Of a stretch of 64,000 nt of DNA, positions 1 through 64,000 are shown in pieces. Below the pieces are notes generated by a model. The model was not told where the DNA came from. It did no database searches and saw nothing but the letters and a program-made list of their open reading frames with translations. The DNA is from Flavimarina sp. Hel_I_48 (GTDB lineage: Bacteria; Bacteroidota; Bacteroidia; Flavobacteriales; Flavobacteriaceae), in NCBI RefSeq assembly GCF_000733945.1, contig NZ_JPOL01000002.1, positions 382,001 to 446,000 of the forward strand, written 5' to 3'. Position 1 is the first letter of the stretch. Each line of letters begins with the position of its first letter. Made by a program: the position numbers and the translations under genes.

Positions 1-1
1 A

Positions 2-667
2 AATTATAAAACCCAAACCACGAATGAGATTCTAAAAAATAAAATCCTTAGTGGTGAACTTCAGCTCAAAAAGCAGGAATTGACCTATTTAAAAATGCAG
101 GTGCACCCGCATTTTCTTTTCAATACGCTCAATACACTTTATGGATTTGCGCTTAAAAAAAGTGATGAAACCCCAGAGCTGATCTTGAAACTTTCCAGCC
201 TGCTGGATTATATTCTATATCAAACCCCAAAAGCAAAGGTTCCACTAAATCAAGAAATAGAGCACATTCAGGATTATATCGCGCTTGAACAAATGCGTTT
301 TAAGAATAACCTGCAAATTGATTTTAAATGCGATCCCATTGCCGAAGAGCTTGAAATTGCACCTATGATCCTGCTTCCATTTATTGAAAATAGTTTTAAG
401 CACGGCAAACGGAGCGATGGTTCCATAAATGTTGCAATTCACCTTAAAATCAGTCAAAAAAAGTTCTTTTTTTGGATAAAAAACTCAAAAATAACCCCAT
501 TAAATGATCAAAAAGAACCATTTTCTGAACCACGAAAAAGTGGAATTGGTCTTGAAAATATAAAAAAGAGGTTGGCTATTGTGTACAAGAATGCGCACCA
601 ACTTGATATCAGGAACGAACCAGATTTTTATGAAGTGTCCTTAACCCTAAATCTTGCAAATGTCTAA
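2..667 (+). CDS. LytS-type sensor histidine kinase, 5' end outside window
   Basis: C-terminal part of a membrane sensor kinase of the His_kinase (PF06580)/LytS family; it autophosphorylates and passes phosphate to the response regulator encoded next. The reading frame is open from base 2, so the sensor and membrane part lies left of the window. Visible: the phosphoacceptor block HPHFLFNTLN about 35 residues in, the ATP-binding N box (ILLPFIENSFKHG) and the G box (GIGLENIKKRL). The gene overlaps the regulator by 8 nt (ATGTCTAA), so the two are translationally coupled. Signal sensed is unknown. Family call is secure. Confidence 0.93.
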   Translation, partial: NYKTQTTNEILKNKILSGELQLKKQELTYLKMQVHPHFLFNTLNTLYGFALKKSDETPELILKLSSLLDYILYQTPKAKVPLNQEIEHIQDYIALEQMRFKNNLQIDFKCDPIAEELEIAPMILLPFIENSFKHGKRSDGSINVAIHLKISQKKFFFWIKNSKITPLNDQKEPFSEPRKSGIGLENIKKRLAIVYKNAHQLDIRNEPDFYEVSLTLNLANV

Positions 668-1370
668 GATAAACTGCCTGGCCATTGATGATGAGCCCAT
701 CGCGCTTGAGATTATTTCCGGTCATCTTTCTAAAATTGACAGGCTGCATCTTGTGGCGACCTGTACAAACGCCACGGAAGCTTTTAATCATCTCAGTACT
801 CAGCAAATTGATCTTATATTCCTTGACATCAACATGCCGGGAGTGACGGGTATAGCATTTGCCAAAGCCATAAACCCACAGACAAAAATTGTATTTACAA
901 CGGCCTACCGCGAGTATGCCATTGATGGATTTGATTTACAGGCCGTGGATTATTTACTCAAGCCCATCTCGTTTCCGCGCTTGTTGAAAGCGGTAGAAAT
1001 CTATTTAAAACTGCATCAAAATACCATTCCCACTTCTGAAAAAGCACTACACGAAGCTGAATTTATTTTTGTGAAAATGGATAGGCAAATGGTCAAAATC
1101 AGTTTTGATTCTATTTTATATGTGGAAAGCCTAAGCGATTATATTCAAATATATACGCTGGAAAAAACCTATGTGGTAAGGGAAAAAATTAGCAGTATCG
1201 AAAAAAAATTGCCCAAAGGAAAGTTTTTAAGGATTCACCGCTCCTTTATTATCGCCCTTGCAAAGATTGAATCCTACACGCACGAACAACTCGTGATCAA
1301 CGCCAATTCGATCCCCATAAGCCGAAGCTACCGGGATATGGTGCTTCAAAAATTAGGTGAATTTCACTAA
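660..1370 (+). CDS. LytTR response regulator
   Basis: Response regulator of the LytR/AlgR class. Receiver domain occupies residues 1-120: acidic pair D10/D11, phosphoacceptor D56 in FLDINMPG, T80/T81 and K101 (LLKPI). A LytTR DNA-binding domain follows (about residues 135-236, containing FVKMDRQMVKI and VESLSDYIQIY). I start at ATG 660, which overlaps the kinase stop; a TTG at 654 would add only two residues. Partner of the upstream kinase; target genes cannot be read from the window. Confidence 0.95.
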   Translation: MSKINCLAIDDEPIALEIISGHLSKIDRLHLVATCTNATEAFNHLSTQQIDLIFLDINMPGVTGIAFAKAINPQTKIVFTTAYREYAIDGFDLQAVDYLLKPISFPRLLKAVEIYLKLHQNTIPTSEKALHEAEFIFVKMDRQMVKISFDSILYVESLSDYIQIYTLEKTYVVREKISSIEKKLPKGKFLRIHRSFIIALAKIESYTHEQLVINANSIPISRSYRDMVLQKLGEFH

Positions 1371-1583
1371 AAATAGCATGTTTTACGCACTTTTTAGCTC
1401 ATTTTAGATCAAAAATGGATCAATTACCCGAACGAGTAGGAATAAACTGTTTCTTGGGAGCGGCACTTTATTTCAGATAAGTATATCACAGGATTCTTCT
1501 AAAAATAGAATGTATTTTTAAGTGTTCTTTAGTAGTATACAATCCATTTTAATTTAATTTCAGTAGTTCTAAAAACAAACTGG
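1371..1583. other. Intergenic region before SLC13 permease
   Basis: About 210 bp without a supportable gene. It must hold the end of the kinase/regulator operon and the promoter of the permease. I see A+T-rich stretches but no hairpin with a T run and no clear TAnnTTTG box. Confidence 0.4.
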
Positions 1584-3455
1584 ATGAGTATTGAAATTAT
1601 CGAGGTTTTTGCCATACTGGCTATTACTATAATTCTCTTTGTGACCGAATTTTTCCCGGTAGATAAGATCGCATTTTTCCTGATTGTTTCCCTTACGCTC
1701 TTTAAGCTCGTAGAACCCGAAGAAGCCATTACTGGGTTCGCAAATCCCGCCACCATAACCGTGCTCTGTTTGATGATTCTTGCCATAGGCCTTGAAGAAA
1801 ATGGCGTAATTGCCTGGCTTTCCAGAGGGTTGCGTAAAATGAGCGTATTGCCCCTTTTGATAATTACCCCGGCGTTTATGGTGATTACGGCCAGTATTTC
1901 CGCATTTATCAGCACCACTGCTGTTGTTATAATCTTTATAAAAATCGTATTCCAACTCGCGGAGCGCTATGATATACAAACTTCGCGTCTGCTTATGCCC
2001 ATCTCCTTTGCCGGGATTCTGGGCGGGAGCTGTACCCTTATGGGAACTTCGACCAACCTTATCGTTAACGCGGTAGCCCAGGATCTGGGTGTTGAAAAGC
2101 TCGGTTTCTTTGAGTTCGCACCTTTTGGGCTGGCTTTTCTCTTGATTGGCATTGTTTATATTACCATTGCCGCCCGGTTTCTTCCCAAAGAAAATCCAGA
2201 TCAATTGGAAAAAGCCTACAAACTTGATGAATTAGTGACCACTGTAGAAATAGGGGAAGAATCGGCGCTCGTGGGACAGCGCATAGAAAAGACATTTCTT
2301 TATGACAATCCAGATGTTTCCCTGATAAAACTAATGCGCGATGACGACGTTATCAATGCACCAGGGCGTTATATTACCCTAAAACCGGGTGATAAACTTG
2401 TGGTAATGTGTGATTTTGAAAACCTACTGCGCCTTTCTAAAGAAGAAGATTTTATAATTAATGAAACCCGAAACAGCGACGATAAGAAGAAGGCTATAAA
2501 AGACAAACAAGAAGTTGTTGCTGATGTAAATAAGAAAAGTGAAAAATCCAAAAAAGAAGAAAAAAAGGTAATCGATCAAAAAACGATCTACGCAGAACTT
2601 CTTATGCTTCCCGGCTCTTCCCTACTGGGCAAAACCTTGAAAGACCTGCGTGAATATTCCCTAAAAGGTGCGATCCCGCTGGGCATTAAAAAACGCAGAA
2701 ACATTCGCAATACCAAAGAGCGACTGATAAGAAAAGATATAGATCAGATCCGGTTGAAACCTGGTGATCGTGTCCTTGTGGAAACCTCTATGCGACGGGT
2801 TGCCTCGCTAGAGGCTATTGAGAATGTGGCGATCCTGCAGGAGCATGACTTTACGCCTACCGCTTCCCAGGTAAAAAAGTACGGATCGCTGGGTATTTTG
2901 ATACTGGTCATTGCACTGGCGTCTACCGGTGTGCTTTCCATATTATCAGCATCACTTTCTGGTGTTGCGCTTATGCTTGCGACCAATTGCCTGGCACTGG
3001 ATAAGGTGTATAAAAAAGTGGACTGGCAAATCATTTTTCTTCTTGCGGGTATGATTCCGCTAGGTCTTGCCATGAACAACAGCGGCGCAGATGTATGGAT
3101 CTCTGAAAATCTGCTTGCCCTTATGGAAGGGAAAGATGCCATTTTTACCCTGGGCGTTGTGTTCCTGGTCACCATGGTTATGAGCGGCACGGTTTCTAAT
3201 AATGCTACCGCGATCATTATGGCTCCTATTGCCATTTCCATTGCCAGCGGACTTGATGCTTCGCCAAAACCTTTTATCCTTGCCGTAATGTTTGCGGCAA
3301 ATTTCAGCTTTTTTACACCCGTAGGCTATCAAACGAATGCATTGATCTATGGAATGGGCGTCTACAAATTCAAACATTTTTTGATTATTGGCGGTATACT
3401 TTCACTGCTCCTGCTGGTTGCTGGCACACTTATGCTTTCCACAATGCTTACTTAA
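1584..3455 (+). CDS. SLC13/DASS-family permease with two TrkA-C domains
   Basis: Inner-membrane anion symporter-like protein of 623 residues. The N-terminal third is hydrophobic (about six segments, residues 5-200, with the family-type stretch GILGGSCTLMGTSTNLIVN), followed by two cytoplasmic TrkA-C/RCK_C modules at roughly 215-295 and 338-420 (both contain the LKPGDKLVV or LKPGDRVLV pattern) separated by a Lys/Glu-rich linker (about 305-340), then a second membrane block (430-620) with SGTVSNNATAIIMAPIA. This is the usual arrangement of the large SLC13 relatives annotated as sulfate or dicarboxylate transporters; substrate cannot be assigned. Single gene, convergent with lpdA and sharing a terminator region with it. 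Confidence 0.9.
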   Translation: MSIEIIEVFAILAITIILFVTEFFPVDKIAFFLIVSLTLFKLVEPEEAITGFANPATITVLCLMILAIGLEENGVIAWLSRGLRKMSVLPLLIITPAFMVITASISAFISTTAVVIIFIKIVFQLAERYDIQTSRLLMPISFAGILGGSCTLMGTSTNLIVNAVAQDLGVEKLGFFEFAPFGLAFLLIGIVYITIAARFLPKENPDQLEKAYKLDELVTTVEIGEESALVGQRIEKTFLYDNPDVSLIKLMRDDDVINAPGRYITLKPGDKLVVMCDFENLLRLSKEEDFIINETRNSDDKKKAIKDKQEVVADVNKKSEKSKKEEKKVIDQKTIYAELLMLPGSSLLGKTLKDLREYSLKGAIPLGIKKRRNIRNTKERLIRKDIDQIRLKPGDRVLVETSMRRVASLEAIENVAILQEHDFTPTASQVKKYGSLGILILVIALASTGVLSILSASLSGVALMLATNCLALDKVYKKVDWQIIFLLAGMIPLGLAMNNSGADVWISENLLALMEGKDAIFTLGVVFLVTMVMSGTVSNNATAIIMAPIAISIASGLDASPKPFILAVMFAANFSFFTPVGYQTNALIYGMGVYKFKHFLIIGGILSLLLLVAGTLMLSTMLT

Positions 3456-3652
3456 ACCAAAAAGCTCATAGATAGAATGACTAGATCTTGTTCAAATTGG
3501 TTTGACCTCAATGAGCCTCACACCTATTCATTTTAATAGCGGCTGGGAACTTATTTTTTGAGGTATTTTTCTTCGGAAACAAGTACATAAACCAGTAAAC
3601 ATTTGGCGGCGTTATTATTCTATCCAGGTTCAGCGCTGTTGATTCTGCTACA

Positions 3653-3687
3653 TAAAAAAACCTTCTCCTATTTTAGGAGAAGGTTTT
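3653..3687 (-). terminator. Rho-independent terminator of lpdA (possibly bidirectional)
   Basis: Perfect 14-bp inverted repeat, AAAACCTTCTCCTA at 3657-3670 and its complement at 3674-3687, loop of 3 nt. On the minus strand it is followed by a run of seven T (A run at 3654-3660), which places a good terminator about 60 bp after the lpdA stop; on the plus strand only TTTT follows, so it may also serve the permease weakly. Confidence 0.85.
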
Positions 3688-3745
3688 ATGGATTCAATAC
3701 TGTCTGATTTTTTCAATCAATCAGGACAATGTTTTAAACTTTTTT

Positions 3746-5152
3746 TTAGATATGCAATGCTCTATCTGCGGTAGCCGCCAGCGCCGCTTCCTTCACGGCC
3801 TCGGCGTACGTAGGATGGGAATGTGACATGCGTGCAATATCTTCTGCACTTGCACGGAACTCCATTGCGGTAACCGCTTCCGCGATAAGATCTGCAACAC
3901 GGGCACCTACCATGTGCACGCCCAGTACTTCGTCGGTTTTTTTATCTGCCAGGATTTTTACAAATCCGTCAGTATCACCACTTGCTCGGGAACGCCCCAG
4001 GGCACGCATGGGAAACTGTCCGCTTTTAAATTCTATCCCTTCTTCCTTCAATGCTTCTTCTGTTTTCCCTACTGAAGCGACTTCCGGCCAGGTATAGACA
4101 ACTCCCGGGATCAAATTATAATCAATATGTGGTTTTTGACCTGCGATGATTTCGGCTACAAAAACACCTTCTTCTTCTGCCTTATGGGCCAGCATGGCAC
4201 CTTTTACCACATCACCAATTGCATAAATATTTTTGACTTCGGTTTGCAACTGCCTGTTTACCTCAACACGGCCACGATCATCGGTCTTAATGCCTACCGC
4301 TTCTAAATTGACGCCCTCGGTAAATGCTTTTCTTCCTACGGAAACCAGCACATAATCACCCTTAAATTCAACTTCCTTATCCTTTTTATCAGTCGCCCTG
4401 ACCGTTACTTCATCCCCATTGCGCTCAACCACTGTAACTTTATGGGATACATTGAATTTAACACCCTGCTTTTTCATCACCTTCATGAGTTCTTTGCTCT
4501 GGGCAGCATCCATGGTTGGGATAATACGGTCTAGATATTCAATTACGGTAACCTCAGAACCCAAACGTTTGTAAACCTGGCCAAGTTCCAGCCCTATGAC
4601 ACCGCCGCCTATAACGATCATATGTTTTGGGATCTCTTTAAGCTTTAAGCTTTCTGTAGAAGTTATGATGCGTTCTTTATCGATCGCTATAAATGGAAGG
4701 CTTGCCGGTTTGCTTCCGGTAGCGATGATAATATTTTTTGCCTCTATTACCTGACCTTCCCCTTCCGCGGAAGCAATATGAACGTGCGTCTTATCCTTAA
4801 AACTGCCCACACCCTGATACGTATCAATCTCATTTTTGTTCATCAGGAACTCAATTCCTTTTGTGGTCTGCTCCACGACGCTGGCTTTACGCTCCATCAT
4901 CTTTTGCAGATTGACCTTCACCTCACCAGGAATCTCGATACCGTGCTCTTCAAAATGTTTTACCGCGTCCTCAAAGTGATGCGAAGAATCCAGCAACGCC
5001 TTAGAAGGGATACAACCCACATTGAGGCAGGTGCCGCCCATTGTTGAATATTTTTCTATTATAGCGGTTTTTAAACCTAACTGGGCGCAGCGTATGGCGG
5101 CCACATAACCGCCAGGACCTGAACCAATGACAGCAACGTCGTATGAACTCAT
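3746..5152 (-). CDS. lpdA: Dihydrolipoyl dehydrogenase (E3)
   Basis: FAD- and NAD-dependent E3 subunit that reoxidises lipoamide in the pyruvate/2-oxoglutarate dehydrogenase complexes. 468 residues, normal length. Visible: FAD-binding GSGPGG (residues 10-15), redox disulfide C42-LNVG-C47 followed by IPSKALL, NAD-binding GGGVIGLE, second FAD motif YAIGDV, and the C-terminal His-Glu pair in SHPTYAE (H446, E451). Monocistronic here; no E1/E2 genes nearby. A TTG-N20-TACCTTTA promoter-like element lies upstream. Confidence 0.97.
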   Translation of the reverse strand: MSSYDVAVIGSGPGGYVAAIRCAQLGLKTAIIEKYSTMGGTCLNVGCIPSKALLDSSHHFEDAVKHFEEHGIEIPGEVKVNLQKMMERKASVVEQTTKGIEFLMNKNEIDTYQGVGSFKDKTHVHIASAEGEGQVIEAKNIIIATGSKPASLPFIAIDKERIITSTESLKLKEIPKHMIVIGGGVIGLELGQVYKRLGSEVTVIEYLDRIIPTMDAAQSKELMKVMKKQGVKFNVSHKVTVVERNGDEVTVRATDKKDKEVEFKGDYVLVSVGRKAFTEGVNLEAVGIKTDDRGRVEVNRQLQTEVKNIYAIGDVVKGAMLAHKAEEEGVFVAEIIAGQKPHIDYNLIPGVVYTWPEVASVGKTEEALKEEGIEFKSGQFPMRALGRSRASGDTDGFVKILADKKTDEVLGVHMVGARVADLIAEAVTAMEFRASAEDIARMSHSHPTYAEAVKEAALAATADRALHI

Positions 5153-5181
5153 AGTTTTTAGCTTTCTTGTTTTTAAAGCTC

Positions 5182-5212
5182 TAAAGGTACGATACTCCTA
5201 TAGGGTGTGCAA
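5182..5212 (-). promoter_or_regulatory. Putative Bacteroidota promoter of lpdA
   Basis: On the minus strand TTG (5210-5212), a 20-nt spacer, then TACCTTTA (5182-5189), one mismatch from the flavobacterial TTG-N17..23-TAnnTTTG consensus. It lies 30-60 bp upstream of the lpdA ATG. Motif match only. Confidence 0.4.
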
Positions 5213-5319
5213 TTTTGCCTATTGCAAATAATTTAGTGTGGTTAACTTACTTTGTCAAACGAAATGCGTCGAAGTATTTTTTTCAAACCAAATAATAGCA
5301 CCCTAGCATAGGGCTTGAT

Positions 5320-7320
5320 CTAGAAATTCATGCTCTCCACTGTAAGGGAAATTGAATTCCCAATGAAAGTCGTACCATGACCATTAGTAGCATAACCTAA
5401 ATATAATCGCTCACCGGCAACCATGTTGAGTAGTAATACTTTTGAAGCATTTATATAAGTATTACTATCTGAATTCCCAACATAACTACGGCTTTTATTC
5501 ACAATATTTGGGCCTGCTGATGCGGTTCCCTTCGCCACGAATAATAAAAAATTTCTGTCTGATTCATCTGAACTCCAAATAGATAAAGCATAAGAAATCT
5601 TATACACCCCAGTCTTTTTTACCTCAATATAGCTATCACCAGCAGTAACATTTTTAAGAGTAGCTGGATCGTTTGTCAATCCTGTTATTAAATAATTTCC
5701 ACCCAGGATGGGACTGAAATTATTTGTCCCATAAATTTCACCGTATGATTTACCTGAATCGATAGCCGCCCATGTTGCATTACCAGCTGCATCAGAGGTA
5801 AGTACCTTGCTATCTCCCTGGTTACCATCTACAATACGCAAACTACCGTCAACATGCAATTTTGCGGTAGGTGCATTAGTTCCTATACCCACATTTACGT
5901 TATTCCCCAGAATTAGCGTATTTGCCTGTGAAGCAGTAGTACCATTTCCTATAGCAGCTGAATTTTGTCCTGTTGCCTGAGCACCGTTACCTATAGCCAG
6001 AGAATTGATTGCAGAAGCGTTCGTGGATTTTCCTATTGCAATACTACCAGCTTCCCTTGATCTGCTTGAGGCTCCAAGTGCTACTGCATCTGAACCTGTA
6101 CTTTCGGAATTATTCCCTATAGCTATGGCATTAATTTTGTTAGTGTACGTATCATGACCCAAAGCCATTGAGTTTTCTCCCTGAGCATCTGAAACTGCCC
6201 CTAAAGCCACGGCATTTCTTTCTAAGGTCAAACTTTTATAACCCAGTGCAGTAGAAGCATCGCCCTTAGCATTTGCCTGAGAGCCTATAGCCGTACCAAA
6301 ATCCCTATTGGTGTAAGAATCATCACCTATGGCCGTAGTAAAATTTGCAACAGCTTCTGCTGAATAACCTATAGCTATACCTTTTAAACCATTACTTATA
6401 GACCTGTTACCAACCACTACTGAGGCGATAGCTTCAGCTTTTGATTCACTTCCTATGGCAATAGCATCATTGTTACTTGCTACTGTGCGATAACCCAGTG
6501 CTGTAGAACGCAATCCTACCGCATGCGCATTACTACCATATGCAGAAGCCTCATCTGACCCAGCAATACTATTGAAACCTGTTGCAGTAGTCCTTGCTTT
6601 ATTAGCATCTGCATTTCTACCCAGAGCGGTGGCATCTTCTGCGGTTGCGGATGATTCAAAACCTGCCGCAAGCGTACGTGGAGCGCTTGCTAACGCATTT
6701 CTTCCGTAAGCTGCACTCTCTTCAGATTGTGCTTTGCTTTCAAAACCGGCCGCAACAGAACGATGTCCGGTAGCAGCAGCCTGTCGTCCCAAAGCTGTCG
6801 CTTCATCTCCACCCGCAGTTGATTCAAAACCTAGTGCCATAGATCGTGCACCATTACTGGAAGAACCTACACCTAAGTTAAAAGTATTGTTGGTTTTAAA
6901 ACCACCTACCGATATATTGTTTACCCGAAAGTTTAGGGCCTTGTCATTTGTAGTTCCAAGGAAAATCTGATCATCAATTACATTTCCACTAGTTGACCAG
7001 TTTCCTGTAGTCGCATTACTTTGCGTAGATGCTTTCATGGTATCCCATGCAGAACCATCCCAATAATAAAAACCTGTACCACCAGGTAGCGCTGCATTGG
7101 TATTGTAAATTAATAAGCCGGTAGCATTTGTGTATTTACCATCAATCGTAGAATTACTTATACTGCTCAAAGACACCCGTGGAATAAGAAGGCCTTTGTT
7201 TGTTGCAGAGATATCTAATATACTTGAAGGGTCTGGTGCTGAAGTTCCAATGCCCACTTGAGAATAAAGCGTGGGACAAGAAAACATAAGAGTAGTAAGC
7301 AAAAGTAATCGTAGTATCAT
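5320..7320 (-). CDS. Secreted protein with 22 YadA-head-like 14-residue repeats and a C-terminal beta-sandwich-like domain
   Basis: Exported protein of 666 residues if started at ATG 7320 (MILRLLLLTTLMF..., cleavable signal peptide ending near TLYSQ); an in-frame upstream start at 7368 would put 16 unhelpful residues before the signal peptide. After the signal comes VGIGTSAPDPSSILDISATN, a phrase common in flavobacterial surface proteins, then 22 consecutive repeats of exactly 14 residues (pattern SxAxG), like the left-handed beta-roll head of trimeric autotransporters. No YadA membrane anchor follows; instead a VGIGTNAPTAKLHVDG linker and a ~140-residue domain resembling C1q/TNF-type beta-sandwiches. 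Probably a surface or fibre-like adhesin; function unproven. No type IX sorting tail is evident. Confidence 0.8.
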   Translation of the reverse strand: MILRLLLLTTLMFSCPTLYSQVGIGTSAPDPSSILDISATNKGLLIPRVSLSSISNSTIDGKYTNATGLLIYNTNAALPGGTGFYYWDGSAWDTMKASTQSNATTGNWSTSGNVIDDQIFLGTTNDKALNFRVNNISVGGFKTNNTFNLGVGSSSNGARSMALGFESTAGGDEATALGRQAAATGHRSVAAGFESKAQSEESAAYGRNALASAPRTLAAGFESSATAEDATALGRNADANKARTTATGFNSIAGSDEASAYGSNAHAVGLRSTALGYRTVASNNDAIAIGSESKAEAIASVVVGNRSISNGLKGIAIGYSAEAVANFTTAIGDDSYTNRDFGTAIGSQANAKGDASTALGYKSLTLERNAVALGAVSDAQGENSMALGHDTYTNKINAIAIGNNSESTGSDAVALGASSRSREAGSIAIGKSTNASAINSLAIGNGAQATGQNSAAIGNGTTASQANTLILGNNVNVGIGTNAPTAKLHVDGSLRIVDGNQGDSKVLTSDAAGNATWAAIDSGKSYGEIYGTNNFSPILGGNYLITGLTNDPATLKNVTAGDSYIEVKKTGVYKISYALSIWSSDESDRNFLLFVAKGTASAGPNIVNKSRSYVGNSDSNTYINASKVLLLNMVAGERLYLGYATNGHGTTFIGNSISLTVESMNF
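5920..6843 (-). repeat. 22 tandem 14-codon repeats inside the secreted protein
   Basis: Encodes 22 units of exactly 14 residues (for example SMALGFESTAGGDE, ATALGRQAAATGHR). In the first seven units GFES-type and GR/NA-type repeats alternate, giving a 28-residue superperiod; later units are single-period (AIAIG, AVALG). Codons have drifted, so this is an old protein repeat, not a recent DNA expansion. Confidence 0.85.
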
Positions 7321-7368
7321 AATAATTATTAATTTAGGGTGGTGCAAATGAATGAAAAATAAATTCAT

Positions 7369-7720
7369 GTAACCCCTACATTTACAGGGTTTAACAGCGC
7401 CTCTAATGATATCCAGCCCTTCATCGATACATAATTGTATTTGAGCGGCATTTATGGTATGATACCCTAAGGCTAGACTAATACGTGAATGCAGATTTGA
7501 TTTACTTTAAGTTTTAAATATTATTTTGAGTAATTACTATGTTAGATACCACCCTCTGGTACAGTATTCTATTCTCCATAAAAGCTTCAATGCATAATCC
7601 CATTTTACCAGATTCTCAACTTTTAATATTGAAATTACAGAAATAGAACCCTTCAGATGTACTAATGGGCAAATGCCTTTCAAGAAGATTGTGTATTATT
7701 GTAAGGATTAAAAAATACCA
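7369..7720. other. Divergent intergenic region
   Basis: About 350 bp between the divergently transcribed repeat protein and nhaC. It should carry both promoters. TATTATTG at about 7692 is one mismatch from the TAnnTTTG box and would suit nhaC, but no matching TTG at the usual distance was found. No RNA gene or hairpin terminator seen. Confidence 0.35.
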
Positions 7721-9202
7721 ATGGACAACCAAGAACCAGACCCTAAAAATCCAAATATTATTGAACACAGAGCATTACCTATAGGCAAAGCAATGATCCC
7801 CATTGTGGCACTGGTGTGTATGCTTGCGTATAACGTCTTCGTTTTTGGTGATGAGGCTTTAAGTGGTTCAAATCAGTTTATTCTACTTCTTGGAGGAGCT
7901 GTAGCTGCGATCGTGGGATATTTTAATAATACGCCATACGATCTGATGATAGAGGAAGTTTCTGAAAACATTAAATCTACCGCCGGGGCGATTCTTATAC
8001 TACTTATGGTAGGTTCACTTGCGGGCACCTGGCTAATTAGCGGGATTATACCTACAATGATCTATTATGGACTCCAAATCCTCAACCCTACCATCTTTCT
8101 TTCCGCTTGCGTAGTCATCTGTGCAATCATATCTGTTGCCACTGGCAGCAGTTGGACCACCTCGGCAACCGTAGGCATTGCACTTATCGGTATCGCAAAT
8201 GCATTGGGCATACCCGTGGGCATGACTGCTGGCGCCATACTTTCTGGGGCTTATTTTGGAGATAAGCTTTCCCCCTTGAGCGATACCACGAACCTGGCAC
8301 CTGCCATGGCGGGAACAGATCTTTTTACGCACATACAATACATGCTTTTTACAACGGTGCCTACAATTGTGATCACGATAATTGTTTTTGTTATCATAGG
8401 GTTCAATCTGGATACGACCGGAACTGCGGACACTGGCAAAATTTTGGGATCTATTGAAGAAGCATTTACAATTACGCCCTGGTTGTTCCTGGTTCCCATA
8501 ATTGTAATAGCAATGATCATAAAAAAGACCTCACCTCTTATTGCATTGCTCGTAGGTACGCTGTTGGGAGGTATTGCAGCGCTACTTTTTCAGCCGGAAA
8601 TTGTCGCAACTTTAGGAGGCAGCGACACTCTTACCTTTGAGAGCGGTTATAAAGGAGTAATGAATGCCATTACTGTAAGCACTTCAATAGAAACTGACAA
8701 TGCGAGCTTAAACGATCTTTTCGCCTCTGGCGGAATGGCGGGTATGTTGGGTACCATTTGGTTAATCCTGTGTGCCATGGTCTTTGGCGGTATAATGGAT
8801 GCCATAGGTGCTCTGGCAGCAATCAGTAAATTTATGCTGAATCTTTTTGAAAGTACTTTTGGTCTGTTCGCAAGTACCGTATTTACCTGTATAGGCCTCA
8901 ATGTTACCGCAAGTGATCAATACCTCGCCATTGTAGTACCGGGTAAAATGTACGCGCAGGCATACAGGGACAAAGGGCTCGCCCCAGAAAATCTGAGCCG
9001 TACTCTTGAAGATTCTGGTACGGTTACTTCCGTTCTTGTGCCCTGGAACACTTGTGGTGCTTACCAGAGCGGAGTACTGGGCGTACATGTCGCAGATTAC
9101 TTTTTCTATGCGATATTCAATTGGTTAAGCCCTTTTATGACCTTGATTTTTGCTGCTTTCAGTATTAAAATCCGCCAATTGAGCACAAAAACGGACTCCT
9201 AG
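7721..9202 (+). CDS. nhaC: Na+/H+ antiporter, NhaC family
   Basis: Inner-membrane sodium/proton antiporter (PF03553) of 493 residues, about 11-12 hydrophobic segments. The diagnostic stretch YFGDKLSPLSDTTNLAP lies near residue 185 and a second conserved stretch GTVTSVLVPWNTCGAY near 435. Expected role is pH and sodium homeostasis, in keeping with a marine habitat. Single gene between intergenic regions. Assignment to family is firm; ion selectivity is inferred from the family. Confidence 0.93.
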   Translation: MDNQEPDPKNPNIIEHRALPIGKAMIPIVALVCMLAYNVFVFGDEALSGSNQFILLLGGAVAAIVGYFNNTPYDLMIEEVSENIKSTAGAILILLMVGSLAGTWLISGIIPTMIYYGLQILNPTIFLSACVVICAIISVATGSSWTTSATVGIALIGIANALGIPVGMTAGAILSGAYFGDKLSPLSDTTNLAPAMAGTDLFTHIQYMLFTTVPTIVITIIVFVIIGFNLDTTGTADTGKILGSIEEAFTITPWLFLVPIIVIAMIIKKTSPLIALLVGTLLGGIAALLFQPEIVATLGGSDTLTFESGYKGVMNAITVSTSIETDNASLNDLFASGGMAGMLGTIWLILCAMVFGGIMDAIGALAAISKFMLNLFESTFGLFASTVFTCIGLNVTASDQYLAIVVPGKMYAQAYRDKGLAPENLSRTLEDSGTVTSVLVPWNTCGAYQSGVLGVHVADYFFYAIFNWLSPFMTLIFAAFSIKIRQLSTKTDS

Positions 9203-9414
9203 AGACTTAAATTAGTACTTTTTCGAGCTATTTATTTTTTGAGCATTATCAGAATAGCAAAGTCTGCTATAAGAACTTGCACATATGGCAATCATGAATC
9301 TCTTTTTTTATCAAAATGAGCAATTGCAGCATCCCATTTTTAATCGATAATCATAACCAATACCTCTATAATTTTAGTTCATGCCTGTTTATCATTAAAA
9401 GTCCTTCTTATAAG

Positions 9415-9422
9415 TATTTTTG
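9415..9422 (+). promoter_or_regulatory. TAnnTTTG box of peroxiredoxin gene
   Basis: TATTTTTG, an exact match to the Bacteroidota -7 element, 28 bp before the peroxiredoxin ATG. No TTG at ideal spacing; motif match only. Confidence 0.4.
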
Positions 9423-9450
9423 TAGTGAACAAATCAAAAAAAACACATAT

Positions 9451-10089
9451 ATGACTTTAGTAGGTAAACAATTTCCAGATATTCAAGTAGACGCCATGAA
9501 CGAGATGGGCGATACTTTTAAATTGAACATTCTGGAAGAAGCAAAAAGCAATAATAAAAAAGTACTTCTCTTCTGGTATCCAAAAGATTTTACTTTTGTA
9601 TGCCCTACTGAGCTGCATGCGTTTCAAAGTGCTTTAGAGGAATTTGAAAAGAGAAATACCATTGTAATAGGTGCATCTTGCGATACCCCAGAAGTTCATT
9701 TCGCATGGTTGAATACACCAAAAGATAATGGTGGTATAGAAGGAGTAACCTACCCAATTTTGGCTGATACCAATAGAAACCTTGCAAATCGCTTGGGAAT
9801 TCTTGACATAACCAATGAGCGTTATGATGAAGAAAGTGGTGCATTGACCGTAGATGGTGACAATGTAACATACAGGGCAACTTATCTTATTGATGAAGAA
9901 GGAAATACCTTCCACGAAGGTATCAACCATATGCCTTTAGGTCGTAATGTAAAAGAATTTTTACGTTTGATAGATGCTTATACCCACGTACAGGAAAAAG
10001 GTGAGGTTTGCCCGGCAAACTGGGAAGAAGGTAAAGAAGGAATGAATGCAAACCGTGATGGTGTGGCTTCATACCTCTCTTCTAACTAA
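9451..10089 (+). CDS. 2-Cys peroxiredoxin (AhpC/Prx1 type)
   Basis: Thiol peroxidase of 212 residues that reduces hydrogen and organic peroxides. Peroxidatic Cys51 is in DFTFVCPTE and resolving Cys187 in GEVCPANW, the typical 2-Cys pattern. I start at ATG 9451 (MTLVGKQFPDI...), because the reading frame upstream of it (from 9316) encodes no family sequence and contains the TATTTTTG promoter box. Followed by a thioredoxin that is a plausible electron donor. Confidence 0.96.
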   Translation: MTLVGKQFPDIQVDAMNEMGDTFKLNILEEAKSNNKKVLLFWYPKDFTFVCPTELHAFQSALEEFEKRNTIVIGASCDTPEVHFAWLNTPKDNGGIEGVTYPILADTNRNLANRLGILDITNERYDEESGALTVDGDNVTYRATYLIDEEGNTFHEGINHMPLGRNVKEFLRLIDAYTHVQEKGEVCPANWEEGKEGMNANRDGVASYLSSN

Positions 10090-10110
10090 GACTTTTATAA
10101 GCTATACCTA

Positions 10111-10145
10111 ATAATCGGTCAGGATCTAGCATTCTGACCGATTAT
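10111..10145 (+). other. Stem-loop between peroxiredoxin and thioredoxin
   Basis: Perfect 12-bp inverted repeat ATAATCGGTCAG (10111-10122) and its complement (10134-10145) with an 11-nt loop. No T run follows, so it is more likely an mRNA-stabilising or attenuating hairpin in an operon than a full terminator. Confidence 0.5.
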
Positions 10146-10170
10146 AGTTTAACCGAATAAAATTTAAAAT

Positions 10171-10485
10171 ATGATTAAGGAATTAGATCAGGACAACCTT
10201 GCGGATATCGTAGAAAACAATGAGACCGTTGTTGTTCAATATATGGCAAGCTGGTGCGGAAACTGTAGGTTAATTAAGCCTAAATTCAAGAAATTGTCCG
10301 CAGAACATGAAAATGCCACTTTTCTATTAGTGGATGCAGAGAAATATCCTGAATCCCGCAAACTGGCTACCGTTGATAACCTACCTACGTTTGCAACTTT
10401 CAAAAACGGAAGTTTTGTAAATCAGGTACAGACAAATAAGTTTGATAATTTAAAAATACTCGTAGATGAAGTTACCAGTAATTAA
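10171..10485 (+). CDS. Thioredoxin-family protein (CGNC active site)
   Basis: Small cytoplasmic thiol-disulfide oxidoreductase, 104 residues, thioredoxin fold. Active site W28-C-G-N-C32, cis-Pro in NLPTFATFKNG. CGNC replaces the usual CGPC, which usually shifts redox potential. Lies after the peroxiredoxin and overlaps the next gene by 20 nt, suggesting the three work together in peroxide reduction; partnership is inferred from context. Confidence 0.9.
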   Translation: MIKELDQDNLADIVENNETVVVQYMASWCGNCRLIKPKFKKLSAEHENATFLLVDAEKYPESRKLATVDNLPTFATFKNGSFVNQVQTNKFDNLKILVDEVTSN

Positions 10486-10714
10486 ACATTTACAAAAAAA
10501 CAACAGCAAGGAGAGCCTTGAACATACCATTGAAGTTTTAGAATCTTTTACAGAGCACCGTTCTGTAAGCGATGAGGAAATGGATGTCATTGGTGAACTC
10601 GTAACTAATATTTGTGGAGCGCTGGAGATGCATGAAATGATCGCTGGCGGCATGAAAGAAATTGATGCTGCAAATGGATTTGCCAAAAAAGTTTTGGGTT
10701 CCATAGACAGGTAG
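10466..10714 (+). CDS. Small conserved protein (DUF6952-like) coupled to thioredoxin
   Basis: 82 residues, mostly helical, no signal peptide or membrane segment. Its ATG lies 20 nt inside the thioredoxin gene in another frame, so translation is probably coupled. The sequence (MKLPVIKHLQKNN start, NICGALEMHEMI centre) resembles a small flavobacterial family I recall as DUF6952 found beside peroxiredoxin/thioredoxin genes; the family number is from memory. Function unknown. One Cys only, so it is unlikely to be itself a dithiol enzyme. Confidence 0.75.
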   Translation: MKLPVIKHLQKNNSKESLEHTIEVLESFTEHRSVSDEEMDVIGELVTNICGALEMHEMIAGGMKEIDAANGFAKKVLGSIDR

Positions 10715-10740
10715 ATATATCTTTTTGATACGAATCTTTA

Positions 10741-10775
10741 AAACCTCTTTTGTTCTTGACAAAAGAGGTTTTTTT
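10741..10775 (+). terminator. Rho-independent terminator of the peroxiredoxin-thioredoxin operon
   Basis: 13-bp perfect stem AAACCTCTTTTGT (10741-10753) with its complement (10759-10771), 5-nt loop, followed by T7 on the plus strand. Confidence 0.9.
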
Positions 10776-10841
10776 ATGGTATTTTCCGTATTGTTAATGT
10801 CATACGCATTTGAGCTGCATTTTAATTTATGAGTGCTTTAA

Positions 10842-10872
10842 TTGTGCACAACTCATCTTAACCTTACTTTTG
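10842..10872 (+). promoter_or_regulatory. Promoter of tpx-dgkA
   Basis: TTG (10842-10844), 20-nt spacer, TACTTTTG (10865-10872): full match to the flavobacterial consensus, 16 bp before the tpx ATG. Confidence 0.6.
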
Positions 10873-10888
10873 CTCAAAACAAATTATT

Positions 10889-11392
10889 ATGGCAAAGATA
10901 GCCCTAGGCGGAAATACGATACATACTTCTGGAACATTACCCGAAATAGGTAAAATTGCACCCCAATTCAAGTTGGCCAAAAGTGATCTTACAGATGCCA
11001 CATTAGAAGATTATAATGGTCGAAAAGTGGTAATGAACATATTTCCCAGTGTTGACACCGGTGTGTGTGCAGCATCCATAAGGGAATTCAATAAAAAAGC
11101 GAGCGATCTGGATGAAACTGCCGTACTCTGCATTTCTAAAGATCTTCCTTTTGCCCAGGCAAGGTTTTGCGGTGCAGAAGGTCTTGAAAACGTAGAAAGC
11201 CTATCCGATTTTCGCACCGGCTCCTTTGGATCAGACTACGGTCTGGAAATCACCGAAGGTGCTTTTGAAGGTTTGCTCTCCCGTGTTGTCATCGTATTAG
11301 ATGAAGAGGGAAAGGTAATCTACACGGAACAGGTACCAGAAATAGGAAAAGAACCAGATTATGATTCTGCCTTAAGCGCCCTTCACCATTGA
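10889..11392 (+). CDS. tpx: Thiol peroxidase Tpx
   Basis: Atypical 2-Cys peroxiredoxin of the Tpx subfamily, 167 residues, normal length. Peroxidatic Cys60 sits in FPSVDTGVC and resolving Cys94 in ARFCGAEG, the subfamily signature. Reduces lipid and alkyl hydroperoxides with thioredoxin as donor (family knowledge). Stop codon overlaps the dgkA start (TGATG), so it forms a two-gene operon with a lipid kinase. Confidence 0.96.
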   Translation: MAKIALGGNTIHTSGTLPEIGKIAPQFKLAKSDLTDATLEDYNGRKVVMNIFPSVDTGVCAASIREFNKKASDLDETAVLCISKDLPFAQARFCGAEGLENVESLSDFRTGSFGSDYGLEITEGAFEGLLSRVVIVLDEEGKVIYTEQVPEIGKEPDYDSALSALHH

Positions 11393-11772
11393 TGAACAAA
11401 GAAGAGGGTTTCATACGTAACAGGCTGCGTTCTTTTAAGTTCGCTTTTGCCGGCGCCTGGGCTTTAATTCGTAAAGAGCCCAGCGTACAGGTACAGGCAG
11501 GGACCGGAATATTGGTAACGCTTGCCGGCATTTATTTTGAAATTGACCGTATAGAGTGGATATTTCAGATACTGGCCATGGGACTCGTACTTAGCGCAGA
11601 GGGCTTAAATACGGCTATTGAAAAGATTTCCGATTTCATTCATCCTGAATTTCATGTCAAAATAGGTGAGATCAAAGATGTTTCTGCCGGTGCGGTGACC
11701 TTTGCCGCTCTTGCTGCCCTGGGTGTTGGGATTTTCATTTACGCGCCCCGTGTGGCCGCGCTATTTAATTAG
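11392..11772 (+). CDS. dgkA: Diacylglycerol kinase DgkA family
   Basis: Small integral membrane lipid kinase (126 residues, three hydrophobic helices). Signature EGLNTAIEKISD near residue 70 is the DAGK_prokar motif, with RSFKFAFAGAW at the N terminus. Start ATG 11392 overlaps the tpx stop by one base; a TTG 3 nt earlier is in frame but less likely. In Bacteroidota this family includes undecaprenol kinases as well as diacylglycerol kinases, so the substrate is open. Confidence 0.9.
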   Translation: MNKEEGFIRNRLRSFKFAFAGAWALIRKEPSVQVQAGTGILVTLAGIYFEIDRIEWIFQILAMGLVLSAEGLNTAIEKISDFIHPEFHVKIGEIKDVSAGAVTFAALAALGVGIFIYAPRVAALFN

Positions 11773-11904
11773 AAATAGAATCCTGATCTTCTGTATTCTT
11801 TTGAACGCCTTGATTTATAGGCGGCAAAACGTTTAATTACGTTCTAATTAAGGTGAAATGCTGTTAAGGCATAACTTTTCTCCCTGCATCCCGTTTGATA
11901 TTTG

Positions 11905-11912
11905 TACTTTTG
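11905..11912 (+). promoter_or_regulatory. TAnnTTTG box upstream of ftsK
   Basis: TACTTTTG, exact -7 box match, 22 bp before the ftsK ATG. No TTG found 17-23 nt upstream of it. Confidence 0.4.
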
Positions 11913-11934
11913 ATCACTTATTGCAACCTACTTA

Positions 11935-14316
11935 ATGGCCAAAAAGAAGACCAAACCCAAAGCCACCAGGAAGAAACCGGCCTTTAAAAAGCCTGCCGGA
12001 CTTTCTAAAAAACAAAAAATAGTCCTGGGAAGTTTTTTCTTCCTTTTGGGACTCGCCCTTTTCTTTTCTTTTATTTCCTACTTTTCTACCTGGCAGGCTG
12101 ATCAAAGTATCATCGATAATTTTACGCAACGCGACGCACAGGCTGAGAATTGGCTCAACAAATTTGGCGCGGCCATTGGTCATTTTTTTATCTATGAAGG
12201 TTTTGGCCTACCCGCGTTTGCACTGGCCATACTCACCGCTACTACTGGTATTTTCTATATTTTCGATAAACCAAAAAAAACCCTGGGAAACTACTGGTTC
12301 TGGGGACTGCTTGTTATGATTTGGCTTGCCATCGTACTGGGTTTTTTCAGTGCAGAAATCCCTATTCTCGCCGGTCGCGTGGGTGTTGAAATGAATGATT
12401 TTCTTCAGGATTACGTAGGTTTTATAGGTACGCTCCTTTTATTATCGTTTTTTGCCATTGCTTACGCCGTGCTGCGCTGGGGATTAACGCCTGAGGTTAT
12501 GGGCTCTTTTGTGAAAAAACAGAAAAAGGGACTGAGCTCAGAATTTACGGTAGCAGATGATATGGATGACGAGCGCATTCCCATGGAAGATACCGCATTT
12601 GAAAAAGACAATATTGAGATCGTTCAACCGGTGGAAGAAGAAACAGTTGCGTCTAAAAATCCACTAAAAAAGCCAGAAAATCAGCCTAAAACCTCAATAA
12701 ATGATCAATATAAGGATGAAAATCCCGATAATATGGCCATTGAAATCGAAGAAACGGTTGAAGAGGAAGAAGTTGAAGAAAACCTTAGTTCTAAGTTGGT
12801 ACAGGATTTTGGTGAATTTGATCCTACCTTAGAACTCAGCAATTACAAGTTCCCTTCCATAGAACTTTTAAAGGATTATACGCAGGGCCAGAGCATAACT
12901 ATTGACCAGCAGGAACTGGAGGAAAATAAGAACAAAATTGTTGATACCCTCAAAAACTACAAGATTGAGATCGCGCATATAAAAGCGACCGTAGGCCCTA
13001 CGGTTACCCTTTATGAAATAGTTCCCGAAGCGGGCATTCGTATTTCAAAAATCAAAAACCTGGAGGATGATATCGCGCTATCACTTGCTGCTCTGGGAAT
13101 ACGTATCATTGCACCTATTCCGGGAAAAGGAACTATAGGTATCGAGGTGCCCAATAAAAATTCGCGTATCGTCTCCATGCGTTCTGTTATTGGTTCACCC
13201 AAATTTCAGAATGCCGAAATGGAGCTTCCACTTTCACTGGGCAAAACCATTTCAAATGAAACCTTTGTGGTTGACCTTGCAAAAATGCCCCACTTACTTA
13301 TGGCCGGTGCGACGGGACAGGGTAAATCAGTGGGATTGAATGCTATTTTGACCTCTTTACTCTATAAAAAACACCCTGCCGAAGTTAAATTCGTCCTGGT
13401 AGATCCAAAAAAGGTCGAATTGACCTTATTTAATAAGATAGAACGCCATTATTTGGCCAAATTACCCGATTCCGAAGAAGCGATCATCACTGACAATACC
13501 AAGGTTGTAAACACGCTGAATTCGCTTTGTATTGAGATGGACCGGCGCTACGACCTGCTAAAAGATGCGATGGTGCGCAACATTAAGGAATACAATGTCA
13601 AATTTAAAAAACGAAAACTCAACCCAAACGATGGCCACAAATACCTGCCCTATATCATACTGGTGGTAGATGAATTTGCAGATCTCATCATGACCGCTGG
13701 CAAAGAGGTAGAAACACCTATTGCCCGTCTTGCCCAGCTGGCGCGTGCGATAGGGATCCATTTGATTATTGCCACACAGCGACCTTCGGTGAATGTGATA
13801 ACGGGTATTATCAAGGCCAACTTCCCCGCGCGTATTGCGTTCAGGGTTACCTCAAAAATAGATTCCCGTACCATTCTTGACAGTCAGGGTGCAGATCAGC
13901 TTATAGGACGTGGTGACATGCTTTTCACACAGGGCAATGAACTTGTACGGGTACAGTGTGCCTTTGTTGACACTCCGGAAGTAGAAAAAATCACCGATTA
14001 TATCGGTTCCCAAAAAGCTTACCCTAATGCGCACGAACTTCCAGAATATTCTGGTGAGGAAGGTGGCACAAGTCTTGATATAGATGTGAGCGACCGCGAT
14101 GCGCTCTTTAAAGATGCTGCAGAGGTGATTGTCACCGCCCAGCAAGGCAGTGCTTCCCTCCTACAGCGCAAGCTGAAATTAGGCTACAACCGTGCTGGCC
14201 GCATTGTAGATCAACTTGAGGCAGCAGGAATCGTAGGCCCTTTTGAAGGCAGTAAAGCACGTCAGGTATTGATAACAGATCTTGCTGCACTGGATGAACA
14301 TTTAAAAAACGAATAA
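11935..14316 (+). CDS. ftsK: DNA translocase FtsK
   Basis: Septal DNA pump that moves the terminus region and activates dimer resolution. 793 residues. Lys-rich N-terminal tail, four membrane helices (about 29-50, 85-108, 120-140, 160-180), an acidic linker (about 205-285), the alpha/beta motor with Walker A GATGQGKS (458-465) and Walker B ILVVDE (575-580), and a C-terminal gamma winged helix (SLLQRKLKLGYNRAGRIVDQ) that reads orientation sequences. The linker is short, as is usual in Bacteroidota. Stop overlaps lolA start by one base (TAATG). Confidence 0.97.
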   Translation: MAKKKTKPKATRKKPAFKKPAGLSKKQKIVLGSFFFLLGLALFFSFISYFSTWQADQSIIDNFTQRDAQAENWLNKFGAAIGHFFIYEGFGLPAFALAILTATTGIFYIFDKPKKTLGNYWFWGLLVMIWLAIVLGFFSAEIPILAGRVGVEMNDFLQDYVGFIGTLLLLSFFAIAYAVLRWGLTPEVMGSFVKKQKKGLSSEFTVADDMDDERIPMEDTAFEKDNIEIVQPVEEETVASKNPLKKPENQPKTSINDQYKDENPDNMAIEIEETVEEEEVEENLSSKLVQDFGEFDPTLELSNYKFPSIELLKDYTQGQSITIDQQELEENKNKIVDTLKNYKIEIAHIKATVGPTVTLYEIVPEAGIRISKIKNLEDDIALSLAALGIRIIAPIPGKGTIGIEVPNKNSRIVSMRSVIGSPKFQNAEMELPLSLGKTISNETFVVDLAKMPHLLMAGATGQGKSVGLNAILTSLLYKKHPAEVKFVLVDPKKVELTLFNKIERHYLAKLPDSEEAIITDNTKVVNTLNSLCIEMDRRYDLLKDAMVRNIKEYNVKFKKRKLNPNDGHKYLPYIILVVDEFADLIMTAGKEVETPIARLAQLARAIGIHLIIATQRPSVNVITGIIKANFPARIAFRVTSKIDSRTILDSQGADQLIGRGDMLFTQGNELVRVQCAFVDTPEVEKITDYIGSQKAYPNAHELPEYSGEEGGTSLDIDVSDRDALFKDAAEVIVTAQQGSASLLQRKLKLGYNRAGRIVDQLEAAGIVGPFEGSKARQVLITDLAALDEHLKNE

Positions 14317-14975
14317 TGACCACATTGACAACTATCAGACCCCTTTATTTATTCCTGGCCCTTCTATTTACCAGTCTGACGACACAGGCACAGGAAGGCA
14401 AAGCAAAAGATCTTCTGGACGAAGTATCTTCTAAGGTGAAAACCTACGAGCATATCTATATAGATTTCAAATATGCACTGACTAATGAAGCCCAGGGCAT
14501 CAATCAGGAAACACGGGGCGATGTAACCCTGATGGGTGAAAAATACAGGCTCAACCTTATGGGAACCACACAGATTTATGATGATCAGAAACTTTACACC
14601 ATCGTCCCAGAAGATGAAGAAATAACCATCAGTACCCAGAACCCTGAAGAAGATGATGCTATTACCCCTTCTAAAATGCTTACTTTTTTTAACGATGGGT
14701 ATACGTACAAGTGGGATATAGATCAGGATGTTAATGGCCGTAAGATTCAGTATATAAAATTGTTGCCCAAGGATTCAGAAAGCGAGATCAAAGAAGCGCT
14801 ACTGGGCGTTGATGCGCAGACTAAACATATTTATCGTTTGATCATGTCTCAAAAGAACGGCACAAAAATCACCATTACCGTAAACAGTTTTAAAACCGAT
14901 CAACCGGTGGCTGCAAACTTGTTTGCCTTTGATGAAAGCAAATATCCTGGTTACTACATCAACCGTCTAGACTAA
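14316..14975 (+). CDS. lolA: LolA-like outer-membrane lipoprotein carrier
   Basis: Periplasmic protein of 219 residues with an N-terminal signal peptide (MTTLTTIRPLYLFLALLF..., cut near TQAQ). The mature part has the LolA/LppX-type beta fold pattern (FKYALTNEAQGINQETRGDV, KYRLNLMG, SKMLTFFNDGYTYKWD). It is expected to ferry lipoproteins to the outer membrane. The tight ftsK-lolA-lptF/G arrangement groups cell-envelope genes. Family assignment is good; the symbol reflects the usual annotation. Confidence 0.88.
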   Translation: MTTLTTIRPLYLFLALLFTSLTTQAQEGKAKDLLDEVSSKVKTYEHIYIDFKYALTNEAQGINQETRGDVTLMGEKYRLNLMGTTQIYDDQKLYTIVPEDEEITISTQNPEEDDAITPSKMLTFFNDGYTYKWDIDQDVNGRKIQYIKLLPKDSESEIKEALLGVDAQTKHIYRLIMSQKNGTKITITVNSFKTDQPVAANLFAFDESKYPGYYINRLD

Positions 14976-14979
14976 GCCC

Positions 14980-16440
14980 TTGAAGATACTGGATCGTTAC
15001 ATACTGGTTAGCTTTATAAAAAATTTCCTGAGCACTTTTATCATACTCATGTTCATTTTTGTATTGCAGACGGTCTGGCTCTATATTAAAGATCTTGCCG
15101 GTAAGGATCTTGATTTTATGATCATCCTCAAGTTCCTTATCTATTTTTCCCCTCGCCTGGTAACGCTTGTTTTGCCCTTGACCGTATTGCTTTCAAGCAT
15201 CATGACATTTGGCAATTTTGCCGAAAATTATGAGTTCGCCGCCATGAAATCCTCGGGTATATCACTACAGAGAGCCATGCGCGGTCTTACCGTGTTCATA
15301 ATTATACTTGCTGGAGTTTCCTTTTTATTTGCTAATTATGTCATCCCAGCAGCGGAATTTGAATCGCTCAACCTGCGTCGCAACATTGCAAAAATGAAAC
15401 CGGCAATGGCGCTGAGCAAAGGCCAGTACAATTCCATAGGGGATTTATATACCATTAAAATAGCTGATAAATCGGGTGATAACGATCAATTTTTAGATGA
15501 TGTCATTATCTATGAAAAAGATTCAGACCCCAACCGTGTGGGTAATTTTACGGTCATAAAAGCCAAAAAAGGCGAACTTATAAGTGCCGGGGCTGATAAT
15601 GTACTTTCCCTAAAGCTTATGGACGGTAATTACTACAATGAGATCGAACAAAAAAATTACCGCGAGCGTAACCGTATGCCTTTTGTCAAAAGCTATTTTG
15701 AAACCTATACCATAAACATTGACCTTGCCGAACTCAGCAATGTAGATATGGATGAGAAAAGTATTGACAATGCATACACGATGCTCAGTTTCAATGAACT
15801 CAATGACACCTTAGTCGACCTCTCTTCCCAATACAGCAAATACCTGGAACAGACAGGCCGCACACAGGTACGCCGTAATGAATTACGCGAACTTGACACC
15901 TCGTTCTATTCCAGAATGAAGATAGACACCCTAAAAGTGGCAGATACAGATGTTCTAAAGAACTTTACTCCAGAGAATAGCCGTCAAATTTTGGATTTTG
16001 CAAAAACCAGCGCTACCTCCGCGATAAGTTATATAAAAAGCCGAAAGGCAGACAATGGCCAGCGGGTAAAGAGCTTAAGTAAATACGAGATTGCCCTGCA
16101 TGAAAAATTCACCCTTGCCATAGGCTGTATCGTACTTTTTTTTGTGGGCGCCCCACTGGGAGCGATCATTCGCAAAGGCGGGCTTGGACTTCCCATTGTA
16201 ATAGGCGTAGTACTCTTTCTTACCTATCATTTTATAGGTATTTTCGCAAAAAACAGTGCAGAAGATGGCAGTATCCCAGCCTGGCTGGCAAGCTGGTTAA
16301 GTACGCTGATCCTATTTCCGCTGGGTACCTATTTGACCTATCGTGCAACTACAGATCAAGGTCTTTTTGATATAGATAGTATCCTGGATCCCATAAAAAA
16401 ACTATTCCGCAAAATTGCCGGCGTAAAAACTAAGAAATAG
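14980..16440 (+). CDS. LptF/LptG-family permease (LPS export)
   Basis: Inner-membrane subunit of the LptB2FG lipopolysaccharide extractor (YjgP/YjgQ family), 486 residues. Begins with the conserved MKILDRYIL, using TTG at 14980, four nt after the lolA stop. Three N-terminal helices (about 12-35, 60-80, 100-120), a large periplasmic beta-jellyroll region (about 130-370), and three C-terminal helices with GAIIRKGGLGLP. F versus G cannot be decided from this alone. Confidence 0.93.
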   Translation: MKILDRYILVSFIKNFLSTFIILMFIFVLQTVWLYIKDLAGKDLDFMIILKFLIYFSPRLVTLVLPLTVLLSSIMTFGNFAENYEFAAMKSSGISLQRAMRGLTVFIIILAGVSFLFANYVIPAAEFESLNLRRNIAKMKPAMALSKGQYNSIGDLYTIKIADKSGDNDQFLDDVIIYEKDSDPNRVGNFTVIKAKKGELISAGADNVLSLKLMDGNYYNEIEQKNYRERNRMPFVKSYFETYTINIDLAELSNVDMDEKSIDNAYTMLSFNELNDTLVDLSSQYSKYLEQTGRTQVRRNELRELDTSFYSRMKIDTLKVADTDVLKNFTPENSRQILDFAKTSATSAISYIKSRKADNGQRVKSLSKYEIALHEKFTLAIGCIVLFFVGAPLGAIIRKGGLGLPIVIGVVLFLTYHFIGIFAKNSAEDGSIPAWLASWLSTLILFPLGTYLTYRATTDQGLFDIDSILDPIKKLFRKIAGVKTKK

Positions 16441-16448
16441 CTATTGCG

Positions 16449-16456
16449 TATCTTTG
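16449..16456 (+). promoter_or_regulatory. TAnnTTTG box upstream of ribB
   Basis: TATCTTTG, exact -7 match, 17 bp before the ribB ATG and just after the lptF/G stop. It makes the alternative upstream start at 16444 unlikely, since the box lies inside it. Confidence 0.45.
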
Positions 16457-16473
16457 CAAAGAAAATTCCAGTT

Positions 16474-17622
16474 ATGAATACTGACAGCATTTCCTTACCC
16501 ATTAAACTCAATACCATATCTGAGGCCATTGAAGATATCAAAGCCGGAAAGGTCATTATTGTGGTAGATGATGAAGATCGTGAAAATGAAGGTGATTTTC
16601 TGGCTGCCGCCGAAATGGCAACCCCGGAAGTCATTAATTTTATGGCCACAAATGGCCGCGGACTCATCTGTACCCCCATAACCGAAGAACGCTGTAAAGA
16701 ACTGAAGTTGGACATGATGGTGGGCACCAATACAGACCCTATGGAAACCGCCTTTACCGTTTCCGTAGATCTTAAGGGAAAAGGAGTGACCACGGGCATT
16801 AGTGCAGCAGACCGCGCAAAAACCATACAGTCCCTTGTTGATACCAGTACCAAACCCTGGGACCTCAGCAGGCCTGGCCATATTTTTCCGCTAAAGGCAA
16901 AACAAGGTGGTGTTTTGAGAAGGACCGGCCATACTGAAGCCGCCATTGACTTCGCCCGTCTTGCAGGGCTCAAACCTGCAGGTGTAATCGTAGAGATCAT
17001 GAACGAAGATGGTTCTATGGCACGCTTGCCCCATCTGGTGGAAGTAGCTCAGAAATTTGATCTAAAGATTGTTTCTATAGAAGATCTTGTGGCCTACAGA
17101 ATGCAGCATGATTCCCTGATCCTGAAAAAGGAGGATTTTGATATCGAAACCCGTTTTGGCACGTATCGCCTGCGCGCATATTCCCAGACTACTAACAATC
17201 AGGTACATCTTGCTTTGACAAAAGGGGAATGGAAACCGGAAGAACCGGTGCTTGTACGTATGAATTCTACCTTCGTCAACGATGATATTCTGGGTACGTT
17301 GACCAATAATTCTGACGAAGTCCTGGATGACATGTTTAAATCCATAAATGAAAATGGCAAGGGCGCTATTGTGTTCATCAATCAGGAAAACGCTTCTTCC
17401 TTCCTACTCAGCCGACTTACAGAATTGAGAAATTTACAGTCAAAGGGCGAGTCAAAAGCACCAAAGGCGAAAATGGACACTAAGGATTTTGGAATTGGTG
17501 CCCAGATTTTACACGATTTAGGGATCTGCAAAATACGTTTGCTATCCAATTCTGATATATCTACAAAACGGGTGGGAATTGAAGGTTACGGACTGGAAAT
17601 TACCGAACGGGTAAATTATTAG
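16474..17622 (+). CDS. ribB: 3,4-dihydroxy-2-butanone-4-phosphate synthase with degenerate GTP cyclohydrolase II-like domain
   Basis: Riboflavin-pathway enzyme making 3,4-dihydroxy-2-butanone 4-phosphate from ribulose 5-phosphate. 382 residues. The RibB half (about 1-205) is intact: DDEDRENEGDF, ATNGRGLIC, GHTEAAIDFARLAG, EIMNEDGSMAR. The C-terminal half (about 210-380) aligns in layout with RibA but its zinc-site region reads VRMNSTFVNDDILGTLTNNS where RibA has SECxTGDVFGSxRCDC; all three zinc Cys are gone. I therefore infer loss of GTP cyclohydrolase activity, with a separate RibA elsewhere. Start ATG 16474 chosen over 16444 because a promoter box precedes it. Confidence 0.92.
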   Translation: MNTDSISLPIKLNTISEAIEDIKAGKVIIVVDDEDRENEGDFLAAAEMATPEVINFMATNGRGLICTPITEERCKELKLDMMVGTNTDPMETAFTVSVDLKGKGVTTGISAADRAKTIQSLVDTSTKPWDLSRPGHIFPLKAKQGGVLRRTGHTEAAIDFARLAGLKPAGVIVEIMNEDGSMARLPHLVEVAQKFDLKIVSIEDLVAYRMQHDSLILKKEDFDIETRFGTYRLRAYSQTTNNQVHLALTKGEWKPEEPVLVRMNSTFVNDDILGTLTNNSDEVLDDMFKSINENGKGAIVFINQENASSFLLSRLTELRNLQSKGESKAPKAKMDTKDFGIGAQILHDLGICKIRLLSNSDISTKRVGIEGYGLEITERVNY

Positions 17623-17799
17623 AATGATTGGGTACTAAAGATTACTGTTTAGTCAAAAAATGACCTTTTTTAGCGGAAAATCGGTCCTTTTAAAGACGTT
17701 TTACGTGGTTTTTTCACCTTTTGATCGGACTCCTGTTCTCCGATTCATGGTTTTTCCGACTAACTTTCAACCGCATTGAAATCCCATATCTTTCAGATA

Positions 17800-18429
17800 T
17801 TAGCGATATATAACCGTATCCTCTACGGAGCGGCGTACTTTTTCAAATTTGGAGAACATATCATCTTCGGCGCGATAGCCGATAGGCATTATCAGTATGG
17901 AAGAAATATTTAGGACATCCAGCTCTAACATCTTATCAAAACCATCAGGCTCAAAACCTTCCATGGGGCACGCATCAATACCCTCCAGCGCGCAAACAGT
18001 CATCAAATTTCCCATCGCAAGATAAGCCTGATTGATAGCCCAGTTTCGGGTTTCCTCTTTTGTTTGTGAATCGAATTTATCTGCCAGCATTTCCCTAAAT
18101 GGAGCCAAGGTTTTTTCGGGGGTATCGCGTGTAGATTTGACGTTGTCAAAATATTCATGAACGTACGGTGATTTGACGTTCTTTTCTATACAAAAGACCA
18201 GTACGCACGAGGCATCTACAACCTGGCGCTGCCCCATGGCCTGAGCTACCAGCTCTTCCTGTAGCTTTTTGTCCTGCACCACTAGCAGTCTTACCGGTTG
18301 CAGGCCGTATGAGGTGGCCGTTAAATTGAAGGCCTGGGTAATGATGTCCAACTTATCCTGCGGGATCTGCCTGGCATCATCAAATTTTTTTGTGGCGTAG
18401 CGCCATTGTAAGCTGTCTATTATGTTCAT
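17800..18429 (-). CDS. NAD(P)H-dependent FMN oxidoreductase, nitroreductase family
   Basis: 209-residue flavoenzyme of the NfsB/nitroreductase superfamily. N-terminal SLQWRYATKKFD is the FMN-phosphate-binding segment; later NWAINQAYLAMGNLMTVCALEGIDACPMEGF is typical of the NfsB branch. Reduces quinones or nitro compounds in family members; physiological substrate unknown. Start ATG 18429 chosen because an exact TATCTTTG promoter box ends 15 bp upstream, inside the longer alternative frame. Confidence 0.9.
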   Translation of the reverse strand: MNIIDSLQWRYATKKFDDARQIPQDKLDIITQAFNLTATSYGLQPVRLLVVQDKKLQEELVAQAMGQRQVVDASCVLVFCIEKNVKSPYVHEYFDNVKSTRDTPEKTLAPFREMLADKFDSQTKEETRNWAINQAYLAMGNLMTVCALEGIDACPMEGFEPDGFDKMLELDVLNISSILIMPIGYRAEDDMFSKFEKVRRSVEDTVIYR

Positions 18430-18443
18430 CGCGATACTTTGCA

Positions 18444-18451
18444 CAAAGATA
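18444..18451 (-). promoter_or_regulatory. TAnnTTTG box of the nitroreductase gene
   Basis: Minus-strand TATCTTTG, exact -7 match, 15 bp upstream of the ATG at 18429. No TTG at the usual distance. Confidence 0.45.
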
Positions 18452-18600
18452 GTGATCTATAAAGGATTAGAAACAGTTTTTACTTCACCCTGAGCGTTTC
18501 TTGTAAAAATTATAAAATAAATTATCCAAGTGCCTTATTCATTTCAAAAAATCGTTTTATATTTGCACCCGCATTCAGCGAATAGCTGATGAGGCACTCA

Positions 18601-18685
18601 GGAGAAATGGCAGAGTGGTCGAATGCGGCAGTCTTGAAAACTGTTGAGGGTCACACCTCCGGGGGTTCGAATCCCTCTTTCTCCG
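18601..18685 (+). tRNA. tRNA-Ser (anticodon TGA)
   Basis: 85-nt class II tRNA. Acceptor GGAGAAA pairs with TTTCTCC, discriminator G at 18685; anticodon loop CTTGAAA with TGA at 18635-18637; a long variable arm; T loop TTCGAAT. No encoded CCA. Its 3' end is the integration target of the adjacent island. Confidence 0.97.
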
Positions 18686-18686
18686 C
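18674..18686 (+). repeat. attL: tRNA-Ser 3' end, copy 1 of 13-bp direct repeat
   Basis: CCTCTTTCTCCGC, the last 12 nt of the tRNA plus one, is repeated exactly at 42719-42731. The flanking order (tRNA, repeat, integrase) is the classic left attachment site of a tRNA-targeting element. Confidence 0.8.
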
Positions 18687-18711
18687 GAAAAGTCCTACAA
18701 AAGGCATTTTA

Positions 18712-18744
18712 AAACCTGTAAATCGCTGATTTACAGGTTTTTTT
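18712..18744 (+). terminator. Terminator downstream of tRNA-Ser, inside the island
   Basis: Perfect 13-bp stem AAACCTGTAAATC (18712-18724) with its complement (18728-18740), 3-nt loop, then T run to 18744. It now ends the tRNA transcript; being inside the island it was brought in by the element. Confidence 0.9.
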
Positions 18745-18785
18745 GTTTTATTCCAATATCATTTGATATCAAATAAATGCAATCT

Positions 18786-18804
18786 AAAAGGGGCTGATTC
18801 GGTG
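18786..18804 (+). repeat. Subterminal 19-bp island repeat, left copy
   Basis: AAAAGGGGCTGATTCGGTG; the same sequence with one change (A for G at position 11) occurs at 42636-42654, about 65-110 bp inside each att site, in direct orientation. Candidate integrase or excisionase arm site. Confidence 0.7.
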
Positions 18805-18837
18805 TCACTTTTATAGGTCTACCAACTGACACCGAAT
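18797..18837. repeat. Inverted repeat ATTCGGTGTCA upstream of int
   Basis: Perfect 11-bp inverted repeat, ATTCGGTGTCA (18797-18807) and TGACACCGAAT (18827-18837), spacer 19 nt. The core GGTGTCAC recurs at the int start (18925-18932). Looks like binding sites for a recombination or regulatory protein. Confidence 0.65.
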
Positions 18838-18925
18838 TGATGTAAATACTTTGATTTTCAGTGGTTTAAAATGATTTTGATATTAATTTTTTTGAGTACA
18901 TTGTGGAGAATTTAAAACTAAAAAG

Positions 18926-20137
18926 GTGTCACATTCTCTCTCCCTCCTATTCTACATTAAAAAAAGCAAAGCCGATGAGTACGGCAAAGCAAACATATAT
19001 CTACGCATAACCCTAGCCGGCAAAAGGGCTGAGTGCAGTATTCGGCGAAAAGTTGATTATAATAAATGGAATCCCAAAACACAACTTGCACTGGGTAATT
19101 CTATTCAAGCCCAAGAGATCAACAGAGAAATAGGGATTATAAAAGATAAAATCTATTCTCTTCAGCAGCTGTTTCAAAGACAGGAAAAACCCTATACCGC
19201 ACTTGACCTTCGCGACGCCTATTTAGGTAAAGACAAAACGCAGAAAATGCTACTGGATATCTTCCAGGAGCACAATGACAAAGTAGAAAGTCTTATCGGT
19301 AAAGATTTTGCTGCCGGAACTGCCGAACGCTATCGTACCTGTAAAAAACACGTGGCAGCCTTTATAAAACAGAAATACAAGAAGAATGATATTCCTGTAC
19401 AGGAAGTAGATCATAAGTTCATCACAGGGCTGGAATACTACCTAAAAACAACGCGCAAGTGTGCGCACAACTCCGCTATTAAATACATCACCAATTTTAA
19501 AAAAATCATCCGCATAGCGTATGCTAATGATTGGATTGATAAAGATCCATTCTTAAACTGGAAAGCAAAACTCAAAATCGTGGATCGAGAATTCTTAAGT
19601 GAAGAAGAAATCCAAAAAATAATGAATCTGGATTTGAAAATGGAACGCCTGGATCAGGTACGCGATATTTTTATTTTTTGTTGTTTCACCGGCTTGGCCT
19701 ATGCCGATGTGAAGAAATTACATCGCGGAGATATTAGCGTGGGAGCGGATGGCGAGGAATGGGTCAAAACCAAACGAACTAAAACGGACACCCGAAGCAA
19801 TATCCCGATCTTACCCATTGCCAAAACGATTATAGAAAAGTATGAAGATCACGAGCTGCTGAAAGAAAAAGACCTGGTACTACCCGTGCTCAGCAACCAG
19901 AAAATGAATGCGTACATCAAAGAGCTGGCTACCCTGGCAGGAATCACTAAAAACCTAACCTTCCATTTAGCCAGGCATACCTTTGCGACCACGGTTACGC
20001 TTACCAATGGTGTACCTATCGAATCGGTAAGTAAAATGCTCGGGCATACAAATCTTAAAACCACTCAGCACTACGCCAAGATTTTAGATATGAAGGTGAG
20101 TAAGGATATGGCGGTATTAAGGGCAAAGTTTAAGTAG
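18926..20137 (+). CDS. int: Tyrosine recombinase/integrase, IntDOT-like
   Basis: 403-residue site-specific recombinase that should drive integration and excision of the island. N-terminal arm-binding domain (LFYIKKSKADEYGKANIYLRIT), SAM-like core-binding domain (about 105-205) and catalytic domain. Catalytic HLAR (H347, R350), GH (H374) and nucleophile Tyr383 (QHYAKI) are present. The position of Arg-I reads TGLAYADV, without Arg, as in the CTnDOT integrase group. Start codon is GTG 18926, which lies inside a GGTGTCAC motif shared with the upstream inverted repeat, hinting at autoregulation. Not followed by an obvious excisionase. Confidence 0.93.
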   Translation: MSHSLSLLFYIKKSKADEYGKANIYLRITLAGKRAECSIRRKVDYNKWNPKTQLALGNSIQAQEINREIGIIKDKIYSLQQLFQRQEKPYTALDLRDAYLGKDKTQKMLLDIFQEHNDKVESLIGKDFAAGTAERYRTCKKHVAAFIKQKYKKNDIPVQEVDHKFITGLEYYLKTTRKCAHNSAIKYITNFKKIIRIAYANDWIDKDPFLNWKAKLKIVDREFLSEEEIQKIMNLDLKMERLDQVRDIFIFCCFTGLAYADVKKLHRGDISVGADGEEWVKTKRTKTDTRSNIPILPIAKTIIEKYEDHELLKEKDLVLPVLSNQKMNAYIKELATLAGITKNLTFHLARHTFATTVTLTNGVPIESVSKMLGHTNLKTTQHYAKILDMKVSKDMAVLRAKFK

Positions 20138-20264
20138 GAATATTTTATTTTGAACAATACTATATTGACAATTGAGCCATATAATCAATGTCTTTTTACT
20201 AAAACAAATTCTATTCGGACATTTGCCTATTGAAGTATTACCTTATTTTGAAAATCTAATTGGT

Positions 20265-23200
20265 CTAAGCTATTCCAGCATTTTCATTAATTCTATCTAC
20301 GATTGAGATTATCTTCCTTATACTATTTTCTTTACCGTCAAACAGATCTAGGATTCCTCTCTCATAATCCTTTCCAAATGTGGACGAAGAAAGAAGTTTT
20401 TTTTCTATTGTTCCGTTTTCATTTAAATATTCAATGATTTTATTAATGAAGGTAATTTGATCTGCATTTAGGTTTTCATTTTGGATCAATTCACTAAAAA
20501 GCTGATTTGCTACTTTTATATCGAGACCTATAATTTTCCTTATAAACTTACCCAAAGGATCACCCTCTAAGTGACTTTTAAAATCAGTACCTAGTTCACC
20601 ACTAGAAAGAAATTGTTCTAAAGACTGAAGTTCTTTTTCAGTAATCGGTAAATTTTTATACAGCTTATCTATAACCAGATGGTCTTTATTTTTTCGAATA
20701 AAAGTTTCCACTCTATCCTTATAATTCTGCATTCTAGTGTAGGTTGGCATAATATCCCTTTCCTTGATTTCACTATCGTAAATAGTATCTTCAAAATTTG
20801 AATATACCGGATCCAAGGATTGTTTATCCAGAAATTGAATCAAAGATCTAAGGTCTTCCCTCACTTTTTCCAGTTGCACCAAAGTAACCTGTTTCCAAAA
20901 ATCCATATCCTGTACCTGCCTAACGGCAGTAATTTTTGCGGCTACAGCAGGTATGTTTTTTTTCTTCTCCAAACGACTCCCTACATTATATATGCTTTCT
21001 ATATATCGTTGCTGTGAACAATCACCAGCAACCAAAGCAATATGCAATCTGATTACAATTAAATCGAACCGCTTGGCTAGTTCATCTTCATCATCTTTAT
21101 AAGAAGTAAGTTTTGATAGATGCGTTTTTATATCGTTTTCATCTCCTTTATTTAAATTATCCCAAGACTCGCGATCTTTATATCTTTTTACATATTTCCA
21201 GACAGACCTTACTACATATCTCTCCTCATTTAACCTACTTATTATTTGAAATAGGTCATTTGTAAAATTTCGTTCTAAATTCTCCTCTTCAGTACTAGCA
21301 TCAATTTTATTTCTTAGGGATACAACCAGGTCAAGTTTAGCTTCAAAAATTTGCTGCGATAAACTCTTAACTGAATTTGATGTAACCCCATCAGGGAACT
21401 CGTCAAAAAATTCAAAATTTGAGCAGAAGTCAAAAATGACAAAGTGTTCTTTGTGCTCTCCTGGCGCAAATAAATTAGGACGTAACCTTGTACCCCGTCC
21501 AATCATTTGCCAGTATTTTGTATACGATCTTACTCGTTTGAAGAAAACAAGGTTCACCACTCTTGGTGCATCAACACCGGTATCCATCATGTCCACAGAT
21601 ACTGCAACTTGAGGCTCCATCTCTATTTTATCTTCACAAAACATTTCTAAAATATCCTGAGCTTTATCTGCATAATTATCTATGATTCTTAAAAAGCTAC
21701 CGCCATATTCCGGATAGTTTTTGTTAAATCGTTTTTCAATGAATACTGCGTGCTTATGATTTTTTGCAAAAATAATTGTTTTACCAAGCTTATCACCCCC
21801 TTCTACTTTAACACCGTTTTCCATCATATATGCTAATACCTTATCAACAGTATTTTTATTAAAAAGCCAAGTATTCAATTGACCTTTGTCAATCTCCTCC
21901 ATATGAACCTGACCCGTAATAGGATCACCAAAAAGCTCTTCATACTGCCTTTTATCTTTTTCAGACAATTCTTTATATTTCACTCCTTCCAAAGGAAATT
22001 TTATGGGTACCTCAATCGCCCTTGGTGGCACCAAAAATTTATCTGTAACAGCCTGATCTAGCTCATAAGAGAAAGTAGGATTGTCATCCTCAATTTCAAA
22101 TAGAGAATACGTATTCTTGTCAATGTCCTTTTTAGGAGTTGCCGTTAGACCTATTAGAAGACCATCAAAATAATTGAATATAGAACCGTATTTCTGATAT
22201 ACAGATCTATGCGCTTCGTCAATTATAATTAAATCAAAATGCCCTACTCCGTAGTACCTACCGTCGTCAGATTTAAGGCTATCAATCTTATTCATTATGG
22301 TAGGATAGGTAGAAAATACCAGTCTAGTACCTGAATCCTCTTTATCCTTTGTAAGATCAATTGCAGAGAGATGTGGGAGGTGTTCTTTAAAAGCATTTTT
22401 TGCCTGAGTTACCAGGGCATTTCTATCTGCTAAGAAAAGAATCCTTTTTGCCCAATCACTTTTTGTAAGCATATCAACAATTGCGGCCGAAGTTCTAGTT
22501 TTACCACTTCCTGTAGCCATTACCAAAAGTGACTTTCTACTTTTACCCACCAATTTACCATTGCGCTTACCAACAAAATTCTCTGCTACGCGTTGTATAG
22601 CTTCAAGTTGGTATGGCCTTCCGGCTATATTTGTGTTAACCTTAAAATCTCTAATGTCTTTCCTAGTCGTTCTACGGTCTATAAGTAATTGAAGTTCATC
22701 TTGAGTATAGAATCCCTGCACCTCACGATCTGGATAAAAAGTATCATCCCATAGATGTGTCTCAAATCCATTAGAGTAAAAGATAATGGGGCGTTGACCA
22801 AACGTTTCTTCTAAACAATTAGCATATAAATAGGCTTGATGCTTTCCCTTTGCTGCATCGTGCAGCGTATTCTTTGCCTCAACAATCGCTAATGGTAAAC
22901 CATTCTTACTCCATAATACATAATCAACATAACCTAAGCCACTGGGATTTGTTGATAAAGGCATTCCCTTTACCTCAAATTCAAGGTCTTTACCCTTTTT
23001 AAGATCGTCCCAACCCGCTTCCTTAAGGAGTAAATCTATTAATTGACGACGGGTTTCAATTTCGGAGGTTAATAAAGGAATTGCCTCCTCTATATTTTCA
23101 GTTTTCTTGCGCTTTTCCTTTCGCTCCTTTAACTCTTTCTTTGACTTTTCTAATTGTAATTGCAGGAGGTCATTTAGCTTAGCCCTTTCCTGTAGTTTTA

Positions 23201-23705
23201 GCGCTTCTTTTTTAAACTTTTCAAGTTCAGCCTCTAATTCCTCAGTCTTTCTTTTTAAATCCTTTAGAACTTCTGTATTGGCCTCTTCATACTTAAGTAG
23301 CTCCTCGTTAAAAGCGGGAATTTCTGAATTCTCCTCACTATAGTAAATACTTATAAATGAAAGAAACCTAAATAGGTTTTTAATAGCCTGTAGCGACTGG
23401 TATTGGTTTACTTTCTTACCGTGTGCTGCGTTATTTCCTGTTAATCTAATAACATCAAGTTCGCGATGCATAGAGGGCTTTAAAATATCTTTGAATGCCT
23501 GATGATGGAGTAAAGATCCTAATTTGGTATCATAAGGTAACTCAAGATCAACGTCATTTTCATACAACCAGTGAAGGGCTTTTTCTAAAGTCGCTCTGGA
23601 AAGTATTGTCGAATATCGAGGCTCGCGAAAGGTATGTTTTTCCGCATTTGCGGCCTCCTTGTATATCTCTGGAAATTCTTTTTGTAGAAAAGTAAAATTG
23701 CTCAT
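20265..23705 (-). CDS. hsdR: Type I restriction enzyme, HsdR subunit
   Basis: Translocase/nuclease subunit of a type I restriction-modification system (EcoEI/EcoKI-like), 1146 residues. N-terminal ~120 residues resemble DUF4145; a Lys/Glu coiled coil spans about 135-215; the nuclease core has D261 (GYVDYVLW) and E276-A-K278 (AIVEAKN); the motor has Walker A MATGSGKT (396-403), DEAH (496-499), later LIGLTATP and QMIGRGTRLRP; C-terminal EcoEI_R_C-type helical part follows. It needs HsdM/HsdS encoded upstream. Seven nt separate it from the preceding 988-residue gene, so it is last in the run. Confidence 0.95.
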   Translation of the reverse strand: MSNFTFLQKEFPEIYKEAANAEKHTFREPRYSTILSRATLEKALHWLYENDVDLELPYDTKLGSLLHHQAFKDILKPSMHRELDVIRLTGNNAAHGKKVNQYQSLQAIKNLFRFLSFISIYYSEENSEIPAFNEELLKYEEANTEVLKDLKRKTEELEAELEKFKKEALKLQERAKLNDLLQLQLEKSKKELKERKEKRKKTENIEEAIPLLTSEIETRRQLIDLLLKEAGWDDLKKGKDLEFEVKGMPLSTNPSGLGYVDYVLWSKNGLPLAIVEAKNTLHDAAKGKHQAYLYANCLEETFGQRPIIFYSNGFETHLWDDTFYPDREVQGFYTQDELQLLIDRRTTRKDIRDFKVNTNIAGRPYQLEAIQRVAENFVGKRNGKLVGKSRKSLLVMATGSGKTRTSAAIVDMLTKSDWAKRILFLADRNALVTQAKNAFKEHLPHLSAIDLTKDKEDSGTRLVFSTYPTIMNKIDSLKSDDGRYYGVGHFDLIIIDEAHRSVYQKYGSIFNYFDGLLIGLTATPKKDIDKNTYSLFEIEDDNPTFSYELDQAVTDKFLVPPRAIEVPIKFPLEGVKYKELSEKDKRQYEELFGDPITGQVHMEEIDKGQLNTWLFNKNTVDKVLAYMMENGVKVEGGDKLGKTIIFAKNHKHAVFIEKRFNKNYPEYGGSFLRIIDNYADKAQDILEMFCEDKIEMEPQVAVSVDMMDTGVDAPRVVNLVFFKRVRSYTKYWQMIGRGTRLRPNLFAPGEHKEHFVIFDFCSNFEFFDEFPDGVTSNSVKSLSQQIFEAKLDLVVSLRNKIDASTEEENLERNFTNDLFQIISRLNEERYVVRSVWKYVKRYKDRESWDNLNKGDENDIKTHLSKLTSYKDDEDELAKRFDLIVIRLHIALVAGDCSQQRYIESIYNVGSRLEKKKNIPAVAAKITAVRQVQDMDFWKQVTLVQLEKVREDLRSLIQFLDKQSLDPVYSNFEDTIYDSEIKERDIMPTYTRMQNYKDRVETFIRKNKDHLVIDKLYKNLPITEKELQSLEQFLSSGELGTDFKSHLEGDPLGKFIRKIIGLDIKVANQLFSELIQNENLNADQITFINKIIEYLNENGTIEKKLLSSSTFGKDYERGILDLFDGKENSIRKIISIVDRINENAGIA

Positions 23706-23712
23706 TAGGCTC

Positions 23713-26679
23713 TTAATTTGCTAACTGTCTTTTGAATACCTTATCGTGGTAATAAAATATACTTTGCTGCCTTCCATAATCAAACTCATTTAAATCAGTT
23801 ATTTTATAAGAATTATCACAATCCTGTGAAGTACATGAAAAATACTGACTATTTATATTTTCTCTAAATGGCTCAGCAATTAACTGATTGGTTCTAGTAA
23901 TATCATCATAATCTGGCATGTTGAATCCTGATTTGTATAGGTTTTCTAAATGTATTCTATATTTATCATAGGTATAATTTCCTTTATCCCATATAAACCA
24001 CCATTTCCCATCCTTGCGCTGTCCATACTTGGTGATGTTTGAATTCTTATTTTTTTGATCAATAAACCATTTTAGTTGTTTCTTATAAACTGGACCATAT
24101 TGGCTGGACTCCTCCATTTCGCCTCCGCATTTATTACAGCAAAGTATACCTAAATCTTTGTGCCCCTCTATATGGCATTTGTAATCTTGACCTGTTTGAT
24201 TATAAATAAACTCTCTAGCTCGCAATTTTTCTGAACTACAGCAGGCTAAACAATGATTACAAATATACCATCCGCAATTTTCAGAGTATCCTTTTGGTTT
24301 ACATGAGACACAATCTCTACTATCAATAATATCCATACATCTACCATTAATACAGTGCGACAAATAAATTTGATTATGACTTTCCTCGCAATTTTGATTG
24401 CTACAATGAAAACGCGTTACCCTATAAAAAGCATAATTGGAATTGTCTGGGCTATCTATAGGTCTCAATATTGTTTTGCACGATCTACAAGTTAAATGTG
24501 ATAAAAACCTATTTACTCTATTGATTACTCCTAATAGTTTCTCATACTGCTCTAGGCTATAGGAAATCTCCAAAATCTGCATTATATCTTGTAAGCTATA
24601 ATTCCTGTAGCTTATATTTAAATTGACATTTCTAGCAGCTTCATAACATTTGGAATTTTCACACCACCAAAATTCTTTTTCTGATTTATTACAGGTTACA
24701 GGCTTACCTGAGGATTTATCAATAGCTTTACGGCCATCGCAAAAAGTAGCGAATCGAGGTTTCCAGCTATGTTTAAGTTCTGTATTGTACTCTTCTGTAT
24801 CAGAATTATAACTTAATACAGTTCGACCTTGACATTTTTCAAAAAAACCATCGATAACAAGTAGGTCATCCGGTTTTTTGATTTGGTTTGCAATTAAATC
24901 AAAAATAGTTTTTGTCTCTGTGATTTTATTGTTTTTAAGATCACTTAGTAATTGGAGTATTACTGATAAACTAAAATCTAGACCAACATCACCAATCTCC
25001 TTAATGTATTCACTTGTTTGATAATCTATAGTTGTTATACGATTTAAATCGTCTAGTCCTAAATCTAATTTTCCTTCACCGATTAACTTTATTAATTTTT
25101 TAAAAAATACTTTTTGACTAGCGGAATCTAATAAAGCAGTATAAATAACCGCATCATCATACTCGATAGTTTCAGTATAGTCAGCTATAAATAATCTTAA
25201 TTTATACCATTCTGAAGAATTGTTGTGGGCAATTGTAATCAACAATTCCTTTTTCTGCTTATCTATATCTAAATTATCTAGAATGTTTAAAAATTCATGA
25301 AAACGCTGTTCTCTATCAACGATCTCTTCTTTGAGATAAATTAAGGATATTAAATCACGTAGATTCTGAAATGAAAGCTTCTCTAAAATTTCTTCTCTTT
25401 CTGATCTTGTATATATTGCCCTTGGAGCTACATAACTATTATTATTTGACTCCTCCGCTTTGATTTTTTGCAAAAGACTTCTAATAAAATTTAGAGGAGG
25501 GTCGCTAATATGTTCTGACTTCCATAATTGGTATAATCTTTTATCTCCGAGAAGTTCGTAATTTAACTCCTGATCATATTCTTTAGCGAGATCTAAAAAT
25601 TCAATTAGAACACCTAATTCTAAATCATCAGAATTTAGGATTTTTTGGTATATTTCTTCAAATATAATATCAATCTTGGCAGGCTTCAACTTTGATAAAT
25701 ATTCAAAGCTTTTTGAGGGGTTTTTTAAAAAACTCTTTACTAGAAGGTCGGCAAGTTTTGCAAATGGAACATTGATATTGTAATCTTTCCACCATATGTA
25801 CAAATCATCCTTAGGGGAGGTTTCAATTATTCTTGTATTTATTTTTTTAAATGAATTAAGACCACATAATTTTCTAAATTCAATAATAAATCGATATTTA
25901 TAGAAACTGTATTGTTCATTAAATATATACTCTGTGGTTATCTGCCCAACTCTACTCTTAAATTTTTCATCTGGAATAAAAGCTTCAAATAGTTTGAAAA
26001 GCTTGCTAATGTCGGCGCAAAAAGCCGTTGTAATATTTAAATCAGTATCTATTCTAAGAAGAATTGAATCTAAAAAAAATAAATAGTGCTCATTTGAAAA
26101 TTTCGCTCGTAAAACATCTAGATTACCATAAAAGGAATCATGGATCGTACTTCCTATATGATTGTGTAAAGTAGATTGATGATATACTACAATAGTGTAG
26201 AGCATATATTTAATGTCCTTTTCCTGCTCTAAAAGATATACTTTATTTGCTGCTTTTTTATTTTGTATTTTAAAATCTTTTTTTAAAAGCTCTGTAATAA
26301 CAATTCTATTGGGTCTAAGTTCTTCTGCAGAAAAGCCTACAACGTCATTTATGTTGAAATAAACATCTCCCAGTCCATATACTTCAAGAAAACCATATTT
26401 GCCCCCAGTAGCTTTGTTGCCAAACCATTTAACTACAGCGGGTACCCTGTAACATTCATCAATCTCATAAGCGCCAATATTCTTCGCCCTGATTTGCATG
26501 GCTTTTTCGAAAACTCGTTCTCTTGTAATTTTATGATTAACAAGTTCTTTTATTCTATCATACAAAACTGATCCGACATCAGGTTTAGAAACTGACAAAT
26601 CGACTTCCAGAAGTCTGCCGTATTCTTGCAGTTCCTCAAATGATATTCTAAGTTGTTTTAATGCCTCACTTACACGCAT
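23713..26679 (-). CDS. Large unknown protein: cold-shock-like domain plus multiple zinc ribbons, within hsd locus
   Basis: 988 residues, not recognised as a named family. N terminus (MRVSEALKQLRISFEELQEYG) looks like the small helical IF2-N-type module. Residues about 79-150 resemble a cold-shock/OB domain (VVKWFGNKATGGKYGFLEV, then GDVYFNINDVV). The middle is helical. The last third is Cys-rich: sets such as CENSKC, CRSCK, CSNQNC, CINGRC, CVSC, CNHCLACC, CCNKCGG and CTSQDC imply four or more zinc sites. It sits between hsdS and hsdR on the same strand, 7 nt from hsdR. Nucleic-acid binding is inferred from the domains; role in the restriction system is unknown. Confidence 0.8.
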   Translation of the reverse strand: MRVSEALKQLRISFEELQEYGRLLEVDLSVSKPDVGSVLYDRIKELVNHKITRERVFEKAMQIRAKNIGAYEIDECYRVPAVVKWFGNKATGGKYGFLEVYGLGDVYFNINDVVGFSAEELRPNRIVITELLKKDFKIQNKKAANKVYLLEQEKDIKYMLYTIVVYHQSTLHNHIGSTIHDSFYGNLDVLRAKFSNEHYLFFLDSILLRIDTDLNITTAFCADISKLFKLFEAFIPDEKFKSRVGQITTEYIFNEQYSFYKYRFIIEFRKLCGLNSFKKINTRIIETSPKDDLYIWWKDYNINVPFAKLADLLVKSFLKNPSKSFEYLSKLKPAKIDIIFEEIYQKILNSDDLELGVLIEFLDLAKEYDQELNYELLGDKRLYQLWKSEHISDPPLNFIRSLLQKIKAEESNNNSYVAPRAIYTRSEREEILEKLSFQNLRDLISLIYLKEEIVDREQRFHEFLNILDNLDIDKQKKELLITIAHNNSSEWYKLRLFIADYTETIEYDDAVIYTALLDSASQKVFFKKLIKLIGEGKLDLGLDDLNRITTIDYQTSEYIKEIGDVGLDFSLSVILQLLSDLKNNKITETKTIFDLIANQIKKPDDLLVIDGFFEKCQGRTVLSYNSDTEEYNTELKHSWKPRFATFCDGRKAIDKSSGKPVTCNKSEKEFWWCENSKCYEAARNVNLNISYRNYSLQDIMQILEISYSLEQYEKLLGVINRVNRFLSHLTCRSCKTILRPIDSPDNSNYAFYRVTRFHCSNQNCEESHNQIYLSHCINGRCMDIIDSRDCVSCKPKGYSENCGWYICNHCLACCSSEKLRAREFIYNQTGQDYKCHIEGHKDLGILCCNKCGGEMEESSQYGPVYKKQLKWFIDQKNKNSNITKYGQRKDGKWWFIWDKGNYTYDKYRIHLENLYKSGFNMPDYDDITRTNQLIAEPFRENINSQYFSCTSQDCDNSYKITDLNEFDYGRQQSIFYYHDKVFKRQLAN

Positions 26680-26753
26680 AAGGTTTTCTCTAGATTTTGA
26701 TTTACTAAATAGCCTAATTACAAACTATTTATATAACTACTTTACAGTTTTAC

Positions 26754-27917
26754 TCATACCAGTTCTCCTTTAAAAGCTTTTTGTAAGAGGCTATTAAATA
26801 AATTTTCACTTTCTTTTAAAGAATTATCTACTATTTTTTTTTCCTTATCAATTTCATTTAAAATATTCCCGTATTTATTTTGAATTTCAATTGGAGGTAT
26901 TGGAATGACAAATGACTTCACATCTTTCTGATTAATACTAGATTGATTTACGGCATCTTTAGAAGAACTAAGAATTTGATTCTTCATAAATTTCGAACTT
27001 AATATCATTAACATATACTGATTATTAACTTTATTCTGATTGAAAGCTACCCTCATCATATTAGATTCGTAAACAATTTCTTCCGAAATATCTTGAACTA
27101 AACCACATTTCCCCAAATGACTCGGACTATTAACCCTATTTATTACAAAATCCCCTGGCTTAATAAGATATCTTTTTAATTCAGTTTTAGAAACTCTAAC
27201 CCTTTTTAATGCTGTTGTGTCTATGTAATCATTATTAAAGGCATCAATTCTAATGATTAAATTACCAGATCCATAATCTTTAGATGGCTTATACAATCCG
27301 TTTGTAGGACCATCGACTATAACCTTTTCCAAACTAACATATTTCCAACATTTCTTATTAGATCCCGGATCCCCAAACATATCCAAAAACAAACTCTGCC
27401 CCAGATCCTCGTACTTTTTAAGGAGTTGCTTATCAAGCTGGCGTAGTTTGTCTGCTTCATCTAAAATAGCCGCAATTTTTTGTTGGGTTTTTAGGGGAGG
27501 GAGTGTTAACGATATATCTGAAATATGATTAAGCTTTATCCCTTTTACTGTGGCCCCACTAGAAACCGATTCAAAATAATCCTTCTTAGACTTTAGAAAA
27601 TAGAAAAGATATTTTTTATCCAATCCAGATTTACAATAAATAGCTTTTAAATCCTGATTTATAGCAACATCTATTTTTGCAAAAGTAACTTTACCAATAG
27701 CCATTCGAGTTGCGATCAACAATGTGTCCTTTACTATAAGTTTTGAACTACTATTTTTTAAGCCTTCTTCTGTGATATAATCTTTAGAACTGTTCAAAAA
27801 TTCCTCTTTTAAGTCTTTTACACTAACCCAAGGGATATTTCCATTCCAGTAAGACTCATTATTCTTGCTAGGAGTTCCTCCTCCAACTATTTCAATATAA
27901 TTTGATAAAGTCACCAT
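26754..27917 (-). CDS. hsdS: Type I restriction specificity subunit HsdS
   Basis: DNA-recognition subunit, 387 residues, that sets the target sequence for both modification and cleavage. Two target-recognition domains are visible: residues about 1-150 (ending LPPLKTQQKIAAIL) and about 190-365 (ending PIPPIEIQNKYGNIL), each followed by a helical spacer. The start overlaps the hsdM stop (TAATG at 27917), so translation is coupled. Target sequence cannot be predicted. Confidence 0.93.
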   Translation of the reverse strand: MVTLSNYIEIVGGGTPSKNNESYWNGNIPWVSVKDLKEEFLNSSKDYITEEGLKNSSSKLIVKDTLLIATRMAIGKVTFAKIDVAINQDLKAIYCKSGLDKKYLFYFLKSKKDYFESVSSGATVKGIKLNHISDISLTLPPLKTQQKIAAILDEADKLRQLDKQLLKKYEDLGQSLFLDMFGDPGSNKKCWKYVSLEKVIVDGPTNGLYKPSKDYGSGNLIIRIDAFNNDYIDTTALKRVRVSKTELKRYLIKPGDFVINRVNSPSHLGKCGLVQDISEEIVYESNMMRVAFNQNKVNNQYMLMILSSKFMKNQILSSSKDAVNQSSINQKDVKSFVIPIPPIEIQNKYGNILNEIDKEKKIVDNSLKESENLFNSLLQKAFKGELV

Positions 27918-29467
27918 TAACTTAATAGCTTCTCAAGATTCAACAATGCTTTTTGCCGTTGTGCATCCAATTCTTTAATAGACGCGATAAGTTCCAGAGG
28001 CTTTTTATAATCCACCTCTTCATATACAATTTCCTTATACTTATTAATGCTTAGATCATATCCATTCACTTTAATTTCACTTTTAGGCACCAGGAAAGAT
28101 TGAGATGTACGATCTGAGAAATCACCAGTTCCATTTGCTAGTTTTTTCCAATCCAGTAAAACTTCAGGTATATCACATTTGTCTTTAACTTCTTCCAAAG
28201 CTTCTTCTGGATCACTAAAACTCTTTTCTAAGAGTTCTTCATCTATTAAGGCATTACGCTTATCATCAAGGCTATATCCATCTGCCTTCATATCGTAAAA
28301 CCACACCTTATCTGTACCGCCGCTATTGGTCTTGGTAAAAATTAAAATAGCTGTACTTACACCTGCATAAGGTTTAAATACTCCACTAGGTAAAGAAATC
28401 ACACCTTGCAACTGATGTTTTTCTACCAGCTCTTCTCGAATTGCTTTGTGTGCACCACTACTCCCAAATAAGACACCATCAGGTACAATAACAGCTGCAC
28501 GGCCTCCGGTCTTCAGCATTCTAAGCATTAAAGAAAGAAATAAGATTTCGGTCTTCTTTGTTTTGGTTGTTTTAAGCAAACTCGACTCTACCGTATCATA
28601 GTCTAAGCTGCCCTTAAATGGAGGGTTTGCCAAAATAAGCGTATACGCATCATCTATGTCTCCGTTGCTTTTACTCAGCGCATCTTTACCCACTAGTGAG
28701 GGATTCTCTACACCATGTAATTGCAGGTTCATTGCCGCTATACGCAGCATTGAGGCATCAAATTCAGTCCCATTAAACATCTTGGTGTCATAATGATTAC
28801 GAAATGCTTCCTCGGTAAACCATTCGTGATGCTTCTCATATAAATATTCCCCGGCAGAGACCAGGAATCCAGCAGTACCGCAAGCCGGGTCACTTATTAT
28901 ATCATCCTTTTTAGGATCCATCAACTGCACCATCATTCTGATAATATGCTTTGGAGTTCTAAACTGTCCTGCCTTACCGGCTATCGAGAGTTTAGATAAC
29001 ATATACTCATAGATATCCCCTTTTGTATCCCTGCTGTCTAGAGGCAATTTATCTATCTTCTGCACTACTTTATCTAATACCTGAGCTGTTGGAATCATAA
29101 AGGTGGCTCCTTTCATATAGTCAGAAAAAATACCACCTTCTTTACCCACATTTTTCATAAAGTCGAAAACGGTAATACCGCCAAGTTCTTCCTGAAGTCT
29201 GGTAAATAATTCAAACATAACCTCTGGATCTTTATCTTTAAATTGGCTCCAGCGCAGTCCTTTTTGCTTTTTGGTATAGATGGGAGTTTCTATGGCTATA
29301 CCCATAAGGTTCTCCTCTTCTTCCATTTTAAGCTGTTTATCGTCTAACCTTTTTAGAAAAATCAAATAGGTAAATTGCTCAATTACGGTTAGTGGGTTTG
29401 ATACGCCACCCGTCCAGAAATCATTCCAGATCTTGTCTACTTGATTTTTTAAGTCTCCTGTAATCAT
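27917..29467 (-). CDS. hsdM: Type I restriction methyltransferase HsdM
   Basis: N6-adenine methyltransferase subunit, 516 residues. HsdM N-terminal helical domain (about 5-150) then the catalytic domain with AdoMet motif DPACGTAGF (193-201) and catalytic NPPF (281-284). Intact motif IV contrasts with the APPF of the fused HsdM-like protein encoded upstream. 67 bp separate it from the receiver gene. Forms a M2S methylase with HsdS, and with HsdR the full restriction complex. Confidence 0.95.
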   Translation of the reverse strand: MITGDLKNQVDKIWNDFWTGGVSNPLTVIEQFTYLIFLKRLDDKQLKMEEEENLMGIAIETPIYTKKQKGLRWSQFKDKDPEVMFELFTRLQEELGGITVFDFMKNVGKEGGIFSDYMKGATFMIPTAQVLDKVVQKIDKLPLDSRDTKGDIYEYMLSKLSIAGKAGQFRTPKHIIRMMVQLMDPKKDDIISDPACGTAGFLVSAGEYLYEKHHEWFTEEAFRNHYDTKMFNGTEFDASMLRIAAMNLQLHGVENPSLVGKDALSKSNGDIDDAYTLILANPPFKGSLDYDTVESSLLKTTKTKKTEILFLSLMLRMLKTGGRAAVIVPDGVLFGSSGAHKAIREELVEKHQLQGVISLPSGVFKPYAGVSTAILIFTKTNSGGTDKVWFYDMKADGYSLDDKRNALIDEELLEKSFSDPEEALEEVKDKCDIPEVLLDWKKLANGTGDFSDRTSQSFLVPKSEIKVNGYDLSINKYKEIVYEEVDYKKPLELIASIKELDAQRQKALLNLEKLLS

Positions 29468-29534
29468 ATATTGGTATAGTAGTTTTTAATTCTGATGTAA
29501 ATGTAGAAAGGTCTTATGCAGTTGTTATGCACAG

Positions 29535-30422
29535 TTACTTTAAATGTGGAAAATTTTGATCCCTAAATTCTACCATCCATTGACAAATCTCTATTAATAA
29601 ATAAAAATTAGATAAAAATGGATATTTAGCGATCTCATCTTCAGAAAGATGTGAATACTGCGATGATGACTCTTTTACTTTTCTAAAAGCTGCTTGGATG
29701 TATTTTGGAATAAAATGATTTAAATATATTTTTTTGTGTTTAATAGGCTTTAGTTCAAAAAATAGAGTGCAATGATCCATTATTGGAGTACCATCATTTT
29801 TTATCAACAGGGGATCATTCGGAATTACAGGTAATGTAGTATTTAAAGCTATATATATTGCTTCAAGAAGATCTCGCTGAGTATTTAAATTCTTTTTTCG
29901 ATAGTCCTTTTTTTGATAAGATTCTATGAGGTCTAATAGCAAGTATTTGTGACTTAAAGACAATATATTTTCGTCAAAAACTAAAAAGCTCTTTGGAAAC
30001 TCTTTTCTGGCTTGAATTTCTTTACGCTTCTCTTGTGCTACAATTATATCTTTGAAAAGACGTTCATTGTCTTGGCCTTTTATGTAAAATTCACCGAAAG
30101 ACTGCTCAAAAATTTCATTACCCATATAATCAGGTTGTCCAGTAAATATGAAATGAGGTAAATAATATTCATTATTGCATTCAATCAAAAAATCCCTAGA
30201 GGCACGTAAACCATTTAAATTAGTAACTGTATCTGATTTCCTTTCTTTTACCTTAGCATCTAAAATTACAGCATGGTAATAATTAGGTTTCACTTTTAAC
30301 TCTTCTATACCTTCTTCGTGCGATTCAAATGGAGTTATATCAATTCCATCATGTTCAGCATCACCAATTAGATCATCCTGCTTTTTGTATTCATCATCTA
30401 TCCAAAGTATTTTATATCTCAT
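29535..30422 (-). CDS. Stand-alone receiver protein with novel C-terminal domain
   Basis: 295 residues. The N-terminal ~120 residues form a response-regulator receiver with all key residues: D9/D10 (WIDDE), phosphoacceptor D55 (AVILDAK), T94 (FIFTGQ) and K115 (FYIKG). No HTH or known output domain follows; residues about 130-295 are mainly helical (LSHKYLLLDLIESYQKK, NFYLLIEICQWMVEFRD) and not recognised. It starts 2 nt after the stop of the HsdM-like/kinase fusion gene, so the two should be a cognate pair. I infer that the C-terminal domain touches the restriction complex or the zinc-ribbon protein rather than DNA. Confidence 0.85.
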   Translation of the reverse strand: MRYKILWIDDEYKKQDDLIGDAEHDGIDITPFESHEEGIEELKVKPNYYHAVILDAKVKERKSDTVTNLNGLRASRDFLIECNNEYYLPHFIFTGQPDYMGNEIFEQSFGEFYIKGQDNERLFKDIIVAQEKRKEIQARKEFPKSFLVFDENILSLSHKYLLLDLIESYQKKDYRKKNLNTQRDLLEAIYIALNTTLPVIPNDPLLIKNDGTPIMDHCTLFFELKPIKHKKIYLNHFIPKYIQAAFRKVKESSSQYSHLSEDEIAKYPFLSNFYLLIEICQWMVEFRDQNFPHLK

Positions 30423-30424
30423 AT

Positions 30425-32995
30425 TTACTTTTCTAAAAGTTCACCAGTATTAGTTATGTCATATAGGGGAAAACGCAATATATAGCTTACCGGGAAAGAA
30501 TTACTATTATCAATTTCTAAATCGAAAACGGCATCAAAATGAGCTAAAATCTCTTTTATATCAGCTCCTCCAAATCCAGTTCCTTCACTGTCTGTTGTTT
30601 TTTCACCACGAGTTACTAATTCTTTTTTCCCAAAACCTTCTGGAAAAGACCACCCATTATTCGAGATAATTATCAAGCACTCTCTCTTTTCTTGATCCAA
30701 AGTTAATGTTGTTTTAATAACATTGCCCTTTCTACCTTTGAAGCCATGCTCTTTTGCGTTTGAAATGATATTAGAGAAAACTCTATAAAACGCTTCCTGA
30801 GAAATTTTTATGTAGGGATTGAAATACCCTAAATCTGATACAAATACTTCTTGATCAACATATAGATCTTCAAGTTTAAATTCATCAGGTTCTTTAAACA
30901 TGTTTTGTGCTTCTTCTATCAAATTTTTGGGTTGTATAAAATCACCCTCAGCATCTGCTAATCTGTCCTCTTTGAGAAGTTTAGACATTGAGTTTATTTT
31001 ACCTTCAAGACTATTGAGATGTTCTCCAAATGTTTGGCTCATATTGTTGCTATAGACAGATTCTAAGGTAATAGGATCACCATTATTACGCTCTATAAAC
31101 TTTCTAGTTCCTGAAACATTAGATTTCAACGCATTCAAATACTGTCGCATAGTATGTCTTATTGATGCAAATTCTCTAAAGGCATCATCTTTCAAACCCA
31201 AGAGTTCCTTTTGCAGTTTCAATTCCTTTTCCCTTGAATTGATAAAAGCTTCTTTAACTGCTTTAATCTTGAGTTTTTGTTTTTCAGGACTCGGTATGAT
31301 AAGCTTGATTCGCTCAAAATCTCGCTTTGAAATAGATTGTTGAGCAACTCCACTTCTGTATGCATTAAGTTGGTCTAAGACCATACTTGAATAAAATTCA
31401 TTAATCAAAAAATCTAAGTCAATATCTTTCTGATTAACCTTATAAGTGAAAATATTATTTGAAACTGCGATAGCCTCCCCATTATATTCAAAGAAAGTAG
31501 GTTTTAGATCATTACCTATTTTAGCAAAGAGCAAACAAGAAGTATCAATAATTTTTGCTCCTTTTAAAGTTTGTACTCTTTCTTCAACATCTTCAATTTT
31601 CAATTTATAATCAAGATTATTTTTTTGAAGATGTTTAATCGATATATATATCATTTCGCGTAAAGGCATTTTACTATGCCCTTTTTTATACTTCAGCACT
31701 TTGCTTAATAGAAAAGTTTCATCTGAAATTTCAGTATCTAAAGTATCTGTTTTAACAAAATATCTCGATGATTGAAGATTGTAGTTTTCAACTTCAATTT
31801 TATGCTGATCTATAGTTATACAGCGTTTGTTTGAATAGGGAGTGGTATATACTTCGGATTCCTCTTGAATTAGATTCTCTGTAATACCTGTGGAACCGTT
31901 TGAATCTGATATAGAATCTAAAGTTTCATACAATTGATTAAAATCGTATTCAGTTTTTCTTCCATCTCCTTTAATAAGATCCGCTGCTTCAATTAAATGA
32001 ACTAAATTATTATTTTTTTTATTCTTGTCTATGACTAAGATTGAAGTTTTCACTCCGCTTGCTCTACCAAGAATACCTGCTGGCAATGATATTATCGTGT
32101 CGATAAGGTTTTGCTTGATTAATTTTTTTCTGATATACTCATCTTTCCCTCCTGCAAATAAGAAACGTTCAGGTACTAGAATTACGAGCTTGCCTTCCTC
32201 ATTCAATGAATTTATTCCCTTATCAATAACAAATTGATCATAACTAAATCCCTTAAATTCACCTAAGTAATATCCAGACGGAATTTTCCCAAAAGGAGGT
32301 GCTGCTATAATAATATCGTAACCCTTTTCATAATTAACTATCCATTCTTTAATAGAATCTCCTTGAACTAATTTACCTGGAAAATTATCTTGAGCGATAA
32401 AACGTAATATACCCATTGCCCATAAATCGTAATTAATTTCCTGACCAAAGTATTCACAATTGGGATTTATCGCTAGACCAAACGATGCCATACCCGCAAA
32501 TGGATTATAAACTCGTTTTTTTTCTTGAACTTTTGCTAAATTGATCATTAGCTTAATTAACTGCTTTGGAAGCATATTTTCACCAGCACTCATTCTATAA
32601 GTTCCGTCATGATACCTCTCTAATAAACCTTCAAACAAATCAGAAAAATGCTTGGTATGTATTTCTTCATCTAAGTGGTTTATATAATTTATTAGATCTG
32701 CGAAAAACTTCCTACCACCTCTTTCTAATATTGGCTCATAAACGACTTCAAAGACCTTTAGCAAATTTCCATGATAGAGTGGGTCTGTTTTATGTCTAAG
32801 AGAGTTTCTTATATCGTCCACATAATCCCATTCAAGATTTGCTCTATTTGGAAGCAAATTTTCCTTTTTTAGGATCAATGCAAAAAAAAGCAGAGGGTAT
32901 ACCTCGGTTTGTGAACCTGCAGTATCTGCACTTAGACTACTTACTACTCGCCATATATCGGCAATATGCTTTTTAACCTGATTTTTGGTCTCCAT
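30425..32995 (-). CDS. HsdM-like/TRD/histidine-kinase fusion protein
   Basis: 856 residues, an unusual architecture. Residues 1-330 follow HsdM: helical N domain, AdoMet-binding motif YNPFAGMASFG (163-173), but motif IV reads AAPPFG (231-236) with Ala in place of the catalytic Asn/Asp. Residues about 430-590 look like one HsdS target-recognition domain (ending QQSISKRDFERIKLIIPSP). A helix pair with SIRHTMRQYL (H614) may be the dimerisation/phosphoacceptor segment, followed by a HATPase: N box SNIISNAKEHG (N746), NNGWSFPEGFG (779-789), GTGFGGADI (805-813). It lacks membrane segments. Reading: a cytosolic, DNA-bound, catalytically dead methylase that signals through a kinase to the adjacent receiver. 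15 nt downstream of the DUF2130 gene. Confidence 0.85.
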   Translation of the reverse strand: METKNQVKKHIADIWRVVSSLSADTAGSQTEVYPLLFFALILKKENLLPNRANLEWDYVDDIRNSLRHKTDPLYHGNLLKVFEVVYEPILERGGRKFFADLINYINHLDEEIHTKHFSDLFEGLLERYHDGTYRMSAGENMLPKQLIKLMINLAKVQEKKRVYNPFAGMASFGLAINPNCEYFGQEINYDLWAMGILRFIAQDNFPGKLVQGDSIKEWIVNYEKGYDIIIAAPPFGKIPSGYYLGEFKGFSYDQFVIDKGINSLNEEGKLVILVPERFLFAGGKDEYIRKKLIKQNLIDTIISLPAGILGRASGVKTSILVIDKNKKNNNLVHLIEAADLIKGDGRKTEYDFNQLYETLDSISDSNGSTGITENLIQEESEVYTTPYSNKRCITIDQHKIEVENYNLQSSRYFVKTDTLDTEISDETFLLSKVLKYKKGHSKMPLREMIYISIKHLQKNNLDYKLKIEDVEERVQTLKGAKIIDTSCLLFAKIGNDLKPTFFEYNGEAIAVSNNIFTYKVNQKDIDLDFLINEFYSSMVLDQLNAYRSGVAQQSISKRDFERIKLIIPSPEKQKLKIKAVKEAFINSREKELKLQKELLGLKDDAFREFASIRHTMRQYLNALKSNVSGTRKFIERNNGDPITLESVYSNNMSQTFGEHLNSLEGKINSMSKLLKEDRLADAEGDFIQPKNLIEEAQNMFKEPDEFKLEDLYVDQEVFVSDLGYFNPYIKISQEAFYRVFSNIISNAKEHGFKGRKGNVIKTTLTLDQEKRECLIIISNNGWSFPEGFGKKELVTRGEKTTDSEGTGFGGADIKEILAHFDAVFDLEIDNSNSFPVSYILRFPLYDITNTGELLEK

Positions 32996-33010
32996 AAAAT
33001 TTCTTTAAAC

Positions 33011-34264
33011 CTAGTCTGCTAAATTTTCCTCTTCAAGCTCTGCTATAATTGGTACTGAACTACCTGCAATACCTCTTAAACTCCCATACATTCCGGTAGT
33101 ATTTAGCATCACTTTGTCAATTTGCTTTTGTCTTCGCTTCCATCTACTATGGGCTGCTCGCTGCTCTTTGTTCAAATCATCCTGCATCTCAATAAAAGCA
33201 TCCTTTATAGCTTCTATTTGCATTCTGAATTCTGGACCGGTAAGGTAATCGTATAATAAGGACATTTTATCCCCCTTGTTTGACTGTGTAACTATCGTAT
33301 TATTTACAGCTATTACAGATTGTCTTAGAACTGCACTCAAACTTTTAAACTCCTGAAAAGTACATACCCATAAATTTTTATCAATCATACCCATACGCTC
33401 CATTTCATTGGGTAAAACTTCAGAAACTATAACTCCCAGGGGCGCTCCCTTTTTTGCCATATCTTCTTTAAACTTTGCAATCCAGTTATTAGAGAACGCT
33501 TTGGCTCTTTTACTTTCATAATAAATACTGCCACAGTTTTGATGATCATAAGTATTTACTATCTGTAAACAGTCAGCTCCATTTGCTCCTTTCTTTATTT
33601 CTTCAACAGTATCTAGAGGAAAATTATCTGCAAGCCACTCTTCTATGGCTAATTCCTGCACTTCTCCCTGAAGCTGCATAGAGCCTTGCTCCTGTTTACG
33701 TCGCATATCTTCTGTCAACTTTTTTTGATCTTCTAACTGCTTTATAAGCTCTTTCATCCTAAGCTCATTCTTTTCACTCTCTCGCTTTGATATACGCTCT
33801 CTCTCCTTTATGAGTGACTCATTTAGCTTCTTCTGTCCTTCAGCTTCAAGAGCTTCTTTCATCTCATCTTTCTCTCTTAAAAGTCTCGAAATCTCAGCTT
33901 CTTTTTGATGAAAATCTTTCAATTTTTCACTCTTTTCATTAAGCTCACGCTGAAGGTTTTCTAAGCTATCCCGCTGTTCGTCTTCAAACTGTGCTTTTAG
34001 TTTTTTCGCGATTATCTGTTCTGCCTCCTTTTTCTCTTTATCTAACCTTTCTTTAAACAGCTCATTCTCTTTTTCTTTTTTAGACTCAAATTCTAATTGA
34101 GCTTTAGCTAAAATTTCTTTCTGCTCATTTAATTTTTCGTTGGCCACTTGTTGCTTCAATTGAAATTCAGTTCGCATAGCATTTTCTATTTGATGCTTAA
34201 GAATATCATTTACATTGATTGCGCTTCCGCATTCTGGACATTGAATTGTTGTTTGATCACTCAT
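33011..34264 (-). CDS. DUF2130 coiled-coil protein with zinc knuckle and possible nuclease core
   Basis: 417 residues. N-terminal zinc ribbon start (CPECG, C9/C12), then a long charged coiled coil (about 25-200), then a DUF2130 domain (about 205-330: AIEEWLADNFPLDTVEEIKK, GADCLQIV, GSIYYESKRAKAFSNNWI). The D...ESK pattern is compatible with a PD-(D/E)XK fold. DUF2130 genes are often found near restriction loci; no reaction has been assigned here. First gene of the run after a promoter of its own (34291-34298). Confidence 0.85.
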   Translation of the reverse strand: MSDQTTIQCPECGSAINVNDILKHQIENAMRTEFQLKQQVANEKLNEQKEILAKAQLEFESKKEKENELFKERLDKEKKEAEQIIAKKLKAQFEDEQRDSLENLQRELNEKSEKLKDFHQKEAEISRLLREKDEMKEALEAEGQKKLNESLIKERERISKRESEKNELRMKELIKQLEDQKKLTEDMRRKQEQGSMQLQGEVQELAIEEWLADNFPLDTVEEIKKGANGADCLQIVNTYDHQNCGSIYYESKRAKAFSNNWIAKFKEDMAKKGAPLGVIVSEVLPNEMERMGMIDKNLWVCTFQEFKSLSAVLRQSVIAVNNTIVTQSNKGDKMSLLYDYLTGPEFRMQIEAIKDAFIEMQDDLNKEQRAAHSRWKRRQKQIDKVMLNTTGMYGSLRGIAGSSVPIIAELEEENLAD

Positions 34265-34290
34265 AACTATATCATTTTTTGATTACGAGA

Positions 34291-34298
34291 CAAATGTA
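34291..34298 (-). promoter_or_regulatory. TAnnTTTG box of the DUF2130-to-hsdR run
   Basis: Minus-strand TACATTTG, exact -7 match, 27 bp upstream of the DUF2130 ATG. The expected -33 position falls on the palindrome at 34309-34325. Confidence 0.5.
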
Positions 34299-34308
34299 TA
34301 GTGAACTA

Positions 34309-34325
34309 GTGCAGTCTATCTGCAC
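34309..34325. promoter_or_regulatory. Putative operator GTGCAG-N5-CTGCAC
   Basis: Perfect 6-5-6 inverted repeat between the WYL gene stop (34328) and the TACATTTG box, overlapping the expected -33 region. A plausible binding site for the WYL regulator encoded next door. No T run, so it is not a terminator. Confidence 0.45.
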
Positions 34326-34327
34326 AC

Positions 34328-35329
34328 TTAATAATTAGCTAAATTTTCATTTAACCTATTCTTTATTTTTTCTTTTAATCCTATTGGTTCTATTACTTTG
34401 AGGGACTCACCAAAAGACAGTATTAATCGCTCCAATTCATAATTAGGAATTACCTCTATAGAGAATGTATAGCCTGATCCGTCATCCACTATCCTTTTTT
34501 GAGATGCGTGTAGAGGTTTAGTTTTAATATAAGGTGCTTGCTGAAGACTTGCCCAAAATTTAATCTTCTGTATATCCCCAGGTTCTTTAGTCACACCTAT
34601 GAAGTCATCAAAATACTCTTGAAAATCTACAGTACTCTCAATATATGATTCCGTCTTCTCAGTTATACCTAAGATTCTATCTAAAGCTAGATTAGTTAAG
34701 TTTTCAAAATCTCCTGACTTACCAAATAAGAACCACCGATTATTATATTCCTTTAAATGCCAAGGATGAAAAACAACCTCTACAGGTTCCGGATTTCTAA
34801 ATGACTGATATTTTATTAGTAGAACTTTCTGATAGAGAATAGCATTGAACAGAGGGTCTATAAATTCAATTCCTTTTAGAAATTCATTGTTATCGAAACT
34901 AATGATATTTTCACTACTGGTAGTTAGACCAAAACTCTGATCTAGTTTAGGTAATATCTCATTTATCCAATTGAATTGTGGTAGACCTTTAAAACGTTTT
35001 AGTATCAATAGTGCAGACTTTAATTGCTCTGCCTCCAACTCATTAATAGGCTGGTTATTAATTGAGAAATCTCTATCCTCATATCGGAAATATGTTTTTC
35101 GCCCTTCTTTATATCTATCTAATTGAATAGACCATCCTTGAGAAGATTCCATAAATCGTATATCCTCATAAAGTTGTCGCTTTTTAATTCCTTCAGTATC
35201 TGGGTTTAGTTCTCGAAGCGCATTATTACAACTCTCTAATAAATCATTTATACAAAAGTTCTTTCCTGGATTTCTAAAACATTGATCCAGGCATTGATAC
35301 CTTATCAATGCATTTCTAGTTATTGGCAT
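34328..35329 (-). CDS. WYL-domain transcriptional regulator
   Basis: 333 residues. N-terminal region (about 1-110) fits a winged-helix DNA-binding part (IKKRQLYEDIRFMESSQGW); the WYL domain covers about 150-240 with the diagnostic VVFHPWHLKEYNNRWFLFG and ALDRI, followed by a C-terminal WCX-like part. WYL regulators commonly control defence loci and are thought to sense nucleotide or nucleic-acid ligands. Immediately upstream of, and on the same strand as, the restriction/signalling run, whose promoter carries a palindrome. Confidence 0.9.
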   Translation of the reverse strand: MPITRNALIRYQCLDQCFRNPGKNFCINDLLESCNNALRELNPDTEGIKKRQLYEDIRFMESSQGWSIQLDRYKEGRKTYFRYEDRDFSINNQPINELEAEQLKSALLILKRFKGLPQFNWINEILPKLDQSFGLTTSSENIISFDNNEFLKGIEFIDPLFNAILYQKVLLIKYQSFRNPEPVEVVFHPWHLKEYNNRWFLFGKSGDFENLTNLALDRILGITEKTESYIESTVDFQEYFDDFIGVTKEPGDIQKIKFWASLQQAPYIKTKPLHASQKRIVDDGSGYTFSIEVIPNYELERLILSFGESLKVIEPIGLKEKIKNRLNENLANY

Positions 35330-36248
35330 AATGCAAGATTTAGAATTTAAAAATAGAAAAACTTCTAAGTTTGGAACAAATGATATCTTTTAACTTGTAT
35401 TAAATAAGGAAAAATAATACAATCACTTAATTAAATGAATTAAAATCAGTACAATGGCGCAGAGTGACGAGAAAACCTTAATCACTTTAAGTGAGAATAT
35501 TTATAATATTTTCTGAAGAAATAAAAGTAAATCATTCTAACTCATGGAATAATCGTTTTTTAAAAGATTGGTTTCAGAGTCAAAACCACCAAGACAAGTA
35601 TATAACTCGTTCTCCAGATTGGTATTGGATTGGATGAAATGTAAGCTTTTAAAATTACAGGAAATTGAGGTTTCATGTTTTAATAACCTTGCAAGTAGTG
35701 ATTGCAAAATAAAGCAATTAGCGCATAAAAACACCAATAGATTTGGAGAGGAATACGTATGTAAACTCGGTGAACATGATTCAAGAATAATTTACAATGG
35801 TTATCATGGAAACGTAGTTATAAGAATACGGAACATTTTATACTCAACATCGAGAAGACTGGAGCCTTAGGATTAAAATACCACCCATAGTCTAACAAAA
35901 AATGGATAATTAAATATTTTGGTGAATCTCATATTCAACGTTTACCTGTATGAATATAAAAGGTTGTAAGAAAATTAATAAGTCAAAAATCAGGTTGAAT
36001 AGCTATTGAAAATGGTTGGAGAGCTAACAATGGCTGACCAATTTTATGCAAAGCTTAAATTAAAATAACATAGACTACAAACAACCGAATATAAATAAAC
36101 ACCTATCACTTATATCGTATCCGCGATTAAGAAAAATTAGTGTTTTCAATATTTGCCGGCAACTTTAACCCTGAATGAATTAATCCATTATCATTGAATA
36201 GAATCTTATTGCCAGTCTTAAAAAATCAACCTACTAATGTTTTTTACT
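35330..36248. other. A+T-rich non-coding or decayed stretch in the island
   Basis: About 900 bp. Short open frames exist (for example minus strand 35537-35737, ending in ...YTCLGGFDSETNLLKND) but none matches a family I know or has a convincing start. It must carry the promoter of the WYL gene. I suspect gene remnants, but cannot support a specific one. Confidence 0.35.
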
Positions 36249-36508
36249 TTAATCCGGCAGAGGGTTGGTAAAATCCCAAAGATTTTTTTCTTTAAATATT
36301 TTGATGTATTCTTCCATTTTGTCAAACGAAATTTTTTTAGGTAAAAAGTAATTGTCCGTGTTCTCAATTGATCATCCCTAAAAATTTCTACAAGCAGCCT
36401 ATCATTTTGCCAAACCTCCATCCCTAATCCATCCCTGTCATCACTCGCAATAAGTATTTCTTCAAAATTTTTATTTTCTATATCGTCCATTCTTATAATG
36501 GTAATCAT
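36249..36508 (-). pseudogene. Small conserved gene broken by a -1 shift in an A7 run
   Basis: The frame starting at ATG 36508 reads MITIIRMDDIENKNFEEIL and then ...GMEVWQNDRLLVEIFRDD, a small Bacteroidota-type protein. At 36340-36346 an A7 tract (CTA AAA AAA TTT) shifts frame: uncorrected it runs on with basic nonsense to 36218, while one extra A gives KKISFDKMEEYIKIFKEKNL then WDFTNPLPD and a stop at 36249. The site is also a perfect A-AAA-AAA slippery heptamer, so programmed frameshifting or a sequencing error are alternatives to a dead gene. Lies 14 nt after the hydrolase gene. Confidence 0.6.
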
Positions 36509-36522
36509 GTATTACTTTGAAT

Positions 36523-37818
36523 TTAATTGCTTTCCTCGCTAAAAAAATCCAATACTGTTTTATTAAATAATTCTGGAATCTCATTCGGTGCTTCGTGTCC
36601 TGCACCTTTAAAAATTACCATCTCGCTGTTTGGTGTTTTTTCTGCAATTAAACGGGTATGTTTCTCTTTAACGACATCATGCTCACCTGCCATGACCAAG
36701 GTAGGAGTCTGTATTTTCTGTAAAGAATCCGGATTGATGTTGGGTTCGGTCAGCAAAAGCATTTTTAAGCGGTAATTCATATCAGTTGCTGCTACCCCCT
36801 TAGCTTCCATTTCTTTAACCTGTTTGCGAATTATTTTATTGGTTTCCGCAGTAACCGAGGTGGCATCATTGTACAAAACGGCTCCCATAATGGCCATTTT
36901 ATTGACCTTATCAGGATGTTCCATAGCTAAAATTACGGCGATGTTGCCCCCATCGCTCCATCCCAAAATGTTTACTTTTTCAAGTCCCAATTCGTCAAGA
37001 AACGTCTTTACATCGTCTGCCATCAGTTCATAGGTAATCTTCGTATCATTGCCAGTAGATTTCCCCTGGCCCCGGCTGTCAAGACCTATGATTTGGTATT
37101 TTTCAGATAATGCATCAAACTGATCACTAAAACGCCCCATAGCCGAATTGTTCCCGTGAAGCATCAACAGAGGTTCGCCTTCACCATATAGTTCGTAATA
37201 GAGTTTTACCCCATTTACACCCATATAGTTGCCGACTTCTTTGTTGTTTCCCAAGCTAGCTACTTCCACTACTCCGGAATTGTCAATAAATAAGGATTGT
37301 GTGCCTGCAAAAGCTTTATCATTAGCGTTGGATATTTTGGTGTTTTTATCCATGTTAGTTGTATGCCAGTATTTTAAAGAGCCATCTTCAAATCCGGCAT
37401 TTTCCAGAGGGATTTCCACCTTTTTCTTTCCATCTTTTATAAAGAGCTTAAAAGCATCTACGTAATAATTACCATTACCCATCACGGCAATCCCCACTCC
37501 CAGGTATTTTGCATTTTTATTGATTTTCCCGGTGAGCTCATACGGGCTCCAATCATTTTGTAAGTAAGGTTCTGATACGTCATCATTGTACAATGGATCG
37601 TCTATCATTTTCGATTTGTCGCTAACAGCAAATGCCGTTAACAAAGCATAGGATTCTGGTGTAAATGCATTTTTATAAAATATTTTTCCTTCAAGAATGA
37701 ATTTTTTACCCTGGTATTTTTCAACATTCACGGTTTGATACATACCTGATTGCGCGAAGGTATTTAAGGAAATCAGAAAAAATAGGAGGTTGAAAAATTT
37801 GGTAGAGCTATAGGTCAT
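36523..37818 (-). CDS. Secreted alpha/beta hydrolase
   Basis: 431 residues with a signal peptide (FFNLLFFLISLNTFAQ). Residues about 25-190 form a beta-rich carbohydrate-binding-like module (IPLENAGFEDGSLKYWHTTN). The catalytic domain (about 195-430) has the alpha/beta-hydrolase nucleophile elbow GWSDGG, acid in AGEHD and base in GAGHEAP, with the oxyanion stretch LLMLHGNNSAMGRF. Substrate unknown; esterase or lactonase are typical. A metabolic-looking passenger in the island rather than a defence gene. Confidence 0.88.
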   Translation of the reverse strand: MTYSSTKFFNLLFFLISLNTFAQSGMYQTVNVEKYQGKKFILEGKIFYKNAFTPESYALLTAFAVSDKSKMIDDPLYNDDVSEPYLQNDWSPYELTGKINKNAKYLGVGIAVMGNGNYYVDAFKLFIKDGKKKVEIPLENAGFEDGSLKYWHTTNMDKNTKISNANDKAFAGTQSLFIDNSGVVEVASLGNNKEVGNYMGVNGVKLYYELYGEGEPLLMLHGNNSAMGRFSDQFDALSEKYQIIGLDSRGQGKSTGNDTKITYELMADDVKTFLDELGLEKVNILGWSDGGNIAVILAMEHPDKVNKMAIMGAVLYNDATSVTAETNKIIRKQVKEMEAKGVAATDMNYRLKMLLLTEPNINPDSLQKIQTPTLVMAGEHDVVKEKHTRLIAEKTPNSEMVIFKGAGHEAPNEIPELFNKTVLDFFSEESN

Positions 37819-38055
37819 TCTTAAAATTTAAGCAGTTTATTAGTAAGTAATGATTTGTAATGGTGAACATTAGAAGCTTTGAAAATAAAACTATTTTTTT
37901 AACTCGCAGATTATATTGTGTTATATTACATATTTGGATAAATAAAATACGTGATTTCCCCGTTGCAGTCTTTACAGAATTCGATTAAAACTTCGTTTTT
38001 TATGACTACATTTAGCTTGAAAACGAGCTGTTTTAAAGGTCGAAATAGATATTGC

Positions 38056-38763
38056 TTATTGACCCCTTCTAAAATCATCATCCTTTCTGAACCTTTCCAT
38101 TCGCTTCACATAGCCAGAAATTGGACTCCTCTCTTCCTGTTTTATACATTTGAATTCATTTTCCTGAAAATTCCGGGCCAGCTTGCGCCAGTTTGAAATT
38201 TCTACGCCATTTGGCGCTTTGCTATGTTGAGATTTGAGGTAGGCATAAAATTTTGAGGCTTCTATTTCCGGCCAGTTATTTTTTTGAAAAAATTCAATAA
38301 CATCTTTTTCAAAAAGTCGCGCGCCCCGTTTGCTCTGTTTATTTAGGTTTTTATTTTTTTGTTTTAAAGAAGGAACCAATTTTTGGACAGGTTCCAGGGG
38401 GTAGCTGTCCATTTTTTGGACTGATGTTGTCCCAGTGGTTGTATCACAGGTTGTATCAATTTTGAGATTGTACACCATCATTCTTATACAGGATCCCACA
38501 CTTGGTTTAAAGGAAGGAAAGTATTCCAAAAAACCCCAATCCACCAAATCCTTCAGATGAGCGTGGTAGGTCGTCTTCGATTTGATCTTCGCCCATTTTC
38601 TTATTTCCCTGCCGTTTACCCGAATGGTCTTTCTAAAAAACTCCCGGTTCCATTTTTGGAACAAGGCAAGGTACAAAGTGATGTGCCCTTGCTTGATTTT
38701 AGGATCCTCATTAAAGCGTTTAAAAACTTCGTTGAGCTGTGCGATGTAATTTACCTTTTCCAC
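38056..38763 (-). CDS. Winged-helix-like protein of mobile elements, paired with BfmA
   Basis: 235 residues. The first ~110 resemble a winged-helix DNA-binding domain (HITLYLALFQKWNREFF, SKTTYHAHLKDLVDWGFLEY), as in plasmid or element replication/regulatory proteins; the C-terminal ~70 residues (FFQKNNWPEIEASKFYAYLK, ISNWRKLARNFQ) resemble the helical tail seen in DnaD-like or primase-associated proteins. Start overlaps the BfmA-like gene by 13 nt. Function is inferred: replication or transfer control. Confidence 0.65.
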   Translation of the reverse strand: MEKVNYIAQLNEVFKRFNEDPKIKQGHITLYLALFQKWNREFFRKTIRVNGREIRKWAKIKSKTTYHAHLKDLVDWGFLEYFPSFKPSVGSCIRMMVYNLKIDTTCDTTTGTTSVQKMDSYPLEPVQKLVPSLKQKNKNLNKQSKRGARLFEKDVIEFFQKNNWPEIEASKFYAYLKSQHSKAPNGVEISNWRKLARNFQENEFKCIKQEERSPISGYVKRMERFRKDDDFRRGQ

Positions 38764-39197
38764 CAGGTTTCGGATTTTTGATCAATGGACTTACGCTCCT
38801 GGAATCTCGGCTTATCCTGCGATGAAGCTCTAGTTTCCTTTTCCATCACTTTCTTCTCTAAAATCAAATTTTTCCTGGGCGGTTCTGCGTGTTCCAATAA
38901 GGCAAGCAACATGGCTGCTGTTGGTTTGGTTTGCGTTTTCTCGATATCTTTGATGATCGCGATCATCCCATTCATCCGTTTTTTAATGAGTTCGCTAATT
39001 CGGCTTTCCAGGGTTTCCATTCTCGGTCCGAAAGACTCAGCCGGAGAAATGCCATGTGCTTCAAAAAACTCGATAATGAGCAGTAAACTCACCGACTGTG
39101 ACTTTGAAATCAGCCTTGAAAATTCCCTGAACTTTTTGGCCACGGGAGCTTTGATCTTTAGCGTCTCAAAACCCACTTTTTCATATTCTTTATCCAT
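38751..39197 (-). CDS. BfmA/BtgA-family mobilization protein
   Basis: 148 residues, resembling the Bacteroides BfmA/BtgA mobilization accessory family: APVAKKFREFSRLISKSQSV then SLLLIIEFFEAHGISP, and a helical IKKRMNGMIAIIKDIEKTQT segment. Family members bind oriT and help a relaxase. Here no relaxase gene is visible in the island, so mobilization would depend on one in trans. A nested palindrome lies ~125 bp upstream of its start. Confidence 0.75.
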   Translation of the reverse strand: MDKEYEKVGFETLKIKAPVAKKFREFSRLISKSQSVSLLLIIEFFEAHGISPAESFGPRMETLESRISELIKKRMNGMIAIIKDIEKTQTKPTAAMLLALLEHAEPPRKNLILEKKVMEKETRASSQDKPRFQERKSIDQKSETWWKR

Positions 39198-39320
39198 TTT
39201 TTAGTAATTAATTGTCCTGGTATTAAGGCTTCCTGAGGTTTTTTAGTAAAAACTGATGGTTTATGGTGATTTTATCAAATTCTAAAAATCAATTAAATGT
39301 CTGATTTTTAATTACTTAAC

Positions 39321-39380
39321 AAGGAATCGAACATCCGTAACGCGGCGCTAGCCCGTTACCCTCTTGCTATTCGATTCCCT
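39321..39380. repeat. Nested palindrome, candidate oriT or control site
   Basis: Outer arms GGAATCGAA (39323-39331) and TTCGATTCC (39370-39378); inside, GTAACG (39337-39342) pairs with CGTTAC (39354-39359), and GGC/GCC flank GCTA. It lies upstream of the BfmA-like gene. The outer arm resembles a tRNA T-loop, but the arms do not fold into a tRNA cloverleaf. Confidence 0.55.
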
Positions 39381-40052
39381 CATTTTATTCGGGCCTTTTC
39401 ATACCTTTTTCCGAAGCTAAACCGATCTTGTTTTAAAGAATAAAAACTGGAATTTTTAACAGTAATAACACGGTCAGTTTATCGATACTGCAAAGAAATT
39501 TTTCAAACCTCGCGAGTTCCGCCACCTTTAAAATTTTTAGAATAACTGCAAGGAAGAGGCCAAATTATATTGAATTCAGATGGTGTCCATTAGTTGCCAG
39601 ACTGGCACTTTTAACACTTACTTTATATATCCTGAGCGTTTTCCTTTTCGTTTGAATTGAAACCGAACCGTTTAAATCAGGATGGAGAATTTTAATATCC
39701 ATATAAGAGAAAATGAATATTATTTTATCCTGTTTGACTTACTTCCCATAGAGCCTTCGTTGTTACCTTTTCGGGAACCCGCTCAAAGATTTGACGGAGT
39801 AAGGACTTATAAAAGGGAGTGAGCGACCGGTTATGCAGTCCGGTCTCTGACATAATTTTAGACCTTTGTGACCTGAAAGGTTGGAGTGAATTTTATCCTT
39901 GGCGAACGCTGTCCCCTTTTCTGCGACGGGGTTCAAGATTGCTGTAGTGAACCGCATTTCTCGGAATAAAGCTTTTCGAGAAATGGAAAGGAATGTGGTG
40001 AAACCGGATGGTAGTTACTTAAAATATGATATGATCAGAGTCGTTATCCTGT
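39381..40052. other. Non-coding stretch right of the BfmA gene
   Basis: About 670 bp more G+C-rich in its right half. A 9-bp inverted repeat CATTTCTCG (39955-39963) and CGAGAAATG (39977-39985) is present. The minus-strand frame 39763-39957 gives 64 low-complexity residues with no family likeness, so I do not call it. A structured RNA is possible. Confidence 0.3.
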
Positions 40053-41741
40053 TTACTCTTCTTCATCATTAAATAAATTAAACCTTAAATATTCAGGTTT
40101 TTTAAAATATGGATATTTAACACTTAAAAATTTAGTGTGATCTTCCTGTTTTTCAATAATCTCGAAAGTGGGGTCTTGATGATTACCTGTAACTACACCT
40201 TTAACTTGTTGAATTGTATAAATTCTGAACTCAGAATTAAACATATATAATGTAGGAGTGTTTATGAAAAAGACTCCTTCAACTTTATAATCCTTAGGAT
40301 TTAGCATTATACCATACTTTAATTCAAAATGTTCTGAAAGAATATCCAAATTATTCTTAAACCATTCTACCTTTCTCCTTATAGTTTCATCATAAGGTTT
40401 CTTTCCAGCAGTAAAAGCGTTAAAATCGTTTCTCTGGCTAGGTATATCGTATCTACCTAACAAATGCTTACAATCAGCTATAAAAACTGTTTTAGTAACC
40501 TCAGAAATAATTATAAAATCTACTTCTCCAAGTCCTGTGATATCAAACGATGTTCTACCAGTTTTATGAATAAGAACTTTTATATTGCGTTCAAATTTGA
40601 CATCGTTTTCCCCGAGTTTTTTTTCTACAGCATCATCAAGCCATCTATCATGGTCATCTTCTTTTCTATTTACGTATTGTCGGAAACAGGTATTGGTCTT
40701 CCATTCTACAGGAGCCTTTCCCCAAGGGATTGCATTTGATGATAGTTGAAAAAAAGTCTCCATCCAGGAATGCTTACTAAATAAAGCATAATCTGTACCA
40801 TCTATATTCCAAATAAGTATAGGTCTATATAGATACCTATCTAATCCATATTGCTTGACAGCGCAATCAAGCAAATTCATTTTATTTACCCTATGTAAGG
40901 TTAACCCGTTGAAGAATAGCTCTGCCATATCTAATTCCGTTCCAAACATTTCTTTCATATTATAAGGAAGCGTTTTAACCTCAACTCCAACCACATCTCC
41001 CCCTTTAGGCTCATTAACTTTATGAATTGATGCTATTAAATGACTTACTTCATCATAATTTATCCCAAAGCAATGTTTAATCGCTGTTTTCAGATCATCA
41101 AATCCTGACAATCCACTATCATCTAAAACTGAGTTACCTAAATTTTCTCTGGCAAAAGAATCAAAATATTTAAAAATTTGATTATAGTGATGACGTCTTG
41201 TAAATGAGAAAAGTGCATTCTTATCATAGACAACATCCGCAACATCTTCAATCATACTTTGCTCTGCATATAACGATGCGACCGTAAATATCATCTCTCC
41301 TAAATAAATCAAATCACTAAGTTTATCCTGAAATCTAACTTTAAAAGCTTCGTTTGCTTCTTCACGGTTGTGCATTTTAACATCACAACCAACCTCCATA
41401 ATAAACTTTAGTATTCTGCGATATGTAGCGAGATAACTAATACTGATTTCAGATGATAAATCCGTATGAGGGTAATAATAAGCCGCCTCGGTTGCTTGGT
41501 CGTGAAATTTAAAGATGTGTTGATAAAAACGAACAGACTCCTCTTCTTTACATATGGATTCAAACATAGAGGTGAAGTAGTTTATACTATATTGTAAAAC
41601 CTCTGTTACTTCTTCACTTGTGTATTTTCTATTTCCGAAATTTTCAATAAGTTGAAAAGATAGTTCTTTTCTAAATTTAACTTCAGAAGATTTTTCTGCT
41701 TTGTAAATTAAATATTTACCTTTTACTTTATGTACACTCAT
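40053..41741 (-). CDS. Unknown protein with possible PD-(D/E)XK nuclease core
   Basis: 562 residues from ATG 41741 (MSVHKVKGKYLIYK); an ATG at 41765 is in frame but overlaps the upstream gene more. No family recognised for the N-terminal 390 residues, which are helical. Near residues 398-425 the pattern FDITGLGEVDFIIISE, then VFIADCKHL gives D408 and D423-C-K425, compatible with a PD-(D/E)XK endonuclease core, followed by helical DETIRRKVEWFKNNL. It overlaps the GGCT-fold gene by 14 nt, so they form a coupled pair at the cargo end of the island, a favoured place for defence genes. Nuclease activity is inferred. Confidence 0.7.
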   Translation of the reverse strand: MSVHKVKGKYLIYKAEKSSEVKFRKELSFQLIENFGNRKYTSEEVTEVLQYSINYFTSMFESICKEEESVRFYQHIFKFHDQATEAAYYYPHTDLSSEISISYLATYRRILKFIMEVGCDVKMHNREEANEAFKVRFQDKLSDLIYLGEMIFTVASLYAEQSMIEDVADVVYDKNALFSFTRRHHYNQIFKYFDSFARENLGNSVLDDSGLSGFDDLKTAIKHCFGINYDEVSHLIASIHKVNEPKGGDVVGVEVKTLPYNMKEMFGTELDMAELFFNGLTLHRVNKMNLLDCAVKQYGLDRYLYRPILIWNIDGTDYALFSKHSWMETFFQLSSNAIPWGKAPVEWKTNTCFRQYVNRKEDDHDRWLDDAVEKKLGENDVKFERNIKVLIHKTGRTSFDITGLGEVDFIIISEVTKTVFIADCKHLLGRYDIPSQRNDFNAFTAGKKPYDETIRRKVEWFKNNLDILSEHFELKYGIMLNPKDYKVEGVFFINTPTLYMFNSEFRIYTIQQVKGVVTGNHQDPTFEIIEKQEDHTKFLSVKYPYFKKPEYLRFNLFNDEEE

Positions 41742-42351
41742 TCCTTTTTTTATCAAGTAAATCAATAGCTTCTTCTAGACTTGAACAACCTGTTTTACTC
41801 AATATAGCGAGCCTATATGCTTCTGTATATTCCGTAACAATATTATTATTTATATTTTGCACTAAATATCTAATACCGTCACATTTCTCTTTGCCTGCTT
41901 TTAAAAGGATTGACTTTATAGCAAAATCTGCTAAATCATTTGTGTCAAAATTTATTCTAATATTTGAAGCTATTCTAGTATATAATACTTTTTCAACTTC
42001 CATAAAGTTCTCTTCCAGTAATATTTGAGTTGTATTCTCTTTAGGGTTATTAGTATGAACATATGATTTAGAACTATCGGAAGTGCCTATCTCTCGTCGA
42101 TATAACATAGAAGACACTTCTAATAATGAAACATCATCGCTAAGAATCAATATTATTGCATTCACATTACTACCAGCTTTGGAGTAAGGAATTAGTGTTG
42201 GCCCGTATCCTCGTTTTTTACTTCTTCTGGCGTACTCAACTTTAAAGGGAGTAATACATTTTACTCTTTCTACTATTAAAGACTTTAATTCTATACCTGG
42301 ATCATCAATCAAGGATCCATAAGCTAGTATTCCAATTTTGTGTTTTCCCAT
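41728..42351 (-). CDS. Gamma-glutamylcyclotransferase-fold protein
   Basis: 207 residues. N-terminal GILAYGSLIDDPG is the YGSL substrate-loop motif of the GGCT/BtrG/ChaC fold, and MLYRREIGTSD places a Glu where the catalytic acid of the fold usually lies. C-terminal ~60 residues are helical. Family enzymes cyclise gamma-glutamyl groups; this branch has no known substrate. First gene of a two-gene unit with the putative nuclease, transcribed toward the island interior. Confidence 0.75.
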   Translation of the reverse strand: MGKHKIGILAYGSLIDDPGIELKSLIVERVKCITPFKVEYARRSKKRGYGPTLIPYSKAGSNVNAIILILSDDVSLLEVSSMLYRREIGTSDSSKSYVHTNNPKENTTQILLEENFMEVEKVLYTRIASNIRINFDTNDLADFAIKSILLKAGKEKCDGIRYLVQNINNNIVTEYTEAYRLAILSKTGCSSLEEAIDLLDKKRNECT

Positions 42352-42718
42352 TATGAATATTTAATTATTCACAAGATAATTGAATTATAGACCGAACAAA
42401 AAAATCACGTCCCAAACTACAAATCCACACCTCAAATCACACAAAGACAAAATATGATATTATCATTTTCAGAAATGGTATTCCCCAAATATGACCATTT
42501 TTAGGGATCTTGATCCCCAAATATTCCAAATTCAATTTTGGAGTGCATTTAAACCTTATTATTACAATCAATTTTGATTGATACAATTTGATATAAAATA
42601 TGGCTAAATCTTCTAAATATTATAAATTTTTGTTAAAAAGGGGCTAATTCGGTGGAGGTAGAAAAAGTGAACGCTTTTAACCCCCAAAAACAGGCAAAAA
42701 ATGAGCTTTTCGATAGTT
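42352..42718. other. Right-end non-coding region of the island
   Basis: About 370 bp, very A+T-rich, between the GGCT-fold gene and the right att site. Contains GGGATC-TT-GATCCC palindrome near 42503 and the 19-bp subterminal repeat at 42636-42654. Should hold the promoter of the two-gene unit; no clear TAnnTTTG box seen. Confidence 0.4.
42636..42654 (+). repeat. Subterminal 19-bp island repeat, right copy
   Basis: AAAAGGGGCTAATTCGGTG, 18 of 19 identical to 18786-18804 and in the same orientation. Not followed by TCAC, so it lacks the inverted-repeat partner present at the left end. Confidence 0.7.
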
Positions 42719-42731
42719 CCTCTTTCTCCGC
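42719..42731 (+). repeat. attR: copy 2 of 13-bp direct repeat
   Basis: CCTCTTTCTCCGC, identical to the tRNA-Ser 3' end (18674-18686). It is followed after 24 nt by a terminator that would suit the original tRNA transcript, as expected at the chromosomal side of an insertion. Confidence 0.78.
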
Positions 42732-42755
42732 AATCAAGCGCAGGCTTGAAATAAG

Positions 42756-42788
42756 AAAAACCGCCAAGTATACTTGAGCGGTTTTTTT
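42756..42788 (+). terminator. Orphan terminator, probably the original tRNA-Ser terminator
   Basis: Stem AAAACCGC / GCGGTTTT enclosing an AAGTATACTT palindrome, followed by T7. It stands just right of attR with no gene in front of it except the displaced tRNA end. Confidence 0.75.
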
Positions 42789-43051
42789 AATTTAAAGACT
42801 TAGGCATTTGCAGAATGCCAGAAGTCGTACTCTTTTATAGGCGGATAAAATACCAAAGCCCAAAAATTATAATAGCAAGATCGAGTTTTATTTTTAAGTG
42901 AGGAGAGTAGGGATCACAGAATTTAATCCTTTCTTCTCCGCTATATAAAATGGCAATCAGTTAGTTGTGAAGTTTAAATCCAAAATTATACCCAATTCTG
43001 CGAAGGATTTGGTATTTTTCATTTTGAATAAACTTCAATGTAATCCTACAG

Positions 43052-43248
43052 TTACTTCAATCTGTTTATAAATGGCTCCAGCGCGTTTTTAAACTTGGGA
43101 AGCGCTTCTATACTAAAAAGGAAGTCATTTCGGGCCAATCATCTTCATTAAAAAGATTAACTTCCTGTTCATTAAAAAGATTAACTTCCTGTAATTCTAT
43201 TTTAATTCGAGACATTTTATTTTCGGGTAATTCATCCCAATACGTTAT
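43052..43248 (-). pseudogene. Decayed gene fragment (possibly DUF4268-like)
   Basis: On the minus strand a frame entering from the repeat boundary at 43248 reads ITYWDELPENKMSRIKIELQ, EVNLFNE twice (from the 24-bp duplication at 43144-43191) and DDWPEMTSF; a one-base shift near 43110 then gives IEALPKFKNALEPFINRLK and a stop at 43052. The pattern recalls the C-terminal part of DUF4268 proteins seen with restriction genes; that likeness is from memory. Truncated upstream exactly where the dispersed repeat begins. Confidence 0.5.
43144..43191 (+). repeat. 24-bp perfect tandem duplication
   Basis: Two exact copies (43144-43167 and 43168-43191) of a 24-bp unit, in frame (8 codons) within the decayed gene. 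Confidence 0.9.
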
Positions 43249-43534
43249 CGCTGTCAGTTCGAGTGCTTCTTTGAGGTGGTAACCGAAAAGAAGTGTATCG
43301 AGAACCGTATAGGTAAAAAAGGCTTCTCGGTTAAAAAAGCTTCTCGATACTAATTGAATTCCGCTCCCGCTTCATTTAATTCACTCGAAGTGACACTTTT
43401 AGACACTAATTGCACCTGGCTCAGGCCAACTGCATTTCACTCGAAGTGACACTTCTCGATAAAAAAACACTACACTGTCGCTGTCAGTTCGAGTGCTTCT
43501 TTTAGGTGGTAACCGAAAAGAAGTGTATCGAGAA
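43249..43534. repeat. Dispersed hairpin repeats left of the GIY-YIG gene
   Basis: Two copies of an inverted half-unit (CTGTCAGTTCGAGTG, then CTTCTTTT...AAAAGAAG hairpin, then GTATCGAGAA) at about 43249-43306 and 43470-43534, plus forward half-units (TTCTCGATAC, hairpin, TCACTCGAAGTGAC) ending near 43395 and 43453. The last copy abuts the GIY-YIG stop codon. Confidence 0.85.
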
Positions 43535-43825
43535 CTAGTTAAATTTTTTCTTCGCGAGATTGGGAAGTTTATCATAGTGTCCTGCGATCAATGCTGCTTT
43601 TTTAGCTCTTGACCATTTCTTTATTTTCTTCTCAAAATCTATAGCCATCTCAGGCTCGGTAAATTCACAATAATAACTTAGTACAACAGGTCTTCTAAAA
43701 TAGGTATACGCATTTTTATTTTTTCCTGATTGATGCTGCGTCAATCTTTTGTGAACATCAGAAGTTATACCTGTATAGTAACTGTCATCTGAGCATTCTA
43801 AAATATAAACCGAATATATTTCCAT
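43535..43825 (-). CDS. Small GIY-YIG nuclease-family protein
   Basis: 96 residues from ATG 43825 (MEIYSVYILECSDDSYYTG); a longer frame to 43912 only translates repeat DNA. The GIY-YIG core is present: VYIL...YYTGIT, Arg in VHKRLTQH, and Glu in the AIDFEKKIKKWSRAKK segment, as in UrcR/UPF0213-type single-domain proteins. Flanked on both sides by copies of the dispersed repeat, its stop directly touching one. Such genes are multicopy in some flavobacteria; an active role in moving the repeats is speculation. Confidence 0.88.
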   Translation of the reverse strand: MEIYSVYILECSDDSYYTGITSDVHKRLTQHQSGKNKNAYTYFRRPVVLSYYCEFTEPEMAIDFEKKIKKWSRAKKAALIAGHYDKLPNLAKKKFN

Positions 43826-43854
43826 ATATACTCTTTTATTGGATACAAGTAGTT

Positions 43855-44170
43855 GTCTGTTCAAGTGGTTTTTGAAAGCCTGAGCTTTTGAAAAATGTAT
43901 CGAGAACCGCATGTATAAACAAGACTTCTCGATTGAAATGGCTTCTCGATACTAATTGTTTACGGCTACCGCCACTAACAATTCACTCGAAGTGACAAGA
44001 TTCCCGAAAATTAAATTAAACAAGCGCTGTCTGTTCGAGTGGTTTTTGAAAGCCTGAGCTTTTAAAAAATGTATCGAGAACCGCATGGAGAAACAAGGCT
44101 TCTCGATTGAAATGGCTTCTCGATACTAATTAAATTCTGCTCTCGCTTCATTTAATTCACTCAAAGTGAC
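43855..44170. repeat. Two ~143-bp dispersed repeat units right of the GIY-YIG gene
   Basis: Units at 43855-43997 and 44029-44170, nearly identical over their first 100 bp (GTCTGTTC, GTGGTTTTTGAAAGCCTGAG, GTATCGAGAACCGCATG), each made of an inverted half-unit and a forward half-unit. The second halves differ in the hairpin: AATTGTT/AACAATT in the first, AATTAAAT/ATTTAATT in the second. Confidence 0.88.
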
Positions 44171-44402
44171 ATTCTTATCGATACTAATTGTTTACGGCTA
44201 CCGCCTCAAACAATTCACTCGAAGTGACATTCTTATCGATACTAATTGTTTACGGCTACCGCTACTAACAATTCACTCGAAGTGACATTCTTATCGATAC
44301 TAATTGTTTACGGCTACCGCCACTAACAATTCACTCGAAGTGACATTCTTATCGATACTAATTGTTTACGGCTACCGCCACTAACAATTCACTCGAAGTG
44401 AC
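44168..44402. repeat. 58-bp tandem array, four copies
   Basis: GACATTCTTATCGATAC begins at 44168, 44226, 44284 and 44342, exact 58-bp spacing, with a final GACA at 44400. Units differ at 2-4 positions (CCGCCTCAAAC, CCGCTACTAAC, CCGCCACTAAC). Each is one forward half-unit of the dispersed repeat. The array ends 3 bp before the stop of the restriction enzyme gene. Confidence 0.95.
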
Positions 44403-44405
44403 AAG

Positions 44406-47400
44406 TTAACTATTCTCAACTATCGCAATCTCCTCCTCCGTCAAGCCATAAAGCTCATAAACCATCTGGTCGATTTCGCGCTCCGTTTTATCAATTTGGA
44501 TTTGCAGATTCTGGGCTTTTTTCTTGTTTTCTTCAAAAAGCGACATCCACTCAAATTCTTCCTTTTTGGTCAATAAATCGACCAAAACAGGGCTAAAATC
44601 GGTTGTTTTAGCCGCTTTTTCGCGAATTTTGTTATTGGCTTTGATGCTTTTGTTAAGCTCTTTGATAAACTCCCCAAAATCCAACTCGTACCAATCTTCT
44701 AGCTTACGGGAGAGTTTTTCTAGTTTGTATTGGGATGCAAAGAAGGTTTGATACTTAATGATTAATTTATTTAGCTCATCATAAAAGTTGGAGATTGATG
44801 CCGACAAATCAATAAAATATTTACTGCTTTTGATCGACACTGGTATGGGTAATCTACTTAGATGTAGTGGCTTAACTTCATATTCATTAAAATATATATT
44901 AAAATAAAAATCCATCAGTGATGAATTTAATAAAAGATATAAATTGTTAAGATTATAGTTCTCATCTGTTAATACGATATTAGATAACCTATTTAAATTA
45001 TAAAAACCATTTTTGTCGAGATAGCAGACAAGTTTTCTCTTCATACCTCTTCTGGTTCTTTGAATAAGTATTTTCTCTTTTTCAAAAATGTATTCTGGGG
45101 GCAACGCGCGCCCTAGCTTACCTTTACTTTTTACAAAGTCAACGTCAAACATTATATATTCACCAGGCCAATGAACACCATATCTGCTTATATCTTTACC
45201 GTTTAACATTTTATGATATCGTTTATCAATCTTATTTTCAGATGTTAGTTCACTTTTTATATATCCCGTATTTATACCGACTGTACAGTAACAAATTTTA
45301 CCAAGTTGAATTGAATTTATTTTCATCTTGTCAATTATGCTTGCATAATTATTTGAAATATTAATGTTGAATGATTTGTCAGGACCCGCATATTTATCTA
45401 AGTTTATAGAGTATTCAAATTCTAGATCGTCAAATGGAATTTTTCTATTTCTTTGAATTTTAACTAAAACATCATTTTGCTTAGTAGGTGATAACTTTCT
45501 AACAGCGTAAATTACACTTTCAACAACAACATTTTCAAAAACATCAAGTCCTAAATCAAAAAATTCGAGGATTTGAAAACTGTTTAACATTGTAGTCCTC
45601 AATTTTTTATATGTTTTTGCGCTTAGGAATGTATTAGGTACTATAAAGCTAGACATTCCACCATTTTTAGTGAGTATTATTGTCTTTTCAATAAAAAATT
45701 TATAAAGGTCATAATTACCTTCGGCGCTTTTGTAGATTCTTTTAAAATATTCCTTTTCATAGTCAGATATGGCATTCCTGTATGTGTACGGCGGATTCCC
45801 AATCACCACATCAAAACCACCCTTCCCTTCTCGATACGATGCGCTTTCTGGCGCATCACTCGAAGTGACATCTGTTTCTCGATACGATGCGCTTCCTGGC
45901 GCATCACTCGAAGTGACAGTATTGAAAATATGTGGGAATTCCTGTTCCCATTTAAAGGCTTTATCTCCGGCAACGGCTTTGCTGTCTATTAAACTGTTTC
46001 CGCATTTGATGTTGCTGCTTAGGTCATTGAGTTTTCGGCGGGGTTGCGCGGTACGCAGCCAGAGCGAAAGTTTAGCAATTTCTACAGATTCTTCATTAAG
46101 GTCAACGCCATAAATATTGTTTTCTAAAATGGTATTTTCGATATCTGCAAACACCAGACCGCCGCCCAGCACTTTGGCCTTCAGTTCATCAATATAGCGG
46201 TGCTCTTTGATCAAAAAGTCAAGCGCCTGATTTAAAAAGGCACCAGAGCCACAAGCAGGATCACAGATGGTGATTTGCAAAAGCCAGTCGCGGTAGGTAT
46301 CTAAAATGTCTACCAGATTTTTAAGCGTGTCTTTGTTACGGCCTTTTCGGCTTTTAAAATACTCCGCTTCCTCAAAACCCAATTCGGTCTTTTTCTCTTC
46401 GCAGAGTTTGCCTACCGTGTTTTCTACAATGTATTTGGTAATATACTTGGGCGTGTAAAAAACGCCATCTTTCTTGCGTTTACTGGTTTGTTTATCAAAG
46501 GTATCACCTTCTATTTCGGCATTTACACTCTCAATTTCATTGAGCGAATTTTCAAAAATATGCCCCAGAATATTGACATCCACCTGACTTTCAAAATCGT
46601 AATTGGCGAGTTTTCGCGTATGCGTCAGCAGCAGGTCGTCGTCTATGATGAGTTGGTCAAGAATGGCATCCGGTTTAAAAAGTCCACCGTTATACGCATA
46701 AATTTCCGCGTGTTTTTCGGTGCCTTTTCTTCCCTGGTCTAGATAATTGAAATAGAGCTTAAACCGGTCATAAAGAGGCACGTGCGCATCCATCGCTTTA
46801 AGCTGCTCAAAATCATTGAGAATTTTTAATGTGGAATTGGGCGGTAATAGTCCGCGGTCTTCTGAAAAGAAAATAAACAGATACCGGTCTATAAGTTTTT
46901 GCGACTTCTTGAACAGGGTAAGTTTTACATTCTTGTCGAGGCGGTTGCGCTCTGTGCGTTCTTCTTCAGAGAGTTCTACGGTATCAACGGCTTCCAGCTG
47001 CGCCTGGCGGTTGGTCTTAATTCGTTTTACATTGCGCTTTACCAGATCGCGAAAGAGCTCCCGTTTAAATACCGAATAGTCTTTGTAAAAATTTTTGGTA
47101 ATCGCTTCTTCTTCGGCAATGGAAGCCTCTTTAATTTTTAGCGGAAGATCGCGCAGCAGGTTCTCGCGTTGCAGACACAGGTACAGCAGTGCAAAGCGAT
47201 TTGGTGTCAGCTCAAAAAGGTTAAACTCTTCAAACTCGGTCGCATCGTTGATATAAAAGCGCAGTTTCTCAAAATTTGAGGTCACCACATACACACACCC
47301 CTTTTGATTGGCTTTATAGTCAAAAGCCTGTCGGCGTATGCTCTCCAGGTCTTTGGTATTGGTTCCCTTTAGTTCTATAACTCCGGTAGCGCTGCCGTCT

Positions 47401-47573
47401 TTTAAGATAGCGCCGTCTGCCTTACGGTTGTTCCTTTCGTTCTTGAATTCGGTCGTAAAGTTATAATAGGGATTGGGATTTAAAGTATATCCCAGAATAT
47501 TTACAAAAAGCTCATGCAGAAAAGTCGCCTGAAACTGCTCTTCTTTGGACTTGCGGATATTCTCCTGTATCAC
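44406..47573 (-). CDS. Type IIG-like restriction-modification enzyme (Eco57I/TaqI-type methylase), N-terminus probably truncated
   Basis: 1055 residues carrying nuclease, methylase and recognition parts in one chain. N-terminal PD-(D/E)XK core: KADGAIL then GVIELKG. Methylase: AdoMet motif CDPACGSGAFLNQAL and catalytic GNPPYTY. C-terminal ~400 residues are a TaqI-like recognition region plus coiled-coil end. The frame opens after a stop at 47595-47597 and the only start is GTG 47573, so about 50 residues usual for the family seem absent. Between motif I and NPPY, two 16-residue repeats encoded by the dispersed DNA repeat are inserted in frame. Stands alone, outside the island. Confidence 0.85.
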   Translation of the reverse strand: MIQENIRKSKEEQFQATFLHELFVNILGYTLNPNPYYNFTTEFKNERNNRKADGAILKDGSATGVIELKGTNTKDLESIRRQAFDYKANQKGCVYVVTSNFEKLRFYINDATEFEEFNLFELTPNRFALLYLCLQRENLLRDLPLKIKEASIAEEEAITKNFYKDYSVFKRELFRDLVKRNVKRIKTNRQAQLEAVDTVELSEEERTERNRLDKNVKLTLFKKSQKLIDRYLFIFFSEDRGLLPPNSTLKILNDFEQLKAMDAHVPLYDRFKLYFNYLDQGRKGTEKHAEIYAYNGGLFKPDAILDQLIIDDDLLLTHTRKLANYDFESQVDVNILGHIFENSLNEIESVNAEIEGDTFDKQTSKRKKDGVFYTPKYITKYIVENTVGKLCEEKKTELGFEEAEYFKSRKGRNKDTLKNLVDILDTYRDWLLQITICDPACGSGAFLNQALDFLIKEHRYIDELKAKVLGGGLVFADIENTILENNIYGVDLNEESVEIAKLSLWLRTAQPRRKLNDLSSNIKCGNSLIDSKAVAGDKAFKWEQEFPHIFNTVTSSDAPGSASYRETDVTSSDAPESASYREGKGGFDVVIGNPPYTYRNAISDYEKEYFKRIYKSAEGNYDLYKFFIEKTIILTKNGGMSSFIVPNTFLSAKTYKKLRTTMLNSFQILEFFDLGLDVFENVVVESVIYAVRKLSPTKQNDVLVKIQRNRKIPFDDLEFEYSINLDKYAGPDKSFNINISNNYASIIDKMKINSIQLGKICYCTVGINTGYIKSELTSENKIDKRYHKMLNGKDISRYGVHWPGEYIMFDVDFVKSKGKLGRALPPEYIFEKEKILIQRTRRGMKRKLVCYLDKNGFYNLNRLSNIVLTDENYNLNNLYLLLNSSLMDFYFNIYFNEYEVKPLHLSRLPIPVSIKSSKYFIDLSASISNFYDELNKLIIKYQTFFASQYKLEKLSRKLEDWYELDFGEFIKELNKSIKANNKIREKAAKTTDFSPVLVDLLTKKEEFEWMSLFEENKKKAQNLQIQIDKTEREIDQMVYELYGLTEEEIAIVENS
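45828..45918. repeat. Two in-frame dispersed-repeat copies inside the restriction enzyme gene
   Basis: Two 43-bp copies (45828-45870, 45876-45918; 48-bp period) of TTCTCGATAC, GATGCGC-loop-GCGCATC hairpin, ACTCGAAGTGACA. They encode VTSSDAPGSASYRETD and VTSSDAPESASYREGK just before the NPPY motif. They match the intergenic repeats 1.5-2.5 kb away. Confidence 0.92.
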
Positions 47574-47810
47574 CCGTACACCAATCCCAAAAAATTAATC
47601 CTTATCTAAAGTTCCTAAACATTTCAATTTCCTGTCACCATAATCAGTAATGCTAGTAATACCATTCTTAAAAGATAAAATTCTTCAAACCCCATCATAT
47701 CAGTCATTTCCAAAAGAACATTATAAAAAATTCACTATTTTACCAATAATTCAGTTCAATGCCGAGATTTCTTCGGTTTAATGATCGATTTACCCCAAAT
47801 CTTATTTATT

Positions 47811-49364
47811 ATGAAAGCAAAAATAACTACCGTAGCCCTGCTATCTCTGATCTTCACTGTCCAGGCGCAAGATATTGGGGATTTTATTTCAGTAGAACCT
47901 GCAGGACAGAGTTCAGATTTCACCATTCCCCCTACCCACATTTTTCAGAAAATAATCGAAGAAGGCGAAGCCTTGACGCAGGGTGGCGTGCTGGGCGCAA
48001 ATAATGATTTTGCCGGTTATGTACCTATCGCACAAAGTAGCGAAAAGGGATATTTAAGTATCAATTCAGAACATAATCCCGGCGGTGCAAGTGTACTTGA
48101 TATTAATTTTAATCCAGATACCAAATTGTGGGAAACTACCAACTCAAAAAAGGTAGATTTTAGTGTGGTTGCCGGTACAGCGCGTAACTGCTCTGGCACG
48201 GTAACGCCCTGGAATACTATAATTACCTGTGAAGAAGCTATTGCTACCACAGATGCAAATAATGACAACCGCAATGATCTGGGCTGGTGCGTAGAACTAG
48301 ACCCGGCCACAAAAACGGTGATTGATAAAAGGTGGGCGCTGGGCAACTTTAAACATGAAAATATAGTGGTGCACGGCAACGAACGGACTGTTTACGAAGG
48401 GGCAGATTCAAATCCCGGTTATTTGTACAAATTTGTGGCAGATGTGGACCAGGATCTGAGTTCGGGAAGTCTATACGTGTATCGCGGTTCTAAGAATGGT
48501 TCTGGCCAGTGGATTAAGATAAAAAACAGCACCCCGGCAGAACAAAACAGTACACTGGCCCAAAGCGATGCTATAAATGCGACCGTTTTTAACGGGATTG
48601 AAGATGTGGAAATAGGACCAGACGGTAAGGTTTATTTTGCCGTTAAGGGAGAAGGCCGTGTCTATCGTTTTCAGGATTCTGATGCGCTTACCAGCACTAC
48701 GGTAAGTCAAATGGAGACTTTTGTGGGCGGTACTTCCTATACCATACAGACCTCAAGGGGCGCTACAGCGGTAAGTTGGGGCGGCGGGAACGATAATCTC
48801 GCCTTTGACGGCGCCGGTAATTTATGGGTCATGCAGGATGGCGGCAATAATTATATCTGGATGGTGGAAAAAGGCCATACGCAGAGCAATCCCAAAGTAA
48901 AAATTTTTGGCACTACCCCCACGGGTTCTGAACCTACAGGAATTACGTTTTCCCCAGATTACAGGTTTTTGTTCCTGTCCATTCAACATCCCAGCAGCGC
49001 AAATAATAGTTCCACGCAAACCGATGCTGCCGGAAACATACTGGCTTTTGATAATGATATTACTCTGGTGATCGCGAGAAATGAAGACCTGGGAGGTCCC
49101 CTCTCCACCGAAAGTTTTAACCGAACCAAATTAAATATCTATCCCAATCCTTCTACCGGAAATTATACGCTTGAACTGGAAAATAGAAATGCGGAAGTGG
49201 AAATACAGGTTTTTACCGCAGATGGAAGACGTGTCGTTACTCAGAAGACTAATAATATAAAACGTTATACGTTAAACCTTTTCAGTCAACCTGCGGGGAT
49301 TTATCTTGTCGAAATCAAAAGGGGAAATGAACTTATAGGAAGAAGGAAGCTCATTAAAAAATAG
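47811..49364 (+). CDS. PhoX/DUF839-family protein with type IX secretion tail
   Basis: 517 residues, exported: signal peptide MKAKITTVALLSLIFTVQAQ from ATG 47811. The body is a beta-propeller-like DUF839/PhoX domain (VVAGTARNCSGTVTPWNTII then TCEEA, VYEGADSNPGYLYKFV, GIEDVEIGPDGKVYFAVKGE). The last ~75 residues (LNIYPNPSTGNYTLELENRN then YLVEIKRGNELIGRRKLIKK) are a type A C-terminal sorting domain, so it is secreted or surface-bound by T9SS. PhoX relatives are calcium-dependent phosphatases, but catalytic competence here is not shown. Start 47781 is also in frame but lies outside the signal peptide. Confidence 0.9.
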   Translation: MKAKITTVALLSLIFTVQAQDIGDFISVEPAGQSSDFTIPPTHIFQKIIEEGEALTQGGVLGANNDFAGYVPIAQSSEKGYLSINSEHNPGGASVLDINFNPDTKLWETTNSKKVDFSVVAGTARNCSGTVTPWNTIITCEEAIATTDANNDNRNDLGWCVELDPATKTVIDKRWALGNFKHENIVVHGNERTVYEGADSNPGYLYKFVADVDQDLSSGSLYVYRGSKNGSGQWIKIKNSTPAEQNSTLAQSDAINATVFNGIEDVEIGPDGKVYFAVKGEGRVYRFQDSDALTSTTVSQMETFVGGTSYTIQTSRGATAVSWGGGNDNLAFDGAGNLWVMQDGGNNYIWMVEKGHTQSNPKVKIFGTTPTGSEPTGITFSPDYRFLFLSIQHPSSANNSSTQTDAAGNILAFDNDITLVIARNEDLGGPLSTESFNRTKLNIYPNPSTGNYTLELENRNAEVEIQVFTADGRRVVTQKTNNIKRYTLNLFSQPAGIYLVEIKRGNELIGRRKLIKK

Positions 49365-49775
49365 GTCAAATGCCAACCCAATTTAAATAAATAGCATGTC
49401 AAAACTGGCAAAATATTCCTTTGAAATATACTTTAAAACTGAATAAAAAACACTAAAAATAGCCGAAAATAGAGTATTTAAAACTATTTAACTAAAAGGA
49501 AGAACCGACTTATTTCGGCAAAAAACAGCTGATATTAGTACTAAAACAATCAGTTTTTGCTATATTTTTAATGGCTATCGCTCGAAATAATATAGGAATA
49601 GATAGGTATTATAAATTAATCCAATTCTTCTTTTACCTGCACGGTTGCCATACCAAACCTATCCTAGCCTTTTCACCAAAAAATACCATTTCCGCTCAAA
49701 AAAGGATCAAAATAGCCTGAAAACAGCCTAAAAAATTCCATTTATGGGCAATTTATAAAGGAAGTTTAACCATAG
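49365..49775. other. Intergenic region after the PhoX-like gene
   Basis: About 400 bp, A+T-rich, without a supportable gene. Holds a ~118-bp stretch with inverted ends (49453-49570) similar in layout to one at 56718-56849. Confidence 0.4.
49453..49570. repeat. Possible MITE-like or hairpin-bounded intergenic element, copy A
   Basis: Left end CTAAAAATAGC (49453-49463), right end GCTATATTTTTA (49559-49570), inverted relative to each other, then TAATGGCTATCG. Compare 56718-56849. Weak similarity inside. Confidence 0.3.
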
Positions 49776-49808
49776 AAAAAGAGCTGTCTAATTTAGACAG
49801 CTCTTTTT
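49776..49808 (-). terminator. Terminator of the susCD operon (bidirectional)
   Basis: 16-bp stem AAAAAGAGCTGTCTAA (49776-49791) with its complement (49793-49808), T5 on either strand. About 40 bp after the susD stop. Confidence 0.88.
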
Positions 49809-49849
49809 GCAAGTAATCCTTGATTGATCAGATTTATAAAAGGCTAATT

Positions 49850-51637
49850 TTAATATCCGGGATTTTGTAAAATTTCCGGATTTTGATCAATTATGGATTG
49901 TGGAATAGGGTTCATATACATTTTAGATGTAAACACATGCGGGTGATTGAGTGGGATTACTTCATACTGCCAATCTCCGCTATTGTTTGATGGGGAAGTA
50001 TTGGTGATTTTCATACCGTGTTTATCAACACTCATAACATCTTCAGCAATTTTCCATCGTATGATATCAAAAAACCTGTTGTTTTCATATCCCAGTTCTA
50101 CCCTACGTTCTCTGTGAATCGCCTCGCGCATGGCGTTCTTATCAAGTCCGGCTTCAAGATCTGGCAGTTCAGATCTATTTCTGAGGGCATTTATAGCGCT
50201 ATACACTGAGGCATCTGGCCCTGAAACTTCATTTTGCGCTTCGGCATAATTCAGAAGGACCATCGCGTAGCGGTAAAAGATATAATTCTGACCACTGGCA
50301 CCGCCACCTCGCGGAGCATCTGGATTTAATTTCTTTTTGGAATAATAGCCTGTATTCCCCACATCATCACTACCAAAGTCGATTTCGTTAAGTGAAGGGT
50401 TGACTTCATCTATTCTTGTATAAATAGTATCAGTAGTTTCCATCCAGTCCAGTTTGTAAGGAGCGCCATCGTAAACGATAAAATCGTAAAATCTTTTTTC
50501 ACGACCGGTATAAGGATCCTGGGGATTATAGCCTGATGTAGGATCTGAAATGACCTTACCGTTAGCCATGGCAAAATCATCTACCATTTCCTGTGTGGGA
50601 TTGTAATTGCCCCAGGTGTAATACACCCCATTTACCCATACCGGGCCACCATATTGCTCATAGTTGGAACCCATGGTGTTTGCCACTACCTGCCTGTCCC
50701 AGATCACTTCAGAATTGTATTCATTAGAAGCGCGCCATAGATCAGACAGCTCTGGAAAAAGTGCATAGGTACCGCCATACTCATCTATGAATTTTTTATT
50801 TGTAGCGGCAGCCGTTGCCCATCTGGAGGGATCTTCACTTTCAAAACTTATGAGATGGTTAGGATCTGCCAAAGCAGGAGCACTATTAAAAAGGGGACTT
50901 GCAGCATAAAGTTCAAGCCAGCCCTTTAGCATTAATGCAGCACCTAAAGTTGCCCGGCCGGCATCGCTTTCGCCAAAGCTGTATTTCACTTCCAGGGCCT
51001 GATTTTGCACTATAGCCCCTAACTCATCAGTCAGGAAATTTAAGGTTTCGGCAAAAGTATTGCGCGCGTTGTAAATGTCTTCCCGCTCCATCGTATTGCG
51101 GTCTAGCGGCTCTGTTATAATAGGAATTCCACCCACGTGCAACCAGAGTTCGCTATAGAAATAAGCCCTTAAAAAACGTGCTTCGTCAATACGTTGTTTT
51201 ATATAAGATTCAGAAAAATTTTCAGCATTTTCATTTATTTTTTGAATAAATAAATTGCACCTTCTCACCTTAGCATACGTACTCTCCCAGTTGGCATGAT
51301 CTGTAGGTCCAGAGGTACCTCCCCATACCTGAAAGTCACTAGAAGAAGGATTGACTATACCGCTTTTCCAGTTGTAGGACGTGTAGTAAAACCCGGCGTC
51401 ATTATCATCAGTAAAGTTATCCAGGTTTTCTGGTTCATTACCTTTATTGGGAATATTGCTATAAATGTCGTTTAAGAATAAATCTGCTGTACTTTCAGAT
51501 TCCCATTGTGTTTCATCGTTCAAGTTGGTCTTATCGGTATTGTCTAAAAATTCCTCGTCACAGGAAGTGAAAGTAGACACCAGTAATCCAAAAATAAGAA
51601 GATGGCTTATTTTTAAAATGCTGCTTTTATAGTTCAT
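49850..51637 (-). CDS. susD: SusD/RagB-family outer-membrane lipoprotein
   Basis: Glycan-binding lid of a SusCD uptake complex, 595 residues. Lipoprotein signal with lipobox ending at Cys26 (LVSTFTSC). Body shows the TPR-like SusD pattern: QRIDEARFLRAYFYSELWLH (W/L helix), NYAEAQNEV, and the C-terminal EAIHRERRVELGYENNRFFD, IRWKIAED, PIPQSIIDQNPEILQNPGY. 20 nt separate it from susC upstream. Ligand not deducible; the GH130 enzyme nearby points to a mannoside. Confidence 0.95.
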   Translation of the reverse strand: MNYKSSILKISHLLIFGLLVSTFTSCDEEFLDNTDKTNLNDETQWESESTADLFLNDIYSNIPNKGNEPENLDNFTDDNDAGFYYTSYNWKSGIVNPSSSDFQVWGGTSGPTDHANWESTYAKVRRCNLFIQKINENAENFSESYIKQRIDEARFLRAYFYSELWLHVGGIPIITEPLDRNTMEREDIYNARNTFAETLNFLTDELGAIVQNQALEVKYSFGESDAGRATLGAALMLKGWLELYAASPLFNSAPALADPNHLISFESEDPSRWATAAATNKKFIDEYGGTYALFPELSDLWRASNEYNSEVIWDRQVVANTMGSNYEQYGGPVWVNGVYYTWGNYNPTQEMVDDFAMANGKVISDPTSGYNPQDPYTGREKRFYDFIVYDGAPYKLDWMETTDTIYTRIDEVNPSLNEIDFGSDDVGNTGYYSKKKLNPDAPRGGGASGQNYIFYRYAMVLLNYAEAQNEVSGPDASVYSAINALRNRSELPDLEAGLDKNAMREAIHRERRVELGYENNRFFDIIRWKIAEDVMSVDKHGMKITNTSPSNNSGDWQYEVIPLNHPHVFTSKMYMNPIPQSIIDQNPEILQNPGY

Positions 51638-51657
51638 TTTGATATATTTTAAAATTA

Positions 51658-54600
51658 TTAGAAGTTTACATCCAGACCAAAGGTTACGATCTTTGAATTG
51701 GGATAGGCCGTTTCCCTGTCAATATCATTGTTGTTCTGATCTGCATATCCTGCCTCAGGATCAATAAAGTCCAGCTTGCTCAGCGTTAGCAGGTTCTGGC
51801 CGGTAACGTACAGGCGTAAATTTTGGATTTTTAAACCATCGGTAAGGCTCGTTGGCAGGGTATACCCTATCTGGGCGGTTTTAAGCCTAACAAATTTGCT
51901 GTCTACCATCCAGAAATCTGACGTCTGCGTATTATTGGCAAACGGACTTTGTGTTGCCCGCGGATATTTTGCCCCCTGGTTATCGGGAGTCCATCGGTTG
52001 TTATAATATTCATTTGTGGTGTTACTGCTGTTATTTGCGAAGGGCAAGGTCTGGAACGATTGATTTAAATCAAAACTGACCTTTGCAGAGCCCTGAAAGA
52101 ATAAACTCACATCAAAACCCTTCCATTTCGCATTTGCGGTAAGTCCATAAGTGATCATGGGATATGCGGGATTACCTATTACCGTTTCATCATTCGCATC
52201 TATTCTTCCATCGGGTACTCCCTCTGGGCCACTCAAATCTGCATATCTGATATCCCCGGGATGAAGTTCACCAAACTGTTCAATATCATAGCCGTCTGCA
52301 CTGTTTATGATACCGTCATTGTTGATATCATCTGCGGTGGAAAATAATCCCAGCGATTTATAACCAAAAGGGGTGTTATAGGCCCGGCCTGTCCTGCTAC
52401 GGTTTGGATTGTTGCGGGTTGCGGCAGTTTCAAATACTTCAACCATTTCATTTGTGGCATAACTGAAGTTTCCGCTCAGTCCCAGATAAAGTCCGTTATT
52501 AAAGGTGTAATTGCTACCTGCTACAAATTCAAAACCATGACTTTTCATAACACCGGCATTCTCTTCAGAAAGGTCCAGACCATATTCGGCAGGAACACTT
52601 ACCGCAGGGGGAAGGAGCATTCCCGTACGTTCTTCGGAAAAATAATCTGCTTCAAGGGTAAGCAGGCTGTTCCACAAGTTGGCATCAAAACCCACGTCGA
52701 ATTTAGTAGCTATTTCCCAGGTAATATTTGGGTTTGCTTCCAGGGGCACGTAAGATCCCTGCACCATTCTACCGGTACCAAAGGCGTAGGCATTTCCGTA
52801 GAGATTATACCCATTTAAATATTGAAAAGCAGTACCCGCAAGATTACCCGACTTCCCCCAGGATGCCCGCACCTTCAGATTATCTACATATTCCAGGTTC
52901 TCCATAAATTTTTCTTCAGACAACCTCCATCCGGCAGAAAAAGCCGGAAAATAACCATAGCGCTCTGAGGGTGCGAAATAATAATGACCATCATACCGGC
53001 CCGTCGCTTCAAAGAGATACCTGTTATTGTAGGCATAGGTAAAGCGGTATACATAACCAACCTGGCTACCCGTAGATGAGGAGCCCCCGTTGTCATAATC
53101 ATTACGGTCTGAACTACCCATACCCAATTCGTCAATGTTTACGGCAAAATTATTTCGACGTGCGCTGAATGTTTCAAATTTGTTATTCCGTGCTTCTGCT
53201 ACAAACAAACCTGATACATCATGCTTGCCAAACGTATTTGCGTAATTGATGATACCTTGATAGGTGAAGGTCTGGTTTTTATTGTACTCCTGACTAAGCC
53301 AGGTAAAACTGGCCGCACCTCCTTCATTAGCCGATATTTCCCTGGTATAGGTTACAGGGTCTGCATTGAGATCCTGCGCATAGAAATAAAAAGGCCGGTG
53401 CCAGTTTTTAATGGTACGCTGGTTAGGGTCGTAACTAAAAGTTCCCTTTACGTTCAGGCCCTTTATAAAGGGCAGATCCTGCTCAATGGAAGCCGTTGTT
53501 AAAAGCGTGTTGTTATTGTTTTTCACATAACCGCCGGAATTTAAAATAGCCACGGGAGAGCGACCGGCAAATTCACCCCATAAACCATTGCTGTATTTGA
53601 TATTGCGAATAGGTATGAATTTAAAACCACTTCTAAACAATCCACTGGCTGTTTCCTGGGGATCTACAGATTCTGTCTTTTCAATAGAACCGAGTATGGA
53701 AAGCAAAACCTTTGTAGTAGAAGTTACCTGAGTCTGTAAGTTCATATTATAATTATAGCGGTCGTAACTCATAGGGTCAAAATATCCACCCTGATTGAAG
53801 TAACCCAAGCCTGCATAGTATTTGATATCTTCTGTACCCCCACTCAGCTGCATGTTATAATTCTGGATTGGCGCACTGGAATTTACATATTCTGCCGGGT
53901 TGCTTTGTGGATACCTGTCTGGATCTTCCGCATGCAAATTATCGTAATTGGCGATTACTCCAGGATCAAAGGGTAGTTGACTACCTTCGGGTACTACTCC
54001 CAGATTATCATTTAAAAAAGCTTCATTTCTCAGGCTCATATATTTCTGAGCGTTGAGCAGTTCCGGGTAATAATCATAAGTGGGGGTCTGCGTGCCATAA
54101 TAGGTGCTCAAACTCAGCGCGGGAGCACCCGTTTTTCCCTTTTTTGTAGTGATAAGGATTACACCATTTGCGCCGCCCAGGCCATAGGGAGCTACGGCAG
54201 CGGCGTCTTTTAATACAGACATAGACTCAATGGTATTAGGGTCAATCTGGTTAATATTAGAACGGATAATCCCATCTACAACCACTAAAGGGGCACTGTT
54301 CCCCGTTGTACTTATGCCCCGTATCTGTATGGCCGGACTATCCAAACCCGGCTGCCCGCCATTGGGTCGCATACTTACACCCGCCATGCGTCCCGCAATC
54401 GATTGAGATATATTTGATACGGGGGTTTGTGCGACATCTTCTCCATCTAAAGTACTCACAGAACCGGTAAGTGTGGATTTTTTCTGAGTACCATAACCTA
54501 CCACGACCACCTCGTCTAAGGACTGTGAATCTTCTGTCAGATTTACATCAAGTACGCTGTCATTGCCCACCGTTTTTTCTGTAGTGGCCATCCCGACAAA

Positions 54601-54909
54601 AGAATAAACCAACACCGCACCCGGAGAGCTGACCGCTATGCTGTAATTACCGTCAAAATCGCTTAAAGTACCATTATTTGTTTCTTTTTCTAAAATGTTC
54701 ACACCCGGTAAAGGCATACCATTAACGTCTGTAATAGTTCCTGTAATCGTGGTCTGATAGCTGTCATAAGGTGCCGTGTTCCTTGCATACCCATAATAAC
54801 TGAGTAGAACAAAAAGAAATGCAAGCGATTTTTTTAAATAACGTATAAATGGGGCTCTCTGCAGGCTGCTGTCTGAAACAGCATGAGATAAAATTTTCAT
54901 TCTTTTCAT
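51658..54909 (-). CDS. susC: SusC/RagA-family TonB-dependent transporter
   Basis: Outer-membrane importer of 1083 residues if started at ATG 54909 (MKRMKILSHAV...); the frame extends to 55038 but the added residues show no signal. Signal segment SLAFLFVLLSYYGYA, carboxypeptidase-regulatory-like domain (ITGTITDVNGMPLPGVNILE), TonB-box/plug start LDEVVVVGYGTQKKSTLTGS, plug with GGANGVILITTKKG, then the 22-strand barrel ending in TFGLDVNF. Pairs with SusD. Signal peptide start among 54909, 54900 is uncertain. Confidence 0.93.
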   Translation of the reverse strand: MKRMKILSHAVSDSSLQRAPFIRYLKKSLAFLFVLLSYYGYARNTAPYDSYQTTITGTITDVNGMPLPGVNILEKETNNGTLSDFDGNYSIAVSSPGAVLVYSFVGMATTEKTVGNDSVLDVNLTEDSQSLDEVVVVGYGTQKKSTLTGSVSTLDGEDVAQTPVSNISQSIAGRMAGVSMRPNGGQPGLDSPAIQIRGISTTGNSAPLVVVDGIIRSNINQIDPNTIESMSVLKDAAAVAPYGLGGANGVILITTKKGKTGAPALSLSTYYGTQTPTYDYYPELLNAQKYMSLRNEAFLNDNLGVVPEGSQLPFDPGVIANYDNLHAEDPDRYPQSNPAEYVNSSAPIQNYNMQLSGGTEDIKYYAGLGYFNQGGYFDPMSYDRYNYNMNLQTQVTSTTKVLLSILGSIEKTESVDPQETASGLFRSGFKFIPIRNIKYSNGLWGEFAGRSPVAILNSGGYVKNNNNTLLTTASIEQDLPFIKGLNVKGTFSYDPNQRTIKNWHRPFYFYAQDLNADPVTYTREISANEGGAASFTWLSQEYNKNQTFTYQGIINYANTFGKHDVSGLFVAEARNNKFETFSARRNNFAVNIDELGMGSSDRNDYDNGGSSSTGSQVGYVYRFTYAYNNRYLFEATGRYDGHYYFAPSERYGYFPAFSAGWRLSEEKFMENLEYVDNLKVRASWGKSGNLAGTAFQYLNGYNLYGNAYAFGTGRMVQGSYVPLEANPNITWEIATKFDVGFDANLWNSLLTLEADYFSEERTGMLLPPAVSVPAEYGLDLSEENAGVMKSHGFEFVAGSNYTFNNGLYLGLSGNFSYATNEMVEVFETAATRNNPNRSRTGRAYNTPFGYKSLGLFSTADDINNDGIINSADGYDIEQFGELHPGDIRYADLSGPEGVPDGRIDANDETVIGNPAYPMITYGLTANAKWKGFDVSLFFQGSAKVSFDLNQSFQTLPFANNSSNTTNEYYNNRWTPDNQGAKYPRATQSPFANNTQTSDFWMVDSKFVRLKTAQIGYTLPTSLTDGLKIQNLRLYVTGQNLLTLSKLDFIDPEAGYADQNNNDIDRETAYPNSKIVTFGLDVNF

Positions 54910-55176
54910 TGGTTTTGTTTTTAGAGGTTGTGTTATATGCGAATTTTTGTAAGGTTTTATTGTTTTATTTAATCGTCTCCTGCCGTAAATAATTTTTGGT
55001 GCCGGGGTTTGTAAAGCTGTTTTTCCAATCCCTGCCAAATGTCGGAATATGTAAAAATCCCATTCGAAATCGTTGTAGTTACCCTATCGGGTATTTTTAT
55101 AAAATAGGATTAAAATGAACTTCACTTAAAATTTAAATTCATAGTGAGCACGAGTTCCTTTCGATAATGCTAAGAT

Positions 55177-56421
55177 TTAAACCCGATCCTTTTGATCTAC
55201 CAGGACTTCACGGTTTTTTTTTGCATTCTTTTGCCAGAAGAAAAGAATGGTAAACAGAACAATCAAAATAGCGGGAAAAATCACAATATTCTGCAATGTT
55301 TCTTGTCCCGCGGCAAGTTCCAGGGCATTTCCGGTAAGACCTTCACTAATGTTCTCCTCTCTCGCACTATCTATCCAACTTCCAATAAAAGGTTGAAATA
55401 TAGAAGTGGAAAACATACCAACACCCCCTAATACAGACATTCCCAAAGCACTGCTCAAGGGGACTTTTTGGGCTACAGATCCTACCATAACCGGCCAGAA
55501 ATAACAAACTCCCAGAGCGAAGATAATTGCTGCCAGATATGCCAAAGGGCCTGTAACTACACTAAACATGTAAATACCTATAGTAGCCAGGATCGCTGAT
55601 AGTAGCAGGACACCGGTCTGGCCCAGAAAACCAACCACAGGACCTGCAAAAAACCTCCCTGTTGCCATCAATCCTGACGTCAAAGCGAGAATAAGCATAG
55701 GTTCTGCACCGCTGTAACTTAATATGATACTTACCCACTGGTTAGGACCAAATTCAGAAATAGCCGTAAGTGCCATACAAACAAATAAGAAAATGTAAAT
55801 AGGACTTATCATCGCTTTAAAATTCTCCTTTAAAGAGGTGGCTTTATCTACCTGCGGCACGGGGAATTTTTTTCCAAAGAATAGAATGGCGTAAATAATA
55901 GTAGGAACCATTATCAACCACATTTGTGTCTGCCATGACCAGTTCCAGTCGGTCATAAATTTTGATAGAATAGCGCCTACAAAAATCCCTCCCGGAAACC
56001 ACATATGAAAACGATTGAGCATTTTGTTCATTTTGACCCCAGAAAACATATCTGCGATCATGGGATTACAGGCTGCTTCTGTACAACCGTTACCAAAACC
56101 TATAAACAAAGTAGAAATTAGAAGGCTGACATAACCTCCAGAATATATGGTCATGATGATACCTACGGTATGTGCAATAAAGGCAATAGACATGATGTTC
56201 CTGGGACCAAAAGAATGATATATAAGTCCGCCTATAATCATACTAATAGGGAAACCCAAAAACCACATAGAATTTATAAATCCCAGCTGTTCTGCAGAAA
56301 GATTGAAGTCATTGGCCAATTGTGGAAGTATACCTGCTCGTATGGAAAAAGAAAAAGCGGTTGTAATCAGGGCAAAGCAACTACCCGCGAAAAGGGCATT
56401 ACGATTGATGGTTGTTTTCAT
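55177..56421 (-). CDS. MFS transporter (sugar-type) of the glycan locus
   Basis: 414 residues, about 12 membrane helices. Family features: NSMWFLGFPISMIIGGLIYH with the loop-2/3 region FGPRN, and GFGNGCTEAACNPMIADMF in helix 4-5 region. Probably carries the released sugar across the inner membrane. Same strand as and 270 bp upstream of susC; GH130 gene lies behind it, making a small utilisation locus. Substrate inferred only from neighbours. Confidence 0.88.
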   Translation of the reverse strand: MKTTINRNALFAGSCFALITTAFSFSIRAGILPQLANDFNLSAEQLGFINSMWFLGFPISMIIGGLIYHSFGPRNIMSIAFIAHTVGIIMTIYSGGYVSLLISTLFIGFGNGCTEAACNPMIADMFSGVKMNKMLNRFHMWFPGGIFVGAILSKFMTDWNWSWQTQMWLIMVPTIIYAILFFGKKFPVPQVDKATSLKENFKAMISPIYIFLFVCMALTAISEFGPNQWVSIILSYSGAEPMLILALTSGLMATGRFFAGPVVGFLGQTGVLLLSAILATIGIYMFSVVTGPLAYLAAIIFALGVCYFWPVMVGSVAQKVPLSSALGMSVLGGVGMFSTSIFQPFIGSWIDSAREENISEGLTGNALELAAGQETLQNIVIFPAILIVLFTILFFWQKNAKKNREVLVDQKDRV

Positions 56422-56888
56422 AAAGTTTAGTTAGTGTATGTTAAATGTATGCAAAAAATAACCAATTGCTCAACAATTTACCAATTTAAATGTGAAATTA
56501 ACATTTATCGAATTCCGTTTTTATGATCTTCTCAATTGAATATTGGGGATTTTGCTTAGCGATTAAAATCATTGAGACTTTTGGTCCAGCCTCCTTAATT
56601 CTGGAAATGATCCAATTGAACTTAGAATTGGAAGATCGGAAGTTGAAATAAAAGTTTTTACCTCAGCGGCCAGACACTTCGTCATTAAATACTATTCTTT
56701 TCAAAGCATACAAACATGCTAAAAACAGCTAATAGCTACCTAAAATAGGATAGTTAAAGCCGTTTTCAGAAAGGGAGAAACCTGTATATTCTAGCAAAAA
56801 CCTTTAAAATTAAACCCGGATTGATCGGTTTTCGCTGTATTTTAGTAGCTATCGAGATAGAAAATTAAGAGGTCAGGCTTTTTTACGA
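56422..56888. other. Intergenic region between MFS and GH130 genes
   Basis: About 470 bp, A+T-rich, no supportable gene. Contains the second inverted-end element (56718-56849). Should contain the MFS promoter. Confidence 0.4.
56718..56849. repeat. Possible MITE-like or hairpin-bounded intergenic element, copy B
   Basis: Left end GCTAAAAACAGC (56718-56729); right end GCTGTATTTTAG (56834-56845) followed by TAGCTATCG. Ends and the GGCTATCG/AGCTATCG tail match copy A (49453-49570); interiors are diverged. Confidence 0.3.
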
Positions 56889-58076
56889 TTAATCAACCAC
56901 TTCATTTGATTGAGCGGTTGCCATTCCCACCATACTGTCTGCCGTTCCATAATAAAGATACCACTGCTCATGAAAATACACCAAGCCTTCCACAAAGGTG
57001 GTCCCGTCTTTATACTGTCCCGACTTTTCAAAAGGTAATTCTGGTTGTAAATATGGCTCTTCACTACGATCCAGCAATTTCCAGGGCTTTTCAGCAGAAA
57101 ACAAGGCTTGTCCACTGGTATATACCCTGTTTCCTAAATTCTTTACCCCAATGTTTGAAGAATTTCCTGCATTATATAATACAACGATACCATCTTTGGT
57201 AAGTACTGGGGGAGCGCCTGCTTCTACTAGCCAGGAATCAAAATAGCCGGGCCGCGGATTTAGAACCGGCGCAAGATTACCCGAATAATCTTCCATGGGC
57301 TGCCAGTTGATGAGATCTGTCGAGGTTGCCAGCCAGATATGGGGTACCCCATAATACATATAATATTTACCATTTATCTTTGCAGCAACTAGTTTGCCAT
57401 CTTTTATGCGGGTTACTATCGCTCCAGATTTTGTTTCTGAAGTGTTGTATTTTCCCTCTTTATACGCTTCGAAAATGGGTCCATGTTTGGTCCATTCTTT
57501 TAAGTCTTTTGAAGTTGCAAGCGCCAGTCGGGGCACTTCTCCATTCCACTGGGTGTAGGTTAAAATATAGGTGCCATCTTCACTTTCCACTATTCGCGGA
57601 TCTTCGGTACCCCCTATCCATTCATACTGCTTTTGATCATCATTATCGGGATAGAAAATAGGTTCCTGCCGGGTTTGGTAATGTATTCCATCACCTGAAG
57701 TGGCCACGCCTATGCGGGAAGTGTGACCACCTATGGTATCGTTATGACGATCCTCCTCTGCCCGGTACAGTACATAAATACTGTCGTTTTTTACAATCGC
57801 AGCTGGGTTAAAAGTAGCTTTAGATTGCCAGAAAACCGTTTTACCACTCATAGGATCATCAAATGATGAAAGAGTATCCCGCTGGATGATGGGTTGTGCC
57901 TTTTTAGGACGTTGAAAAGGGCCCAAAATCCATGGTTTATTTTTCTGCTCACTATGGTTGTTATCTACAGTCTTTTTCTGCATCTGGGTATGGCAGGACA
58001 AAGCAAGAAACGCTATAAATATTGCTAAATAATGTATTTTCAATTTGCTCATAATTGATGTAATATACTTTGACAT
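56889..58076 (-). CDS. Glycoside hydrolase family 130 lipoprotein (beta-mannoside-active)
   Basis: 395 residues. Lipoprotein signal with lipobox at Cys28 (LALSC) counting from ATG 58076; ATG 58052 would also give a good signal peptide. I keep 58076 because it overlaps the stop of the susD remnant (TAATG), suggesting former coupling. Five-bladed propeller features of GH130: SKATFNPAAIV, LYRAEEDR, IGGTEDPRIV (catalytic Asp region, E158-D159), FDSWLVEAGAPPVL. GH130 enzymes are mannoside phosphorylases or beta-1,2-mannosidases; an exported lipoprotein is more likely a hydrolase, since phosphorylases are cytosolic. Specific linkage unknown. Confidence 0.9.
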   Translation of the reverse strand: MSKYITSIMSKLKIHYLAIFIAFLALSCHTQMQKKTVDNNHSEQKNKPWILGPFQRPKKAQPIIQRDTLSSFDDPMSGKTVFWQSKATFNPAAIVKNDSIYVLYRAEEDRHNDTIGGHTSRIGVATSGDGIHYQTRQEPIFYPDNDDQKQYEWIGGTEDPRIVESEDGTYILTYTQWNGEVPRLALATSKDLKEWTKHGPIFEAYKEGKYNTSETKSGAIVTRIKDGKLVAAKINGKYYMYYGVPHIWLATSTDLINWQPMEDYSGNLAPVLNPRPGYFDSWLVEAGAPPVLTKDGIVVLYNAGNSSNIGVKNLGNRVYTSGQALFSAEKPWKLLDRSEEPYLQPELPFEKSGQYKDGTTFVEGLVYFHEQWYLYYGTADSMVGMATAQSNEVVD

Positions 58077-58330
58077 TAATATCCTGGACTTTGCTGAATC
58101 TTACCTCCCGAACGATCTATCTCTCCCTGGGGAATGGGGTAAAGTATATTATAATCCTGAAAGTTCTTACCCAAAGCGGAAAGTACAGCATATGCAATCT
58201 GCCAGCGTTAGAGGTCGATAAGACGCTGATAGTCAAAGCCCAACTCTACACGTCGTTCATGCTGTAACATGCTTAGGGCCTGATCTTTACAAAGGCCCAT
58301 GCCAGCATAATGCTGTAAGGCTGTTTGGAG
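58076..58330 (-). pseudogene. SusD C-terminal remnant with internal stop
   Basis: Minus-strand translation from 58330 gives LQTALQHYAGMGLCKDQALS, MLQHERRVELGFDYQRLIDL, stop (58208-58210), RWQIAYAVLSALGKNFQDYN, ILYPIPQGEIDRSGGKIQQS, PGY, stop: unmistakably the end of a SusD protein with Leu/Val before RW changed to TAA and everything upstream lost. It shows the GH130 gene once followed a complete second susD. Confidence 0.88.
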
Positions 58331-58440
58331 TTATAATAAATACCTATACCTACCACACTTGAAATAGTCAAAGAAGGCATAAATACAGCTCAAAAACACT
58401 GTTTTATCCCTTCTTTTCTTACTTATTGTAATTAAAAGTA

Positions 58441-61400
58441 TCAATCCTGATCTAAAGCTCCATCAAGTACGGCTTGTATTCCGCGAAGCGCAACCAGCAC
58501 CCATTCCGGTCTGTGATTCAGTTCGTGGTTTAATTCACCTACGGCTTTCTCCAGCAGGAAGGTTTCCAGAAGCACCCGGTAATCGCGATCACTATCTGGA
58601 ATTAAACTTGATTTTCCTAAAGCTGTAGTATAACCCGTCAAATAGAATTTTGATATATAGTAATACCAGGCATCTGCCCAGTCTTCTATGTGCGTGTCCC
58701 GGTGTTCTTCGGCATAATTTTGCTGTATAATTGGGCTATAGGCCGCGTAATGGAAAGAGCGTATCATGGTGGCGACATCGCGCAGTGGCGAACGCAAAAT
58801 ACGGCGTTCACTAAAAGGGCGTGAAGGCTCCCCTTCAAAGTTTATAACGACGAAATCTTTACCCGTCCATAATAATTGACCCAAATGAAAATCGCCATGC
58901 GTACGTATTTTAACGGCATCGATTTTATGCTTAAATACTCGTTTAAAACAGGTAAGGACTTCGCTTTTACGTTCTAAAACAGCTCTTGCTTCCGCCTGGA
59001 TTTGCTGCGGGAGTGTAGGGATTGATTTTTTAAGGTTTTCAAAAGACTCCCGGGTGAGGCCCAATAATGTGGAATAAAGGGAGCGCTGATAATGCAACGA
59101 GAACGCCTCATGCTCAAAACCTTTCATCTCCTTATGACTTGCAAGCGCAAGGTGCATTTCTGCACTTCGCTGCCCTAGTAAGCCTATACGTTCTGAAAAG
59201 ACCCCGCCCATAAGATCCTGTTCCTGATCATTTAAATCTTCAAAAAGTAAAGGGGAGGTATGCTTTTTAAGATCATACTCCGGCTCGAGTTCCTGAGCCT
59301 GGGTCTGTACCCGCTCCATATATCGGTGTGCATCATCTTTGGTATTTGTCCACCCCGTACCCAGATTGGTCACCAGGTCCTGCATCATGCCCAGGACGGC
59401 ACTATTTTTATTCTGGGTATGATAAACAAGGCTGCCCATATAATCAGGCGTATTGCCAAATTTTACGGTTTCAGTAAGATATTGCGCTATTTCTGTATCT
59501 GGGTTGATGGTAGTATCCAGACGTCTGTAAAGTTTCAAGAAATACCGGTGGTCGTAAATTATAGAGGTATTGCTCTGTTTGGATTCTATAATTCGGGAAT
59601 TCACCTCTTCGATTTCGGCATCCGGGGTAATGTCCCCTTTTTTAAATTCAAGCTTTTCTTTACCAAATTTAAGCGTTTTCCCTTTTTGTAAATTGTAGAA
59701 TAGTTGTTCCCGAAAAGGAGCTGTATACACGGCATCTACAAGAAGTCCCTGTTCTTCTCCCAGTTTAACTTCGGCTAAAATACCTTTGTCTGGGACATCT
59801 TCCATGAGGCGTTCCTGTGTTTGGGAAACATAGGTCAATGGCAACTGGTAAATTTCGGGCAAACCGTCATTAAAATGAACCTCAACGATAAGGTTTTTGA
59901 CCAGCATTTCCCCTTCCGAAAGATCAAGCATGTTGGTTATTTCCATCGACTGAACTATTCTATTGGGATCACTAAACCAATATTTGCCCTTGAAGTAAAC
60001 GGGAAGGATTTTCTTCTCCAGCGTTTTACTGTTTTTTGTATTGAACAAATTTTCCCAGGACGCCGTGGTCATTTGAGGTAGCGGACCTTCCTGCGTTTCG
60101 TTTGCCGTTTTTGTTAAGGAGAACCAATAATAACCGTGTGGTGCCAGGGTGAAAAGATAAGGGCGTTCCGTAATACGGGGAAATTTGTTATGGCTGAAAA
60201 CTTCCACCGGAATATAATCTTTGTAATCATCCAGTTCCAACTCTACCGCTTGTGAAAAACGAGATAGATTAGTCAATATTAATAAGGTCTCATCCTCAAA
60301 AGTTCGTGTAAACGCCAGTATACGCGCATTAGAAGGAGATAAAAACTGAATATCACCACGTCCAAATGCCTTAAAATTCTTGCGCATCGCCATAACGCGT
60401 TTCATCCACCACAACAATGATGATGGATTCATCTGCTGTGCTTCCACATTTACAGATTCAGAACGGTACTGCGGATCGATAATGGTAGGCAAATAAAGTT
60501 TTTGCGGATTTGCCATAGAGAAGCCTGCGTTTCTGTCTGCCGTCCATTGCATGGGCGTACGAACGCCATCCCGGTCTCCCAGATAAAAATTATCGCCCAT
60601 TCCTATTTCATCTCCATAATACAACACCGGTGTTCCAGGCAGCGAAAATAATAGGATATTCATCAATTCGATCTTGTTCCTGTTATTGTCCAGGAGTGGC
60701 GCCAGCCTTCTTCTTATGCCAACATTTATTTTAGCATTGGGATCTTTTGAATAGACTTTATACATATAGTCCCGCTCCTCATCAGTCACCATTTCTAAGG
60801 TGAGTTCGTCGTGATTTCTCAGGAAAATTGCCCATTGGCAGGATTCAGGAATCGCAGGGGTCTGATCTATAATATCTGTAATAGGATACCGATCTTCCAT
60901 TTTTACCGCCATAAACATACGCGGCATGATGGGAAAATGGTAATTCATGTGGCACTCATCCCCATCACCAAAATAGGCCGCAGAATCCTCTGGCCACATA
61001 TTCGCTTCGGCAAGCAATAATTTATTGTCGTGGTTGGCGTCTATATGCGCCCGTAATTTCTTAAGGAACACGTGGGTTTCCGGCAGGTTTTCACAGTTGG
61101 TCCCATCACGCTCAAAAAGGTAGGGCACCGCATCCAGCCTAAAGCCATCTACGCCCAGGTTGCACCAGAAATCCATAATATCAAAAACTTCCTGTTGCAC
61201 CTCGGGATTATCAAAATTTAAATCCGGTTGGTGTGAAAAGAAACGATGCCAGTAGTACGCTCCCGCTTCGGCATCCCAGGTCCAGTTGGATGGTTCGGTA
61301 TCTGTAAAGATAATCCTCGCATCATTGTATTTTTCTATGGAATCTGACCACACATAATAATCCCGGTACCTTGATCCTGGCGCTGCTTTACGGGCACGCT

Positions 61401-61758
61401 GAAACCAAGCATGCTGATCAGAAGTGTGGTTGATGACCAACTCTGTAATTACTTTTAGACCCCGGTCATGGGCCTCTTCAATGAAACGTTTAAAATCTTG
61501 AATCTCGCCGTAGGACGGATTTATATTGTAGTAATCTGCAATATCATAGCCATCATCACGCAGGGGAGATGGGTAAAAGGGCAGCACCCAGATAGCGGTA
61601 ACCCCCAGGTCTTCCAGATAATCAAGTTTTTGCAGCAAACCTTCAAAATCGCCTATTCCATCTCCATTGCTGTCAAAGAATGCTTTAATGTGCAATTCAT
61701 AAATTATCGCGTCTTTATACCAGTTTTGGTAATTATCAGTTGGAGAAGTTATTGCCAT
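58441..61758 (-). CDS. treS: Trehalose synthase-maltokinase fusion (TreS-Mak)
   Basis: 1105 residues. N-terminal GH13 domain (about 10-560): YELHIKAFFDSNGDGIGDF, VINHTSDQHAWF, DGFRLDAVPYLF (nucleophile Asp), LLAEANMWP (acid), FLRNHDELT; it interconverts maltose and trehalose. C-terminal part (about 580-1100) is a maltokinase/Pep2 with the phosphotransferase motif RTHGDFHLGQLLW and VINFEGEPSRPFSERR. The fusion makes maltose 1-phosphate for alpha-glucan synthesis (GlgE route) in organisms that have GlgE; GlgE is not in the window. ATG 61758 fits the family start. Confidence 0.95.
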   Translation of the reverse strand: MAITSPTDNYQNWYKDAIIYELHIKAFFDSNGDGIGDFEGLLQKLDYLEDLGVTAIWVLPFYPSPLRDDGYDIADYYNINPSYGEIQDFKRFIEEAHDRGLKVITELVINHTSDQHAWFQRARKAAPGSRYRDYYVWSDSIEKYNDARIIFTDTEPSNWTWDAEAGAYYWHRFFSHQPDLNFDNPEVQQEVFDIMDFWCNLGVDGFRLDAVPYLFERDGTNCENLPETHVFLKKLRAHIDANHDNKLLLAEANMWPEDSAAYFGDGDECHMNYHFPIMPRMFMAVKMEDRYPITDIIDQTPAIPESCQWAIFLRNHDELTLEMVTDEERDYMYKVYSKDPNAKINVGIRRRLAPLLDNNRNKIELMNILLFSLPGTPVLYYGDEIGMGDNFYLGDRDGVRTPMQWTADRNAGFSMANPQKLYLPTIIDPQYRSESVNVEAQQMNPSSLLWWMKRVMAMRKNFKAFGRGDIQFLSPSNARILAFTRTFEDETLLILTNLSRFSQAVELELDDYKDYIPVEVFSHNKFPRITERPYLFTLAPHGYYWFSLTKTANETQEGPLPQMTTASWENLFNTKNSKTLEKKILPVYFKGKYWFSDPNRIVQSMEITNMLDLSEGEMLVKNLIVEVHFNDGLPEIYQLPLTYVSQTQERLMEDVPDKGILAEVKLGEEQGLLVDAVYTAPFREQLFYNLQKGKTLKFGKEKLEFKKGDITPDAEIEEVNSRIIESKQSNTSIIYDHRYFLKLYRRLDTTINPDTEIAQYLTETVKFGNTPDYMGSLVYHTQNKNSAVLGMMQDLVTNLGTGWTNTKDDAHRYMERVQTQAQELEPEYDLKKHTSPLLFEDLNDQEQDLMGGVFSERIGLLGQRSAEMHLALASHKEMKGFEHEAFSLHYQRSLYSTLLGLTRESFENLKKSIPTLPQQIQAEARAVLERKSEVLTCFKRVFKHKIDAVKIRTHGDFHLGQLLWTGKDFVVINFEGEPSRPFSERRILRSPLRDVATMIRSFHYAAYSPIIQQNYAEEHRDTHIEDWADAWYYYISKFYLTGYTTALGKSSLIPDSDRDYRVLLETFLLEKAVGELNHELNHRPEWVLVALRGIQAVLDGALDQD

Positions 61759-62131
61759 GTGTACTGTTTGAAATTTTAGGTTAAAGCGAGTGAAAGATAG
61801 CTCAAATGATGAATAATGTAATACTTTCTAAGCATAATCTTGGTCAAAATTGGTAAAAATTGTGCTGATTTAAGATATGAATAGACATAAGATAATTTGA
61901 TCGTCAAGCAGTTCGATTAAACCAGTTATTAGATAATCTGATCACATTTTGACTCTATTAAAATTTTCCGAAAAGATATCTGCGGTACTTAAAGTGGTAA
62001 CGATCGAAAAGAAGCCTGAAAAAGACCAAAATCCAATCAAATATTCAATTTTGAGATAATTTTTTAGATAATTGCAATTCAATAGTTGTATCACAGTTGT
62101 TTGCGAAATAGAAATATGGATAATTTTCCGT
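61759..62131. other. Intergenic region upstream of treS
   Basis: About 370 bp, A+T-rich. A near-consensus minus-strand TATCTTTC at 61792-61799 may be the treS -7 box (one mismatch). Otherwise I see nothing. Confidence 0.35.
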
Positions 62132-62180
62132 CAAAAACCGCTTAAAACGGCCAATATTCGGCTATTTTAGGTGGTTTTTT
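62132..62180 (-). terminator. Terminator-like hairpin after the methyltransferase gene
   Basis: Imperfect inverted repeat: AAAAACCGC-TTAAAA-CGGCC on the left, GGC-TATTTTA-GGTGGTTTTTT on the right (62160-62180). On the minus strand it ends in a T run, 130 bp after the methyltransferase stop. Confidence 0.5.
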
Positions 62181-62308
62181 TAAATATTTACTCCTTATTT
62201 GATTCGGAAAGTGGATATGTTATCTGAAATTTTCCAATAATGCGAATTTATGGAGTTTCTTAATCTGGGTTTTGAGAGAGAAAGATACATTCAGCGTCCT
62301 GGCGCGCT

Positions 62309-63046
62309 TTATTTGGGTATGCTTACAGGTTTTTCGGCAATGATTACTTTTTCATTCAAATTATATCCGTGTTTGTTATTTTCGCATGTGGTGTATTCCT
62401 GTAATCTTGCCTTAAAGCCTGCCTGCTCCAACCTGTGTAGCAGTCCGTGTGCGGAATATATTCTTACATGATCCTTTTGACCAAAATGCGCTAACCGCTC
62501 AGAATCTGTTTTTACCTGATCATTCTCATAGGTTTCACCTGCTTTAAAAGGGGTCTGGATCACGCATTTTCCCTGTGGCTTTAGTATTCTGTAAAGTTCT
62601 TTCATAGCTTTCATATCCGCCTCAATATGTTCTAGCACGTGATAACAGATTACTATATCATACGTTGCATCAGGTTCATCTATTTCTTCGATATTTAGTT
62701 TTTTTGTGGCTTCAAATTCCCCTGCATAATCTGAAGTTATATAATTAATATCTTCAAAGGATTCCATTTTTTTCTTGAGGCTCCGGGAAGGGGAAAAATG
62801 CAGGATTGTTTTCCCCTTGATCTCATTTTGCAATACTTCCCAAAGCCTTCTTGTTCTGGCCAGGCTTCCGCAACGGGGACATAAATTATCATGGTTGTTC
62901 AATTTTATAAAACGTGACATTTTAAAATCACAAATATTACATTGATAGGTAGTCCCTACATAAAGTAGTGCAATTAAATGGCGCAACACGTTCTCGTTAC
63001 TTTTGATAAATTTCTTCGGAAGTATTTTTTTTACTTTTTCGTACAT
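62309..63046 (-). CDS. Class I SAM-dependent methyltransferase with N-terminal zinc ribbon
   Basis: 245 residues. N-terminal C36-N-I-C39 and C56-P-R-C59 (CPRCGSLARTRRLW) form a zinc ribbon typical of a group of methyltransferases found in glycan or lipid gene clusters. The Methyltransf_11 core follows: ILHFSPSRSLKKKM in the motif I position (Gly-poor), DIVICYHVLEHIEAD (motif post-I/III), ELYRILKPQGKCVIQTPF. Substrate unknown. Single gene. Confidence 0.88.
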   Translation of the reverse strand: MYEKVKKILPKKFIKSNENVLRHLIALLYVGTTYQCNICDFKMSRFIKLNNHDNLCPRCGSLARTRRLWEVLQNEIKGKTILHFSPSRSLKKKMESFEDINYITSDYAGEFEATKKLNIEEIDEPDATYDIVICYHVLEHIEADMKAMKELYRILKPQGKCVIQTPFKAGETYENDQVKTDSERLAHFGQKDHVRIYSAHGLLHRLEQAGFKARLQEYTTCENNKHGYNLNEKVIIAEKPVSIPK

Positions 63047-63119
63047 TTAAAGTCGATCTATATATCGGCAAAGATATTTATAAGGGCTAAGTAAAGGATC
63101 TTTAAAAGTGATATATACA

Positions 63120-63434
63120 TTAAAAATCCCAGAGTGTGGGCAAAGTATACTCTTCATGCCACTCTGCCCATCTCCCGCGATCCAGATCCCTATTCGCCTC
63201 ATAAATGACCATGGTGGGACTTAAGGTAAAATCAAGGGATAATAGTTCGTCCATTACCTCGTTCCATTTCTCAGAACCGGGTTTAGCGGTCTGGGCCCAT
63301 AAAGTGCCGGCTTCCCCAAATCTGTCCTGTTCCTCCCGCGCTCCTTTGTCATTCAAATTACTACCAAAGAAGGTGTAGGCTTTGATACTGGGAGCGGTAA
63401 TTTCATTCTTGTTGCTTACCCACGAACCTGACCT
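63120..63434 (-). pseudogene. Amidohydrolase-like gene fragment
   Basis: Minus-strand frame between stops at 63437 and 63120 reads GSWVSNKNEITAPSIKAYTF, FGSNLNDKGAREEQDRFGEA, then MVIYEANRDLDRGRWAEWHE and TLPTLWDF, resembling the central part of a large flavobacterial amidohydrolase. No start codon in context and both ends missing, so a remnant. Family likeness is from memory. Confidence 0.6.
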
Positions 63435-63723
63435 CTACGATGCGATTATTTTTGTGATAGTTAGGTTTATATCACTTAAATGGAATGGTTTAGAACTATC
63501 CTAATTTAAGCATTTTATAAACGTATAAAATTTCTTATTTATCTGAGGAAATAAATAGAACCGGGAAGTACGAATTTTGAAATCGCTATAAATAGAAAAT
63601 AAGGCTTTGAGAAAAATCCGTAGTATTCCAGGCTTTTGAGATATCCGTAATTTCGCTCTACCGAAGCTTAGCCTTTTAAAAGAAATAGTATTATTGAAAA
63701 CCGCAAAGCAACATTTCCAGGCC
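63435..63723. other. Intergenic region
   Basis: About 290 bp with an open 74-residue minus-strand frame (63501-63725) of low-complexity basic sequence; I do not support it as a gene. Nothing else seen. Confidence 0.35.
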
Positions 63724-63753
63724 AAAAAAAAGGGGATTTAAAATTAAATCCCC
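63724..63753 (-). terminator. Terminator of the aldo/keto reductase gene
   Basis: 10-bp stem GGGGATTTAA (63732-63741) and TTAAATCCCC (63744-63753); on the minus strand it is followed by T8 (A run 63724-63731). 33 bp after the stop codon. Confidence 0.88.
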
Positions 63754-63786
63754 CTGACCTACGCTATAATAATATAATCAAAACAT

Positions 63787-64000
63787 TAATTCCTGGGCTC
63801 TTCGGCGCGCTCATCTATCAGGCCTTCTTTTTTTAGATCGTTCCAAAATTCAGAAGGAATCTTAACATCAAAACTTTTTACATTCTGCTGAATTTGCTCT
63901 GGCTTGCTCGCGCCTACCAGTACCGTATTTACAACGTCTGGAGCATATGAAAACTGCATGGAAGCATTTACAAGATCTACATCGTGTTTTTGAGCAATGT
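63787..64000 (-). CDS. Aldo/keto reductase, C-terminal part (gene continues right)
   Basis: Final 70 residues of an NAD(P)H-dependent aldo/keto reductase. Minus-strand frame reads ...DLVNASMQFSYAPDVVNTVL, VGASKPEQIQQNVKSFDVKI, PSEFWNDLKKEGLIDERAEE and stop at 63787. VGASKPEQIQQN is the nucleotide-binding signature end of the family; the tail resembles the D-threo-aldose 1-dehydrogenase/L-fucose dehydrogenase branch. N-terminal part is outside the window. Confidence 0.85.

What the first reader, a model, noticed from the sequence alone, without database searches (positions are those of the whole stretch)
30425..32995. HsdM-like/TRD/histidine-kinase fusion: a possible DNA-methylation-sensing kinase
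Seen: one 856-residue cytosolic protein joins an HsdM-type methylase fold, a single HsdS-type target-recognition domain, a His-bearing helix (SIRHTMRQYL) and a HATPase with N and G boxes. Known: HsdM/TRD parts bind specific DNA and AdoMet; HATPases of this kind belong to sensor kinases. Inference: the protein reads the methylation state or presence of its own site (for example unmodified phage DNA) and passes a phosphoryl signal to the receiver encoded 2 nt downstream. I know of no described system with this architecture.
Basis: partly seen in the sequence, partly recalled or inferred. Interest (0 to 1): 0.92.

Follow-up and report, generated by a model that had tools for sequence, protein, structure and literature searches.

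The report
Restriction-enzyme-derived sensor kinase and partner
A bacterial DNA-methylating restriction enzyme appears to have been turned into the sensing half of a signalling pair: it sits in front of a histidine kinase and next to a matching response regulator, mostly inside restriction gene clusters, so it may be how some bacteria detect foreign DNA or phage attack and pass the alarm on.

Summary

Reading the methylation of its own site is not supported: the window protein lacks the catalytic Asn (APPF), 64 of 135 aligned fusions have no N/D/S there, the TRD is not hypervariable, and it does not resemble the operon's own HsdS. I favour a retired methyltransferase-TRD module sensing DNA or a DNA mimic; the ligand is unknown. 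The regulator's output domain is unassigned (a Schlafen AlbA_2 domain in one locus).

Restriction-linked soluble two-component pairs are already described (HEF_HK/Response_reg_2, 2021). This is a distinct variant with a restriction-derived sensor, not found in print in ten searches.

The parts
30425..32995 (-). Fusion sensor kinase, 856 aa: M fold + one TRD + DHp + CA
32594..32995 (-). N-terminal helical region (residues 1-134), fastest-evolving part
   Evidence: structure match to M subunits from residue 2; median identity of 29 relatives to the window protein 0.18
31751..32593 (-). Methyltransferase fold (residues 135-415): motif I NPFAG, acidic E186, D213; motif IV APPF
32288..32302 (-). 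Motif IV, residues 232-236 APPFG; the usual catalytic Asn is Ala
31292..31720 (-). Single HsdS-type TRD (residues 426-568)
   Evidence: Pfam Methylase_S 9e-4, PADLOC Specificity_I 8e-8, structure alignments to single-chain MTases running to residue 568 or beyond
30956..31288 (-). Long helix from the TRD into DHp helix 1, plus DHp helix 2 (residues 570-680)
   Evidence: helices 570-636 and 656-675 in the model; match to WalK, HK853
31154..31156 (-). Codon of H614, the predicted phospho-acceptor; invariant in 135 of 135
   Evidence: aligned to the His of HK853
30461..30928 (-). CA / HATPase domain (residues 690-845); N746, N779, G807, G809 invariant 135 of 135
29535..30422 (-). Response regulator, 295 aa, starts 2 nt after the kinase stop
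30027..30422 (-). Receiver domain (residues 1-132): D9 D10, D55, T94, K115
29538..30005 (-). All-helical output domain of the regulator (residues 140-295), R183, E187, H258 conserved; fold unassigned
34328..35329 (-). WYL-domain regulator, first gene of the run
   Evidence: WYL gene in 11 of 16 loci
33011..34264 (-). DUF2130 protein between WYL and the kinase; no BLAST match to it in the other 15 loci
27917..29467 (-). HsdM of the operon's own type I system; NPPF intact
26754..27917 (-). HsdS with two TRDs
23713..26679 (-). 988-aa protein of unknown function
20265..23705 (-). HsdR with an N-terminal DUF4145 domain
18926..20137 (+). Tyrosine integrase next to a tRNA-Ser (18601-18686): probable island edge

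Best explanation
It is a soluble two-component system inside a type I restriction operon. A former M-plus-half-S restriction methyltransferase has become the input domain of a histidine kinase. SHOWN by sequence and structure comparison: the M fold, one TRD, a helix running unbroken from the TRD into the DHp hairpin in the model, the invariant His, a CA domain with invariant N/G-box residues, and a complete receiver next door that diverges in step with the kinase core. INFERRED: the protein is a homodimer through its DHp; the two TRD arms grip DNA or a DNA-like ligand as half-S enzymes with one TRD do (recalled); binding shifts the shared helix; H614 is autophosphorylated; and the phosphoryl group moves to D55 of the regulator. 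The window protein, lacking the catalytic Asn, no longer methylates and acts as a receptor. The regulator's output is probably not transcriptional, since no DNA-binding domain was detected; in one relative it is a Schlafen AlbA_2 domain, and some longer relatives seem to carry an RNA-binding-type OB domain. I expect it to act on nucleic acid or to arm the neighbouring restriction system once foreign DNA or an anti-restriction DNA mimic is met. The ligand itself is not identified.
Against: The acidic residue after the His that HisKA kinases use is Thr here (T in 121, D in 1 of 135), though 5 of 14 sequences have it (L037 E; L004, L052, L053, L056 D). The first N of the NNG G1 box replaces the usual Asp. 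No biochemistry. The output domain has no accepted family match, and its divergence tracks the kinase less well (r 0.23-0.48 in the 39 pairs), so the downstream action is a guess. DNA binding by the TRD was not tested; the M and S likeness is by homology. The DHp region has middling model confidence (block means 64-78 over residues 591-680). 70 of 135 keep N/D/S-P-P and may still methylate; two of the four loci without a recognisable motif I (L004, L052) still read NPP at motif IV. WYL, the more obvious transcription regulator, is in only 11 of 16 loci.
Confidence: 0.62

Rival explanations
1. One reading: the kinase reads whether its own restriction system's site is methylated, and fires on unmodified (phage) DNA.
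For: Motif I, E186 and D213 are kept in the window protein and most of the 135, so AdoMet and a target base could still be bound; it sits beside an intact HsdM/HsdS/HsdR.
Against: Own HsdS is the best match of the fusion TRD in 1 of 10 loci, all matches weak; fusion TRDs do not diversify as HsdS TRDs do; the same kind of RM system is paired with unrelated fusions (L052/L056: HsdM 0.82, fusion MTase part 0.21); in L055 McrB/McrC follow the pair and no HsdM/HsdS was seen, though that contig starts only 297 bases before the fusion.
Confidence: 0.15
2. Guard or decoy: the dead M-TRD surface is bait for phage anti-restriction proteins that mimic DNA (Ocr, ArdA), and the regulator is the alarm effector, in the spirit of PARIS (recalled).
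For: Loss of the catalytic residue with the fold kept; a TRD conserved rather than diversified; attachment to several unlike restriction systems; the Vibrio vulnificus MTase 7eew, first by Foldseek and fourth by Z, was solved with Ocr (title only; its alignment over residues 12-607 has rmsd 23.4, so domains are placed differently).
Against: No direct evidence; a conserved DNA site would explain the same facts.
Confidence: 0.2
3. AdoMet/AdoHcy sensor: the M fold measures cofactor level (e.g. phage AdoMet hydrolase) and signals depletion.
For: Motif I N-P-x-x-G and the motif II acidic residue are nearly invariant in the 135 (N164 134, G168 134, E186 132).
Against: Motif I is not recognisable in L004, L052, L053 and L056 although His, CA and receiver persist (alignment there is uncertain); it does not explain why a TRD is kept.
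Confidence: 0.1
4. Restriction timer: it senses the methylation of host DNA after transfer and holds HsdR back (through the regulator and WYL protein) until the host is protected.
For: WYL gene in 11 of 16 loci; mobile settings: integrase at tRNA-Ser, a Myroides mobilizable plasmid, patchy in its genus, 2 of 13 genomes.
Against: Regulator has no recognisable DNA-binding domain; one output is a Schlafen AlbA_2 domain; McrBC follows the pair in L055 and has no partner methylase to wait for (recalled).
Confidence: 0.15
5. Phospho-regulated methyltransferase: the protein still methylates and the kinase part switches that activity.
For: 70 of 135 keep N/D/S-P-P; 38 of the 135 have N.
Against: The window protein has APPF; 64 of 135 have no N/D/S there; four loci lack a recognisable motif I.
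Confidence: 0.07
6. Not a kinase: a GHKL ATPase machine (MORC/HSP90-like) fused to an MTase.
For: Odd H-box (H-T-x-x-Q) and NNG G1 box.
Confidence: 0.03

Closest known systems
HEF_HK (PF19191) + Response_reg_2 (PF19192) pairs, Bellieny-Rabelo 2021, PMC8011034 (read: outline, text parts 1-3 of 7, sections 9 and 10, passages)
   Same: Soluble histidine-kinase-like protein encoded next to a REC-like protein, tightly linked to restriction-modification genes; function unproven.
   Different: [quoted passage not shown] Here the sensor is HsdM+TRD, neighbours mostly type I, the His is followed by Thr, and neither Pfam model matches. Seven Response_reg_2 proteins fetched here are 525-575 aa and did not align significantly with this regulator.
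Type I MTase subunits (PacII M1M2S, EcoKI M, EcoR124I M) and single-chain MTases with a TRD (7eew, M.TaqI, BseCI)
   Same: M fold and TRD order; best structural matches.
   Different: Catalytic Asn lost in the window protein, one TRD, and a kinase core attached to the TRD helix.
HisKA kinases WalK/YycG, HK853
   Same: DHp hairpin with the His, CA domain, about 200 residues superpose on WalK; sequence profile E 2.5e-10 or better to WalK and 1.1e-11 to HK853.
   Different: No Glu/Asp after the His in the window protein; Gln at H+4; sensor is not PAS/HAMP/membrane.
PorX (Bacteroidota cytosolic response regulator)
   Different: Output is a PglZ phosphodiesterase in PorX (PMC12839542 passage); here an unassigned helical domain.
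Schlafen-family RNase fused to a minimal histidine kinase in BREX loci (PMC12839542, passages only)
   Same: Schlafen and a kinase-like domain in a defence locus; one regulator here is REC+Schlafen AlbA_2 (L055).
   Different: Here arranged as kinase/receiver in two genes, with the M-TRD sensor.
MADS methylation-associated defence (recalled; models in NCBIfam/PADLOC)
   Same: Weak N6-MTase match of the fusion to MAD2 (NCBIfam 6.3e-5, 21.5 bits against a cut-off of 720).
   Different: No kinase core in MAD2 by recall; the operon's ordinary HsdM scores higher to the same model (100.9 bits).

Membership tests
Sensor histidine kinase (DHp + CA) | DHp helix hairpin with phospho-acceptor His | tested here: met
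   [not shown]
Sensor histidine kinase (DHp + CA) | CA domain with N and G boxes | tested here: met
   HATPase_c 1.2e-5 (26.1 bits, cut-off 26.4) and HATPase_c_5 23.3 bits (cut-off 22); N746, N779, G807, G809 135 of 135; G1 Asp is Asn
Sensor histidine kinase (DHp + CA) | Acidic residue directly after the His (HisKA type) | tested here: not met
   Thr in the window; D in 1 of 135; D or E in 5 of 14 aligned. Lowers the claim of HisKA type, not of a kinase
Sensor histidine kinase (DHp + CA) | Autophosphorylation and phosphotransfer | not testable with these tools
   needs biochemistry
Response regulator (REC) | DD, phospho-acceptor D, T/S, K in a (beta-alpha)5 fold | tested here: met
Response regulator (REC) | Match to Pfam Response_reg | tested here: inconclusive
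   3 of 36 members at E up to 5, best 0.07; profile hits a PDB response regulator 3jte at 1.2e-4
HEF_HK / Response_reg_2 system | PF19191 and PF19192 matches | tested here: not met
   no match at E up to 1; 7 of 296 genomes carry PF19192 and none of these 7 is among the 12 fusion genomes
HEF_HK / Response_reg_2 system | N-terminal HATPase_c_3 | tested here: not met
   N-terminus is an M fold
Type I M subunit (HsdM) | Catalytic (N/D)PP(Y/F) | tested here: not met
   APPF; neighbouring HsdMs NPPF/NPPY 9 of 9
Type I M subunit (HsdM) | M fold and AdoMet motifs | tested here: met
   [not shown]
Type I M subunit (HsdM) | HsdM_N Pfam domain | tested here: not met
   absent in the fusion at E up to 1, present in the operon's HsdM at 6.9e-15
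HsdS specificity subunit | Two TRDs and hypervariable recognition | tested here: not met
   one TRD; TRD identity follows MTase identity
HEPN domain (regulator output) | Recognisable HEPN profile | tested here: inconclusive
   HEPN_Apea in 2 of 36 at best E 0.23; hhalign to small DUF4145 and Apea sets not significant

The most novel reading that the evidence does not exclude
A modular, transferable immune relay of Bacteroidota: a retired restriction methyltransferase serves as a pattern receptor for foreign DNA or for phage DNA-mimic inhibitors, fires a histidine kinase, and phospho-activates an effector that attacks nucleic acid (unassigned R/E/H helical domain, OB-fold or Schlafen outputs), sitting on top of whatever restriction system (type I with HsdR or GmrSD, McrBC) is next to it. 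That would be two-component signalling used as the alarm line of restriction.
Probability: 0.25. Interest if true: 0.92.

Novelty: new variant of a known kind. Interest (0 to 1): 0.74.

Why it matters
Histidine kinases are known with many small-molecule and membrane sensors. One whose sensor is a restriction methyltransferase with its TRD would let DNA itself, or a DNA mimic, be the stimulus. It would join restriction, so far seen as recognise-and-cut, to phosphorelay signalling, and give a concrete protein pair in which to ask how restriction systems sense the state of the genome or of an infection. Where these proteins bear a name in the database searched it is 'N-6 DNA methylase', 'type I restriction enzyme M protein' or 'site-specific DNA-methyltransferase', so they are hidden among true methylases.

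Tried and rejected
Plain + strand reading of the coordinates: all stops.

MORC/HSP90-type GHKL: rejected on fold and profile.

HEF_HK/Response_reg_2 membership: rejected.

TRD matching the operon's own HsdS: tested, 1 of 10 own-best, chance level; best bit scores only 20-40, so a weak test.

HEPN identity of the regulator's output domain: I read R183...E187...S257-H258 as HEPN/DUF4145-like, but hhalign against small DUF4145 (4 sequences) and Apea (1 sequence) sets gave E 0.49 and 0.46, worse than the unrelated controls (0.2 and 0.04). Those target sets are tiny, so this is inconclusive. PADLOC gave Csm2 for 5 of 36 regulators (best 1.1e-4); I take this as helical look-alikes, unresolved. The pdb_via list for the regulator model covered only residues 1-136 well, so the output fold was barely tested.

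Virus collections: IMG/VR gave two partial MTase-type matches only. A 'Bacteriophage sp.' record (MT835483.1, flagged UNVERIFIED, human faeces) holds a whole WYL-fusion-receiver-HsdM-HsdS-HsdR run; I think it is probably a bacterial contig. One genome-contig scan with the single protein gave one locus. The window's regulator found nothing in plasmids, although Myroides plasmid pFM-G13 carries a diverged one.

Possible att repeats of the tRNA-Ser region (18601-18800): no exact copy of 14 or more bases elsewhere in the window.

Caveats on counts; 241 of 395 genomes matched at 1e-20; in the rows listed, all but 12 are HsdM-type matches that end before the kinase part (profile positions up to about 470); the 12 are the listed rows that reach position 822 or beyond; only two candidates per genome were scored and not all rows were listed, so 12 is a lower bound. 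The 135-sequence set is of 700 aa or more, and drops P0022 (583 aa), P0031 (too divergent) and fragments such as P0202 and P0231. Of the 15 loci other than the window, 13 receivers were seen by BLAST to the window's receiver at E up to 0.01 and two (L055, L056) by position and receiver residues only.

Full report
WHAT IS THERE. The 856-codon ORF lies on the minus strand at 30425-32995. The run is WYL regulator (34328-35329), DUF2130 (33011-34264), the fusion, a 295-aa protein starting 2 nt later (29535-30422), HsdM, HsdS, a 988-aa unknown, and HsdR, all on the same strand. A tyrosine integrase (18926-20137) beside tRNA-Ser (18601-18686) lies just beyond HsdR, and the operon has 33.3% G+C against 38.2% for the window. 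Only 2 of 13 genomes searched in the genus carry the fusion, the second with segment identities of 30-34%. Together this suggests an acquired island.

WHAT IS CONSERVED AND WHAT IS NOT. In 135 fusions of 700 aa or more (selection in Tried and rejected) H614, N746, N779, G807 and G809 are invariant, while the residue that should be the catalytic Asn of motif IV is N in 38, S 29, A 28 (the window), T 16, F 8, D 4, H 4, I 3, C 2, Q, R and V once each; each of the two following prolines stays in 134. Counting N, D or S followed by PP as still compatible with an amino-methyltransferase (signature recalled), 70 comply, 64 have no N/D/S and 1 has N/D/S without PP. The nine neighbouring HsdMs checked all keep NPPF/NPPY. 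In four more distant loci (L004, L052, L053, L056) motif I is no longer recognisable, yet the His and the CA boxes remain; two of these four (L004, L052) still read NPP at motif IV, and alignment there is uncertain. Overall, selection has kept the kinase and relaxed the methylase chemistry. Against a simple reading, the residue after the His is Thr in 121 of 135 and acidic in one, although five of the 14 sequences aligned have Asp or Glu there; and the first residue of the G1 box is Asn. AgrC-type kinases with Asn there are active (recalled), but activity here is unproven.

THE TRD. HsdS TRDs in the same operons behave as expected: in the seven locus pairs whose HsdMs are 0.55-0.82 identical, the HsdS TRDs share only 0.17-0.30. 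In the fusions the TRD keeps pace with the MTase: for the 144 pairs of 55-65% overall identity the medians are TRD 0.65, MTase 0.60; in the 45 locus pairs the medians are TRD 0.25, MTase 0.24. On those same seven pairs the fusion TRDs share 0.22-0.37, not far above the HsdS TRDs, but their MTase parts share only 0.21-0.42, so the contrast lies in the ratio. The fusion TRD is not closest to its own HsdS (1 of 10, weak matches). L052 and L056 have closely similar HsdMs (0.82) but unrelated fusions (MTase part 0.21). The sensor therefore seems to recognise something that does not change with restriction specificity.

OUTPUT. The regulator's C-terminal part is all helices with R183 (129 of 129), E187 (127) and H258 (129) conserved. 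No library assigns it: Pfam at best HEPN_Apea 0.23 in 2 of 36; PADLOC Csm2 1.1e-4 in 5 of 36; hhalign to small HEPN sets not significant. Longer relatives (about 370-400 aa, 453 in L072) end in what I read as a cold-shock/S1-type OB domain; Pfam supports this weakly (OB_RNB 1.8e-4 and S1CSD-TOTE-2 2.4e-4 in P0179; S1CSD-TOTE-2 in 2 of 36). In L055 the regulator is REC plus Schlafen AlbA_2 (6.4e-15). A nucleic-acid-directed effector is the best guess; no DNA-binding domain was found.

CONTEXT. Directly downstream of the pair in the same direction lie type I genes, at least HsdM, in 11 of 16 loci (L004 with one gene between). Of the rest, L055 has McrB/McrC; L053 an AAA_15 ATPase with PLD-like and UvrD-type genes; L051 has HsdR upstream and HsdM-like pieces about 8 kb downstream; L054 has HsdM/HsdS on the other strand beyond a NACHT gene; in L057 I saw no restriction gene, but scanned only two of its ORFs by Pfam. 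Three of the type I sets carry a pair of GmrSD genes (L049, L050, L052). A WYL gene is within reach in 11 of 16 loci. The pair behaves as a module added to varied restriction systems.

MECHANISM. The helix that leaves the TRD in HsdS-like proteins packs against its partner, and half-S enzymes with one TRD work as dimers (recalled). Here that helix runs on into DHp. A DHp dimer with two M-TRD arms would see a two-part, palindromic target, and clamping or release would twist the helix pair, which is how DHp kinases are switched (recalled). I rate the kinase-receiver pairing at about 0.85, DNA or a DNA mimic as ligand at about 0.5, and methylation readout of the own site at about 0.15.

LITERATURE. 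Ten searches listed no paper that I recognised as an account of an HsdM/TRD-histidine-kinase fusion; most listings were seen as titles and abstract starts only. Nearest is PMC8011034 (outline, text parts 1-3 of 7, sections 9 and 10 and passages read): HEF_HK/Response_reg_2, 91.6% linkage over 644 regions, restriction-linked, with mostly a paraMORC-type sensor. PMC12839542, PMC7641849 and PMC13092281 were seen as passages only; the last has a figure legend listing HATPase and REC among predicted defence domains, which I could not inspect. The library lacks most subscription papers and preprints, so absence is only within it.

VERDICT. Real, recurrent and undescribed in what I could search: a new variant of the restriction-linked two-component kind, with a restriction-derived sensor.

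Noticed in passing
window 18601-20137: tRNA-Ser followed by a tyrosine integrase next to HsdR: probable left edge of an integrated island carrying the operon; no exact copy (14 bases or more) of the stretch 18601-18800 elsewhere in the window.
   Followed up: partly
window 23713-26679: 988-aa protein inside the operon with no significant Pfam match; by eye it carries a cold-shock-like stretch (VVKWFGNK...GKYGFLEV). No BLAST match in the other 15 loci.
   Followed up: partly
window 33011-34264: DUF2130 protein between WYL and the kinase, seen in none of the other 15 loci by BLAST.
   Followed up: no
window 44406-47573: 1055-aa Eco57I/TaqI_C-type single-chain methylase, a second modification enzyme about 9 kb beyond the WYL gene.
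   Followed up: no
window 43238-45918: Arrays of 56-58 nt direct repeats and relatives (CTTCTCGATAC...CACTCGAAGTGACA) just downstream of the 1055-aa methylase gene, with further related copies inside its reading frame (45828-45918).
   Followed up: no
window 38056-39197: Two small overlapping minus-strand ORFs without Pfam match that look to me like mobilization/replication genes of a Bacteroidota element (by eye only).
   Followed up: no
L055 2438-9080: Response regulator whose output is a Schlafen AlbA_2 domain, followed by McrB/McrC-type genes and a reverse transcriptase gene.
   Followed up: partly
L054 4445-7327: NACHT-domain ATPase between a type I RM cluster and the kinase-regulator pair.
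   Followed up: no
L072 (MT835483.1 7227-27440): A record named Bacteriophage sp. (flagged UNVERIFIED) holds a complete WYL-kinase-regulator-HsdM-HsdS-HsdR run; probably a bacterial contig.
   Followed up: partly
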